Below are positions 1 through 64,000 of a DNA stretch of 64,000 bases, one piece after another. Within the stretch, counting starts at the first letter, position 1; each line of letters starts with the position of its first letter. A model generated the notes under the pieces. The model saw only the letters and a program-made list of their open reading frames with translations, ran no database searches and was not told the origin of the DNA. Origin of the DNA: Plumapathes pennacea (Eukaryota; Cnidaria; Anthozoa; Antipatharia; Myriopathidae); NCBI GenBank assembly GCA_964036295.1, contig OZ038466.1, forward strand, positions 13,798,001 through 13,862,000, read 5' to 3'. A program made the translations under genes and the position numbers.

Positions 1-553
1 CTGTTCACAAATTGCCAAATGTTTGGAGCTGTAATTTTGTGTTTACATGGGTTGGCTAAATTTTCACAGCTCAATGAGCCTAAGAAGTGGAGCGTGACAA
101 GTGTGCTCATGCAAGTGTGTCAGGGACATAATTCAAGAAGAAAATAGCAATCTGGCAGGCTCTCCTTTCACCATGCTTCGCTGAACAACAGACAAGAGAG
201 CCTGCTTGCAGGGTATTCAGTGCACAATGCAAGGTTCAAAAGGAATGGTTGTCCAGTTGTGCCAGACAACCAGAAACTCAAGCATAAGCATCATGAAATG
301 ATGAGAATTAATAGTGAATGTTTCATGCAGTAGGAGGTACAGTATGGGGCAACCATAATATTGCTGAGGGACAACTGAACACAAAGGTTAATTTCAACCC
401 TGGTGCAGTATATTAATATACAAGTACATAAAAACACAGACATGGGGATAGGCTGGGTAGGCCATTGGTAGGAAGGTAACTAAATTAATTTTGGTCTTAC
501 TGTATCTGTCAAGATCAGAACAATCAAAAGTGACACTGATCCAAATACTGTAC
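1..553. other. Unassigned left edge, downstream of CACTA-like exon
   Basis: Apart from the last bases of the flanking intron I see no gene here. The next coding exons expected for the minus-strand CACTA-type transposase (after the exon ending at 554) are not recognisable. They may lie left of the window or have been lost. Confidence 0.4.
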
Positions 554-2379
554 CTCTTTTCTGGGGGCAGCTCATTTATGACAAGGTACACTGGCCAAAG
601 CCCAAAGTTAGATGAGTGGAAAATAGAAACGCCATCTGTGTTCAACGTAAAGGAGAGGTGCATTTCCTTTCTTCTGGCAGCAGCTGATGTTCCATGGAAA
701 TATCCTTCATGATCAAAATGCTTCTTGTACAGTGTGCCATCTAAAATGTCTTCCATGTTTTGTCCATATTTCTTCTTTCTGTTCTTGCGGTAAAGTAGCA
801 CCTCGTCTGCTGAATCATCCATACCTTTGAATGGAATGTTATAAATTAATGTTCTACCTGTATATACAGTATCGTTGACCACCTGGCATTTTCACTAAAC
901 AATTAAGAATCCTAGTAGATGAACACAATGAAGTTGCAATGACAACTTAAAATGAAGCCAACATCGATGCCAAGAACAATGCAATCGTGATGCACTAGTG
1001 ACAGTATTATTTCAGTGAAAATTGTCATTTCACTTCGTGAGCACAAGCGATCTAAGGTTGCTTGTCGAAACAAACTCACTTTTAATAGATATACTGTGTA
1101 AACTAGATAAAAACTCATGAGAAAATGTTGTGGGTCAGTACTGAATGGAATGCAGCTGTATATGACTACCATTAGAGACTTCCAAAGTACTCAAAACAAA
1201 ACCAAATATTAAATTATTTCCAACCTAATTCTCCTTTTGTCAGTTGTGTGGGGATATCTGTGTGAATTTAGTATTATTAGTACTGAGAAATAAAGTTGCT
1301 GTTGCTGTTGAACCAATAAGTGCTGAGTGCTTGCTTAATTGTTGGACCAGAGGATTTTTTTTCAAAAGGGGGTACTTATTCGAGCATTTAGTAATTTGGA
1401 AACTCTCAGTGCAGTAAATCAATTAACAACTTATTTATAGCTACTGAACTGCCCAGAGGAAAATCAGATGATACACACACGTACGTGTTTGATATCAAAG
1501 ACACAATATATGATGAAACATGTATGTCCACCTACCTCGAATTAGTGCTTGTAGTTGGTGTAGGAAGGGTATGACAATAAAATACGGGACTTGCGATCCT
1601 TTCTTGTCAAAGTCAAGTAAACGGGCTGCATTTGAGCACCTGACAGGTTTTTGCGTACCAAAGTACTGTTGGCAGAAGGAACAGTAATAGTGAAATTCTA
1701 TGGGGTTCTTCAATTTCCCAAAGAAGTCGCGGAGTAACTTCGTTGTCTTTGCACAATTGTTGGGCAGAAGGCAATGCAACTCGATCAAAGATAGCAAATC
1801 AGTAAGTGCGACTCCAGAGAGTGCGTGTCTAACAGCAAATGTTATTATGAGCAACACGCTAGTTCCAAGTGTCAAACGACAACCAGCATAAAGAGGTAAG
1901 TTTGCATTCTTGTCTAGTGGTTCTCTGCACTCATCTTTACTTTCGTTAATTTCTTCCTCCAGTATTTCATCGTCAAGGAAATCATCCGCAAATGCTGTGT
2001 CTTGGGCGTATTCCTCGTAGTCACTGAGCAAAGCTGGTTCTTTAGCCATCAACAGCAGTTCTTCCTCGTTGTTCGCAAACCAAGAAGAGTCCGATCCATC
2101 AATGGTGAAAGTGTTATTTTCAGATAATGGGTCAGGTTCGTCCAACGGCCAGATGGAAGTATCATCGAAATCCGATGCATCATCCACAGTTTCTCCAAAG
2201 GCTGTTTCTATTGACGCAGATTCCTGGTCTGAAACGTCACTGCAACGACTTTTCTTCCATCTGTTTTTTGTAGTTCTCGGTACACTACCAGATGAAGAAT
2301 CGGATAAATACTGCAAATACGGACCTCTGCTACGCTTCCCGTTCTCAGCCGACTTCTCAGCCATATTTGACGTGTACAT
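554..2379 (-). CDS. CACTA/EnSpm (tnp2-type) transposase, 5' two exons, partial
   Basis: Two minus-strand exons. Exon 1 runs from an ATG at 2379 (a second in-frame ATG is at 2364) to 1536, followed by donor GTAGGT. It has a Ser/Asp/Glu-rich acidic N-terminus, then a segment typical of cnidarian tnp2-like transposases (ALSGVALTDLLSL, then HYYCSFCQQYFG, a Cys pair). Exon 2 is 857-554, with acceptor TATATACAG and donor GTACAG. It carries the family hallmark LNTDGVSIF...LWPVYLVINELPP. The join 1536/857 keeps phase (one base plus two). The catalytic downstream part is not seen, so the gene is partial. The family call rests on recalled motifs. What follows in the family (an LWFG-type block) is absent. 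It starts only about 160 bp from the divergent BEN gene. Confidence 0.68.
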
Positions 2380-2537
2380 TCGTCGAGCATGCGCTTTAGA
2401 CAATGAAAGGATCTGGGATCGAGATTCTTACCCACAATGCCACGGTTCTCACAAACCAAAAAGCGTGGGCGATTCCGCAGTTCTTTCCAGCAAGCAAATC
2501 TTTGTACGACAATCAAGTCAAATAATTGTGTTTAGTC
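2380..2537. promoter_or_regulatory. Short divergent intergenic region (putative bidirectional promoter)
   Basis: About 160 bp separate the start of the minus-strand CACTA-like gene (ATG at 2379 or 2364) from the ATG of the plus-strand BEN gene (2538). Both genes must draw promoter function from this stretch or from their first exons. I see no clear TATA box. The call rests on geometry only. Confidence 0.35.
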
Positions 2538-5500
2538 ATGAATGAAGAGCGACCGACAGCTTCCCGAAGACATAACAAGACTCCTGCGCGTCTGGAGGAT
2601 CAAGGTGAGAGTCCTGGTTTTGGGGAATTGAGTCAATCTAAGGATGGAATATTTTAAAAGCTTTGTAAAGCCCTGGCCAAACGATGTGCAAGTCGACGCA
2701 AATTGATGCAAGTTTTCAAACTTGCACGGACTTGCGTTTCGTTTGGCCACCAACTTGCACGGATTTGCATCGACTTGAAGTGACTTGCATGGAATTTGAA
2801 CATGTTCAAATTTTCATGCAAGTCGACGCAGGTTTTTCACCTAAAACAGCGAAGAGCGCGTTAGCAAAGGCAAGTCTACATTAAAAAATCAAAAGTAAAA
2901 GCCTCCTCATTAGTTTCCAGCTCAAGAGAGACTTTTGACTCGGTTTCTGACTCAGAACCGTCAAAAAATGAAAAAGTTTTTACAAAACTTGCATGAGCTT
3001 GCATCGACTTGCGTCTCGTTTGGCCACCTTTTGCAAGTCGATGCAAATTTTTTTGTCATGCCGAACTTGCATTGACTTGCATCTCGTTTGGCCAGGGCTT
3101 AATATATTGTACTGCAAACATCGATCGACCACATAAACGGCCGGCCGCCCCTAATTCATCCATGCTGATCATCGACTCCCCATTTCAGTATATTGACCGG
3201 ACTGATTGCATGTAATTGTTCTTTCGATCGATCGCCATTACGTGGTCGCGCGATCCTTTATACTAGCTGTGAATATAATTGTATTTTTCTTTTCTTTTAG
3301 TGTACTACCTGGTGCAATTTGTGGATGATGGCATTCTAGACATCATGACCAACAAGGACCTGAAAACGAGGGATTCTGACGGTCTCAAAGAAGCAAAGTA
3401 CGGAGACTCGTATTACTTGTGCACAGTCATGTATGAAAGCGGTGAGTTAATCGACATTTCATCCATGAGATGTACAGCATGCAGATTCCTGCTAGTCTTG
3501 GAGAGCCAAGCTCTCATTTTTATATATGATTTATTGTAGGTACAAATTGATTATTTATATGTTCTTGTATATGACAAGGAGGACGTCATGAAGAGGAAGA
3601 ATGCGATGGAGAAGCTGAAGACACCACCGGGGAAGCAAACAACCAACAAGAATAAGGATCAAATTACCCAGAAGAAGAACAGGAGCAAGGCCAAAAAAAA
3701 CCCTGAGGAAAAGGAACAAGTAAAGCCTACAGATGGAGAAATAGAGATTATAGGAAATCAAGAAGAGGCTGCAAAGAAGAAAGCAGAAAAAGAGAAGAAA
3801 AAAGCTGAAAAAGAAAAGACAAGGGCTGATAGGAAAGGCAAAAAGCTTAAAAAGACAAGGAAAGAGTGGCCTTGAAGGAGAGAGATCATAACGTACTTGA
3901 GCAAATGAACTCTATGGCAAGGACCCTGAATGAAGGGAATACCCTTGACTTGTCAGATGATCATCATCTGAATTTTTCTGATGATGATGAATTTGATAAT
4001 TTTGAGAGCTCAGATGTGGTGGCTGACTGCTGTACAATTCTAACCAGCTCTCCCATCTCCAAGCTAACATCACCATCAAGCGCCACCAGAAACACCAATC
4101 AATCCATCCATCCTCAGTCCCATGAGCCAAGTACCATTGGTGGGAGATGGCCTAAACAGCACAACTCTAGTGCTGCACATCTGCAGCAACGGCCTAGCTT
4201 TGGTGGTAAGAGACCTAGACATCAAGATCGGCCAGCACAATATCAACAACAACGGTTGACCACTGGTGGCAAGAGGCCTCGACAACAACAACAAACAGTC
4301 GCTACACGGGGTCAGCAGCAATGGCCTACCATTGGTGGACTAAGGTCCATCAGTATTCCCAATCCCAGCTGCCAGAACTGTGAAGAATACATTAGGATAA
4401 TCACAAGCAAGGATGAGGAAATTGCTCAGCTGAAAGCCCAAGGTAATTATGGTATAATCTTCCATTATTTTACCTTTACAATTTCTAACATGACAGTCCT
4501 ATTGTGATATACAGTATAGGCAGAGATTCCACTAGACCGGTATATGTCAGTATTTACTAATCTTTCCTTATCTTTCTTTATCTATCCTATCTTTACTAAT
4601 CTTACTGTTCTGGAAAAAAACTGAGACTGCAGCTGGTACTATTTCGGACCAGAAAAATATGAAGTACAAAACAGCAAACTTTTTTTTTCTGACATCTAGC
4701 TCTCTTGTTCAAAAGATAGCCCATGCTGAATAAATTCTACTCATTCTACTGAAGATTCTGCTCTGAAACAGTAAAAAAATCAACAAGATATGATTGTCTC
4801 ATGTCCAGTTCCACACATCACAGGTGTGTAATCCTTGTGGGGTAAGGGGCAGTTGGAGGGGGCTGGGGGAAGAAGTTTTGGTATAGGGAACTGGACATGA
4901 GTCAATCATATCTCATCTAGTTTTCTACCATTCAGAACATTTTTCGTGAATATCCAGTGTGGGCTCCCTGAGTAATGTCAAAGGAATTCTCATTTCAGCA
5001 TGAAGCTGAATCAATGCACATGTAAATTCAATCACACATGCCGTCAGTTAAGCCATGTTTATCAGTTTTTGCAGTTTCATGTTTTATGATATCACAATTT
5101 TCTAAGGGCGCTGTTGATTAAAATGATTAAGACTGATACATCTATTATCCACTATTTTGCTTCACTTATATGTTATGTACTGATCACGTGGCTCCTTATC
5201 AGGAAAAAGTTATCCTATGGTATTCTGTACAGCTGATGGACATGCAAGTCTAGCAGAACTCTCAATAGGGCATACTCAAGCTTTTGAATGCCATACTTAT
5301 ACATATTATATACATGTAACAGCAATACATGCATGTACATAATGCACTCATCACATTGCCTCATCTTGAATTCTTGGCAAACTGATGTCCACCATAAGCT
5401 TGTGTTCATGAAAGGATTTACAGACATAAAAGGATTGTACTATAATTTGTAAAAATATCAGCCAATTAGACATGAATTATTTATTGCATTCAGCATTTAA

Positions 5501-7282
5501 AATCCACAATCCATTGTTTAAATGTTTGCACATAAATTTCACACACTGTTATCTTATTCTCTCCTTAGCAACTGGTTGTTATGAATCAGTACCAAGGTCA
5601 GGAAAGGTGCCGCAAATAGTGGCTGACCGCTTCAAGGTAATTTAAAGCTATAGCAATGACAATTTATTATACTAGCAGCTATACCTGGTAACTCCCTCTC
5701 ATTCTTTGCTGCAGTACACATCTGGATCCCGAAAACCTTATCACATAAAAAATCTTTATACATGTATAGTTGAAACTTAACAGTTTATTTGCACAATTCT
5801 GCCTTTCACTATCAAACTATGTACAAAGTTAGTCCATGATACATGTCAAGGTTGTCTTAATATTGTTCAATATATTACAAGCTATATTAATTTATATTAT
5901 ACCATAAATGCTCTAATGCACTGGGGAGAGGGGGGGTGCATATTATTTTTTAAAAATGACCTTGGAAAGGAAGGACTATTGGAAAGAATTACAGTATAAT
6001 TATAACATATGGTGTTCAACCTTTTTAGGAAACCCCCTCCCCCCAAAAAAGAAAAAAAATGGGGGCTACTGCAAGTCAGTTCTAACATGTGGCCTATTTC
6101 ATTTTAGATGGTGGAGTTATCAAGCGGGAGAGGTGTTTACCTCTTGCAAGACCACCTTAACACAGCAAAAAGCAAGAGCAGTGCAACATCTGCAGCATGC
6201 TTTTTACTGAGTTGTTTCTACAAAAATGGTGAGCTCATTGGGAGGAACCTGACAGGGGCCCATCAGAAAGAATCAGTGGATTCTGATGTACTTGCTTCCA
6301 TTTTGGGTAAGTAGAAAATGTATCTTTGAGAAATTTTCTATATTTTATCAGCTATCAGAGACTAGATTTTGATTAAAGGAGAACTGAAGTCTAAGATCAA
6401 CATGACTTTAAATCAATGCTTAAACCATTATAACAACATGTTTTTAATTTTTTTCTCATATATGGATTATTAGGCAAATAATCCATAATTTAGAGCCTTT
6501 GCATGTCATTTGCATTCATTAGCACCGTGGCACAGAAACCGTGTTTCAGCGGTAATTATGACGTATATTTAAGGTAAAAATTTTTTTTTTCGGATTTTAT
6601 GCAAACCAAAAAACAGAAATGCACAGGTTTCTTCCTTTTGTCCTTATAACAGTAAATCTCTACGCATTTTTGTTTTTTGTTTTGCATAAAATCCGAAAAA
6701 AACTTTTAGTTTTACCCTAAATATACGTCATAATTACCGCTGAAACACGGTTTCTGCGCCGCGGTACTAATGAATGCAAATGACATGTAAAGGCAATAAA
6801 TTCCAATTTACTCGACTAAATAATCCATATATGAGAAAAAACAGATTATACTGGTTTACATAATTGATTTAAAGTCATGTTGACATCAGCCTTCAGTTCT
6901 CCTTTAAGATGTTCTAATCAGACCAGAATATGGGAGCTATCACAATCTTTAAAAGATTACTGAAAGCTTCCATAAGCAATGTTTTGCAGGGTGAGTATAT
7001 TTGATGAAAGATCCATAGAAACATGATTGCGCCGGCAGTTCAACTTTCACATAGTTGATGCAACATTATCATCCTAATAGTTATAGAAACATGCAGGAAT
7101 TTGTAAAATCATGCATGCTATGAAGATTGCTTTAATAACTTTATTTGTATGCATGCTGCTGATACAATAAAATACTCTTTTGATTCTTTTCAGATTTTGC
7201 AGCGAGGCAAGGGGGAAAGGACTCTGCCATAAGACAAGCACTAAGAAACAAAATTAGTGCAATTACAACAAGAGCAAAATAA
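2538..7282 (+). CDS. BEN-domain protein, six exons
   Basis: Exons: 2538-2604, 3301-3441, about 3576-4442, 5569-5636, 6108-6306, 7194-7282 (TAA). All have GT-AG borders, and phases agree for joins 1/2, 3/4, 4/5 and 5/6. Exon 2 encodes a small N-terminal module (YYLVQFVDDGILDI). Exon 3 encodes a very Lys/Glu-rich coiled coil, then a Gln/Pro-rich linker with repeated GGKRPR motifs. Exons 5-6 encode a BEN domain (MVELSSGRGVYLL...LNTAK...LTGAHQK). BEN domains bind DNA or chromatin proteins in the nucleus and often act in repression. Oddities: the 2/3 join is out of phase, and the frame changes near 3865 within exon 3. The copy is therefore damaged, or there are indel errors. Introns hold MITEs at 2668-3100 and 6377-6903; the 1.1-kb intron 4443-5568 shows nothing recognisable. 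It could be a host gene or the partner of the divergent transposase. Confidence 0.75.
2668..3100. mobile_element. MITE with TIRs and internal TGCAAGTCGATGC motif array
   Basis: The ends are inverted: AAGCCCTGGCCAAACGA at the left, and its reverse complement ending CCAGGGCTT at 3100. Both subterminal regions are packed with variants of TGCAAGTCGATGCAAG in both orientations. It lies in intron 1 of the BEN gene. No coding capacity is seen. The end structure resembles the MITE at 23310-23720, which is built on a different motif. I could not fix the target duplication. Confidence 0.7.
6377..6903. mobile_element. TTAA-flanked foldback MITE (piggyBac/Kolobok-type target)
   Basis: 527 bp bounded by TTAA on both sides (6373-6376 and 6904-6907). 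Terminal repeats are AGGAGAACTGAAG / CTTCAGTTCTCCT. Inside, the arms continue as long inverted repeats: CGTCATAATTACCGCTGAA pairs with its complement, and ATGCAAATGACATG likewise. Nearly the whole element can therefore fold on itself. It lies in the last intron of the BEN gene. No ORF. TTAA duplication is known for piggyBac, Kolobok and Sola3 elements; which one mobilised it is unknown. Confidence 0.85.
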
Positions 7283-7510
7283 GACTTCTGTTTGAGTGGC
7301 TGCATGAAGTAGTTGGAATAACTATTTCTATTTTTTGTTTTGTCACTATCATTGTAGTTTTACCACAGTTTATACAAGTTTCCCAGTTCTTAGAGAAGAA
7401 TGTCGGAACAATTATACAATGTATGAACTTTTATATTTTGTTTCAATTGTTACTGAATCATGACTAGTTTTACCACTCAGTTTATACAAGCTAGTAGACC
7501 TAATGTCACA
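7283..7510. other. 3' flank of BEN gene
   Basis: Probable 3' UTR and flank of the BEN gene. It holds an imperfect direct repeat of about 25 bp (AGTTTTACCAC...GTTTATACAAG) near 7360 and near 7470. No gene is seen. Confidence 0.4.
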
Positions 7511-7867
7511 GTTTTTGGCCACTATCTTGGACGAGTAGGCAAGAATTTGAAGGAGAGGTTACCAAGCCCGATACATTTCTTTGTAAAAGTTCTTCATGGC
7601 TGACAACAACACAAGATTAATTCTCAAAGTTTTCTGTGAATTTTCAAGCCTGGGTGATGTCGGTGTCTATGAGTACTAGAGGTATAAGTATTTTTAAATC
7701 TACTTACCTTTAGCACCCAAGGATGCCTAGATCAACAAGGTTAAAAAAATCACAGAAATCTTTGAGAAACCTTGTGTTGTCAGCCATGAGGAACTTTGAC
7801 AAGAAATGTATGGGGCTTGGTAACCTCTCCAATTTATTGCCAACTCGTCAAAATGGCGGCCAAAAAC
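7511..7867. mobile_element. Foldback MITE
   Basis: The arms 7511-7640 and 7740-7867 are inverted copies of each other. Shared blocks include GTTTTTGGCC, GAGAGGTTACCAAGCCC and CATGGCTGACAACA. The spacer is about 100 bp. No ORF and no clear target duplication. Confidence 0.7.
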
Positions 7868-8158
7868 CTACTAAGTATACTTAAAGTATATTTAAAGTAT
7901 ACTTATCATAGTAACCATTTGTGATGTTGAAAAGTATACTTTAAGTATACTCGCAGAACAGAGTACCTTCTCAGTATACTTAAAGTATACTTTAGGGTGT
8001 TCCAATATCAGGTGGGCTTAAGTATCTACAAGTATACTTTAAGTATGCATCCAAAGTATACTCTGAGTATACTCCGAGTACACTTTATGTATACTTTTTA
8101 ATGGTTGTTGCGGTATACTTTGATTACAAAATTAGTATACTTTAAGTATAGATTTTTT
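7868..8158. repeat. Palindromic GTATAC-rich array
   Basis: About a dozen copies of AGTATACTT or its complement within 290 bp, many paired as AGTATACTTTAAGTATACT, itself a palindrome. Spacing is irregular, so it is not a simple microsatellite. It sits between the 7511-7867 MITE and family A. Confidence 0.75.
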
Positions 8159-8162
8159 TGGT

Positions 8163-8650
8163 AAGGGTAACCAGCATGTAACTGTTGCTGTTGTTTTTCA
8201 TTTTTTAAGTATTACCATTATTTTCTACTAATAATACCAGTTACCAGATAAATATTACTTGTTATTTACAACATCTGGCCCATTTCTAAAATATTATAAT
8301 ATATACCTTGTTTAAATTTTTAAAAATGTAGCATGTACGACTAATGAGTACAGGCGAACACACACAGACCAAGAAACGAGAGAATCCATCTTCAACATTA
8401 ATTCTCAGCATGGACTGCATATGGTACAGTAGCTTATCAATGGTAATCACTCAAACAAATGAGTGAACACTCTTTGAGAGACTAATAGAACTAATTACTA
8501 AAATAATATCACATCTTAGTGATAACCTATGAAGCATCTCTGAAATAATATATTCTATACTTTGTTTAACTAACCAGCATGTAACTGTTGCTGTTGTTTT
8601 TCATTTTTTAAGTATTACCATTATTTTCTACTAATAATACCAGTTACCAA
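8163..8650 (-). repeat. Repeat family A, two partial units, reverse orientation
   Basis: The segment from about 8163 to 8245 is repeated almost exactly at 8570-8650 (AACCAGCATGTAACTG to CCAGTTACC). It matches, in reverse orientation, the family-A units at 13745-14401 and 32124-33760. The piece at 8390-8490 (CAGCATGGACTGCATATGG) recurs at 60180-60262. Family A is a dispersed, locally tandem repeat with no coding potential that I can see. Confidence 0.75.
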
Positions 8651-11297
8651 ATGCCGTCGGATCTGTTCGTAAACTTTCATGCTCGGCGTTGCGTAACTGC
8701 ATTTTCAATTATTCATGTATGTGTTCACGAGTTTTCACGTTTTACAGTTCAATGTAGTTTTCGCCGCTAGTGGTCTTGTTCATTGCTTATGTTCGTGTGC
8801 TTTTTGTCTTTTCATGCATTTTGGTACATGGTCCTCGCGATACAGTCGGTAAGCCTTTATTCCTTTGATTGTATTAGTTTGGTGCATCAGTTTTATTTAA
8901 TTAAGTTGTATGTATGTGTTTAGAAAACCTGGCAACCTGGCTTGGTTCAGTACTGGTATCTGGTGATCTGGAATTTGGAATAAAGATATGCCTGAGTTAT
9001 CGAATGTATCGGTTCTTACATGGGAGAAGACCGTAAAAGTTTTCGAGTCGCGGTCGACAACATTGTGAGCGTGAAGATTTGTTGGCTCCGACATGGCGGA
9101 AAATTAGGCAGACGACAGTGGTTTTGTTGATATTGAATATTACACAGAAGGAGGGCATGCTGTAGAAAGGAAACAAGAAGCCTTTAGGTCTTGCTCCGGA
9201 CATATTGGCACCTTGACCAGAATCTATAACAAGATTAAAAACTTTATGCATAGTAATGGCAATTGGGAGGACATTTCAAGAAGAAATCAAGTCTTCTCTC
9301 TAGCTTGGCGCAAATTTGTCAAGGTTCACGAAGGATACTTTGCTTTGCTGGAAAATGAAGATGAGAGGGAGAAAGCGCGTCCAATGTACGAAGAGCAAAT
9401 GGAGCGGAAACTAAAGCTTGATTCCGAAGTAAAATCGTGGAGGAAAACAAACACTGTTACACAGGATGCTAGAGATGATACCAGCAGTGTGAAATCCAGT
9501 GCGTCTTCGAGAAGCCGGCACAGTGGAGCGTCAAGACTATCCAACATGTTTCAAAGAAAAGAGAGCCTAGCTCTGGCTCAACTAAAGCTCAGACAGCTAC
9601 AAATACAGCAGCATTTGGAACAAAAAGAGCAAGAAATGAGAAGAAAACGGCAGTTAATTGAGGCTGAGATGGAAGCAGAGTGAGGAGCGGTGTCTCTGCA
9701 GATATGTCAACAAACAGAAGAGGAAGAAAGAAACATAAAAGGAGAAGATCGACTCTGGACCCGTTCAGCTGTTTCCATCTCTGGGGAAGCTTACAACCTT
9801 ACGTCGTGGCCTTTAAATCCTCAAGCAACCGGCTTCATGCCTAAGCCAAAGACGATGTCACAATCGGAAACACGACAAGCTGAGAACCTACAATTAAGTG
9901 GTGGCGAGGACATAGTAAGAATGCTGCAGCAAGTTCTCACTACACCCAAAATAGAATATTTAAACTTCGATGGTGACCCTTTGAAGTATGTGACATTCAT
10001 CCACAACTTCGAGATGTTCTTTGAGAAGGACAATGCGGATGATTCAAGGAGATTACAACTTTTAATACAACATTGGAAAGGAAAGGCAAGAGAGGCTGTC
10101 GAAAGTTGCGTGAACCTACCCGTAAAAGAGGGGTATCGAGTGGCAAAGAAAACCTTGTGCGATAACTTTGGCAAGCCACATGTTATTGCTGAAGCACATT
10201 AAGAAGCTGGTGGATTTACCCAGACTCAGAGCAGTGGATGGACCTTCCTTGATGGAGTTTGGTAGAAATTTGGACGTTGCCAACCGAACACTGGCTGGAA
10301 TGGGAGCAGATTACGTGGCCGATCTGGACCACATGAACACACTCAGAGAGCTTGTTTAGAAGCTGCCAATGTTTCTGAGAGGAAAATGGACAGAATGAGC
10401 TGGCACCATCCTCGAGTCTAGTAGCAGACCCAAGTTTGCCAACTTTGTAAAATTTGTGAAAACCAGAGCCAAGCTAGTGGACAACGAGTTCGGAAAGGAC
10501 ATGAACTATATAGAACCAAGGAAAGTGACAAGAAGGACAAAGGAAAGCCTAGCGTGACATCATTTACCAAGCATTGTACCCAGTCAAGTTACACGTTGTA
10601 AAACTGCAAGTGAGGTGATCTCTTCTATGCGTGCCTGCTTTGCTCGTCAAGGCATGGACTATGGAGGTGTCGGAGGTTCAAGGATCTTCCATATGTTGAG
10701 AAATGGAAATTCGTCCGATGCAATAGGCTGTGTAACAAGTGTCTGGAAGAAGGCCACATCGCAAAGGCATGCCCACGGACCACTTTCAGATGTCAAAGCC
10801 CTGGGTGCGGTGGACAGCACCATACCTTGATGCATCGCCCTGCTAGAACTTTGTTCGCACTGAGAACTCAGATAATTGGGACAGATTGCTGAATTTCCAA
10901 TGCACCAAGAAGATGTCGAGTTGGTCGACTAGTGGTGACAACCGCCCCAAGTCACATGTGGTTCTTCCCTGTTTAGAAGACAAAGAAATCTACTGGCAGA
11001 TGGAAGAAGAAATCTTGCATTGTCAGTTGGAAAGACTGTGGAAGACAGATTTTGGTGGTTTGGTTGTGGACTCTTAGGTTGCAGCATCGGTGGAAGATCA
11101 GAAGGCCTTGAGAATCATGAATGAAATGCTGGCACAAGTGAATGGTCATTTTCAAGTCGCCTTACCCTTTCGTCATGATCCACCATCTTTACCCAACAAC
11201 AAACCGATAGCAGAGCGAAGGCTTCAGCTTCTGAAGAATCGGTTCTCAAAAATGACGACTTGTTTGAGAAGTACCGGACAACCATGCAGGACTAAGA
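8651..11297 (+). mobile_element. BEL/Pao LTR retrotransposon, 3'-truncated fragment
   Basis: A gag region followed by the very start of pol, then an abrupt change into family A at about 11298. The 8651-9090 stretch has no ORF and may contain LTR and leader sequence; I could not find a second LTR or prove a primer-binding site. Reverse transcriptase, RNase H and integrase are all absent. Confidence 0.7.
9093..11297 (+). pseudogene. BEL/Pao gag and start of pol, degenerate
   Basis: Old retroelement copy, read across several frames. The gag begins with a charged helical region (9213-9680, Glu/Lys/Arg-rich coiled coil). It continues as the DUF1759-type gag core (FDGDPLKYVTFIHNFE at about 9966) and ends near 10790 in a Cys/His knuckle (CNKCLEEGHIAKAC). 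After 11090 comes the conserved segment just upstream of BEL reverse transcriptase (LPNNKPIAERRLQLLKN). Breaks seen: TAG at 9105-9107, TGA at 9681-9683, a frameshift at about 10200, further shifts after 10360, and loss of everything after 11297. The copy cannot be functional. The family call is from recalled motifs. Confidence 0.75.
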
Positions 11298-11530
11298 CGT
11301 AACATCATTTTTGTAATCAGTTTTCTTAGTGGAAAATATTTAATAATAGTTTGATAAAAATAAAAATAGTTTCCTGGGTGGTTTAAACATATTCTTAGTG
11401 TATAAAGGTGGCAATTCGAGGGCAGAATGAAGCTGCTGGCTGTATTGGGTCTGACAAAGTTTCTTGGATAACTTTTATTGTTGCACTCGTGAGTCCCTCA
11501 TACCGCCCTCCTATAATTTATATATCATAC
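11298..11530 (+). repeat. Repeat family A, partial unit
   Basis: It runs from GTAACATCATTTTTGTAAT to CCCTCCTATAATTTATA and matches 13900-14110 and 33560-33770 in the same orientation. It abuts the broken 3' end of the BEL fragment. The rest up to 11735 shows no gene. Confidence 0.7.
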
Positions 11531-11735
11531 TTTGTGAAAACTTGGTGGGCATGGACAGGAACAACATGACCTAAGGCCCATACAGTAGGATTAACAGACG
11601 ACTGCACGAACAGGGCATTTACTCTGTAGTACTCAAATGCAGTACGAGTAAGCTGGTTAAGTTGCTCTTCTGTAATCCCAAATCTATTAAATAGGGAAAC
11701 TCAATCTCGGAGCCTCTGCCCTAGATATGCAAATA

Positions 11736-13263
11736 TCAGAACTGTTTGCCTCTCATGCGTGGAAGGTACTCTCTCAGATCTCTGTATGAGCCATTGATTA
11801 TGGCTTCTGTTTCTATTCCATTGAGAAAGTCTTCATCAATATCATAAACTTTGCCAATATCCATTTTTTTTACCTCTTCAACAAGTTTGTTATAAGTGAG
11901 GAGTTTAGGCACTCTGCAGCCTGGAATCACAGACATACTAGTTCTTCCCCTGTCCTTTGACTTCATTGAAAGAGCAAGTCGGACGCTTTGTTATTTACGT
12001 TTGCCCATGACACCACTGGAGTAGAAAGTTTGCAATACTCCTTTTGACATTATCTTCAGACTTTTCATAAACATTAATGTTTTTCTTATAACATTTGGAA
12101 ACTACAGATGTTGTTAACTTTTTGTTGCTTAAGACATAGTCTGCTAATGTTTCTACTCTACACCTTTTCTGAAGGGTGTCAAACATCCCATCAAAAGCAG
12201 GTGTTACATTTTTCTCAGTTGCTCCATGAATTTTTGCAATACATGACAATGTCTCATGCCTTCTCTTTGTTGCTGTTCTAAATGGCAAATTTGATTCACC
12301 ATTTACCAATGAGGTAGGTCTTCTTGACCTTGGTTCACACAACTGCACTGTTGGCTAGAAAGAAAAACAAAGTTCATATCTGTAAATGTTTAACAACATA
12401 AATTACTAAATCTGGTTAACAAATGCCAAATATTGCAATATTAATAGCAAAGGGTAGTGTTGTTATAACAAACATAATACTAAAATGAAAATGCAGGACC
12501 TGTAAGCATTGCAGGACCTGCTTGGAAAATATTTCTTAATACTGTCACTCACCAGTGTTCTCAATTCCATGTAATAAGGTAGTCGTTGTTTCCCTTGCTC
12601 TTGCAAGCTACATGGCATGTACAAAGGAAACAAATCAATGTATAGTAATTTAAATTCCTAATATGTTACACATACCAAATACTTAGTACTGCTGATGATG
12701 TAGCAATATTTAATAAACATGTAAATGCAATCTTTTATGTTATACAATTAAAAGTCGTGGAATTATTATTGTGTTTGACACTACATTCATGTCTTTAATA
12801 CACTTCCCTGTAATGTTGATCCAACAACATTGCCACAGAACCTGACAGTTAAAGAGAAGAAAGGAGGTTTGCATTATTCGGTGAACTTACATCACACAGG
12901 ATAATTTTTTACAGATTATGAATTATACCTATATGCCAAGTTGATAACAAATCAGTGTTGGGATAATACGTTGTAGCACATTTCATGAATTATAACCTGG
13001 TACACTACATAGAACAAGTTAAAATTAATCAATTACTGGTATTAATTTATAACATGTAAATTATGTACAGAACGATTATAAACACCAGCATATACTGTAC
13101 AGTAAGCATCCGTATAAAAGCTCACCCTTCCTTGTAGCCTCTCGATTTTTTTGTATTCGCTCTTTAGCTTCCGATTCTCTTGAAGAACTTGGTCCCTTGC
13201 CTCCGAACGAGCTTTCATGAACGCAGCGACATCGAAGCGACGCGTTTTGGTGCGTGGCATCAT
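11736..13263 (-). pseudogene. Multi-exon coiled-coil protein, degenerate, function unknown
   Basis: Minus-strand exon-like pieces: 13263-13126 (basic start, then a coiled coil ending in KKIERLQGR before donor GTGAGC); 12607-12553 (acceptor CATGTAG, donor GTGAGT); 12354 to about 12010 (acceptor TTTCTAG); then 11990-11736. The last part continues the protein only after a frame change near 12010 and an in-frame TAA (about 11990) in the segment GVMGKRK. It ends LLTYNKL...INGSYRDLREYLPR. Not all joins keep phase. The tail resembles a multicopy cnidarian protein I recall but cannot name, probably transposon-encoded. The intervening 12360-13040 is AT-rich intron-like DNA. Confidence 0.5.
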
Positions 13264-13744
13264 AGATCAGAGTCTGTAACTCGAGCAGAAAAACACAAAA
13301 ACCTGTTATGTTTGCCGTTCCCCTGTCGGTGCATCGAAAAGAAATCGAGAAAACAAAAATCATACTATTCTTACCGAGGTGTCCAAGTTTCTGCTCCCGC
13401 TAAATTCATTCCGATTGATGGCAATCCACAAAAACCTATCCGGGCAGAAAACCTGGGATTTTGAGTAAACAAAGAAGCCGCCATTTTTTCATGCGAAGCA
13501 GCCTCAAATTTGGCCTTCGCGTGGAAAAAAACCTACCCATGCTTGGTATCAAAATGAAGATGAAAACATCGTCTTTCCCGCGCAGATTTCAGACCACTCG
13601 CACAAACTATCCCAGCAACGCTATGGGCCTTTGGACGCGAGCCCCAAAGTCAACACCAGTCCCCCAATAAAATAGCCCGGCTATCGACACCATGTTTGGC
13701 GACAGACAATATGCCACAAATTTGACTCTCTTGACCCAGCGTGT
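13264..13744. other. 5' flank of the coiled-coil pseudogene, no gene recognised
   Basis: Upstream DNA of the minus-strand coiled-coil gene, with moderate GC content. It is open in some frames but has no recognisable motif. Confidence 0.3.
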
Positions 13745-14401
13745 AATAATTATTTCGTAACTGGTATTATTAGTAGAAAATAATGGTAATACTTAAAAAT
13801 TGAAAAACAACAGCAACAGTTACATGTTAGTTAGTTAAATAAAGTATACAATATATTATTTCAGAGAAGCGTCATAGGTTATGAATAAGATGTAATATCA
13901 TTTTAGTAATTAGTTTTATTATTGGAAAATATTTAATAATAGTTAGAAAAAAATTAGAATAGTTTCTTGGGTGGTTTAAACATTCTTAGCGCATAAAGGT
14001 GGCAAGTGGAGGGCAGTATGAAGTTGCTGGCTGTGTTGGGTCTGGCAAATTTTCTTGGATAACTTTTATTGTTGGTCTCGTAAGTCCCTGCTACCAACCT
14101 TCTATAGTTTATAAGTTCGAATGTACTCATTAGTCATACGTGCTACATTTTTAAAATTTAAAGAAAGTATATATTGTAATATTTTGTAAATGGGCCAGAT
14201 ATAATTAATAACAAGTAATATTTATTAAGTAACTGGTATTATTAGTAGAAAATAATGGTAATACTTAAAAAATAAGAAGCAACAGCAACAGTTACATGTT
14301 GGTAAGATAAATATACAATAAACTATTTCAGAGATGTGTCAGCTTATGGATAATATGTAACATCATTTTTGTAATTAGTTTTATTAGTGGAAAATAATTA
14401 A
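13745..14401 (+). repeat. Repeat family A, left part of an interrupted copy
   Basis: One full unit (AACTGGTATTATTAG at 13756 to CTACCAACC at 14100), then a second unit starting near 14235. The second unit stops at 14401 in GTGGAAAATAATTAA. It resumes at 32124 with TTAATAATAGTTTG, exactly as the uninterrupted units read (AAAATATTTAATAATAG). This marks the integration point of the 17.7-kb element. Confidence 0.85.
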
Positions 14402-14696
14402 GGTCTGGGTAAAGGCTGTTGAGTCAAAAATAAAGCAATCCTCAAACACTCTTCTTCCATTCGAATGTATGTAAAGAGAAGTATTACGATGTAGATCTTT
14501 CCACATTTGTTAGCATCGGCGGGAAATCAGCTGTATTCCTCGTTGCCAAGGACACTTTCGTCTCGTAATGTCAGCGGTTATTGTGGCCCTTGCCTGTTTA
14601 CGAGCGAGAAGTTCCCACTTTCCTCGATTCCATGTGAATGTGACATGCGTACTGATCGCACACTGCACCCGTGCCCCAAGGCGGGAAAATACAAAG

Positions 14697-15987
14697 ATGG
14701 TGGGAGGTAAGTGAAGTGTTGTTTTTGTTGTGATATATTCCATCTTTAAAGTTGCATGAAGTATAACAAGCTGTTTCTTTCCCTCAAAACACAGCTAAAG
14801 AACTATACCTGGCAAAATTCCAAGCCATTGTTTTAGAGAAAACGTAAGTACGGTACCCTACCGATACTCGTTATTTACAGTAAAACACACCGCAATACTT
14901 GAGTTCAGAATCTCACTGTACCTTGTTGAATCTTTGTAGAGGAGAAGAGGTCCCAAAAGCCCTGTCAACGCTGTTGACAGGGGCAAAAGATAAAGCAGAG
15001 GTAGGTGACTGTCGCGCATCTGACTCAGATGCACGACAGTTTATCTACCGAACTTTCTTCGGGTTTCTGTCGGTGAGTGTTCACATTTTCTGTTCTTCTG
15101 CTCGAGACAATATTCATGGCAGTGGATATAGCTTTTAACACTGTGATGTCTATGAAACGTGAACTGTGATTGCGAGCGAGCCAAGGTTTTATGGAATCTT
15201 TTAATTTATCGACGTCAAAAATATTGTCGCGGACATCTCTTGCTGCCAAAATAGTCCAAATTGCGACTGGCTCAGTGCTTTTGCATGCGCTATTACTTTC
15301 GCTAAGCGTATACATGTGCAGACCAGTGAATCTGTATAACTTGTATGTGAACGGTGGCGGAACGTAGTCAGACTGCTCAGGTGGTCATTTCTTGTTTCAC
15401 AATTCGGCTTGAAAATGAGAAGTTTTCACTAATTTGACGGAGCCCAAGTTCGCGATAAAGTTATCTTAAACTTTCACATGTGAAGATGTTAATTTTTAGA
15501 ACTAGAGAAATTCTGGTATTTCATCGATATCTATGTAGGAGTAAACTCTTAGACGATGCGACATTTCGACAGAAAGCTGACGCGAACAAACGGAAATGCG
15601 TCACGATAAAATGTCATGATAAATTTTACCAGTATGTTCTAGGCAAGAGCATTATGGGCTGCCGGTTCTAGGCTAATAGTACGAGTCTAACATACTGTCT
15701 AACTTCTTCTTTAGCGGGAGAGAGGAGTAAGACGGGGTGCATCCCTGATATACCCCCAGGAAGTTCTTGACGTCATCAGGGGAATCTACCCTGATGGCGT
15801 CAAGAACTATCCCCCAAAAGCGGGAAAGGTAGGGTTACTTTTTTGTCCACTTTGTGACATTACTTTCTTGTTGAAATTTGCATAAAGTTGTATGTCATAT
15901 ACTGAGTTATGTGCAACTTATTTTCAGAGGAAAAGGTTCCATGAGGTGTCCCTCCCAGAGTTAATCCGGGAGTACAAGAATGTTTGA
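14697..15987 (+). CDS. Small five-exon gene, 97-aa protein of unknown function
   Basis: Exons: 14697-14706 (MVG plus one base), 14795-14843, 14940-15000, 15715-15828, 15928-15987 (TGA). Every intron has a good GT donor (GTAAGT, GTAAGT, GTAGGT, GTAGGG) and an AG acceptor. All four joins keep phase, and the 294-nt total has no internal stop. The protein is short and charged: a helical N-terminus (KELYLAKFQAIVLEKTG), a middle QEVLDVIRGIYPDG and a basic then acidic C-terminus (PKAGKRKRFHE...REYKNV). I do not recognise the family. Its start is 295 bp inside the left TIR of the 17.7-kb element, as expected for an element-encoded gene. Unlike its neighbours it shows no damage. The first exon is so short that the true start could be elsewhere. 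Confidence 0.6.
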
Positions 15988-16797
15988 AATTCTGGTAAGT
16001 ATAAAGCCCTGCACAAATGGACCCAACAACACCCAACATTGTTGACAGTTGTTGGCAGTAGTGTGCAAATGATTCCAACAAGTCCTAACAATGTTGGGCA
16101 ATACGCTGGTAACAAAATGTATTCTGGAACAACTGATACCGAAGTGACATTTTTGCCATTTTTTGGTTAACAACATGGACACCATTGTATGTGGCTATTC
16201 CTGCTCAAATACAGCCAACAACGTTGGGCTTTGCTTCAGCGATCACGAAACAAAAGAAATGTTGGGACTTGTTGGCTCGAACCTAAAACTTGACTACCAT
16301 GGCCTACAAAAAGGGAAGTGTGAAATATTAATACCTGTCTCTTTTTTGTTTTGTTTTTCAGGCACAAAAAGATTAATAAAGAGCCCTTTAATACAATTTG
16401 GCTTGAGTGACCCACACCCTTATCCTACACAGTTTCAAAAATACAGTATCACTTGACAATGTTTCACAAGAAATCTTTGTATAACCTTCAAGCGTTCTAA
16501 CAGTGTTTGACGCTATATAGACTTTGTGTTGAGAGGACAATCTCTATGCGAAATTCTTTGATGGTTTGTGGCTCCGCACCTGGAAAACTGGTATCTACCA
16601 CCCTCTCTGACTGGTCCAGCAATCCTTACAACAGCATTCTCAGGGGCTGCTTGTGCAATAGGCAGTTGAGTGTCAGCAACCCTTGCTTTTCCTCTTTGTT
16701 CAATGAACTGCAATCTGTCATTCTCATCGATGACATCCTTTCTCCATATGTGTGCAAAATCTTCTGACAGGCACTGTACCTCTTTCTAAGCATTTAA

Positions 16798-17770
16798 GAG
16801 GCAGTCTCTGTAAAAACCACCCGGCGGATTTCGGGTCAAAAATGGATTTCGCTAATTTTCTCCCTACAAGTCAACATTACTATGGAACTCACAAAAGTGA
16901 AACCCTTTCGTCTGAATTATTTCCGTGACTTCCGAAATTGGACAAAATGACCTTGACCCCGTGTCAGCCGTTTTAGCGCCTGTTGAATTCTGAAAATCAG
17001 GCAAGTTCGATGAATCGCTTTGTCGAAAGTATAAGATCCCGAGCTGTAAAATTTAAATCATCAGGAAGTTTGGAGTCCTTGCTTTACACAGATGAGTTCA
17101 AAATCTCATTGCCTCTAATATCTGCCGAATACGAGACCGAATGTTTGACCTACCCAAGGCTTTGTTTCACCAGGACCACTTTTGACCATTTTGAAAATGG
17201 ATTTAGCAAAAAGTGGGAAACTTTATTCCGAAGCACTGCCCATCAAATTAAAGTTTAAGGTTCCATCTGTAACATTCTGCAGTAAAACCGTGTGGCATCG
17301 ATCTGCTTCACTGTGCGGTGAGCTTCTGAAGTCACTAACTTCCCACGTTTTGCCGTAAATTCGCCTGCTGGTCGAATGCCACATTTGGCGATGTTTATTG
17401 CTGTAAATTGTTCCTAGTCAGCTCCAAAATGTTTTAAACACCTGCTAAGGCCTGCAGAGTGGATATTTGATAGATTTTTGCGAGTTTTGAGCTAGCATCA
17501 GCGAGTGCGAACTTGCCCGGCCGACGTGTCAAAGGTCACGCACAATACAATTTGCCAGTCGCCGCTACAAATGGTGAAATTTAATAAACAAACACTCACT
17601 TGCAGAATATACATCCAGAAATATATCATTAGTGGTTTTGCTGCACCTGGTTTCAAAGAAACGTATACTCTCTCCACACTCTCGTTTACTGTGATTCTTG
17701 TTATGAATAATTTCTGTGTTTGTGTTGTGATTGACAAGGGAGTGCCAAACCCAATGAGACATGCCTATTT
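16798..17770 (+). repeat. Left inverted arm of the 8-kb element
   Basis: Starts GAGGCAGTCTCTG and ends near CATGCCTATTTT. It pairs with 23811-24785 over its full length. It contains short ORFs mirrored in the other arm, so these are not independent genes. Confidence 0.85.
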
Positions 17771-19285
17771 TTAGATCGAAAGAATAACATCAATTGAAAA
17801 ATTTCTTTTACCAAACACAGAGTATTGAAAATTGCGATGTAACTTTTCCGGATAATTATGAGTGCAATTTCAAACTGTTTTCTTTTGAGAAAAAAGGGCT
17901 CCTCTTGTGGTACTTCAAGGGGAATTACAGATGTTATCAAACTGTTGGATTGCAAGGCGGACGTAAGCAAACATCTGGCTTCGTATAATTTCTCAAATGA
18001 AGTGCTGACAGAGTACCAGCTGATCCTGGCCAGGGCTGGTCTGTTTGGTTTGACCGAGGCTCAAATCAGGTGTATGTGGGTTTGCGCGTGCCACCGGCAT
18101 AATCTTGGGAAGTTTTGGACACGATCAAGAACAACGTGTCAGTACCCTGGTCATAAAGCGCCAAAAGGCAGACTAAAAAGAGTGAGAAGTAGCAGCCACG
18201 TTGTCACTCTACAAATGGCAAAGGATGTATTCCGAATCCACGGAACCGTCCTCAAACTTGGATCTCGTAAGTCGCCAGTACATGTGTTTATAAATGAATG
18301 TGCGTAGTGTCCCCCATTCACAGCGCTGAAAAAAAAAACAAAAAAAACGGCACGGTAGTCTTGTTTACCAATGCAGAGATTGCCTTCCCAGGTAGTCACG
18401 GCACCCCTAAAATTTTGTGCACCAGCACATCAATAAAGTTTGGACTGCCACGCTTAGACGCGAAACTAAGAGGTGCAGTGCCCGCAAAAAGTCGGCACGA
18501 TGTTAACTTTTGGGATGCCGTGTATTTCTTACAAGCGAGTGTAAACGGTGTTCAAAATTGACCAGGAAGGAGTATATATATAATTATTGTTGTTGTCATA
18601 ATTACTACTACAATTGCTACTTTTACTGATTATTCAGATGCCACACCGTTGTGTTATTCGTTATGCGCATTGAACATTTGCCATTAGACAAACACGAAAG
18701 GGCCAGAAGTTAGTTTCGACGTCATCTTGAAAGTGCTGCGAACTTTTATGTTTACTGAAACTGTTTACTGCAACCTTTTCCAGCCATATGTAACAGCTGT
18801 TGCAAGAGCCACAAGACTGTGGTAGAAGAAGAGATTTGGTTGAAGGAGTCAGGAGTTGACATTGCGGATTCTCGCACCCGGTATGGTAAAAATAAAGACT
18901 GTTAGATTGCCATGCATGAAATAATATATAGCCTGGACCAGGTAACTGCCCCGTAAGATCCCGCACAAGCCGTGATTCAAAATGGTCGCTGCTTATTTTT
19001 AGACTACACAAGTCCCACAAATGCCTCAGAGTGATTCCGATTTCCTTGGACTTAACAGGACTTTTCCAACGCTGGGTCCCAACGTTAAACCAACCAGTTT
19101 GTTGCCGCAATTTCCAAGACAAATTAACATGGCAGAGCGCAAAGCTCTGTCAGTTCCGACACGAAAGAGCACATTGCGTGTTTGTTTGACAGCTGTCAAC
19201 TTATGAGCGAGTAATTGGTTTGTGGATTAAAACAGGACATTGAACGGCTTTTGTTCATTGTTATAAGCGAAAACATTTTTTAAAG

Positions 19286-19287
<2 letters not shown>

Positions 19288-19346
<59 letters not shown>
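19288..19346. repeat. (TA)n microsatellite
   Basis: An uninterrupted TA run within the long intron-like gap of the 8-kb element's gene. Confidence 0.95.
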
Positions 19347-19348
<2 letters not shown>

Positions 19349-19460
19349 TGCGTTCTACGTGTTGTAAACACTCGTCACCCTGAGAGCGGGCTGTGACGCT
19401 TGACACTATTCCGTAGCGGGAAACTGGTTCAAAAATAAATAAATAAATAAATTTAAAAAG

Positions 19461-19470
19461 TATATATATA

Positions 19471-19509
<39 letters not shown>
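19461..19509. repeat. (TA)n microsatellite, imperfect
   Basis: A second TA run with a few extra As, 115 bp after the first. Confidence 0.9.
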
Positions 19510-19512
<3 letters not shown>

Positions 19513-22500
19513 ACAGTCGAGTCCCAGCTGTCTGCTTCCCCTCGTCCTCTTGCGGTTTGAACGCTACAGTTTCCACCGGCCTTTTCAATCACAAAGTCGT
19601 ATAATAAATATCTAAATAGACATTTCTCTAGAGGCCACCCGTGATCTCGACAACAGAAAAAGGTTGCATGACGAGATTCCATGAATGATTTATAACAGAA
19701 GAGAGACCTTTCTTTACTAGAAAACGGAATAAAACGGACAGTTTTAACATAACCTTGCCCTAGCCGCTCGATTCAAAACCTCCAGATACAAATCCGCAAA
19801 ACATTACCATATATAAATATAATGCTTTCGACTTTTCACTTGTTGTCATTGTCAGAATAGGAGGATCTTTGTTTACATCTATTCCCCGTTAGCATAAATA
19901 ACATTTCAAGCTACAAACAAACGGGCGAAAGAACATGCCACAGTAATAACTGAAAACTTGAATGTTACACGTTGAATACTTTATACGAGAAAACTGATAA
20001 AATAACATTAAAACCTCGATTATTACCTTTAGAGATTATAGTATAGTTTTCGTTATTTTCAGTAACGTTACCGTTCACTATAATCGATAATTAACATGTA
20101 ATCTAATTTATCGTACTGAACAGTGACACTACTGAAACACAGAAGGAAACGGAAGCGTCGCAAAGTCCAGTCTCCATTGACGAGCGATCTATCTGTCACC
20201 AGTAAAGGGTGGACTCCAGGTGCGTGGCGGTACAGCAGAGCGGCTTGTTACTCATCAGACGAATCTCCCGAACCTTTACCACGAACTGATGACGCCGACA
20301 TCACGTTACAAGTGTTCAATGATACAATGAATAAATTGTCACAGCATGCTTCGTACCAGAAAACGGACGAGCTAACATTCAGGCTTAACACCACATGGAG
20401 TCAAGCATCGGAACAAGAGAAACAGCTATGCGTGGAAGAGACAACAGAAGCATGCCGAGTTATCTGTAGCATAATTGTCCCCAAAGATCCTGACAGGCTG
20501 TTCGACGCTATGCTGCGGCCACCCGCATCTGATGATAACATAAGCGCAAATTTGGTAGCTGTCATGACCGCACACAAAGTGGCACCAACCAAGCAACTGA
20601 AGACACAGATCCTCAGCATATATGCAAATCAATACTCCACAAACCAGCTGATCAAGATGCACGAGAAGTTCGAGAAGATAACAGAATGGCAAGTGAAGCA
20701 AGCTAGAAAACATGCACGGGCAGTTGGACCAGGAGCAAGCGTTGAAAAGTTGCCACGTCATCGCATTTCCTTGGATGTGACGAAGCTAAGTCATTTCCTT
20801 GAATTTACTGATCGCCCGTACTTCTTTCAAGATGTGGCATATGGCACGCGGACGCTCAAGTTAGAAGACGGCGAAAAGCTAACGATGCCTGATGTCATAC
20901 GCACTGTCACGCGATCCACAATAATTGCCCAGTATTTACAGTACTGCATTGATGAGGACTTTTCGCCCCTAAGCAGAGCGACTTTGTACCGAATATTGTG
21001 TGTGCGAGAGGCATCACAGCGTACAAGCCTAAAGGGTCTGGACAACACAGCAGCTGATGGTTCACAAGTGTTTGAGACAGCTATGAAAATTGTAGATGAA
21101 CTCCAGGAAGTGGGCGCTCTGAAGGAATGGGCCGATGAAACCTGACAGGAGCTACGTGATGCTAAGCGGTACCTCAAGACCACATACAGAGAGCATTGCA
21201 AGCTTTCACAAAGCCAGTGTGCTGATCACTGCAGAGACTATGCCCTCAGCGATCCAGCCAACGAAGAGCTGCAGGAGACCTGTAATCACCATCACAGCGA
21301 AATTTGCAACAGCTGTGAAATAGTCAAAGACGTCTTTGAAAACAATACGATGAGGATTCGTACATCAAACGGCTGTACCAAGGAGCGAGAAGGGGACCTA
21401 CTGCATGACCTGAAGCAAGCCAAAGAAGTTTTTTTTTGCATGGAAGGCACACATTCTTCGTTCAGCCAACCAAGAAGCCGCCAAGCAGCATGTGCTGGAC
21501 AACCTGGACGTCAAGTCAGTGCTCATACTTGTCGACTGGGCCATGAAGTTCTTGCAGATGAAATACCGAGAGAAGCAAACTGATTGGTTCGGAAAGCGTG
21601 GCCTAAGTTGGCACATTTCAAGTGTTGTTTCAAAGAGTAAAGCTGGTTTCATTGAAGTCGTGGCTTACGCCCACCTTTTCAACAGCTGTATCCAGGACTG
21701 GTTTGCTGTGGCAAGCATCATAGAGCACATACTGTCGTACATCAAGAAGGAGCAACCATCAGTTGAAAGAGTCTTCCTGCGCTCAGACGAAGCTGGATGC
21801 TATCACAACCACCAGTTAATTGCAGCTATGCAGGGGATTGGTGCGAGACATGGTGTTAAAGTGGAACGGTACGACTTCTCAGAGCCTCAGCAGGGAAAAG
21901 ACATGTGTGATCGCATTCTGTGTCCAATGAAAGCGGCGATCAAGCGTTACTACAACGAGGGCCATGACATCCAAACTGCCTCAGACATGCGAGGAGCCCT
22001 TTACGAACGACCAGTGAAAGGAACCACAGCTGCGGTGGCCCATGTTGACCAGAGCAGGAAAGAGATGGTGGTGAAGAAGATCCCAGGATTCAGCTCGTTC
22101 CACAACTATCAACTTGAAGACAACGGCATTCGAGTTAACAAAGCATTCCGCGTCGGCAAAGGGAAACTCATTCGGTATGAGAACATTGTAACCAATCCAC
22201 AAGGTCTGACATCACTCGTGATAGAAGATGACAAGGGCTTTTTCCAGCCATCATCTCGCAGACAGCTGGAACAAAACAGCCAGAGAAATGAAGTACTTGA
22301 TGAAACGTCTGATGTTGTACAGTACCAGTGTCCCGAAGTTGCATGCACGCAGTCATTCAGTCGATTGGAAGATTTGGAAGCTCATCAAGACGTTGGTGCC
22401 CACTCCATCAACTCTGGGGAAAGCATTTATGACACATTGAAGAGAGACTGGGTGAAGAAATTCTCCACAATTTCCATATCAGGAGAAAACCAGAACACTG

Positions 22501-23309
22501 CACTGGTAGCCAGATACGAGTCTACGCAAACCGTCAGTGAGCATTGCCCCATGGGCTGGGCATTACACAAGCCTCGACCGGCCCCAACTAGGTACTCGCC
22601 ACAGGTCAAACAATACCTGAAGAATTGTTTCGATATGGGAGAAAAAACCGGCCGCAAATCAGATCCCCTGCAAGTCGCAACCGATATGAGGAATGCCAGA
22701 ACCGAGAGTGGCGAAAGATTATTCAACAGAGGGGAATGGCTGAGTAAGTCACAGATTCAGAGTTTCTTTTCCCGGCTAGCAGCTGCTCGTCGAAAACGAA
22801 AGAATGGCGTTGAAGATGGCGAAAATGATGAAGAAATCGAGAGATGCAACGATGATGATTTGGCCTATGAACAAATGGAGAACGAACAAGAAATGTTGAA
22901 AAGCGTCGTCCAGGAACTTTCTCTCAAGCACCCCATTAAATATGGTTCTATCGATCTTTGCACCCATTACCGCAAGCATAAGCTGAAGAGCTTGAGCGTG
23001 AAAGTTCTGAAAGAGATGTGCTTACACTTTGACATTTCGTTCAAGTCAAGAGACAGAAAGGCCGATCTGATTAGAAAAATCGAACAGGAAGTTTCAACAT
23101 GTTCATGTTTCCGAGAGTGATCTATAACAGAAAACATACAAACATAAAAGTTGGTGATCGCGGTGATCGGTGAAAAAAAAAGACCGTGTAGTACATACGC
23201 ATGCCAAAGTTTAACTCAAGACCATAAACTGCGTACGAGAAACTTACTGTCATCAGCAAAATGCCCATAATTTTTTTTCTGCGTAATATACCCAGTTTTG
23301 TTTTTGGGT

Positions 23310-23720
23310 AAGACCTGGTTTATACGTCGCACAATCGTCGAAGTTAATTCACACGAATTTAATTCACATTAACTTCGTCGATTAGACGACGTAAATGTCG
23401 TTCCAATTCATACGACGAATTTAATGCAGACGAATTTAATTCCATGTGTGAATCCTCCATTCTCAGTGCTATCGACTAAAATAATTTGTGTAATATTTAT
23501 GCATTTCATTCAATCGATGCGTCGTTGCTGCGACGTCTAAATCGAACACGCATTTCAGACGTTGTATCCGTGTGGCCATGACGGATGTGTGTTGGACGAA
23601 TTTAATTCCTCGGACGAATACAATTCGATTTAGACGTCGCCGTAACATCGAATTTAATTGCTGGAATTAAATTCGTGTGAATTAAATTCGACGATTGTGC
23701 GTCGTATAAACCAGGCCTTA
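23310..23720. mobile_element. MITE with TIRs and ACGAATTTAATTC motif array
   Basis: The left end reads AAGACCTGGTTTATACG and the right end is its near-perfect complement (ATAAACCAGGCCTT). The interior holds many copies of GACGAATTTAATTC in both orientations. It lies between the transposase gene and the right arm of the 8-kb element, so it arrived after, or travels with, that element. No ORF. Confidence 0.75.
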
Positions 23721-23810
23721 GTGTGATCTCTCAAAAGTGCCAAGTAGAAAACGACAAAATTGGGGTCTAGCTGTTTTGTTGATGCAATTACATGATGTAA
23801 CTGCATTGTT

Positions 23811-24785
23811 AAAATAGGCATGTCTCATTGTGTTAGACACTCCCTTGTCAATCAGTAATTAACACAGAAATTATTCATGACAAGAATCACAGTCAGGAAA
23901 GTGTGGAGAGAGAGTTTCCGTTTCTTTGAAACCAGGTGCAGCAAAACCACTAATGATGTATTTCCGGATGTATATTCTGCAAGTGAGTGTTTGTTTATTA
24001 AATTTCACCGTTTGTAGCGGCGACTGGCAAATTGTGTTGTGTGTGACCTTTGGCACGCCGGCCGCGCGAGTTCGCACTCGCAGATGTTAGCTCAAAACTC
24101 GCAAAAATCTATCAAATATCCACTCTGCAGGCTTTAGCAGGTGTTTGAAACACTTTGGAGCTACCCGGGAAAAATTTACAGCGATTAACATCGCCAAGTG
24201 CGGCATTCGACCAGCAGGCGAATTTACGGCAAAACGTGCGAAGTCAGTGAACTTCAGAAGCTCACCGCACAGTGAAGCAGATCGATGCCACACGGTTTTA
24301 CTGCAGAATGTTGTAGGTGGAACCTTAAACTTTAATTTGATGGGCAGTGCTTCGGAATAAAGTTTCCCACTTTTTGCCAAATCCATTTTCAAAATGGTCA
24401 AAAGTGGTCCTGGTGAAACACAGCCTTGGGTAGGTCGAACATTCGGTCTCGTATTCGGCAGATGTTAGAGGCAATGAGATTTTGAACTCACCTGTGTAAA
24501 GCAAGGACTCCAAACTTCCTGATGATTCAAATTTTAAAGCTCGGGATCTTATACTTTTCACAAAGCGACTCATCGAACTTGCCTGATTTTCAGAATTCAA
24601 CAGGTGCCAAAACGGCTGACAAGGGGTCAAGGTCATTTTGTCCAATTTCGGAAGTCACGGAAATAATTCAGACGAAAGGGTTTCACTTTTGTGAGTTCCA
24701 TAGTAATGTTGACTTGTAGGGAGAAAATTAGCGAAATCCATTTGTGACCCGAAAGTCGCCGGGTGGTTTTTACAGAGACTGCCTC
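23811..24785 (-). repeat. Right inverted arm of the 8-kb element
   Basis: Inverted copy of 16798-17770. Ends CAGAGACTGCCTC, followed by TTAA. Confidence 0.85.
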
Positions 24786-24789
24786 TTAA

Positions 24790-25371
24790 AACATGTAAAT
24801 GCCAGTGAATACCGTAGTACCCTGGTTATAAGCCCTGGGCTTTTAAACTTTGAAATGGGTTTTGGGTGGGCTTATAACAAAGGAGATGGGGGTGGTGACA
24901 TAAGCAGTACAATGAAAATGTTTCAAAATAAGCTGACATTCAGTTCAGACACATGTGATAAACAATTTCAGCGGTACAACTAGAATACAATAGAATAACA
25001 GGTAGCTTGTCTTATAAGCAAAATTGGGGCTTATAACCAGCTGGATTTTACAGCACTACAAATTGTATGAAAGTACATTTGGCGCAGTTTTTGCATGACT
25101 CTTGAAAGTAATTGCTTTGATTTTGGTTTGGTTTTTTGCTACACATTCTAATTGGTGGACAGTAAGAGTTCGACCAATCAGAATGCGTAGCAAAACCAAA
25201 ACCAAAGCAGTTACTTTCGACAGTCATGCAAAAACTGCTCCAAACCAGTAATAATAATTTGTCATTGTATGATTGTCGCCATAAAAATAAACAATCTTTC
25301 CCAATTTAATAATACTTATCCAAACGCATGAACTAATCAGGCACTTATACAGACATTTGCCAGTTTGTTAC
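24790..25371. other. Intron of the Mutator-like gene with a hairpin MITE
   Basis: Intron DNA between exons 4 and 5 of the minus-strand transposase. It holds a TTATAAGCCC-rich stretch (24826-25040) and the hairpin described separately. No exon is recognised. Confidence 0.5.
25080..25242. repeat. Hairpin (foldback MITE)
   Basis: Arms TGGCGCAGTTTTTGCATGAC and GTCATGCAAAAACTGCTCCA continue inward through a TTTTGGTTTGG / CCAAAACCAAA pair to a short loop near 25165. About 163 bp. Confidence 0.8.
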
Positions 25372-27072
25372 CTTCGGGTTTGCTCAGCAAGTCTCTCCTT
25401 CTTTCTCTGGGTTCTTTTTGTCTTGACATGATCTGTTTTGTGGGCTTCCAGCTTCTTGAACTACAATTTTGAAAAAAAATACCAGCACTATTATTTAACA
25501 AACCAAATCCATGGCCATACCCCCATAATTTGTCCCTTCTTACACAACTTTGAAAAACATGTAACCGAGTGTAATACAGGTACAAATGGATGTGTTACTT
25601 CAGTGCTCTGCAAACATATCAGTCACCTTATTACACCTCATGGTATGCAAAGGCAACTAAACAAACATTTGCTGGCACGTATTAGTTGCATGCACTGCAG
25701 ACAACAATCGCATCACCACAGTGTGCATCTGATAACTGTCGTGCATAGGATGTAAACATCTTGATATGTATTTACAATATGATTTGTAAAGGATTCAATA
25801 AAATACTTACTTGATCTCTGAGTCCAGCAACCATTGGTAATCCCATTGCATCATATAGTTCAATTTCCCAATGATAATAAGGACCATAGTTTCTGTAGGA
25901 CCAGCTCATGTTGCCTTGTAACAGCCCTATGTTTGTTGACACTTCGTAGTGTAGCTGATGTAGATTAACATCTTTTGGTCGAAACTTTGACAGAACACTA
26001 AAACGAGACTCTGGCAGATTTGAGTGTCCCCTGCCCATCTCAGGGTCAATCACTTGAGAGGCCTTTTTCGCTAGCCTTTGGCACTCAATTTCATACAGCA
26101 GGGCATGAAGGGGACAAGTCACAGCAGCTCTTGTCCTGTACTCACTTCCGTCGCACTCCAGAGGGCCAACATCATCATCACTCTCATCACTTTCTTCATC
26201 AGAGTCAATGTTGCTATCTGCAAGCACTTCAGTGGTACTAGAGGTTTTTCTAATTCTGGAACCCTGATCTTTTGCCTTTGAGCACATCCCACAAGAGCAG
26301 GATTTCTGAGGATGAAAACCGCATTCCTCTGTTTCTCCTTCCTCATTGGTCCAAGAATGTATGTCCCTAGCATGGTACTTCCCCAGTTTCATCATACGCT
26401 CAGCGTACTCATTGGGGTCATTACCACATTGTTTAAGGACACAAAAATGGTTTTTCTTAGCAGATGAGCATAAAAGCATCTGTGAAGCAACCACAGGATT
26501 TTGAATGCCTTGTGCTACAGTGACACTTGACAGACTTGAACTGACTTGAGGTCTGGAAATTCCTTCAAATGCTTTTGAAGAAATCCTTGATCTACAATTC
26601 TCTTAGATTTATACTCCTTCAGGTTGTTAGAATGTGACCTCCCCACGTGTCCCCCACACAACATTACACGACTGAGATCTCCATCAGGAAAAACTGACCT
26701 AAAACAACTCCCAGAAGAATCAGCATCTTGCCAATTGATTTCGACATGCATTCCCTCCTCTTTGGCCTTGGTGAAACACAGATGAGCCAAGTGCCCTTCT
26801 GCAGCTTTGGATGTCCCTCCCCACAAATCCACATCACATATGTTGTTTGATCCCCTCATGCACAAATGGCCATAAAACAATAAAGCATTGCAAATAAAAT
26901 CAATGACAACAAAACTTGCACACTGACTGTGGAAGCCACGGATTAACCAGCAACTATCAGAAGTGGTAACTGCTCATTTCCAGCTGCCTAAAACATTGTT
27001 TTCCTTCCTCCTCATATTGTCTTTTGCATCCTCACACGCTTTGTCAAGGATAGCTTTGACATGAGGATAAGC

Positions 27073-29705
27073 AAATTCTATTACATTAGTACAATGAATA
27101 GAGACACGCGGGGTCCCGGGAGAGGAACTTTTGTTGTGCATTTATATGGAAAAGATATTATGGCCGAGTCAGTTTGCACATGACGGATCCAAGAGCTCCC
27201 TTTATTTTTCTTGCCCTCTTTTCTTCTAATTTCGGTCAAACAGATATTCACGAAAAAGTGTATTATAATAATTGAGAGAAAACAATTATCAAAGGCCCCG
27301 TAGGAATATTCTTCGTTTGCAACAACCCAGTTTTCATAGCTCCTGACTCATGCCGGGTATGATGTTTCATACGGAATAATATTTTCAATGAGTGATTTGC
27401 TTTTGCCTTGAGTGATTGTTTTTGCCGGGAGCATTTTGAACTTGCTTTCCAATGCACGTGACAGTACTTGTGTGACGCTTGCTATACAACCTGGCAACCT
27501 TGTTGAGTGAATTTTCAAGCTGACATGTTTTGTGGAGGAACTGTGTTGTCATTTTGTAATGGGATTGACTGGGGAATACCCGACATCTTAAGTAGCTGTA
27601 AGACAGCGTAATAGCCTTATCTCATCTTCCCAGCGTGTGCATCATGTTCAAGTAGCTGTAATTGAAAGCTTTTAGACTTATCTCTGCAGCACATTAAAAC
27701 ATGACACTTCCCATGATGAAATTACTTCGTATGAAAAAGCCATCTCAGACGTTACGCATCCTACATGTACAAGTCTGATCACTAATATGTTCAAGACTGC
27801 TATGCATTAAGCTTTAACGCAAAATTCTGGGTCGATACGAAATTAATCTCTATCAGAAGCTGCAGACGTTTGAATACCGTGACAACAAAGGCGTGCATCA
27901 CGCTTGTGGAGCGAACATTACGGCTTGGATAGTCAGATATCAACCTTGAGCTTTTGAAGACTTCGAGGTATTCAGTGACAAATATTCTCGATGTAATCGC
28001 CTGCCGGTCTTTCCTGCATTTGTTAAAGCGGTGTGAGTGAAAGCTAAGTAGCTGATGATTCGGGATTCCCCGTTCTATGACATTATGCTCGTGACATTTC
28101 ATTGACAGATCGTGTATCTTAATCTCGCGTGATATTTGCCTCAAACCTATTAGTAATTCAGTATCCTCAGACAATAAACAAAGAACCTTTACTGCACGCA
28201 AAACGAAGTTAAACGCCGACTGTTCGTATACACCGCGCGTTACACAAAGCCGCAGAGTTTTTGACAAAGGGAGACGCTCTGACCACAGGGAAAAGTTCAA
28301 GTTTTATCAAGTTTCGACACGTCTTCTACTACTTATTCAATGTTCTTTCACACAAATATTGCTCAGAACACATACATTGGTTGAAGCGGTATCTATAATC
28401 GAGCATTTGCAAAACACAACCCTTCGTACTTTACGGGGGTCCCGCTGGTAACACATCAAGCATTTGTGTACGGCTATTTTCAAGTCTTCCGATGCTTAAA
28501 AGCAATGCAAGCCAAAATCGCTCTTAAAGTATGGCTTCCGTGCATCCAGAAAGCCAACCGATGTTCAGTTTGGATGGGATAAAGCAGTAAGAAAAGCCTT
28601 CAATGGGAATGCAAGTTCCGAACAGATTACCCACGTAACTTTCACTGTATTGCAGCTCATACTGAGTTTCATATATTGTAACTGTTCCAGGTAGATCTGT
28701 CAGTAACAAAAAGTAGTCATCCGATGATTGCAAAAGAGTGGAATAGAGATTGTTCCCGGCATTCATAATTTCAACTAAATCCTCCGATAAACAAATAAAA
28801 TTTGTGGTTAAATATAAGAGCTGCTAGAGACATAGTTGCACATTGTCGCCCAGCATTATCTCCAAATATTGCAGCATTACCTTGACTGTACGGTGCAATG
28901 ATCGTTTTGTTTGGATCAACAACTGAAGGACCGGAATTTTTTTCTAGCGAAGCGAGATCTACCAACAGTCACTTTTTCCTCAGCCATTTCCCAATTTTCA
29001 AATAATAACGCCATCTGTTCCACTGATTGTTTGACCTTCATGGCACCGAGCCAAAATGTCGCAACAATAACATAAATGCACAGCAGAGTGAAATTTTGAT
29101 CCCAAACAAAAGTCAGATTTTCTGATGCTTTACTTGTATCAGCAGGAATAATACAAAGTAAAAGAATACAAAGTACCTTCAAGTTCACCTTCATACTAAA
29201 CAGTTCCATATATAATCCGCTATCAAGCGCTTGTCAAGAATCAAAGTTGCTTCACCGTCTTTACACAGGTTTTCGTCTTTGTATCCCGAGCGCCTTCGTT
29301 CAGCTTGTTCCTTCAAGTTCTCAAGGTTCTGGATATCAGATTCTTCGTACATTTCTGTACAGTTGTGCATAGCTATGCAGTTCATTGATAAGTTCATTGC
29401 ATTTGCTTTCATGGCTTTCAATATGGCTTTTGAGGCTGAACGGACCGACCCCAGCCAAAACCGCTCAATGAAATTTAGTGTGGGTCTACCGCAGCCGGCG
29501 TATGCGTTTGTAAGTAAGATGAGCGGTCCCTAAAATAATCCACAGAGCCAACTAAGGCAAGCAACTTGCTGTCTTCAAAATGGCGAAACTGCTCACCCAC
29601 CAAGTCACTTGATCATAGCGTTGTCACAAATCACATGATAATATAAACCAATCACCACATTTGTAACCCAGAAAAATAAAAAAATAAAAAAATCTCTCCA
29701 TTTTA
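27073..29705. mobile_element. 2.6-kb insertion with AAGC target duplication (repeat family B)
   Basis: It splits the main exon of the Mutator-like gene. AAGC occurs on both sides (27069-27072, 29706-29709). Removing the insert plus one AAGC rejoins the protein as TTQA|YPHVKAIL, the expected family sequence. No terminal inverted repeat is visible. Its right part (29610-29690) and an internal piece (28535-28570) recur at 38130-38300. It carries the protease-like pseudogene at 28524-28965. A minus-strand ORF at 27800-28300 and those at 28916-29421 are not recognised; the one from 29209 begins with a hydrophobic, signal-like segment. Confidence 0.65.
28524..28965 (-). pseudogene. Cysteine protease-like (C76/OTU-type) fragment
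   Basis: Minus-strand segment SQGNAAIFGDNAGRQCATMS resembles the active-site Cys block (GxQC) of viral-tegument-type or OTU-like ubiquitin proteases that I recall in cnidarian repeats. After a one-base frame change near 28770 it continues with MNAGNNLYSTLL...LQYSESYVGNLFG...IEGFSYC, which also fits that family. The His/Asp part is not seen. The family call is from memory and weak. It would act on ubiquitin-like substrates if it were ever functional. Confidence 0.35.
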
Positions 29706-30256
29706 AAGCTTGTGTCGTCACAAGCAATGAAGGCTTTGATAACCCTTTTATACCGAAACCTTTCATAAGAACATTGTAATAGCCTGCATATCCCCTTCCC
29801 CATATCAAGAAAGCAAGTGCAGTGGCAAGGGACACAGCATTTCTCTTAGTCTCCTTCACACACATCATGCTACTAGCATAGTGGATGGTGCTAGCACGGG
29901 AACAGCACTGGAATGTAATCTCTGTGGCACCACCAAGTCCAACCTCTTTGTGATGTACTGGAACCAATTTTCCTAAAGAAAAGTTATATTTTTGATGTGA
30001 TGTGTTGACATTTTACAGTGATTAATTTGGATGATTATTTTACACTGAAGAACTTACCATTGTTTCCACATATTCTACACTGCAACTTGCTGTTGATTTC
30101 ATCTAGGAAGTCCAGCATTTTGTGTGACATCGCCAGGTATAGACTCTCGTCTTGATGGCGGCGGTGAAGGTGCGTTTTTCACGCTCTGAAACAGAAACCG
30201 TTTAAAGTACCTGAACAACATTTTTCAACCAGCCGACCTGGCCTAGTTTACCCACA

Positions 30257-30946
30257 ATGAACGACGAGACAACACAGAGATTCGATACCATTGAAAAACT
30301 GATACTGGACCTGAAATCAACACTCACGTCAAAATACGAAGAAATTGACAAGCGACTGGAGAAAGTGATTGACAGCCAGAACTTTATATCAAACGAGTTT
30401 GACAAATTTAAGTCTATAACAGACAATGTCATGACAGACAACGTTGCCCTCAGAAAAGAGAATGACAAATTGAACGCCAAAGTAATTGCTCTGGAGAAAG
30501 ATATCAAAGCTGCACATGCTGCCACGAACGACCTCGAACAATATGGCCGTTGCTCAATGCTTGAAATAGCAGGAATCCCAAGAACATCAGAAGAAAACAC
30601 AGAACAACTGGTAATCAACTTATGCAGCAAGTTAAATCTCGAAGTTAGCTCCAAGGATATTGAAGCTGCACACAGAACCTCAACAAAGGAATCAGCGAAT
30701 ATAATAGTCATGTTCACCAACAGGAAATTACGAAATCTTGTTCTCTCCAAGAGGTCACACCTGAAGAAAGTCACTACCCATGATCTTGGCCTAATCTCCG
30801 AACGCAGTGCATCGAAGCTCTTTATCAATAAAAGCCTTAGTCATAGAAACAAGGAACTTTTTGGCGCTGCCTTGAAGATAAGAAAGGAGCAACATTACAA
30901 AATACATCTGGACACGAAATGGAAAGATTTTCCTGCGCCAAACTGA
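30257..30946 (+). CDS. LINE ORF1-like protein, 229 aa, uninterrupted
   Basis: Intact ORF in intron 1 of the Mutator-like gene, on the opposite strand. A long coiled coil at residues 1-90 is followed by the non-LTR ORF1 signature LEQYGRCSMLEIAGIPRTSE and an RRM-like part (NIIVMFTNRKLRNLVL...THDLGL...INKSLSHRNKELF). Such proteins bind RNA and act as chaperones in LINE retrotransposition. It closely parallels the ORF1 at 47344-47844. No endonuclease or reverse transcriptase follows, although LINE copies normally keep the 3' end and lose the 5' end. That makes a plain truncated LINE insertion unlikely. It may be an internally deleted copy or a captured gene. Confidence 0.65.
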   Translation: MNDETTQRFDTIEKLILDLKSTLTSKYEEIDKRLEKVIDSQNFISNEFDKFKSITDNVMTDNVALRKENDKLNAKVIALEKDIKAAHAATNDLEQYGRCSMLEIAGIPRTSEENTEQLVINLCSKLNLEVSSKDIEAAHRTSTKESANIIVMFTNRKLRNLVLSKRSHLKKVTTHDLGLISERSASKLFINKSLSHRNKELFGAALKIRKEQHYKIHLDTKWKDFPAPN

Positions 30947-31360
30947 TGATTTACATATCTCTTGAAAGATTTGAACCTAGCCTATAATGATGAATGTACA
31001 CATGGATATCAAACAGTACTGTAGTTTTCTGCGTTACCTTTGCTGCACTGGCATTCCAGCAGTCGTGTCTGTCTGCTGAGAATCACCTTGACTCGACGAC
31101 GATGGTACATACTCCATGTCAGAATCTTCCGGTTGAGTTCTTTCGAGGAAATCTGTTACTTCTTTTGATGTCTTCAGAAGTATTCGTTCGGGATCGGGAG
31201 TCCGCCATCGAAAAATTACTGACCCGTTCGGCCGTTCAGTCCTTATCACTTCCCATCCTCTGGACTCCAATTCTCCATTATCAAAAGGTAATTGGGACCC
31301 TGGGCCAGTTGCTCGGCAAGGTAGTTTCCTTTTAAGCCTTTGACTCATTTGCAGCGACAC

Positions 31361-32110
31361 AGTACAGCACAGTGAAGTAATCTAATCGATAAGTTCGTGT
31401 TGGACGCGAAGTGAAAAGAACCGCTGGTCAAGAATCTGCTGTTTCGGCGTTGCTAAGGCATGGCCATTGTGTTCGAAACCCAAACGAGTATCGAATGTTA
31501 TCTCATCGACTCGATTCTCATGATCGGCGATCTTGAGCTTCAATCGATCCCAAATGACATGACACAATATGGCGGCCACTTTGATTTTTGAATGCGTGCC
31601 ATATAACCCGTTGCACAACCCCAAACCTGTGCTGATCCGTTGTATCTGGTAAGCATTATTTCTAAGTGAGAAAGATCGGTTTGATAGTCTGGGAAGAAAT
31701 TTGGAGGGATTCACCAAATCATCCTTCCAGACAATACTGTCATTGTATACCACCGTTTCACGTACGGTGCTGTGACAATTAGCACCTGATCGTCTCATTT
31801 ATTAATTTTTGGTCATGAAACTATCCGTTCCTTGCAGTCAGGTATACAATGGCCAAAATAAATGTTTTTATGCTTATTTTTAGTACAAAAAGAAAAATCG
31901 AAGATAGGTTACATTCCAAGAGAGCTATGCCATATTACAATTTTTAAAGCTTGTTGCCATGGCGACCAGTCACGGCTTAAAAACAAACCTATCACTTCAA
32001 CATGAACATTTCTGTAAACATCAATGATTGATGTATCGCTTATACTATAGTTAATTAGATATAGATCTTGTGCCTTTATTTTATTTGCTGTAAATTGGCC
32101 TCATTTTACC
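31361..32110. other. 5' region of the Mutator-like gene up to the right TIR
   Basis: A minus-strand ORF at 31382-31798 is open but shows no recognisable motif. The rest is AT-rich and ends in the right TIR of the 17.7-kb element. It is probably promoter and 5' UTR of the minus-strand transposase. Confidence 0.35.
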
Positions 32111-32410
32111 CTTTACCCAGACCTTAATAATAGTTTGATAAAAATAAAATTAGTTTCCTGGGTGGTTTAAACATATTCTTAGTGTATAAAGGTGGCAAGT
32201 CGAGGGCAGAATGAAGCTGCTGGTTGTGTTGGGTCTGGCAAAGTTTCTTTCTTTATTATTTTAGAAATGGACCAGATGTTATAAATAACAAGTAACATTT
32301 ATTTAGTAACTGGTATTATTAGTAGAAAATAATGGTAAAACTTAAAAAATGAAAAACAACAGCAACAGTTACATGTTGGTAGGTTAAACAAAGTATACAT
32401 ACATCTTATT

Positions 32411-32539
32411 CGATGGTTTAGCGCGTAATACGGGCCGGTATTTTACGAGTTGCTCGTATTTTTCCGAGCCCCGCCGCGGGGCGAGGAAAAATGCGAGTAA
32501 CGAGTAAAATGCCGGCCCGTATTACGCGCTAAATCATCG
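32411..32539. repeat. Long GC-rich hairpin
   Basis: Arms of about 62 bp begin CGATGGTTTAGCGCGTAATA and end TATTACGCGCTAAATCATCG, meeting at GCCCCGCCGCGGGGC. Only a few mismatches. It immediately precedes the TIR element 32549-33520. Confidence 0.9.
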
Positions 32540-32548
32540 AATGAGGGA

Positions 32549-33520
32549 TTTATTATATGACTGTGACGTAGTTTTACCTTTATATAAAATATATTTCAGC
32601 AAACATAAAACAGAGACTTCGAGCAAAACTGTTTTCATTCAATCCCAGGCAAAATGTACGCACACTCATTTACACAAAGATTCACTTACAGCTTCCAATC
32701 CGGTCATCGATTTAAAAATCTTGACAGAGAAAATTAAAGAAGTTATGCCACCAAATGATCGAAGTTCAATTCAGGTTAAATGTTCAAAGATAAATGCGCT
32801 GGAGACGAAAATGCTTGCTTCGACAGAATAAATATTCAGCGAACAAACGTGCTTCGAGCGGTTGAAATCGATCACTTCGCTTAAACTTTAACCATTTTTG
32901 TTCTTCAATAGCAAGCAGCTTTGTACTCAAAACAGGGTTTTTATTTTCTCGGAGTAGTTAAGGGATAAACACAAGAACAGAGCCAGCGAATGTGTACGTT
33001 GAAGAATCTGAAACTTTCATAACACAACTAGGATTTTTACCGCCGACACGTTGTCAAGTTATAGATTATTAACAACTCACCGATTTCCTGCCTGGTTGTA
33101 GAAAGTTTAAGACCCCTTCCAGCAAAGGAACCACTCAAACAGTGTTCGTACACGGCGAAAATCATTTTGCAGTGTTTACAGTGACGGCATCGTGCGGAAA
33201 ACTTTACGGAGTCAGAACTGCCGTTTGTCCATGGCGATTGTTCGCTTTCCACCAACTGAACTGAACAAATGAACTTGACAAATTATCCAGTAACAGTTTC
33301 TTTCGATGGAAGGGTCTTGTATCTGAAAAGTCATAGACTTTCGTTGCACCGTTTTACCTTGCACTCAGAAATATTTTTGATTCATTTGTGATACGCGCGC
33401 GTCTAAACCGGTCAAACCGGTTTTCTACAGTGTAATACGGATTTGAAGTGTAATACGCTCCCGTACCGGCACTCCGTTGCGACCTTATATGGTAAAACTA
33501 CGTCACAGTCATATAATAAA
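32549..33520. mobile_element. ~970-bp TIR element inside family A
   Basis: Ends TTTATTATATGACTGTGACG and its complement, about 30 bp of TIR with AGTTTTACC shared. A minus-strand ORF at 33255-33037 has a CRHCKHC motif but is not recognised. It may form one unit with the adjoining hairpin. Confidence 0.65.
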
Positions 33521-33765
33521 ATATATTATTTCAGAGATGCGTCATAGGCTATGAATAAGATGTAATATCATTTTAGTAGTTAGTTTTATTAGTGGAAAAT
33601 ATTTAATAATAGTTAGAAAAAATTAGAATAGTGGTTTAAACATATTCTTAGTGTACAAAGGTGGCAAGTCGAGGGCAGTATGAAGCTGCTGGCTGTGTTG
33701 GGTCTGAAAAATTTTCTTGGATAACTTTTGTTGGACTCGTAAGTCCCTGCTACCAACCTCCTATA

Positions 33766-33782
33766 ATAATGATAATAATAAC

Positions 33783-33827
<45 letters not shown>

Positions 33828-33828
33828 T
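33766..33828. repeat. (TAA)n microsatellite
   Basis: A near-perfect run of AAT/TAA triplets at the end of the family-A copy. Confidence 0.95.
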
Positions 33829-34413
33829 GATGATGAGTCTTAATTTCATAAGCTAAACACATATCATGTTACAAGATTATGAATGTAAAAAGGGGCAAAA
33901 AAAAGCAAGCTACAGTACATGAAATAGCAATAACATATACTAAAGTCTTCTAATGGAATTAAAAAGCTAACTCGTATTTAAAAATTAGGCAGTTTACAAA
34001 AGAACCCATAAAACGCTTCGTATTTACTTTTGGTTTCACGGCTGACTTTCTTCTAAGCTGGTATCTGGTGTTCTTGACCACTGGCAACATGTAATGCAGC
34101 GGGTGACCCTCTACGCCCATAGCTTTAGTGCGTTTTTTATATCTTGTTTTTCTAAAAGATCGTGGATGTCTGTGCTATATGAGATATATCTACACTTCTT
34201 ACATCTATCCTAAAAACACTGGATTGTTGTTAGTTCAGCTTCAGAGGCTCCATACACCACAAGCCCATATGAGATGTATGGTAGTACAATAGAATTGAAT
34301 AGGTAGTCAGTTTCTGTTTGATTGTTTGAAAATTATCTACAGACCTTACGTTGTTTCAAAGGTCATTTCTGACCAGATATTTAAAATGTCCAGAATAAAG
34401 GGGTTTGATAACT

Positions 34414-34660
34414 TTACATATTTTTCAAGTCACTTTTACTAAGGTTGCTGCTAAAAATAGACACACCACCGAGGTTTCGAAGTTCTAAGTCGAAAAAGAG
34501 CTTCCATTTCCCACGATTGCTTGGGTCGAGGTATCTTTTAACCAGGTAGTTTGAGTCAATCATATTCAAACCACCATTTTCGTAATCGTTTATCATTACA
34601 TTTCTCTTGATTTTGTCGCCTTTGTCATTCCATAAAAGTTGTAAAAGAAGCCGTTAATTT
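34414..34660 (-). pseudogene. LINE (L1/Tx1-type) ORF2 C-terminal fragment
   Basis: The minus strand reads LWNDKGDKIKRNVMINDYEN then GGLNMIDS...YLDPSNRGKWKLFFD. This is the post-reverse-transcriptase region of Tx1/L1-like LINEs, as I recall. No RT core is present upstream. The remainder to 33850 (downstream) is unreadable decay. Confidence 0.55.
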
Positions 34661-35734
34661 CTTTAAGAGCACGATAGTTTGTTGGTAGGGGGACAGGATA
34701 TACACAATTTGAGATGCAATTAGACTCTGGCTGTGTTTTCATGAGGGATTTTTTTAGTTGCTTAGCGAGTGATCTCTGGAAATCTCATGAAAACAGCTGC
34801 CTCTCCAGCTTGCTTAAAGGTAAGCGGGTAGAGATTTGACGTAAAAAGCCAAAATATTTAAGCCACCAAACGAGGTTGCTTAAGCTTGTCGGAAATAATT
34901 TCCACCAATGAGAGTCCACTGAACTAAGACTTTTGACCGGAGCTGTCAAATCGGAAATTTGACTCTTGCGGTTTCTTTGCTTGCTGCATGTTTGTATCCT
35001 GACAAACCAATTGCGGCGCAACTAGATTGCAGAGAAAGCGAAAAGTTTCTCGAAATTCGAAAATGCTCGCGCATGTTATTTTCGTACCATGTGCTCAAAC
35101 CAAAATTGCGGTCTTTCAAGAACCCAGGCTCTTTTTCTCCTTCAACCGATACAACACATCCTCTTGAAAAAAATGATGATAGTCATCACTTGTCAAAACA
35201 CACTGAAATGATCATAGTCATCAGTCTGGCATCCAAATTGCGTGGCTGCTTAGCAGTTTGAGGCACATGATAAGTGAGACGAAAAATGCAAACCGCAAAA
35301 AACTGGAACGCGATTACTTCCAATCCAGGTAAATATTTATATCTTGCAATAAGTCACAGTACCCATTACTTGTCTTTCATTTTCCTGTTCGGAAATCGGG
35401 TATGGCTACGCTAGAATGATCGGATTTTTGCATGCTTGCCCCGGGATGCTATGGATAATAAAAGCAGCTAGCCTTTTTGAGGGGAGGGGTGTGAGGTCTG
35501 CAGATTGATGGATTTAGCCCCAAGAAGCGCCTGGATTTCGGGGCTTTTTAGATATATCTATGGATTCGCAGCCATATAAAATTTTGGCACGGATTTCTGA
35601 TTTTTCCTGTCCATGGATCTTCTAATAATTACGTTGGCGGATTGATGACGAGGCCTTTTGGTCGATACCTCAGACTTGTATAAATCAACGTTTCTTCTTG
35701 TAGTTTGTATTATCTTCGTTACAATCTGCAAGTT
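34661..35734. other. No recognisable gene
   Basis: AT-rich DNA with short ORFs in both directions. I see no domain, repeat or splice chain I can support. Confidence 0.3.
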
Positions 35735-38025
35735 TAAAATATGGTTCGATCAATAATTTGTCCAATGAAGAATTTTGATTGGCTTCACTTTATTACTCTA
35801 CTTGTGATAATTAAATCACATGCAATAAGTTGTATGGTGTCCTCCTCTGTCCACTTATTAGCATTTAATTCAAACAAGACTGGATTTGCCAGTGACCTTG
35901 TTGGGTGGGGTCGAGACCAGATGAAACTAAAATGGAAAGAAGTAGGGACAAGAGCGAAACTCGCAAAAGAGACTTTCAGTTTCTCACCAGAAAAATATCA
36001 AACAGTATAGAGAACTTTACTTTTGACACCTTACTCAAATGAAACCTATTACTATAAATTATCATTACAACACTCATACACTTGCTTCTTAAAAGTTGAG
36101 CGACTCTGCATTTTGAGCTTAGGAGTGGAAAGGTTAGCCAGCGAGAAAAGAGTAATGCGTGACTTATCTTTTCATGCACAGCCGATTTTGACAGTTTGAC
36201 TATGAACACTTTAATCAGAGGCCACAATAACCTAGCGTTTGCTTCAATACTTTTTTTTTTACTGAATGCTTTTCTTCTGTGAGGCTTTTGAGTATTTGTG
36301 CTCTGTAACAAATACAGGGATGTAGCTAATAATTTTGACAGGAGGGCCAAATGCATTGAGAGGGTCTCCACAGCAGTCGAGAATCTCTAGGGGGTCCGGG
36401 GGCATGCTCCCCCGGAAAATTTTGAAATTTGACTTTCTAAAAACAGCAGTTTCATGCATTTTCAGGTCATCACGTAAGGGTTTCTATTAAAAAAAAGACA
36501 TTCAGTTTTACTAGAAAGTGTGCTTTACAAAGCAAATTAACACCAAATAAATATATTTTAACCTTTAAAAAGGTTGGAACAGGGTAAATAATATGAAGTT
36601 GAAAAACAGTTTCAATTTAATATAACTTTGAGACAAATCGAGAAAATCATTTGAAAAATTTCACTTCAGATCAAAGTTATCAAGTAATATCACAGATGGT
36701 GAGCCTTTGCAGTCTTAAAACCTGACATTCTTTAGTCTTGTATTTAAAAAATCGACTGTTAAGTGTTTCAATGCGATTTCGTGAGCGAATCAACGTTTCA
36801 CTTCCAGTCAATTGAGCCAGTATTTCTTTGTATTTCATTTGTACATGTAATTTACTATATTTGAAAAAAATAAAACAGAAAAAATGATTTAAATATTGCT
36901 ACAGTCATAACCAGGTAATACATAACAGTTCAAGTACCAGTGATACAAGACCCTTGAGATAAACGGTGTGATGAGATTTGGTCAACACCGCGAACAATTA
37001 ACCTTTGACACGTAAACACACTATGGCAAGTACGGCGAAATGTCAGCATACCTTGATCACTTTCTTCTCTCCTGTCCCTCTTCTCTTTACGTGTAAAACA
37101 AAGACCAACAATGTTCTCTTCATTCTATTCCACCAAAGCCGGTCACCATTTTAGATTGTAAGCGTGTTGCCGCATTGAGCAATCGTGAAGCTAGACTATC
37201 AATTTCCCACACGTCACATCTTGTATTTCGTAACAGACACAGACTTCTCAGATATCAATTTTCCACATGTCCCATCTCGTATTTCGCACCACAAAAAATC
37301 ATTGTACATGTTATTTTACAAGGCGATTCAGTTTTAAATTACCGAAAACGTACTATATAAATAAATGTTTCCAAGTATATATAGTGTTATGAAATTTCAG
37401 GAGTAAGTTTTTAAACAACATGAGAGCGCACAGACGGTCCGGAACGGCAAACAGCCGGGACCTTGGCCCGTTGCCCGGCTATTAGCTACATCCCTGATAA
37501 ATTGAAAGCGAGGAACGTAACACTAGACTTGTTTATGTACAATATTATTGTTCACAGCGTGTTCAGTCATTTGTGACTAACTCAATGTTCAAGACTATTT
37601 CGGTGTATTTTTCATTTCTAGTATACAATACCACTGCGAAACAAAGGCTACTTGATCGAATGGAAAAAATATTTCAACATGCACTGTACGATAAGCCGAA
37701 GCATTTTGACAACTGTCACGCTTAATGTGGAGCATAACACGTAATATATTCACAGAGATGCATTCGTCGAGTCTTAAGCCCTGAGAATGAATATTTTCGT
37801 CTCAAAAACGGATATACTTTCGGCGAAAAAACTTTACAAAACAGCTACAGTATGTAGGAAGCAACAGATATCATTAACAGTGTAAAGCATAAATCATCAT
37901 TGTTTACGGCTAAAGTTCGTCATGGCTTTGGTGTTCCGTTTTCAGCCTGATATCTTCCCAGAAGTATTTCGTGTTGCCACAGAAGGTTCGTCGAGACTAA
38001 ATAATTAGCGGCGACAAAGTTATTT
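35735..38025 (+). repeat. Repeat family C, copy 1 (interrupted at 36315-37496)
   Basis: Matches 62400-63160 in the same orientation. Shared blocks include CATTACAACACTCATACACT, AGTTGAGCGAC/AGGTTGAGCGAC, GTATTTTTCATTTCTGGTAT-like and AAGCATAAATC. The copy is split by a TIR element. No intact ORF. Confidence 0.75.
36315..37496. mobile_element. 1.2-kb TIR element inside repeat C
   Basis: Ends CAGGGATGTAGCTAATA and its exact complement, TATTAGCTACATCCCTG. The second copy of repeat C (near 62800) lacks it, so the insertion is polymorphic between copies. Flanks share only ATA. Non-coding. Superfamily undetermined: the CAGGG end looks hAT-like but no 8-bp duplication is seen. Confidence 0.75.
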
Positions 38026-38099
38026 GCAACCCTGTAGCGGTAGCCAACATAATCGAATCAATCAAACATTTTTTGTGGCTATGATGGTGAACTTAAGAA

Positions 38100-38305
38100 C
38101 GCAAGCCAAATCTTCTTTATCTGTTCCACAAAGCCAAACGGTGTTGAGTTTGGATGGGATACAGATAACTTTATACACAAGCATTAACGTACAATTCAAT
38201 CGAATACATCTCAAGTTGTTCGCGAAGTCACCTTACGTCATCACATATCACGTGGCAATGTGAACCAATCACCGTGTGCTGATTCGTAACCCAGAAAAAA
38301 ACTAA
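38100..38305 (+). repeat. Repeat family B, deleted copy
   Basis: Carries the same two blocks as the 27073-29705 insert (GAGTTTGGATGGGATA and GTAACCCAGAAAAA). They are only about 0.1 kb apart here rather than 1.1 kb, so it is an internally deleted relative. Confidence 0.55.
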
Positions 38306-38381
38306 CACGACGATAAAGACATGCTGTGCAATCCTAAGCTCGTCGGGGCTACACCCCAACGAGCAATTACATTAGGGGAAA

Positions 38382-38600
38382 TAAGGCCCGTTTCAAACGT
38401 CGAACTTCTGCGGTGTCGAATCTAATGTTTCTATTAAGTGCGCCAAAAGTTCGACGTTTGAATCAATTAAGTTCGATATATTTGTATTAAGTTCGACGGC
38501 GTCGTTTTATGCGACTGGGCCAGTCGAATAATACGACCGAAGTTCGACATTGTTTTAAACGTCGTATTTCTCATGTGCCGAATCTAATGCATAAATTATA
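38382..38600 (+). repeat. Transposon end-like motif array (AGTTCGACG)
   Basis: Begins TAAGGCCCGTTTCAAACG, similar in design to the ends of the MITEs at 2668 and 23310. It then holds repeated AAGTTCGACG / CGTCGAAC motifs. It lies just upstream of the SANT gene and may be that transposon's left terminus. No matching right end was found. Confidence 0.5.
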
Positions 38601-38674
38601 CAAACATTACATAAATAATTTATAACACACAAGTCAATACTTCAGGTCTAAATGAAAGCGCTCGCAGCTACAAA

Positions 38675-40125
38675 ATGGCGGAAATGGATATGTGTTCGTC
38701 GTGTTTCGTTGGAACGAAATACAGTTGCCTCATGTGTTCCTATCCTTTTTGCAACCAATGCTCTGTATTTGAAAATAATGAAGATACCCCTGGCTGGAGT
38801 ATGGGCAGGTCGGTTGGATATTGTTTACAATGCCATGAAGAAAAGGAAAATCTTGGAACAATGACAATCCAAGCCAAAAAAAAACAAAAGAAAGCAAACG
38901 GAAACGGAAACAGACGACGGGCATAAAAGGTAGGTAAAGTACGAATATCTTGGGGATATTTCTTGATTTATATCTTGGCAGCGAAACAACGGTGGCATTG
39001 TAGAAAAGCGAACTTTTAGCTCTAAACAGCTCTGCACCGTCACTACGTCAACGTCGTTGATAAGCAGTAATTGGTATTAAGTGTAGGCATATTTACAGTA
39101 TTAATAATTTATGGTTTTACATTTTGTGTGCTTGTAGACAGAGGACTGAGCCACAAGATGTTATTTTGCCAAGCGAGACAAACGAGGAGCTCGAGGAAGA
39201 ACACTATGAAGAAGCTCACAAGAGGAAAAAGAAACCTGGAAGAAAATCTCACTGGAGCTCGGCTGCAACAAACGACTTGATTGATATCGTCATCTCAAAC
39301 GACAATTACAAGAGAAAATTAATTTTCATTAACACAAAAAACTAGAAGAATGTAGAAATATACAAAGATATTTTACAAGAGCTAAAACAAAGAGCATCCT
39401 TAAGGGGTGAGACTGTCACATTCACCATTGACCAACTATGAACCAAATTTAAGAGATGCGTGGCCGAGTGTAAGAAGGCAGCCTTGACAATCAAAACAGC
39501 AACAGGGATAAGAAGATTCCAAGAAGAGAAAGAATTTGGGCAATGGTTTGACCAGCTCTTTCCTGTTGTGAAGACCAGGGACTCATGTCAGCCTGAACAG
39601 GCAGTAGAACCCTCATCCACAGAGGGAACTGCCAGGAATGGTGATGAGGATACAAGTGAAGAACTCTTTGTCCCTGTAAGGTCAGGGCACAAAAAAAGAA
39701 ACAAAAAGAAAAACAGCATTGGCAGTACCACACTTGAAGTGCTAAATCTTGTCAAAGATTTTGTGGAGAATGACCCCACGAAAGAGTTGATAGGGTTTAT
39801 GGGGGAGGAAATGGAGAAGTCCAGACAGCAAGAAATGCAAATATTTCAACTTATGCTAAACGCAAACTCCAATATAGGACATAATAATGATTGCTACCAA
39901 CAGAGCTCTTCCATATACCATGCTCCACAGCAAGAAGATATACCATTTGGGGGTGGTCCTTCAAGGGCTCAGGGTTTTCAGAATACCTGGCATGGAGGAT
40001 TTTCTTCAACTATGCCAAATCAATCCAGAGTGGCAGGCACAGGCTTCCCCCTCAGATCCTCTTCCCCCTTGTCAGGGCTGCCCCCCAGTCTTATCCATCA
40101 AACCCTTCCCCATCACCAATTTCAG
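38675..40125 (+). pseudogene. Zinc-cluster plus Myb/SANT-like DNA-binding protein of a transposon
   Basis: Exon 1 (38675-38929, donor GTAGGT) encodes a Cys cluster (MCSSC...YSCLMC..PFCNQC...YCLQC). Exon 2 (39138 to a donor at 40126) encodes a trihelix/SANT-like domain (HWSSAATNDLIDIV...NDNYKRKLIFINTKN...FKRCVAECKKAA...FQEEKEFGQWFDQLFP). A Gln/Pro-rich tail follows. The exon join works in one frame only, which needs a one-base change in the A9 run near 38880. In-frame stops: TAG 39343-39345 and TGA 39436-39438. Such proteins bind transposon ends and help the nuclease. It lies upstream of, and co-oriented with, the HARBI1-like gene. Function in DNA binding is inferred from the fold. Confidence 0.65.
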
Positions 40126-41165
40126 GTGAACACCCCTCTACATATCATATGCTGTAAATGTGTTTACAACTGGAACTTTATTATGAATCATTGTCAGAAA
40201 ATGTTCTCTTCCTAAACATTCAGGTAGTCTAATTTTTTACTGCTGCTGTTTCCTGTTCAGCATTTAAAAGACAATATTCATTCATATTAACTATTTGATA
40301 TGCAACATAATTCAAATGTTCATAATTTAACATATAACAAATTGTTCATGTTTGATTATTTACAAGATGTAATGGATATACAAATGTGTTGAACTGTAGT
40401 TATCAGTTATGTACATTGCAAGCTGTCTTTCGCACAGCACAAACTATTGTTAATTACATTTTAGGATATTATGGTACTATTCAGTTGAGCAGAATCCCTA
40501 TGATAGCCTTGGAAGTTATTCATTTGTACCCATTACTGGCAAATAAAGAACTTGGTAAAGATGTATTTATGTTTGATAGTTAAAAACATGGTGATTAAAT
40601 CATCAACCACAGGAGTGAAGACAAACCCAAAAATGAAGGACTACATAATCATATGTCAAGTGATTACAAAATGGCATGATTGCAATGCTAAATTTGTGAA
40701 TAGGATAGTTTTGTGTTATGTACTCTATTTGTCACAAAAGTCTGGTGACTACCTGAGCGGAAGTCATCTTCAGAGTCAAGTTAGGAGGACGTCTCAATTG
40801 ACTCTGAAAATTACTTCCGCTCAGGTACAGTAGTCGAAACGTCAGTCAACAACACCAACAGTCTTCCTGCAGACTACTCTCACCCGGACGATCACAACCG
40901 ACCAACTGTTAACACTGCTGGGTTCAAACCATTTGCCATGTAACTAATAAGTGTAACCGTTTTACTGAGACATACATGCAGTTAACAACATCTGAACTAA
41001 TCATGGTGTTACTGCTTTTAATAGAGAGCTTAAGCACCAGACGTCCCTGAGGTCACGAACGGCGGGGAAGTCGCGTGGGCCTGGATCGAGGACTGTGTTC
41101 TTGGCGCCAGAAACGAAGTTTAAGGAGCCGCGTATTTGTTGACACGAACGGCACGTGAATAAAAT
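40126..41165. other. Spacer with a short hairpin repeat
   Basis: Between the SANT and HARBI1-like genes. At 40752-40835 the arms CTACCTGAGCGGAAGTCATC and TACTTCCGCTCAGGTA fold back, followed by GTCGAAACGTCAGTCAACA, a phrase I recall as common in cnidarian repeats. No gene. Confidence 0.4.
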
Positions 41166-43497
41166 ATGTATTCGTTTAAAGAAGGAAGAGATCTCGCTTT
41201 GATAAGCCATAGAAGAGGTATATTAACGGACGGGCAGCTTTTGTTGCTTTTGGAAAAATCCGGACTTTAACTACGATGTTTACAATCGCTTTGACTTGGA
41301 AGAAATGGAAGAAGCCGAGTGTAAATCGGAGTTCAGAATAGAGAAGCGCGATATTCCTCTCCTAGCCGAAGCTCTTGGCTTGCCAGAGACCTTCAGATGC
41401 CCACAAAGGACGGTTGCTGGAGGTATCGAGGGCTTGTGTATGCTTTTAAAGAGAATGAGTTTCCTTTGCCGGTACAGCGACATGATCTACAGCTTTGGCA
41501 GGCCAGTTCCCGTACTCAGCATGGTCACCAATCACGTTGCTGACTACATATACGAAGCCCATGGCCACAGAATAACTCAGTGGAATAACCAGTTGCTGAA
41601 TCCTGGTGCCCTTCAAATGTATGCCGATGCCATAATGAGGAAAGGAGCTGCGCTCGAGAATTGCTTTGGGTTTATTGACGGCACAGTGCGCCCCATATGC
41701 AGGCCAAACGAACACCAAAGAACCCTCTATAACTTGTACGAACATATAGGTACGCACACTAATTTATATTACGTTTTCATATAATCCGTCTCCACTGCAA
41801 ATTTAGTAAAGTGCATATTACTTATTTAAAATTGTTTTTCTTATCATGGGGTTTAATTTTTGCAAAGTATAGTAGTTTCAATTTCACTTTCTGTTTCTGT
41901 TTACCACATGTACTATTGGGCTGCAGGAAAATCTCCTGTCTTATTATAACACATTATAACATAGTCGCGATATAAGCCACATTCTGATTGGTCGAAGAGT
42001 GTGCTCCATAACTTTATCGTGCACGCCCGTGCTCAATAATATGACGTGAGCAAATGCCGCTTCCTTTCGACTTTTTCTAGCTTTCCTCGTTTATAAAGTA
42101 ACAGAAGCTTTACAACTAAGAAGAAAATAGCTTTATTTTCCGAAGAAATCTGTACTACATGAAGTTAAACCGGCACCCAAAGGAAATCAGTAATCAAGTC
42201 TGAAAAATTCTGTATTTCAACGGTCGGCACAGGAAATTGTATGAACCAAAACTCACCTATTTCTCGATGGCTTAATTCTCATGGACTAGTGAAATCCATC
42301 ACAGCAAAGATAAATATCCGTCAAGCCTTCAATGGCTTTGAAATGAAACGGTGTTCATTCATTCCGAAAGCCGCTATACTTGCAGTGTTTACAGTACAGT
42401 TTACTTGCAGCTCGAATAACAAACAAGTCCGCTCGGCAAACATTTCCATCTCTTTCGCTTATGGTGATTGTTTACATTCTTCGGTGGATCACTTTGCTTC
42501 TCCAGACCCGCATTGTCTGCTATAGTTCAAGGTGAATGTCACGTTGTTTTGAAGCGGCGACTTGAAGCGTTCATCTTCAACAATTGTACCGTTCAAAACA
42601 TTTACATCGTCACGAATTCCAAAGTCACCGAAGGCTGCTGGCTTTCACCACGCCAGGTTAACAGTACTTTCGGTGTTTTCGTCGATTAAACGACATCTTT
42701 TTCATCGACACTCATCAACGTTTAGCTGGCAGAAATGTTAGTAAGTTGTGGTGTGTTTTCAATCATCCAATGAGAGAGTTTGTTTTGCCTTTTGCGCGTC
42801 GAAAGAGAATTTTGCATTCAATCAGAAATGAAAATTTGTTTTCGCTCGTAATTTCGTGTGTATATGTTATAAAAGAATTGGTTCATGCTTTTAGCTGTGC
42901 ATCTATCGAGTTATGGATGCACTTGGGAAGTTGGGAGAGCACTCGTGAAGCTAGAGTTGCTCTCGGCTACTCCTCGAGCAACTCTTACACTTCTCTCGTG
43001 CTCTCCCAACTTCCCGCGTGCATCCATAACTCGATAAATGCACGCTAAGCATGAACCAATTCTTAATTTTCCAATTCTGTTTCAGAAGGGAAAAGGTACG
43101 ATGCAGGTATGCTCAGAGATTCTGGTCTGCTGAATGACATGGAAAATTTTGCCTTTTCTCCAACTGGCCAGGTCATGTGCCTGTATGGGGACCCTGCATA
43201 TCCACTGAGGGTGCACCTGCAGGCACCATTTAGGGATGTAATCTTAACCCCAGATATGGAAGCTTTTAACCTGTCTATGAGTTGTGTAAGAGTCTCTGTT
43301 GAGTGGAGTTTTGGAGATGTCATCAAGTCTTTCAAATCTTTGGATTTTAAAAGCAATTTGAAAATAGGCCTCAGCAGTGTTGGAAAAATGTACGTAGTAT
43401 GGCATTAATTCAAAATGCTATAACTTGCATGTATGTAAACCAGACCTCAACGTTCTTTGATTTGGAACCTCCAACAGTTAATGAATATTTTTCCTAA
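41166..43497 (+). pseudogene. HARBI1-like DDE nuclease (PIF/Harbinger transposase)
   Basis: Exon 1 is 41166-41749 (donor GTACGC); the last exon is 43086-43497 (acceptor TTTCAG, TAA). The three catalytic acids are visible: D in GFIDGT, D in YGDPAY, E in SVEWSF. The N-terminus has EAECKSEFRIEKRDIPLLAEAL, the usual Harbinger helical region. Breaks: frame change in the A-run near 41256, frame change near 43402 before the conserved end (FFDLEPPTVNEYFS). The middle exon (expected between IDG and EGKRYDAG) is missing. The intron instead contains foreign DNA (41930-43064). It cuts DNA for transposition, normally at TWA sites and with a Myb-like partner; the minus-strand SANT gene 45278-43801 is tail to tail with it. 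Confidence 0.75.
41930..43064. mobile_element. Inserted DNA in the HARBI1-like intron, with hairpin end
   Basis: Replaces the expected middle exon. The right part, 42873-43064, is a near-perfect foldback: AAGAATTGGTTCATGC with GCATGAACCAATTCTT, then ATCGAGTTATGGATGCA with its complement, meeting near 42970. The left limit is approximate. ORFs here are not recognisable. Confidence 0.5.
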
Positions 43498-43800
43498 GTT
43501 TAAGTTACTTAAAATTTAATATGAACTGGTAGCAAATTACACCATTTTGTACTGCAGTATTGGAAAAGAATACCAAAAAGTTTCAAACTGTATGTCAGTG
43601 ATCAAAATATTAAACATCTTTTTGAAAATGAGCACAATGTATGCTTTAGAATAACATCAAAAGAGTAAGTTGGCCAAAAACCACGTGGATGTAGAACATA
43701 CGATGACAATTTAGATGTGATAAAAGACTGCATTGTATCTTTGAATAAGTCTGCTGATCAAATACATCATTGTTCATCGTTTCATCCAGCCAATTAAAGT

Positions 43801-45278
43801 CTATTTTGGAATAAGTCTGCCGACGAGATCCATCATCATCTGGTTTTGTTGGGCCATAATTTTCATCATATCTTCCTGCCTTTTTACTGCTGCTTCTTGT
43901 TTTTTGCTGTCTTCCTCATGTAGTTTCTTTTTCAAATCTAGCTCCTGCTTCCTGAGCTCAACATCCACTTCATTCATCTCTCTCAGATATGATATAGTGT
44001 CTCCAGAAGATCTTCTGTTTTTTTTCCCTTCGGTTTTTCTCCTTCTTAATGAGTCTTTCGCCTTTTAGTTTCGGACAGCTTTTCCATCGCCTTTTTTCTC
44101 ATATCAAGGGCATTGGCACGGTCCTGTTCAGTTTTCTTGTTTTTTTTTTTTCTTCACCCTCACTCTGCCTCTCCTCTTCAGACAAATCCTCTAACCCAAT
44201 TAGTTCTTCTAGTAGGGCATCCAACTCACTGACTTCGGGCACGATTCCACTGGCTTTTATCTCACTTTGCATCCGCTTTCTATATTTTCTGTCAAGAAGG
44301 GAATATCTGTCCCGAACAGAGAGAGCAGTTACTTTGAATTTGGATGAGTCAGACTGTTCAAGGTGTTGAGCAATGGTTTCCCACATTATGGATCGCTGTG
44401 TTGTTTTTTTCTTGGACTGGAATGGATTTACAACCAGCATCTCCCAACAGAGCAACACATCGTATGTTTGTGACCATTCCATTGGAGCCTTATTTCTGAA
44501 AAACACAATGCAAAGGTCACTAACAACTTGTACCTAATTAATTTGTGTCCATCTGTGCAGTGAAATACTTGAGCTCCAGTAAATCTAAGAAACAATGTTC
44601 CTATTATGATTGCATATGTACTATATTTTCACAAACAACAAGAACGATGCCTTTTACTAAATATGTATTAAAAAGAAAATAAGTAATTTAAATAAAATAC
44701 AAAGACATCAATAACATGCAGTCTAGCCTGCAGAATACTGAAATTTATAATAGGACTTAACCTATTTAATTTTCGGCCTCACACAAGGAAAATCAAATCC
44801 GAGCATTATGAAATATTTTTTCATGTTCAAACAAGAGCTGAAAGTCACATAATTTCAGGCTAGTTTGGGGCATTCGTGATCTTGCGCATGGTTTCTGTTT
44901 ACTTTCACATGTGGCACACAGCATTGCACGATATCAGTGAAGTTCAAAGGTAAAACACAGGAGGCAGTAACGAATTTCAGGCCGTGATTCAAGGCATACG
45001 AACGAGCTGATACATTAGCAAATATATCAACGAGCCAGATAAGCCCGTACGCTCAACAAACCACAAAACAACTTAGCTACAACTTAAGAGGAAAATAAGA
45101 GAAGTTGTAAACACCCGTCGTTCAATCATCCACAAGAAATATAAACCTTCAAAATTGAGGTTTGATAGTGTATGTGGCAACTGAGATAAAAGAAAATAGG
45201 CCGACAGGCGGTGACAGCGATCAGAGAAATGAATACTTACACAGAATTGGCGGGATGATCCGCATTTGCGTTTGCCAT
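43801..45278 (-). pseudogene. Myb/SANT-like protein of Harbinger type
   Basis: Exon 1 is 45278-45241 (MANANADHPANS, donor GTAAGT); exon 2 is 44495-43801 (acceptor TTTTTCAG, stop TAG). The join keeps phase. The SANT/trihelix domain reads EWSQTYDVLLCWEML...KKTTQRSIMWETIAQHL...VRDRYSLLDRKYRKR, followed by an acidic segment and a long charged/Gln coiled coil (LRKQELDLKKKLHEED...QNQMMMDL). The protein is continuous only if the frame changes at the T12 run near 44145 and again near 44030. It is the usual DNA-binding partner of a Harbinger nuclease, and it lies tail to tail with one here. Confidence 0.65.
44507..45240. other. Intron of the minus-strand SANT gene
   Basis: The AT-rich intron between the two exons of the SANT gene. 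Nothing else is recognised. Confidence 0.5.
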
Positions 45279-45653
45279 GATCCTTACTTTACCCTGTATA
45301 AATAAGCTTTTTAGGTAAAAACACAAATTAAAAGCAGGGAGATGTTTCTTCTAAACTTTAATCATTTTGGGACAAATATAGCGGATAACTCACCTTTCAC
45401 TTTTCGCTTTCTATCGAGAACCAACGCTATAGTTTATTTACGCTATTATTTCATGTATATATATATGGTTATGTTCGAAGGCACGCTGTCTCTAGTCACC
45501 GCCAAGTGTTATTTGTGTGATTGTAAATAAACAACCTTGATGTACCTGTAAATGTGCATTATGTCTCACGCCGTGAATCGTTAAACGCGTTTAATAAAAC
45601 AGCAGAAGTTATCATGCCAAACAAACCGTAAAGCAGTGAACATAACAGACCTA

Positions 45654-45838
45654 CAATCCCGGACAAAAGTGTTGACACATTCTCCCCTCCCCCCATACAA
45701 TGTTGATAAGCTATTTAGCAACGGTTTTCCGTCAAAGTCTTACCGGAACTCTTCCAAATTCAAGCTACAACATTGATACAGGGAGGGGGGAGGGGATGGT
45801 GATTAAAAGCAGTTTTCTTTGGAACTGGATGACCTACA
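45654..45838. mobile_element. Tc1/mariner-type MITE, right-truncated
   Basis: TA then CAATCCCGGACAAAAGTG, a Tc1-style end. The interior (CCCCTCCCCCCATACAATG...GGAGGGGGGAGGGG) is nearly identical to the complete copy at 46394-46646. It breaks off near 45838. Confidence 0.75.
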
Positions 45839-45842
45839 GATT

Positions 45843-46393
45843 CTATTTTAGTTCATAGTGTAAACCGTTGTAAACCGTGTCATATTTCAACCTCTCCGGA
45901 TCAGAAAATTCCACATAGACAACCATTTGCGATACATTTAAGACTATTTTCAATGTGTCATTGCCCTTTTTCTGGGATTTCGGAGTCGATATTGTCAACC
46001 TTTCGTATATCTCCTGCGTAGGACGCGGTTTTTGAAATGCAGTTAGGTTGCTTTCCAGGGCACGGAATGGCACCAATTTTTAAATTAAAATGTTGTACTT
46101 TCGCAAAAGGTGCTCTTGTTTCTTAAGTTGAAACATGTGTACTCACATAACCATCTTCATGAAAATTTGGCAGTCGTCGCTTTCTGAGTATCAAAATCCG
46201 ATATAACTGAATGAACTACTGGCTCCGGCCTATAAACGAATCTTACTTTTCTGCCTCTGGCATCCCAAAATAGACTACCGCTACAACCTAGCCTTTAGAA
46301 CTGCATTCAACCCTCGCATTCAAAAAAAATAGGAGACTTTTTACGAATCTTAGCTATGACAGAAGTTACTTTCTTGCTATTTTGTATTCGGAG
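45843..46393. other. Spacer between MITEs; unrecognised minus-strand ORF
   Basis: A 77-aa minus-strand ORF at 46076-45843 has no motif I know. No splice partners are evident. Confidence 0.25.
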
Positions 46394-46646
46394 AATCCCG
46401 GACAAAAGTGTTGACACATTCTCCCCTCCCCCATACAATGTTGATAACTTAATTATTTAGCAACGGTTTTCTATCAAAGTCTTACCGGAACTCTTCCAAA
46501 TTCAAGCTACAACATTGATACGGGGAAGGGGGAGGGGGGGGGGGGATTAAAAGCAGTTTTCTTTGGAACTAGATGACTCACAGCATGTTAGTTTTGACAA
46601 GAGTACGACATTTAAAGCATGTGTCAACACATTTTGTCCAGGATTG
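46394..46646. mobile_element. Tc1/mariner-type MITE
   Basis: Left AATCCCGGACAAAAGTGT, right ACATTTTGTCCAGGATTG followed by TA. Inverted C-rich and G-rich blocks inside. No ORF. Confidence 0.8.
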
Positions 46647-47080
46647 TAGCTAGTTTAGTTCCAGTTCAAAAACTAAAATTTTAAGGATATTTTCATTTTC
46701 TACACAGAACAATCCGATCACCCCAATTGATTTAACGGAAACATGACCAATACAGCTGAAACCCTTAGATGGAAACGTAACTGTTACACGGGAATAATGG
46801 AACGGAAACATTGCAAAAACGAATGACTCCGTTTACGACGCTTTCACAGAAACGGAAACACAAGAAACCCAAGTTCTTCTCATTCTTAACTTGTGTGAAA
46901 CAAATGACATGTTATCTCAAGCCCATTCCAAGTGTTAATAAACTATCCTGTATAATATCTGGTCGGAGCAATATGGCGGCAACTTTTGAAGCTCTCCCAA
47001 CTTAGCTTCAATTTGTCATTTTCGACGCCAGTTAATGTTCATTATTTTGTGTATTTTGTGAATTCTGTCTTATTTCAACC

Positions 47081-47844
47081 ATGGGTTCAAACAATATTAC
47101 ATCGGAGGACCTTCGAGCAATATTAGATGAAAATTGGCCCCGTTAAAATCGGAACTGAGAGAAAAGATGAGAGAAACAACTTCGTTCCTCGAGGAAGCGA
47201 ATACCAAGTACGAATAGGTTATAGGCAAGTTTACCCAGCATGAGAAGGAGAGAAAGGAGGTAATTGCCGAGAATAAGATTCTCAAATCGGCTGTGCAAAC
47301 TTTGGAAGAGCATTAGAAAACACTCCAGAATGCTTGCAATGACATGGAACAATACTCGAGAAGAGAATGCCTTGAGATCCAGGGCATTCCAGTCACAAAA
47401 CCTGAAAATACCAGTGGGATCGTGATGAAAGTCGGTGAACTGATCGGTATGGAGGAGTTAAAAGAAGATGATATCTCGGTAAGTCACCGCTTACCGAGGG
47501 GCAAAAACTACAAAGGCAAAAGATCGGAGCCAGCCATTATTGTCAAGTTCGTTCGGCGAGACATCAAAGAAAGATTTTACAAGGCACGTAAAGAGCTCAA
47601 AAAATTTACAACTCAAGATCTTGGTTTCTCTTCAAAGAACAACATCTACATCAACGAGAGCCTGACCGAAAGGAACAAGCAACTCTTCAGCAACTCTGTG
47701 AAAGTTAAGGAGGAGCTGAAATACTCCTACATCTGGTCCTCAAATGGCAAAATCTACCTACGGAAAGATCAGGATAGCCCTGCCATCCCAATCAATAGCA
47801 AAGATGAGCTGATCAAGCTTCAAGCTAGAGCTGCTGGATACTAG
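47081..47844 (+). pseudogene. LINE ORF1
   Basis: Starts at an ATG in good context (ACCATGGG). A frame change at about 47135 leads into a coiled coil with in-frame TAGs near 47217 and 47313. From 47344 the RRM-like core is intact (MEQYSRRECLEIQGIP...AIIVKFVRRDIKERFY...INESLTERNKQLF). It is an RNA-binding chaperone for the LINE RNA, and very similar in layout to the ORF at 30257-30946. Confidence 0.75.
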
Positions 47845-47883
47845 AGATACTGTAACTATGATAAGTATGACTTTATTTGATAC

Positions 47884-50800
47884 ATGACTAATAATCTAAA
47901 CACAAGCCCCTCATGTTTAGGGGCCAATCATGACAATATTCAAGACAGGATCATTGAGTTTAATAATTTGCCTTTTCTTAACATTACTTCACCAGTTTCT
48001 AATATTCCTCACCTCACAAATCTTGATATTGACTTGCACATGCCTACTGACAATAATTTCGGTTATTATTCTATGCAAGATTTCAACAGTAGCAATGATA
48101 TAATTGAATGCTCATCAAATCCTAAGGCTTTTTCTGCATTACACTGCAATATAAGAAGCCTGTCAGCCAACTTTGATTGTCTCCTTAATATGCTACATGG
48201 ACTAAATTTCTCATTTCCTTTGATTGGAATCTCAGAAACAAAATTCTTAAAGGATAAGGATATTTTATCAAATGTCAACATAGCAGGATATGACCTAATT
48301 TCTGAGCCCAGTCTCTCCAATGCAGGAGGAGTTGCATTTTATATAAAAAATAATTATCGCTATACCATTAGATCTGAACTAACAACTTCTAATCCCAACC
48401 TTGAAGCCCTTTGGATTGAAATTGTTGCAGAAGGGCAACCAAATCTGATCTGTGGAATAGTATATAGACACCCAAACAGTAAACTGGATAACTTTATTGA
48501 TTATATGAACACCACAATTGAAAACATACACCAGGAAAACAAACTTTGCTTAATTATGGGAGACTTTAATATTGATTTTTTAAAAATTGACTCTCACACT
48601 GGCTCAGACAATTTTATTAACAGCCTTGGCTCTTTCTTTTTCCAACCACAGATCTTTCAGCCAACAAGAATCACTGACCATTCTGCTACACTGATTGACA
48701 ACATTTTTTTCAATTCTATTGAACATTTCATTATCAGTCTGGTCTATGAATTACCTGGTCTATGAATTAACAGACCATCTACCTAATTTTATTATTTTCA
48801 ATAAATTTACAGCTCTTTCTTCCAATGTTAAAGTATACAAAAGAGACTACTCTAGATTTAGTGAGACAGAACTGATTGATGAAGTGAGATCAGTCAACTG
48901 GCAAACAGTATTTAAGAACAATTCTGACCCATCTGTTATGTTTGACTCCTTCTATAATAAAATTTCTCAAATTATAGATAAGCATATCCCCACTAGACAG
49001 CTGTCTAGAAGAGAATTAAAATTTAAATCCAAACCATGGATAACACCTGCCATAAAAGTATCAATTCGTGTTAAAAATAATTTATATAAAAAATATCTGA
49101 GAACAAAATCTACATATTATCATTGCAAGTTTAAGTATTATAGAAACAAACTTAATCATTTATTAAAAGCTAGTAAAAGGTCATACTATAATAACTATTT
49201 TCTGGAGAACATCAACAACACCAAGCGAGTATGGAATGGAATTAAAGAAATAGTGCATTTTAAACCTAAGACAAATCAGAAAATTTATAAAATCATCGAA
49301 GATAATATTGAAATAACTGATCCAAAAATGATAGCTAATGCTTTTAATAGCTACTTCACTAATATAGGAAATAACTTAGCTAATCAGATTCCAAATGTTC
49401 AGAAATCCCCTCTAGATTATCTAAAATCACTATCATGTAACAGCTTTTATAAATTTTTCCAGTTACTGCTAATGAAATTGAAACTGAAATTTCTAATCTT
49501 AACACAGATAAAGCAACTGGACCATATAGTATACCAATTCATGTTCTTAAAATCCTAAAAGGTGTAATATCTAAACCCTTGGAAATTTTGTTTAATATAT
49601 CCATTTCTCTTGGAATAGTACCTAAAAGCCTTAAATTAGCTAATGTAATCCCAGTCTATAAAAAGGGTCCTCAGACTGACTTATGTAATTATCGTCCTTT
49701 TTTCCTTACTCTCAATCTTCAATAAGAGAAGAAAAACATCTTTTATGATAAGCAATTTGGCTTTCGTTCTAAGCATTCTACTGATCATGCTATCCTAAGC
49801 ATAATTGATAAGATTCAAACTGCAATTGATAAACGTGACTTTTCATGCGGGATCTTTCTTGATTTCAGCAAGGCATTTGACACGGTGAATCATAAAATTT
49901 TAATTAGAAAACTTGATTATTATGGTGTAAGAGGAATAGCAAAGAATTGGTTTACCTCATATCTCAGTAATCGGCAACAAACTGTTACTATTAATGGCGT
50001 AACCTCTCATCCGATGACTCTTTCATGTGGCGTTCCTCAAGGATCTGTCCTTGGCCCAATTTTGTTTCTGCTTTACATTAATGATTTTCATCTCTGTTCA
50101 TCACTCTTTGAATTTTACCTTTTTGCTGATGATGCTAATCTCTTTTATTGTAATAAAAATATTTACACAATGCAACACAATATTAATTCTGAATTAACCA
50201 ATGTTCATACTTGGCTCTGTTCTAACAAGCTTTCACTTAATATTAACAAATCTAATTTTGTTATTTTTCACCCCCCACAGAAAAAGATTACTGCTAATTT
50301 TGTATTGAAATTGAATAATAAAAATTTAAAACAAGAACAGTGCATAAAATACCTTGGTATCTTCATTGATTCAAATTTATCATGGAAACCTCATATTGAG
50401 TATATTGCTAAAAAAATCAGAATTCACTATTTTGTTGACACTAATATTCTTACCAATCTTTATTATGCCCTCATTTATCCATTTTTAATTTATGGGTTAA
50501 TTGCCTGGGGCAATACCTATCCAACTACTCACCATCCTCTTTTTGTCTTACAGAAAAGAGCTATACGTCTCATTACATTTTCAAAATTTGATGAGCATTC
50601 AAGTCCTCTATTTAAGTTACTTAATATTATCAAACTGCATGATCTTGTGACACTTCATATAGCAATTTTTATGTTCAAATTTCATAATCAGCTATTACCT
50701 TCTGTTTTTAATACCTTTTTTACTGCTGTTAACCATATTCATAAGTATAACACAAGATCTGCAGCTAGAAAATCATATTACCTTCCAAGAGCAAGAACAA

Positions 50801-50928
50801 ATTATGGTAAATTCAATATAAGATTTCAAGGACCAAAGATTTGGAACTCCATTGCAGAACATGTCAAATCTCCTTCTCTCAGGCAATTTAAGAAAAATCT
50901 CAAAAACGAATTTCTTAAATCATATTGA
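47884..50928 (+). pseudogene. LINE ORF2: endonuclease and reverse transcriptase
   Basis: The AP-like endonuclease spans 47884-48760 (HCNIRSLSANF, IGISETKF, YRHPNS, IMGDFNIDFL). The RT follows: GVPQGSVLGPILFLLYIND (motifs 3-4), FADDANLF (catalytic YADD-type box), KYLGIFID, and the LINE C-terminus PRARTNYGKFNIRFQGPKIW. Breaks: a 16-bp tandem duplication at about 48740-48770 shifting the frame, a frame change near 49458, and a short deletion plus TAA near 49720 that removes the segment before YDKQFGF. ORF2 nicks target DNA and copies the LINE RNA in place; this copy cannot. Confidence 0.85.
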
Positions 50929-50969
50929 TGACTCGAACCACTCTCTCTAACTTGCTCTTTGAACAATAT

Positions 50970-51090
50970 ATCTGTTTATTTATTTATTTATTTATTCATT
51001 CATCTATTTATTTATTTATTTATTTATTTGTGTGGTGTAAATTGTGTGTGCGTGTGCGTGTGTGTGTGTGCTTGTGTGTGCGTCATAGTA
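50970..51090. repeat. (TTTA)n and (GT)n low-complexity run
   Basis: TTTA tetramers at 50970-51030, then a GT-rich run at 51040-51085, in the 3' region of the LINE. Confidence 0.9.
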
Positions 51091-51344
51091 CGTGTACCTC
51101 CGACATAACGAGCAAGAAATCTTATCTGTAGTCCGGCTCCCTGGCACTTTTAGCTTTACAGTTATTACAGGGAGCCAGTACCCCTAATATTGTTAAATTT
51201 TTGTTTTTTTTATTATATATATGCGTAGTTATGGTATGCACAGTATGCTCTATGGGTACAATAAAGTGTTGTTGTTGTTGTTGTATCTTCCTTTTTTATT
51301 TCACACGGACTAAAATTGTTAGTAAACTAAACCTTGTGCATGGC

Positions 51345-51357
51345 AATAATAATAATA

Positions 51358-51397
<40 letters not shown>

Positions 51398-51398
51398 T
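51345..51398. repeat. (AAT)n microsatellite
   Basis: An AAT triplet run with rare interruptions, just past the LINE end. Confidence 0.95.
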
Positions 51399-51743
51399 AT
51401 ATAATAGTATAATATGCTGTGTGTATATCCATATATTAAAGAAATTGTGTAAAACCAATTGTGGTACAAAACTGTATGGTTTTCTTGTAACAGACATACA
51501 AGCAATGTTAAGAGTTTTAACTCAATGCTTTTGAAGTATGCTCCCAAGAGGATCGGATTTTCGAGTAGTGTATTACTGAACTTGACAATATATGTAATAA
51601 GTCTCCCTCTACACGGTCAATTTTTGAAATAACCAACCCCTCCCCCATAAGGGCTTTACGGTATTTAGCTTTGACGCATTTCAAATCATGTGCTCATACC
51701 CCAATGAGCAAGTCGGAGTAGAGTGCAGTCCTACTAATATGTA

Positions 51744-52134
51744 ATGCATAAGCTCACTTTTCTTGCATTGCACTTTTCATGTGGGTATGAAGCATTCACA
51801 GGAAGAGTTCTAGCTGCCTTGGATCAGGACTTCCATGCCTTCAGAGGAAATGCGCAGGGCCAGTACAAGAACGTTTACAGTAAGCGGTCTAAGAACTGGC
51901 ACGTTGTTCCTGTAAAAAGAAAGCAAGGAATACAAGTACTTGAATGTCCTATTCAGTGAAATTCCAAGGAGAAGAGTGGATGATGGGGACTCCATTGACC
52001 GACACATTGGGATCTCTGCTTCACATCCTAGTATCCTGACCAAAACGACAGCAATGAAAGAACCTCCTGCTACTACAGATCTGATTGCAGACAAGCTTTC
52101 TCGATTTAAAGGAAAAGGGAAGGCTGCATCTTGA
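51744..52134 (+). pseudogene. C-terminal fragment of a multicopy transposon-type protein, unnamed
   Basis: The first part reads EAFTGRVLAALDQDFHAF...YSKRSKNWHVVPVKRKQ; after a frame change near 51935 it continues YLNVLFSEIPRRRVDDG...ATTDLIADKLSRFKGK. I recall this end in a large cnidarian/mollusc family of uncharacterised, probably transposon-encoded proteins, but cannot name it. No catalytic part is present. Confidence 0.4.
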
Positions 52135-52284
52135 GTGATGGGTGTAGGATAAAAAAGGGAATCTTTCTTTTGTTTGGCTCAAGTACCCTAAATACAGATC
52201 ATTTGTTTCAAATTTTGGCTGAGAATTGAGGCACTTATATTCGAGGGGGTGGGGAGTGCTTATTTAATTCTTCTAAATTGTGGC

Positions 52285-53366
52285 CAGATGGTCATTATAT
52301 TACATAAACGACCTGCCTAATTTCTTTAATATTCTACTGCACGCATGTACGCTGATGACACCAATCTCACAATAGCTTGCACTTCATCGACTGAAATGGA
52401 AGCTAAACTAAATATCGACCTCAATAATATTCGTAAATGGCTACTCGCAAACAGATTAAGTCTGAACATTGCCAAGACCGAATTTATGCTGATCACATCA
52501 CGTCAGAAATACGCTTCAATGGCTGCATATCCAAAAGTCAAAATTGACAATAACTTCATCTCCAAGGTCCCTGTGAGTAAATCTCTTGGCCTACAAATCG
52601 ATAACGCACTTTCGTGGAACGAACATATCCATTATATTTCAAAGGTGTCTTCAGTGATCTGCGTGATAAAAAGAATTAGACCCTACGTCAATCAGTCAAC
52701 TTTATTTTCAATGTATCACTCCTGGATTCAACCCCACTTTGATTATTGCAGTGAAGTATGGGGTGATATAGGCGTAGTTTTAGCTAATAAATTACAAAAA
52801 TTACAAAACAGGGCAGCAAGAAAAATCACGTCTTCCCCATTCGACACTTGTTCACAAGAATTATTAAACTCGCTCAATTGGGATAACCTACGCACTCACA
52901 GCGAGAAATCTAAGGCACAGCTCATCTTCAAAATTGTTAATGATATGGTTCCTGAATACTTGAAGTCTAAATTCACGAAATTACCAAATGTAACTAGACA
53001 CGATTTAAGAGGTATGACCTCTAAACTGTTCGTTCCCAAACCGCGAACAAACTACGGGAAGAACAGAATAAGTTACAGTGGGGCGATTCTGTGGAACCGT
53101 CTCCCGAAATCAGAGCTTGCAACTCTATAAGTAATTTCAGAACCAAACTAAAGCAACTACCGTCCTGCTTCTTTGACAACTTTTCAGTTCACTACCTACA
53201 CGTTAGGTAGATTGCATGCTATCAAACTCTTGTATAGTTAAAACCATACTTTAATAGTGATTTGTAAATACATTTTAGCCACACGGCTTTCATGTAAAGC
53301 AGTTGAACTTTGTAACTGATGGAACTACCGTGTATAAATAAAAGTTATTCATTTATTCATTCATAT
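52285..53366 (+). pseudogene. LINE 3' end (CR1/L2-like), 5'-truncated
   Basis: Starts inside the RT just before the catalytic box (YADDTNLTIA) and runs through LSLNIAKTEFMLI, LGLQIDNALSWNEHI and LQNRAARKITSSPF to PRTNYGKNRISYSGAILWN. The frame breaks near 53128 before the natural C-terminus. The 3' tail has ATTTATTCATTCAT. It is a different LINE subfamily from the one at 46970-51284, and shows typical 5' truncation. Confidence 0.85.
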
Positions 53367-53476
53367 TTGTAATATAACATTCACGTATAAACAAAACCAT
53401 AATACATGTAAATAATTTTACAGTTCACTTCCTGGCAAGCACCCCTTGGGTTTGGTCAACAAGGGGGGACTACTGG

Positions 53477-54498
53477 TTAGAAAGTATCCTTCCTCAGCCC
53501 GTATCTAGTTTTATTACCTTTTGAAGTCCATGTATATGCCATACTGAGAAGGTATGCCCTTCTGATAACTGCTACAGCACCAGCTTGGCAAACTTTTCTA
53601 TTCCCCTTGCCAAGTTTTCCAAATCTCCATAGAATATACTGCCTGTATGCAGCCTTTCTATAACTATTAGATTCATAGTCAGGCTCTTCCGCCCTGGTGT
53701 CACACCTTGCCCTAATGGCAATCAACAACACCTCTTGGTCAAGGCAAATATTCTGGAACAGTTCATATTATGTCACACACACACGCTTTCCACAATATTT
53801 ATCTTCTTCTGGTGAAGGCATGGGTCTGCATACCTCACAAACATACCACTCTGGTGTGTCATTACACTCTCAAATGGAAAATCAGATTCATGGTCTCCAT
53901 CCCCTCCTACCATGTTCTTCGCAAAATCCAAACTTCCTTTACCACAGCTCAACAACTCCAGAAGGCATCTTTCTCTTGTGGTGTAAGTGTTCTGATTAAT
54001 GCCTAACAGTAATGATAGATAATGTAATTATGGTGTGGGTCCGAGAAATAGGAAATTCCATGCCACTACAGGTGAGAGATATGGCAAGGACTAACAAATA
54101 AACGTTACATGCGATCCCCATTAAAGTGTGCTTCATAGATTTTTTAGAATATTGTGTATAAAATATCGAGTGGTATAGCAATTTTGTCCAGTGTACCTTC
54201 GTTGTCACTGCTGCAAAGAAACGGGAACATCGATAGATATATATCAATGTGTAACGACTGAAGTCCAATTTCTTACCCCTATTTCGTGTATTGATTTTTC
54301 TACGGCCGCTTGATGCCTTTCAAATGCACTGCCAGTTTGTTGTGGCGTGAAATTCACACTTGCTGGACTTTGCTTGTTTGTGCAGCATTTACCCTCCTGT
54401 CCACACTCGCATTGTGTTGAGCATGATATGCCGTTGTCACGGCAAGCACAGCCCCTTGTCTTTCCAGATTTCCTCCTGCATGTGTTTTTGCAGTGACA
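53477..54498 (-). pseudogene. CXC cysteine-rich + P2X7 intracellular-domain-like protein
   Basis: Two minus-strand exons: about 54498-54277 (donor GTAAGA) and 53991-53477 (acceptor TAATCAG), joined in phase 0. Exon 1 is Cys-rich (CHCKNTCRR...GCACRDNGISCSTQCECG...KCC), like a tesmin/CXC zinc motif. Exon 2 has WYVCEVCRPMPSPEEDKYC and the P2RX7_C hallmark SYRKAAYRQYILWRFGKLGK with further CxC pairs. Breaks: a frame change near 53858 and an in-frame TAA in CVT*YELFQN. In vertebrates this zinc-binding module is the C-terminal ballast of the P2X7 channel. In cnidarians it occurs, as I recall, in many soluble proteins without the channel; no membrane segment is seen here. The exon 1 start is unclear, since a TAA lies just upstream in frame. 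Confidence 0.6.
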
Positions 54499-54820
54499 AA
54501 TTTAAAACTTTGAGAGGCGGATACATTTTGGTGCAGTCGAAGGAGAATGACTCACATGAGAATATCGAAAATTACCGGCCCTAAGTTACCAACAACTAAG
54601 TTAATTGTTAGCTGTTTAATGGAACTCCACTTAGAATTCATACAATCAGGTAATTCGTGAAGAAAGCAAATCAAATGTATCAACACTTTACTGTACTCAC
54701 GGTTCGGTCTGCCATTGGTGAACTTGCCAGTGACCCAGAGAATGAAGGATCCGCCGTAGGGGACACCACCGGGGATCCATAGCAGTTGACATTAGCGTAA
54801 TTGAATATGGCATCCATTTA
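54499..54820. other. 5' flank of the CXC/P2X7-C gene
   Basis: No exon or repeat I can support. Confidence 0.3.
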
Positions 54821-54821
54821 C

Positions 54822-55480
54822 TAGAAATACGATAATCGCTCCGTAGTGGGTTTTCGAAAAGCGGGTTTCTTGTTTATTTTCTGCTTGGAAATTATTTTAA
54901 AATCTTTTTACAAACCTATGGCGACGTCAGCAGTTGGCCGCTAAAAAAAATATTTGTCGCACGAAGTCTGGTTTAGCTCAGGAAACGTGCACAGTCTGGA
55001 CGTTTTCGTGGACACTAGCTGAACTCCAAAATTCGCCGAGACAACTTTTACACGCAACTACAGAATACTCCCGATACCCTCAAGCCAAGAAAAGCGCAAC
55101 TAGAATTGACTCGATCAGTTTTGCCCAGTCAGCAAAGTCGGTCTTCACTATCGGAATTTTTATAATTTTCAAGAAAAGTCGCGATTACTCCAACCAAGTA
55201 CATACGTGTATGGTTTTTTTACTTTATCAATTTAATACGCTTCTTCGAGGGTAACAAATTTAGAACTGTCAAAGCGAGAGTCGCTTGTTTGTATGCTTTG
55301 AAGTCTCGGAATGTGGTGAATTTTGGCAAGGATTCACTTTTGAACCGACAGCAACCTTTCAAACCGCGTTTGATGAATTTAAAATCTTTGACAGAAAAAA
55401 AGAAATTAAGTCACTAAATAATGTTAAGTCCGATTGTGTTGAGCGAGCAAACCCGGTCACTAAATAATACAAGGTCTGAT
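54822..55480 (+). repeat. Repeat family D, copy 1
   Basis: Matches 63218-63850 in the same orientation, starting CTAGAAATACGATAATCGC. Shared blocks: TTTTACACGCAACTACAGAA, GTTTGATGAATTTAAAATCT / GTTTGACGAATTTAAAATCT. Short reading frames (FDEFKIFDRKK) are shared by both copies but are not recognised. Confidence 0.75.
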
Positions 55481-56125
55481 TGCGTTGAGCGAGCAAACTC
55501 GGTCACTCATAGACAACAATACACATAAATAGACTAATTATTTAATTTGGAAAGCATGGCCCCTGGCCGGGTATTTTCTACTTTAGTAGCCTTCAGAAAG
55601 CGAGAGCACTTCAACCCGATTACATTTCATCCTTAAATACAGTGTGCTAACAAACACGGCGAGAAAAGCTTCACAGCATTTCCATGTGTCAGACTGTCAG
55701 CAAAATTATGCAAAAATGTCAGGAATCGGACTACACAATCTTGCTCGAAGGATGTTTGAAACGCGGAAAGATCCTACTTGGCCTTCATCATTAAGTTACC
55801 GGGGCATCAAATGACAAAATATACGGCGATTGTTAAAATACCGTAATGATAACACGACGCGTATGTAATTTTTCAAAATTCACCGGTTCCTGAAAGCCAT
55901 AGTTTTTGGTCTTTTCCAACAAAGGAAATAAAACCCAAAACACTATTGTTTACGTCTTCAATGATTTCAAAATACACTGTATAGAGCAGTCCTCGTACAG
56001 TAGTACGAAAATTCCACTTTCCATTGTATGGTGCGTCGTCATCTTGTCAAAACTTGGATTCTGAAAACGACAATCCTGTTATTGTAAAAAGTAAAATTTG
56101 CCACGGCGATTGTTCCATTTCCACC
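55481..56125. other. No recognisable gene
   Basis: A short repeat of TTGAGCGAGCAAAC occurs at 55438 and 55480. Otherwise no feature. Confidence 0.3.
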
Positions 56126-56330
56126 TAGTCGGGGAGCTAGACCTCAAAGTCAATATTTAACGAGTTTGTTCAACCCACCCCACAGTAAAGGTTTGATAAC
56201 GGATTCTGATAGAGTGAACCCTCCTGATTAACATTAGGTACGTTGTACTCTCGGATTGTGGTATCAGTTTTGAGTTAAGGCGATGTTTTTGTCGACGACT
56301 GGAAGTCCAGCATGGAAAAGAGGCTGATCT
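56126..56330 (+). repeat. Left TIR of the Academ-like element
   Basis: Inverted copy of 59405-59609, ending near GGAAGTCCAGCATGGAAA. Confidence 0.85.
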
Positions 56331-56874
56331 TAAACGTTTGAAATCCACTCTAAAGCGCAATTATACGCATTAAAATGCTACAACATCAAAGATATGCATA
56401 AAATTACTGTTGATAAATAGATTTCACCTTCAGAATGAATCATGAATGATTTTGGGAGACAAAAAAGAGAGCAAGTTAGTCATTAGCCTGTAAGTCGATA
56501 CAATTTGTTCTTTATTGTTCTTTTATACAACTTGAAATAGTGCAAAACTGCACATTTTTATACAAAACAGCTTGCTGTTAACTTATTGCATCAATTCTGA
56601 GCTTGTCTGAAGGATTTTTGTGTATCTTTACTAGTATGTGCACTGATTTTCATGGCAACATAGCCGAGCCTCGTTTCCATGCAGAAGAGTAGATTCAAAA
56701 TCATTGATGGATAGCAAGTTTGCTATTCTCTTAAACTTTGACCGGTAAGTGTTGAAATAATTTGTAAGTAAACCAAACATAGTTTGTATAAGTTACAAAT
56801 AAGATTCTAGGATTGAAAAACAACCCTTACACCGTGACTTTTTTGCAAAGTCAGAATAAGAAATTGTTCATTGG

Positions 56875-59191
56875 TTGAATGTGGATCTCGTGGACAAAAT
56901 GAAGTCGTTTAATCTTGCGCTAAGGCATCCGGACGTATACAGGCAGTTCATGAATGGAGAGCATGCCATAAATCGTTCAAGTGAACCCTTGCGAAAGTCT
57001 GGACTGATATGGCGTTGGAACAATCCATCAATTTTGTACTCTAAGTCTCAGGGAGGCATTGTTGGGATCACCCAAAATGCGGACATGTTACAGAGATGGT
57101 TTCTGACGAGCCACGAGAGAGCAGCAATCACCACTGCAGTCAAGCAGATGTGTGGAATTGGCCGTGATCCTGACAGAGTTGGTAGCCACACGCACAAGGA
57201 AGCAGCCCCAGAACAGTTCAACGGACGAGAAAGATGTGCAAGCGCTAGTTGGTTGCTTCCAGTCAGGCCTCGTGAAAAATCCTTTCTCTGAATAAAGCAA
57301 CGTTTTATTGAACATTGCAACTGATGTTGTGTTACCGACTGAAGTAGCTGAGACATTGGCGACAAGCTTCGAGCAAGTACGGCAGCCGATGAATAGTTTC
57401 ATTCAAGAACGCCTGAATTCTAACGATGCCAGTTTCTAGAATGCTACTCCAAATCTCAAGGTCAAGACATTTGCTGCCATATCTTCAAACGAGAAGCTTG
57501 TCACCACTGCAGAAGATAGAGATCTTTTTGGAAGTTGGTAATCGTCGCAAAAGTTTGACAAGTAAACCTGCGAGAAATCCTTAGCTTTGAGCTTTCATCC
57601 GTTCCATTTTCTCCTGGCACATGCAGATGGCACTCTCAGAACAACGGCAAAAAGCGTGCTGCTCCAGATTTTGGGAAAGAAAGCGTTCGTAGAACCACAA
57701 CTTACCCGTCCGTCAGTCCCCACTGTGTGCATCATAGATGCCATGGCGTTGGTGCAGATGTTGAAATTTGCTGGAGCATCTACTTTTGGAGAGAAGGCTG
57801 CCAAGTGCTTTGAAGTACTCAACAAGGTTGTCATTGAGTGGACGTGGTCTTTGACCAATACTGGGAACTGTCTATCGGGGAGCGAAAGAAATGTGGCGAA
57901 GCAAATTTTTGGAAGTAACGATTCATGGGGAATCCACACCAGTTCCGAAGCAGTTTAACAAGTACATTACAAACGCCAAGAATAAAGTGAGTCTGGGCTT
58001 TCCTCACAGAGTGGGAAAACGGCTTCTGTAGCCAAACAACTAGCTTTTTGTTGGAGGAATGACAGACGGAACAGTAGCGTTATCCACCAAGAGCGCCCGA
58101 TGTGGTGTAGTTCCCGCTTTAAATGCTAATCACGAGAAAGTAGACACCAAAATGTTATTGCACGCCAAGCATGCCAGCCAGATACGGATGTCCTACAGCT
58201 TTGCGTTGCACACTATGAAGAGATTGGATGTAATGAGTTGTAGTTTCGTACTAGTGTCACTAAGATCGTCTGCAGTACATTCCAGCACACAAGCTTGCCG
58301 TTAGTCTTGGCCCCCAGATGTGTACAACCCTCCCTGCTTTCCCCTCGTTGACGGGATGTGATTCTATTAGTACTCTGTCAGGTATCGGCAAGAAAAAGGC
58401 ATGGAAAAACATCTTCAAGAATAACTTGCACCAGGAAAGTCTAGCCTGTGTGGGTCACGTCGACGAGGAAACAACTAAAAAATTCGAAGCCTTTGTCTCC
58501 AGCTTGTGTACAAATTCAAGGAGAGCCCCAGCTACAGCTGATGAAGCTCGTTATCTAAAGTTTAGCCAGAAATCAAAGAGTAACATTGTCCTAATGTCAA
58601 CGTTTGACAGCCTTCAGCAGTACATCTACAAACTACCAAGCGTACGTGTGGAGAAGAGCTCTGGTAGTGAGACAAGATCTACCCTCACCTGACGGTCATG
58701 GCTGGATAGTGGAAGACAATACGCTGTGCCCTGTGCTCATGACGAAGATACCTACAATCCTGGCCAAAAGTCGTGGGACACTTAGCGTTTTATCTAAAAA
58801 TTATGACATTTTCCCTCTTCCCGCCCCCCTCCCCCCTTGCAATGTTGAATGAATGTGCTCAAAGTGCACTCCCTTTAAGCAACATTGTATGGGGGGGGAG
58901 GGGGAGGACTAAGTTTCGGAAACAGGAGCCACTTTCGTTGTTCAACAAGGAGTGGTGGTGAAAACATAGCATTTTTTTAGAGTGTCCCACATACTTTTGG
59001 CCAGGATTGTAGACCAGTGAGTATTGTGGAGCTGATTAATTGCCAGTGTCTGAGGTCAGCGTGCACACGAGCACCAATGGACTGGCCTGCACTGAGGTGT
59101 GTAGCTGTATGGCTGACGAGCAGTGCTGCAACCTAATAAGGGGTGTGTTTATGACTCGGACGATCAAGATTCCGATAATTCAGATGATTAG
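56875..59191 (+). pseudogene. XPG/PIN-like nuclease with Cys-rich tail, degenerate
   Basis: Read over several frames. The N-terminal part has KSQGGIVGITQNADMLQRWF and a conserved SHERAAI. The middle has the PIN/XPG-type acidic start VCIIDAMALVQMLKF with GASTFGEKA. Then HEKVDTKMLLHAKHAS (normally E-A-D-T, an acidic site) and FPSLTGCDSISTLSGIGKKKAWK, where GCD provides another acidic residue. The end reads YQAYVWRRAL...LPSPDGHGW, then Cys pairs (NCQCLRSAC, ACTEVCSCMADEQCC) and an acidic tail with TAG at 59189-59191. Breaks include a TAG near 57438, several frame changes between 57290 and 58300, and the MITE at 58755-59009. XPG/FEN nucleases cut branched DNA. In Academ elements the protein helps transposition. 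The assignment is by recalled motifs. Confidence 0.65.
58755..59009. mobile_element. Tc1/mariner-type MITE inside the XPG-like gene
   Basis: Ends CAATCCTGGCCAAAAGT and ACTTTTGGCCAGGATTG, flanked by TA (58753-58754, 59010-59011). Inside are C-rich and G-rich inverted blocks. Removing it and one TA restores a readable codon run (KIPRPVSIVELINCQC) across the site. Confidence 0.9.
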
Positions 59192-59404
59192 GAACAAGGG
59201 AAAGTAGGAAGTAAGTTTCCAAGAGATAACCTTACTGTCTCGTTTTCATATCGGGTAACCCAAGCAGGGACTTGATAATTTTAAAGTTAACAATACGAAC
59301 CGGAAGTGGCTATATTACATAACCATCTTATGCCCGCAACTGCAAGGGGGTATCCTCTATAAAGTTCTTACACGTTTTTGTCCACCAAATCAGCGGCTAT
59401 TCCA

Positions 59405-59609
59405 TGGTTGAGTGTCAGCCTCGTTTCCATGCAGGACTTCCAGTTGTTGAAAAAAACATCGCCTTAACTCGAAACTGATACCACAATTCGAGAGTACAAC
59501 GTACCTAGTGTTAGTCAGGAGGGTTCACTCTATCAGAATCCGTTATCAAACCTTTACTGTGGAGTGGGTTGAACGAGACCATTTTTTTCTGATCCTAGCT
59601 CCCCAACTA
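59405..59609 (-). repeat. Right TIR of the Academ-like element
   Basis: Inverted copy of 56126-56330. Ends CTAGCTCCCCAACTA, then ACC. Confidence 0.85.
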
Positions 59610-59612
59610 ACC

Positions 59613-60169
59613 GATTGTATTTTGCTATTCCTTTCTGAAGAAGTGTCTGCGTTTTAACACGTGCCTGGGATTGTGTTCAGGTCGGCCAGTCAATGCCTTG
59701 AAGAATTGGTTTCACGGCAAGCAAGCTTGCCTCCGATGCACTGGCGAAATATCCGGGCAGTTTACAGCCGTCCGTCGAACTGCTTGGCTTTGTATGTGCC
59801 TCTTGTACAAAATCACTTCGTACTCTATCGCATGTCACCAATAAAAATGGCGGTTTACAGTTCTGGCCTAAGAGCCTGGGAACAAGGTCGTACGCCAGAC
59901 TGACTGACTGACAGACAGACGAACATTAAATGTCGAGATGGCGACCCACTTGGAGTCTCCAAGAAAGGGGATACTACTGCATTAGCGCTGTGATTATTAC
60001 CCTCGCTTACGCTCGGGATCAACATGCACATGCTAAATTTGAATAAAGGTGCGACAGTGGCATAAAATAGCAAGCGCGGGAGTCAGTTTGACAGGGACGT
60101 CTTTGAAAGCGTGCGAAATTCCCGGAAGATAACAACAATAGACGTGCGCAATGCACACTGGTTGAGAGG
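59613..60169. other. No recognisable gene
   Basis: Short ORFs only. A GACTGACTGACAGACAGACGA stretch near 59900 is low complexity. Confidence 0.3.
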
Positions 60170-60700
60170 GACCTTTAATTATCAGCATGGACTGCATATG
60201 GTACAGTAGCTTATGAATAATCATCACTCAAACAAACAAGTGACCATTATTTGAGAGACCTTGTTCACTACTACCACTCAACTGCTCACTGTACATCACG
60301 CAAAATATGAGCTGCTGAAGTTGAAGACTCTGACTTACTTGCTCCCAGCTATCACCAAGTACCAGCTGTACTAGTGGTAAATAGGAAACATTGAAAAACA
60401 AAAGTTCAAACTATGTCAGACAACTTCTTCGTTTCTACGCCCAGAATGACTGCGCTAAAACACTACTGACAGTAAATTTGACAAATAAAGTATGGAAGGG
60501 TTGTAGTAGGGACTCACGAGTCCAACAATGCAAGTCATCCAAGAAAAATTTCCAGACCAAAGCTGGCCAGCAGCTTTCACTCTGCCCTCGACTTCCACCA
60601 TTATACACTAAGAACGTGTTTAAAAAACCGAAGAAACTATTTCTATTTTTTCTAACTATTTTTAAATATTTTGTACTAATAAAACTAGTTACTAAAATGC
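60170..60700 (-). repeat. Repeat family A relatives, reverse orientation
   Basis: 60180-60262 matches 8390-8490 (CAGCATGGACTGCATATGG...TTTGAGAGAC). 60480-60700 matches the family-A core in reverse (GGGACTCACGAGTCCAACAA, CTGCCCTCGACTTCCACC). No gene. Confidence 0.7.
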
Positions 60701-60773
60701 TGTTATTAATTTTAACTCGTGGATATACGAAGCGTAGAAACGAGTTATTGTGGGGACTCAGATACGCAAATGA

Positions 60774-60802
60774 GTCACTCGCTCACTCACTCACTCACTC
60801 GG
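60774..60802. repeat. (CACT)n short microsatellite
   Basis: CACTCGCTCACTCACTCACT-type run. Confidence 0.85.
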
Positions 60803-61839
60803 CTATCTAAACGTCATTTTGCATGCAGTGCAACTGAGTTCGAAGTCGCTACAATGAGGACATTCGGGTTTTCACGAATGCTTAACGAATAACCGATTTG
60901 ATTTTTAATACGCTTTTGTCGCCAGTTTGGGCTAGCGTATTCGCTCAGCACAATCCTGAACTTGGGGTCTTGAGAAATTTAGTCAGATGGAGTTACTGTG
61001 TTCTTTCAAGATCAAACAACTTGAAACTGTAACAGACAACACTTCATGTAAAGACTAACGGAAAACTATTGTACTCCTTATAAGGCAGTTCGTCATGTGG
61101 AGAAATATCGGACACGCACGCGCAGTGGTGACCCGACGGTTTTCAAAATATTTCGCCAATATGGCTGCTGTCATAAGAGACTTGAGACAGAGAAAAACAC
61201 AAAAGTCGCCATACCTCTTTTCCCTGAATGGAAGTCAAAGATGTTGCTTGACGTACGGTTCGTTTACCAGAGTACCTCAAATAGTCTACATAAATAAAAA
61301 CATACAGAGATAGTCGTTACGGTTTTATGAAAATAAAGTACGAAACAGTCAAAGTCAAATAAGAGAGCCCAGTATGGCGCCAGGCCAAAAGGCAGGGGCA
61401 GTGTTCAATAAATACCGTTTTCCCGTCGAAGTCGAAGACAAGTCTGATGTTGCTTCCGATTATTCTTCCGAAACAGCCGTATTTTCTGGCAATTTTTACA
61501 TCATTCCTCCAAGAGCAATATCCACTGTGGTTTTCAATCCCAAAATGTGTAATCTTCAATCGGATACTCGAACAGGCGCTGTGCAGCGCAATGAATACAA
61601 CAAGAAACGGACAACAAACATGTACTGTATCCGCCATCTTTGTTTCAGTGATACCAAATATGGTTTTAATAAGACGTTTCCAGGCTTTTTATGCCATCTA
61701 TGTCTTTAATATGCTAGGAAACTGGCCCGAGACATGGGCAACAATAAAAATAACGGCGCGAAATTCAATAAAAACCCACGAACTTGCCTTGTACAAAGAT
61801 CAGGACTACTTATATCTGTAATTCTGATGTTCGATACGC
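60803..61839. other. No recognisable gene
   Basis: Two overlapping plus-strand ORFs (61374-61709 and 61447-61821) and one at 61095-61313. I see no motif, and cannot say whether any are real exons of the coiled-coil pseudogene that follows. Confidence 0.3.
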
Positions 61840-62398
61840 CACCTTTTTTCTGGAGGAATAAGAGTTCTCATAAATGATGGAACTATCAAAGCGCTGTTTT
61901 ACGTCACTAATCAGGCCATTGCTGGCGACTATGCCGTACTTCACTTGAGCATCGACAACAGGACTCTTGTCAGGTGGGCCAGCAAAAAAGGGAACCTTAT
62001 AGAACTCTTAAACGAAGCCATACCAGGTGGATCAGTAAAGATCAAATCAGATTCAAATAGGGTTCACTAGCGCCTGAGATATCAGTCCTGGAAAGCAGCA
62101 CAGACGTTGAGAAAGTTGAATCGCCAAGGGACTAAAACAAAGCGTGAGGTGTTCATGAACGGGACGAGTAAGGTTAGCATCCTAGCAAGTGATGTGATGT
62201 CCGCCATGTAACACAAAGAGGAATTGGTACGACAAGAGACTTTCAAGAACGGCTTGATCAGATGAATCCCAAGAGAGGAGAATGGAAGAGGAAAATTGAA
62301 AACAGCGAGAAAGAACAACAAAAAATTTATAGAAGAATGCAAGAGGAACTCACTGAAACCAAGAATTACACAGCCTCTCTCAACTCCTTTTTGAACTA
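61840..62398 (+). pseudogene. Degenerate coiled-coil protein, family unknown
   Basis: From an acceptor-like CTGGAG at 61853 a frame stays open (RVLINDGTIKALFYVTNQAI...SIDNRTLVRWASKKGN). After a TAG near 62070 it continues with YQSWKAAQTLRKLNRQGTKT. Further on, after a TAA and a frame change near 62250, comes a Glu/Lys-rich helix (RGEWKRKIENSEKEQQKIYR). The codon-like pattern over three frames suggests a decayed gene. I do not recognise it. Confidence 0.4.
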
Positions 62399-62399
62399 G

Positions 62400-63160
62400 A
62401 CTGGCGTTGCCAGTGAGCTCGCGGCGTGAGTTGGGTCGAAACCAGAATATAAAATGGAAAGTATGGGACAAGAGCGGAACTCCCAAGAGAGACTTCCAGT
62501 TTCTCACCATAAAAATATCACACAGTACAGAGAACTTGCTTTTGACACCTTGATTAAACTAAAAATTATCATTACAACACTCATACACTTGCTTCTTAAA
62601 GGTTGAGCGACCCTGCATTTTGAGAATGCGTGACATATCTTTTTATGCACAATCGATTATGACAGTTTGACTTTGACTCTTATTTCTAATCAGAGGCCAC
62701 GATCAAACCAGCCTTCGCTTCACTACTTATGTGTTTTCTTTTATTAACTCAATATGTTTCTTCTATCAGGCTTTCGAGTATTCGTGCTCTGTAACAAATA
62801 TAAAATTATAAGCGAGGAATGTCACATGAGAGATGTTTACAATATTATTGCGATTTTGTCCACAGTGTGTTCAGTCCATTTGTGACTGCAAACTCAATCC
62901 TCAGAATTATTTCGGTGTATTTTTCATTTCTGGTATTCAATGACCATTGCAAAACAAAGGCTACATGATCGAATGAAAGAAACAATTCAACAGGCAATGT
63001 ACGATACGCAGAAGAATTTTATGAGGCAACAGATGCCATGTACAGAGTGAAGCATAAATCGCCATTGTTTTGCGGCTAAAGCTCATCGTAGCTTTGGTTT
63101 CCGTTTTCGGCTTGTTTTCTTCTCAGAAGTATGTCGTGTCGCCACAGGAAGTTATTATGC
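62400..63160 (+). repeat. Repeat family C, copy 2
   Basis: Colinear with 35870-36314 plus 37497-38020. It lacks the 1.2-kb TIR element present in copy 1, so it shows the empty site (GTAACAAATATAAAATTATA). Followed directly by family D. Confidence 0.75.
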
Positions 63161-63217
63161 AGAATACCACTGCCAAATTCACTCCCTGCAAAAGGAAAAT
63201 AAAGAAATCTACTGTGT

Positions 63218-63910
63218 AAGAGCATACTAGAAATACGATAATCGCAGATATCCCCTCGCTCTGTGGTGGGTTTTCGGAAATTGGGGTTCTTGTTTTTTTC
63301 TTCCGCTTTGAGATTCTTTTAAAATCTTTTTTACAAACCAAGGTTTGTGTAGCGACATCACCAGTCGGCCGCTAAAAAAATTTTGTCGCACGGCAGTCTA
63401 GTTTAGTTCAGACAACGTGCACAGTCTGCAATTTTCGTGGACACTAGCTGAACCCCAAAGGTCGCTGAGACAACTTTTACACGCAACTACAGAATACTCC
63501 CGAGGCTTGAAAGGCAAGAAAAGCGCAACTAGAATCGTGTCTCAATCAGTTTTGCACAGTCAGCAAAGTCCATCTTCGACACCAAACTTTTTATAAATTT
63601 TAAGACAAGCCGCGATTTCTCCAGCCAACGCTGTACCCTAACCACATACGTGTGTGTTTTCACTTTATAAATCTAATACGCTTCTTCGAGTGTAACAAAC
63701 TGTCAAAGCGAGAGTCGCTTGTTTACATGCTTTCGAATTCTCGCAAAATGTGTGAATTTGGCAAGGATTCAATTTTGAACACAACAACTGCGTTTGACGA
63801 ATTTAAAATCTTTGACAGAAAAAAGAAATTAAGAGCAACTTTTTTTTCTGACCGGGTGAGGAGTGGCACATCAGTCAAAATTCGGGGTTCTTTTTATTTT
63901 GTCAATAGAT
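63218..63910 (+). repeat. Repeat family D, copy 2
   Basis: Colinear with 54822-55480. Families C and D are adjacent here, so they may be parts of one larger element. The last 90 bp of the window show no feature. Confidence 0.7.
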
Positions 63911-64000
63911 AACCTATGGTTTGCCAATTACTCTGGTATATTTAGTTTGTCTAGAAACTTTTTCATTTCGTGAAATTTTTGAAAAATCGCCATACCCCTC

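Follow-up and report, generated by a model that had tools for sequence, protein, structure and literature searches.

The stretch at 14402-32123, hereafter element A, is an insertion of 17,722 bp in a unit of the family-A repeat, and in all likelihood it is a Kolobok-type cut-and-paste DNA transposon that has been inactivated. It lies in a window of 64,000 nucleotides from Plumapathes pennacea; the features of the element are collected in Table 1. The insertion is real and carries a 4-bp TTAA duplication, and this copy is dead. The placement in the Kolobok superfamily is based on the ends and on motifs assigned by eye.

The 17.7-kb stretch was originally predicted to be a TTAA-flanked transposon whose integration site can be read, bounded by perfect 14-bp TIRs with TTAA on both sides, and all of these features were found. 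The TIRs GGTCTGGGTAAAGG are exact over 14 bp and inverted, and the ends diverge beyond that point. When up to 2 mismatches were allowed, GGTCTGGGTAAAGG occurred at only 2 places in the 64 kb, the two TIRs themselves (0.16 expected); 1 of 100 shuffles also had two matches at this level. The window holds 385 TTAA sites, and with equal base use assumed about 0.0003 perfect 14-bp inverted pairs abutting TTAA would be expected in it; nine are present. Four of these pair up copies of dispersed repeats of other kinds (8205/8608 with 13793/14265). Two belong to the long inverted ends of a nested element, B (17248/24332 and 17581/23998), and one lies between the ends of B, inside that element (23344/23682). 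The remaining two are the termini of elements A and B. Neither a repeat scan (at least 60 nt) nor self-BLAST revealed long terminal direct repeats at the ends of A. The CpG observed/expected ratios of its two 400-bp ends (0.80 and 0.75) are not special compared to that of the window (0.75). Four viral contig stretches contain the 18-base TTAA+TIR word once each, with no inverted 14-base partner in the DNA searched, and these occurrences were taken as chance.

The integration site could be read in other family-A units of the window. When the flanks of element A were fused with a single TTAA, the joined sequence aligned across the junction to four uninterrupted family-A units, as had been claimed, and TTAA is present at the insertion point in 4/4 of them. 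One unit (11293-11465) aligns without gaps and shows that only the TTAA was duplicated on insertion. With such an empty site the 4-bp duplication is secure.

Table 1. Features of element A, of the insertions within it and of the family-A units used as empty sites.
Feature	Position	Strand	Basis or remark
Outer element A, 17,722 bp, probable Kolobok-type DNA transposon	14402..32123	- (strand of transposase)	TIRs, empty site, TTAA
Left TTAA target-site duplication	14398..14401	.	read in sequence
Left TIR GGTCTGGGTAAAGG, element A	14402..14415	+	perfect 14-bp match
Right TIR, element A	32110..32123	-	perfect 14-bp match
Right TTAA target-site duplication	32124..32127	.	read in sequence
Empty-site unit	11293-11465		163/173 identical (94%), without gaps
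Empty-site unit	13743-14056		273/316 identical (86%), gapped
Empty-site unit	33516-33718		178/213 identical (84%), gapped
Empty-site unit	60705-60541		82%, gapped
Transposase exon 1 with ATG and GT donor; possibly MBD-like	31038..31348	-	
Transposase exon 2, CxxC close to its end; apparent internal frame change	30058..30183	-	
Transposase exon 3, 3' border (about 29722) uncertain	29722..29972	-	
Upstream coding stretch, ends at in-frame stop 26974-26976	26974..27084	-	
Catalytic part: TTSD (D 26956-26958), NWQDADSS, CGGH from 26658	26545..26973	-	residue roles by eye
Exon 5, after frame change: Cys/His cluster, GHSNLPE, GT donor	25811..26530	-	
Transposase exon 6, basic C-terminal stretch, AG/GT borders	25372..25460	-	
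Nested element B, 7,988 bp, ends GAGGCAGTCTCTGTAAAAACCACCCGGCG	16798..24785	+	inverted ends, TTAA borders
Left TTAA of nested element B	16794..16797	.	
Right TTAA of nested element B	24786..24789	.	
DDE-like gene of B, broken: ORFs 20120-21145, 21146-21583, 21414-23120	20120..23120	+	DDE motifs by eye
LINE ORF1-like stretch, Baculo_FP domain E 1.3e-6	30215..30946	+	in transposase intron 1
Small gene, 5 exons, intact 97-aa frame, no Cys, tentative	14697..15987	+	GT/AG borders
Small gene exons	14697-14706, 14795-14843, 14940-15000, 15715-15828, 15928-15987	+	

The multi-exon transposase-like gene expected on one strand of element A was found on the minus strand. Its exon chain was read by eye and the borders were then checked in the sequence; GT or AG is present at most exon ends. 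The motifs, likewise read by eye, appear to follow the order TTSD - NWQDADSS - CGGH - Cys/His cluster - GHSNLPE. The second catalytic D would be that at 26725-26727 or 26719-26721 in NWQDADSS (assigned by eye), and the catalytic E is likely at 26009-26011 in GHSNLPE. The Cys/His-rich ECGFHPQKSCSCGMC and CPLH between CGGH and the last E were also assigned by eye, with neither a profile match nor a usable structure behind them; for the catalytic piece, single-sequence AlphaFold modelling reached a pLDDT of 35.7 and the model was unusable. The gene is broken. It contains the in-frame stop listed in Table 1, and the frame changes between 26545 and 26530; with these lesions the transposase gene is dead.

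The features of element A that could be compared with published descriptions of Kolobok agree with them, the THAP domain apart. Kolobok elements (the lineages Kol0, E, H, D, P and others) make 4-bp TTAA duplications, have 5'-RR..YY-3' ends and share a C/DxxH motif after the second D with MuDR; a zinc finger located after C/DxxH and before the last E is attributed to almost all of them and not to MuDR, P or hAT (PMC9587614, cited throughout from excerpts, as are PMC6004289 and PMC6446971). Element A has a TTAA-specific 4-bp duplication, read from one insertion, and GG..CC termini. Its D - D - CGGH - Cys/His cluster - E order, with catalytic residues and cluster assigned by eye only, seems to fit the published description and supports the placement. 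Similar features are reported for the Xenopus Kolobok and T2-MITE elements, which have a TTAA target, RR terminal bases and full-length copies of 6.8-13.9 kb, a size that we count as a likeness to A (excerpts of PMC6004289). Those elements differ in having AG ends and a THAP domain, whereas A ends in GG. In the same source the THAP domain is described as usual for Kolobok, while the excerpts of PMC9587614 do not list it among the criteria; none was found in the seven transposase pieces searched against Pfam at E ≤ 10, and the N-terminus of A may be MBD-like instead. KolobokP has long terminal direct repeats (PMC9587614, in part), unlike A.

Other elements also insert at TTAA. Sola3 makes a TTAA duplication, as does piggyBac. 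The RR..YY ends are stated to be unlike those of piggyBac in the excerpts of PMC9587614; A has GG..CC ends where piggyBac has non-RR termini, and no piggyBac DDE domain was found by Pfam in the pieces searched. It is improbable that element A represents a new TTAA superfamily that is neither Kolobok, piggyBac nor Sola3. Such a reading would account for the lack of any transposase-family match in Pfam at E ≤ 10 (seven transposase pieces), in NCBIfam (four pieces) or among PDB sequences (the pieces searched), and for a possibly MBD-like N-terminus in place of THAP. The silence of the libraries is uninformative, however, as they may lack a Kolobok model, and both the ends and the motif order are those described for Kolobok. 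Searches of viral contigs confirmed no relatives of the transposase, and three matches to phage records at E = 1 were taken as chance. For the Kolobok reading, the blank homology searches, the missing THAP domain and the single known copy count as evidence against.

Somewhat less probable still is that A is a Mutator-like element (MULE) which, unusually, prefers a 4-bp TTAA target. The original prediction had read the protein as a Mutator-like transposase inside a TTAA element and proposed a Kolobok-like or unnamed lineage. In favour of this reading, Mutator-like elements encode a DDE transposase with the C/DxxH motif, and CxxH after the second D is common to MuDR and Kolobok (PMC9587614, in the excerpts consulted). 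MULEs make duplications of 8-11 bp, however (PMC6446971, in part), and the readable empty site of A gives 4 bp. In addition, PMC9587614 describes MuDR as lacking a zinc finger between its second and third catalytic residues, and no Pfam MULE domain was found in the pieces searched. The Mutator resemblance is a shared signature, and an unnamed lineage, though possible, is not needed; the Kolobok-like half of the proposal is the one supported by the GG..CC ends, the 4-bp TTAA and the transposase motifs. We give very little credence to a non-autonomous or composite element that captured an unrelated transposase gene and was moved by another enzyme: there is one copy only, its TIRs are short (14 bp) and its genes are broken, but the transposase ATG lies some 0.8 kb inward of the right TIR, and the motifs fit an enzyme type associated with TTAA duplications and RR..YY ends.

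Element A itself contains insertions. The largest is element B, a second TTAA-flanked element with a different broken DDE-like gene. Its inverted ends are about 980 bp long and 93.7% alike (16793-17771 and 23811-24790, TTAA included). The TTAA of B is a border and not a proven duplication, as an empty site for B is not available. Matches of the B gene to a C2H2 zinc finger and to a HeH/LEM-like domain both fell below the Pfam cut-offs, and no relatives of B were found in viral contigs. The LINE ORF1-like stretch in transposase intron 1 (732 bp) is related to 47269-47784 (36% identity), which is followed by ORFs at 47881-50928 that were recognised by eye as the endonuclease and reverse transcriptase of a LINE. 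The limits of any other insertion could not be set in 27085-29720, and a scan of 24791-32123 for TIR and TSD pairs (16-base arms, at most 2 mismatches, TSD of at least 4, 200-3500 bases apart) returned 0 pairs. Subtraction of B (7,988 bp plus one TTAA) and of the 732-bp stretch leaves about 9.0 kb, and not the 7 kb or so that had been estimated.

A small multi-exon gene had been predicted near the left end on the other strand. The frame and the GT/AG borders in Table 1 agree with this, but the model is tentative: 76 of 200 shuffles gave a spliced chain of at least 294 nt, so its length is not above chance, and two of the four acceptors, with 7 pyrimidines each, miss the rule used in the control (8 pyrimidines in 12). 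The best real chain in that control (366 nt, start 15029) differs from the 97-aa model and was reached by 35 of 200 shuffles. The predicted protein, one of eight proteins queried, may be homologous to 57879-58034. The match is ungapped over 52 residues and spans three of the modelled splice junctions. Its score is 32.0 bits, whereas the highest score among 400 shuffled queries was 26.2. Close to its end the match reads through a stop codon, and the matched region lies within another degraded gene. Forty stretches of viral contigs matched a pattern made for the small protein, and none was confirmed as a relative. In a contig search one of 25 candidates (L001) was confirmed, with 35% identity over query residues 30-81 (E 5e-5). 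It was read as chance because the surrounding planctomycete ORFs listed were mostly arginine-rich and none was transposase-like by eye.

Several Kolobok lineages carry accessory genes (excerpts of PMC9587614), and the small gene, which lies opposite in strand to the transposase and towards the other end of A, would possibly fit this pattern if real. KolX of the Kol0 lineage has a P2X7 ballast and 7 conserved Cys, and other lineages carry a nuclease or helicase (same source, in part). The small protein of A has 0 Cys, matched no P2X7 chain at E ≤ 10 and had no nuclease or helicase match in Pfam. Going by the features published for KolX, the predicted protein is a different one.

The history of this Kolobok-type copy may be outlined as follows. 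While A was active, the product of the minus-strand gene, a DDE transposase, would have recognised the short TIRs, cut the element out and inserted it at a TTAA opened by a staggered cut of 4 bp, so that TTAA remained on both sides; the landing site was a family-A repeat unit. Element B would later have inserted at another TTAA inside A. Entry of the LINE ORF1-like piece into intron 1 and decay of the transposase frame would also have followed the landing of A, an order that we infer.

The description of the transposase as an MBD protein was weakly supported. Exon 1 had no Pfam match at E ≤ 10, and at the same cut-off no MBD was matched among PDB sequences. A single-sequence model of exon 1 had low confidence (pLDDT 57.5), and when it was compared to the PDB with Foldseek none of the 499 matches reached E ≤ 0.001. 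Eight of the best 50 of these 499 rows were MBD chains (three of MeCP2, two of MBD4, and MBD6, SETDB2 and MBD2). MBD4 had the top probability among the rows listed (0.77, rmsd 1.7 Å, 45 alignment columns), and all eight MBD rows listed have E of at least 0.7, values obtained from a low-confidence model. The structural comparison is suggestive of an MBD-like exon 1.

A Kolobok-type copy as such is ordinary, since the kind is already known. The more interesting point is a possible MBD-Kolobok fusion, which is a lead to follow. Among the papers listed in searches of the open-licence literature, no title or abstract opening showed a case of an MBD joined to Kolobok or to a transposase. Our speculation, which we hold to be possible though on balance doubtful, is of a Kolobok lineage in which an N-terminal methyl-CpG-binding-like domain replaces THAP and a small non-KolX partner gene is transcribed towards the transposase. 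Such a lineage could use the CpG methylation of its host either to locate its own ends, where these are methylated, or to select targets. Provided that the MBD-like exon is real and belongs to the same transposase, it would form a direct link between a transposase and DNA methylation, and would offer a testable route by which a transposon may sense or exploit the methylation of its host.

The empty site for the insertion of element A, the outer, probably Kolobok-type TTAA transposon copy, came from the family-A repeat units. Element B, which is nested within element A, encodes a DDE-like protein of unassigned family that shows a weak C2H2 match; Sola3 is one candidate considered for this element.

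Repeat units, nested element and degraded reading frames
Feature	Position	Remarks
Family-A repeat units	8168-8652, 11253-14401, 32124-33767, 60471-60705	both orientations
Nested element B with flanking TTAA	16794-24789	long inverted ends, about 980 bp
Degraded reading frames between 175-nt inverted arms	56860-58692	

The inverted arms at 56168-59574 (175 nt, 90%) lie on both sides of the degraded reading frames, within which positions 57879-58034 are similar to the tentative small protein of element A. The LINE at 47269-50928 carries endonuclease and reverse-transcriptase ORFs, recognized by eye, and its ORF1 is akin to the LINE ORF1-like stretch within element A.

A 527-bp MITE-like element at 6373-6907 has one TTAA on either side, inverted ends (AGGAGAACTGAAG) and internal inverted arms as well. 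According to one published account (PMC6004289), TTAA plus AGGRR is the T2-MITE/Kolobok signature, and this element fits it.
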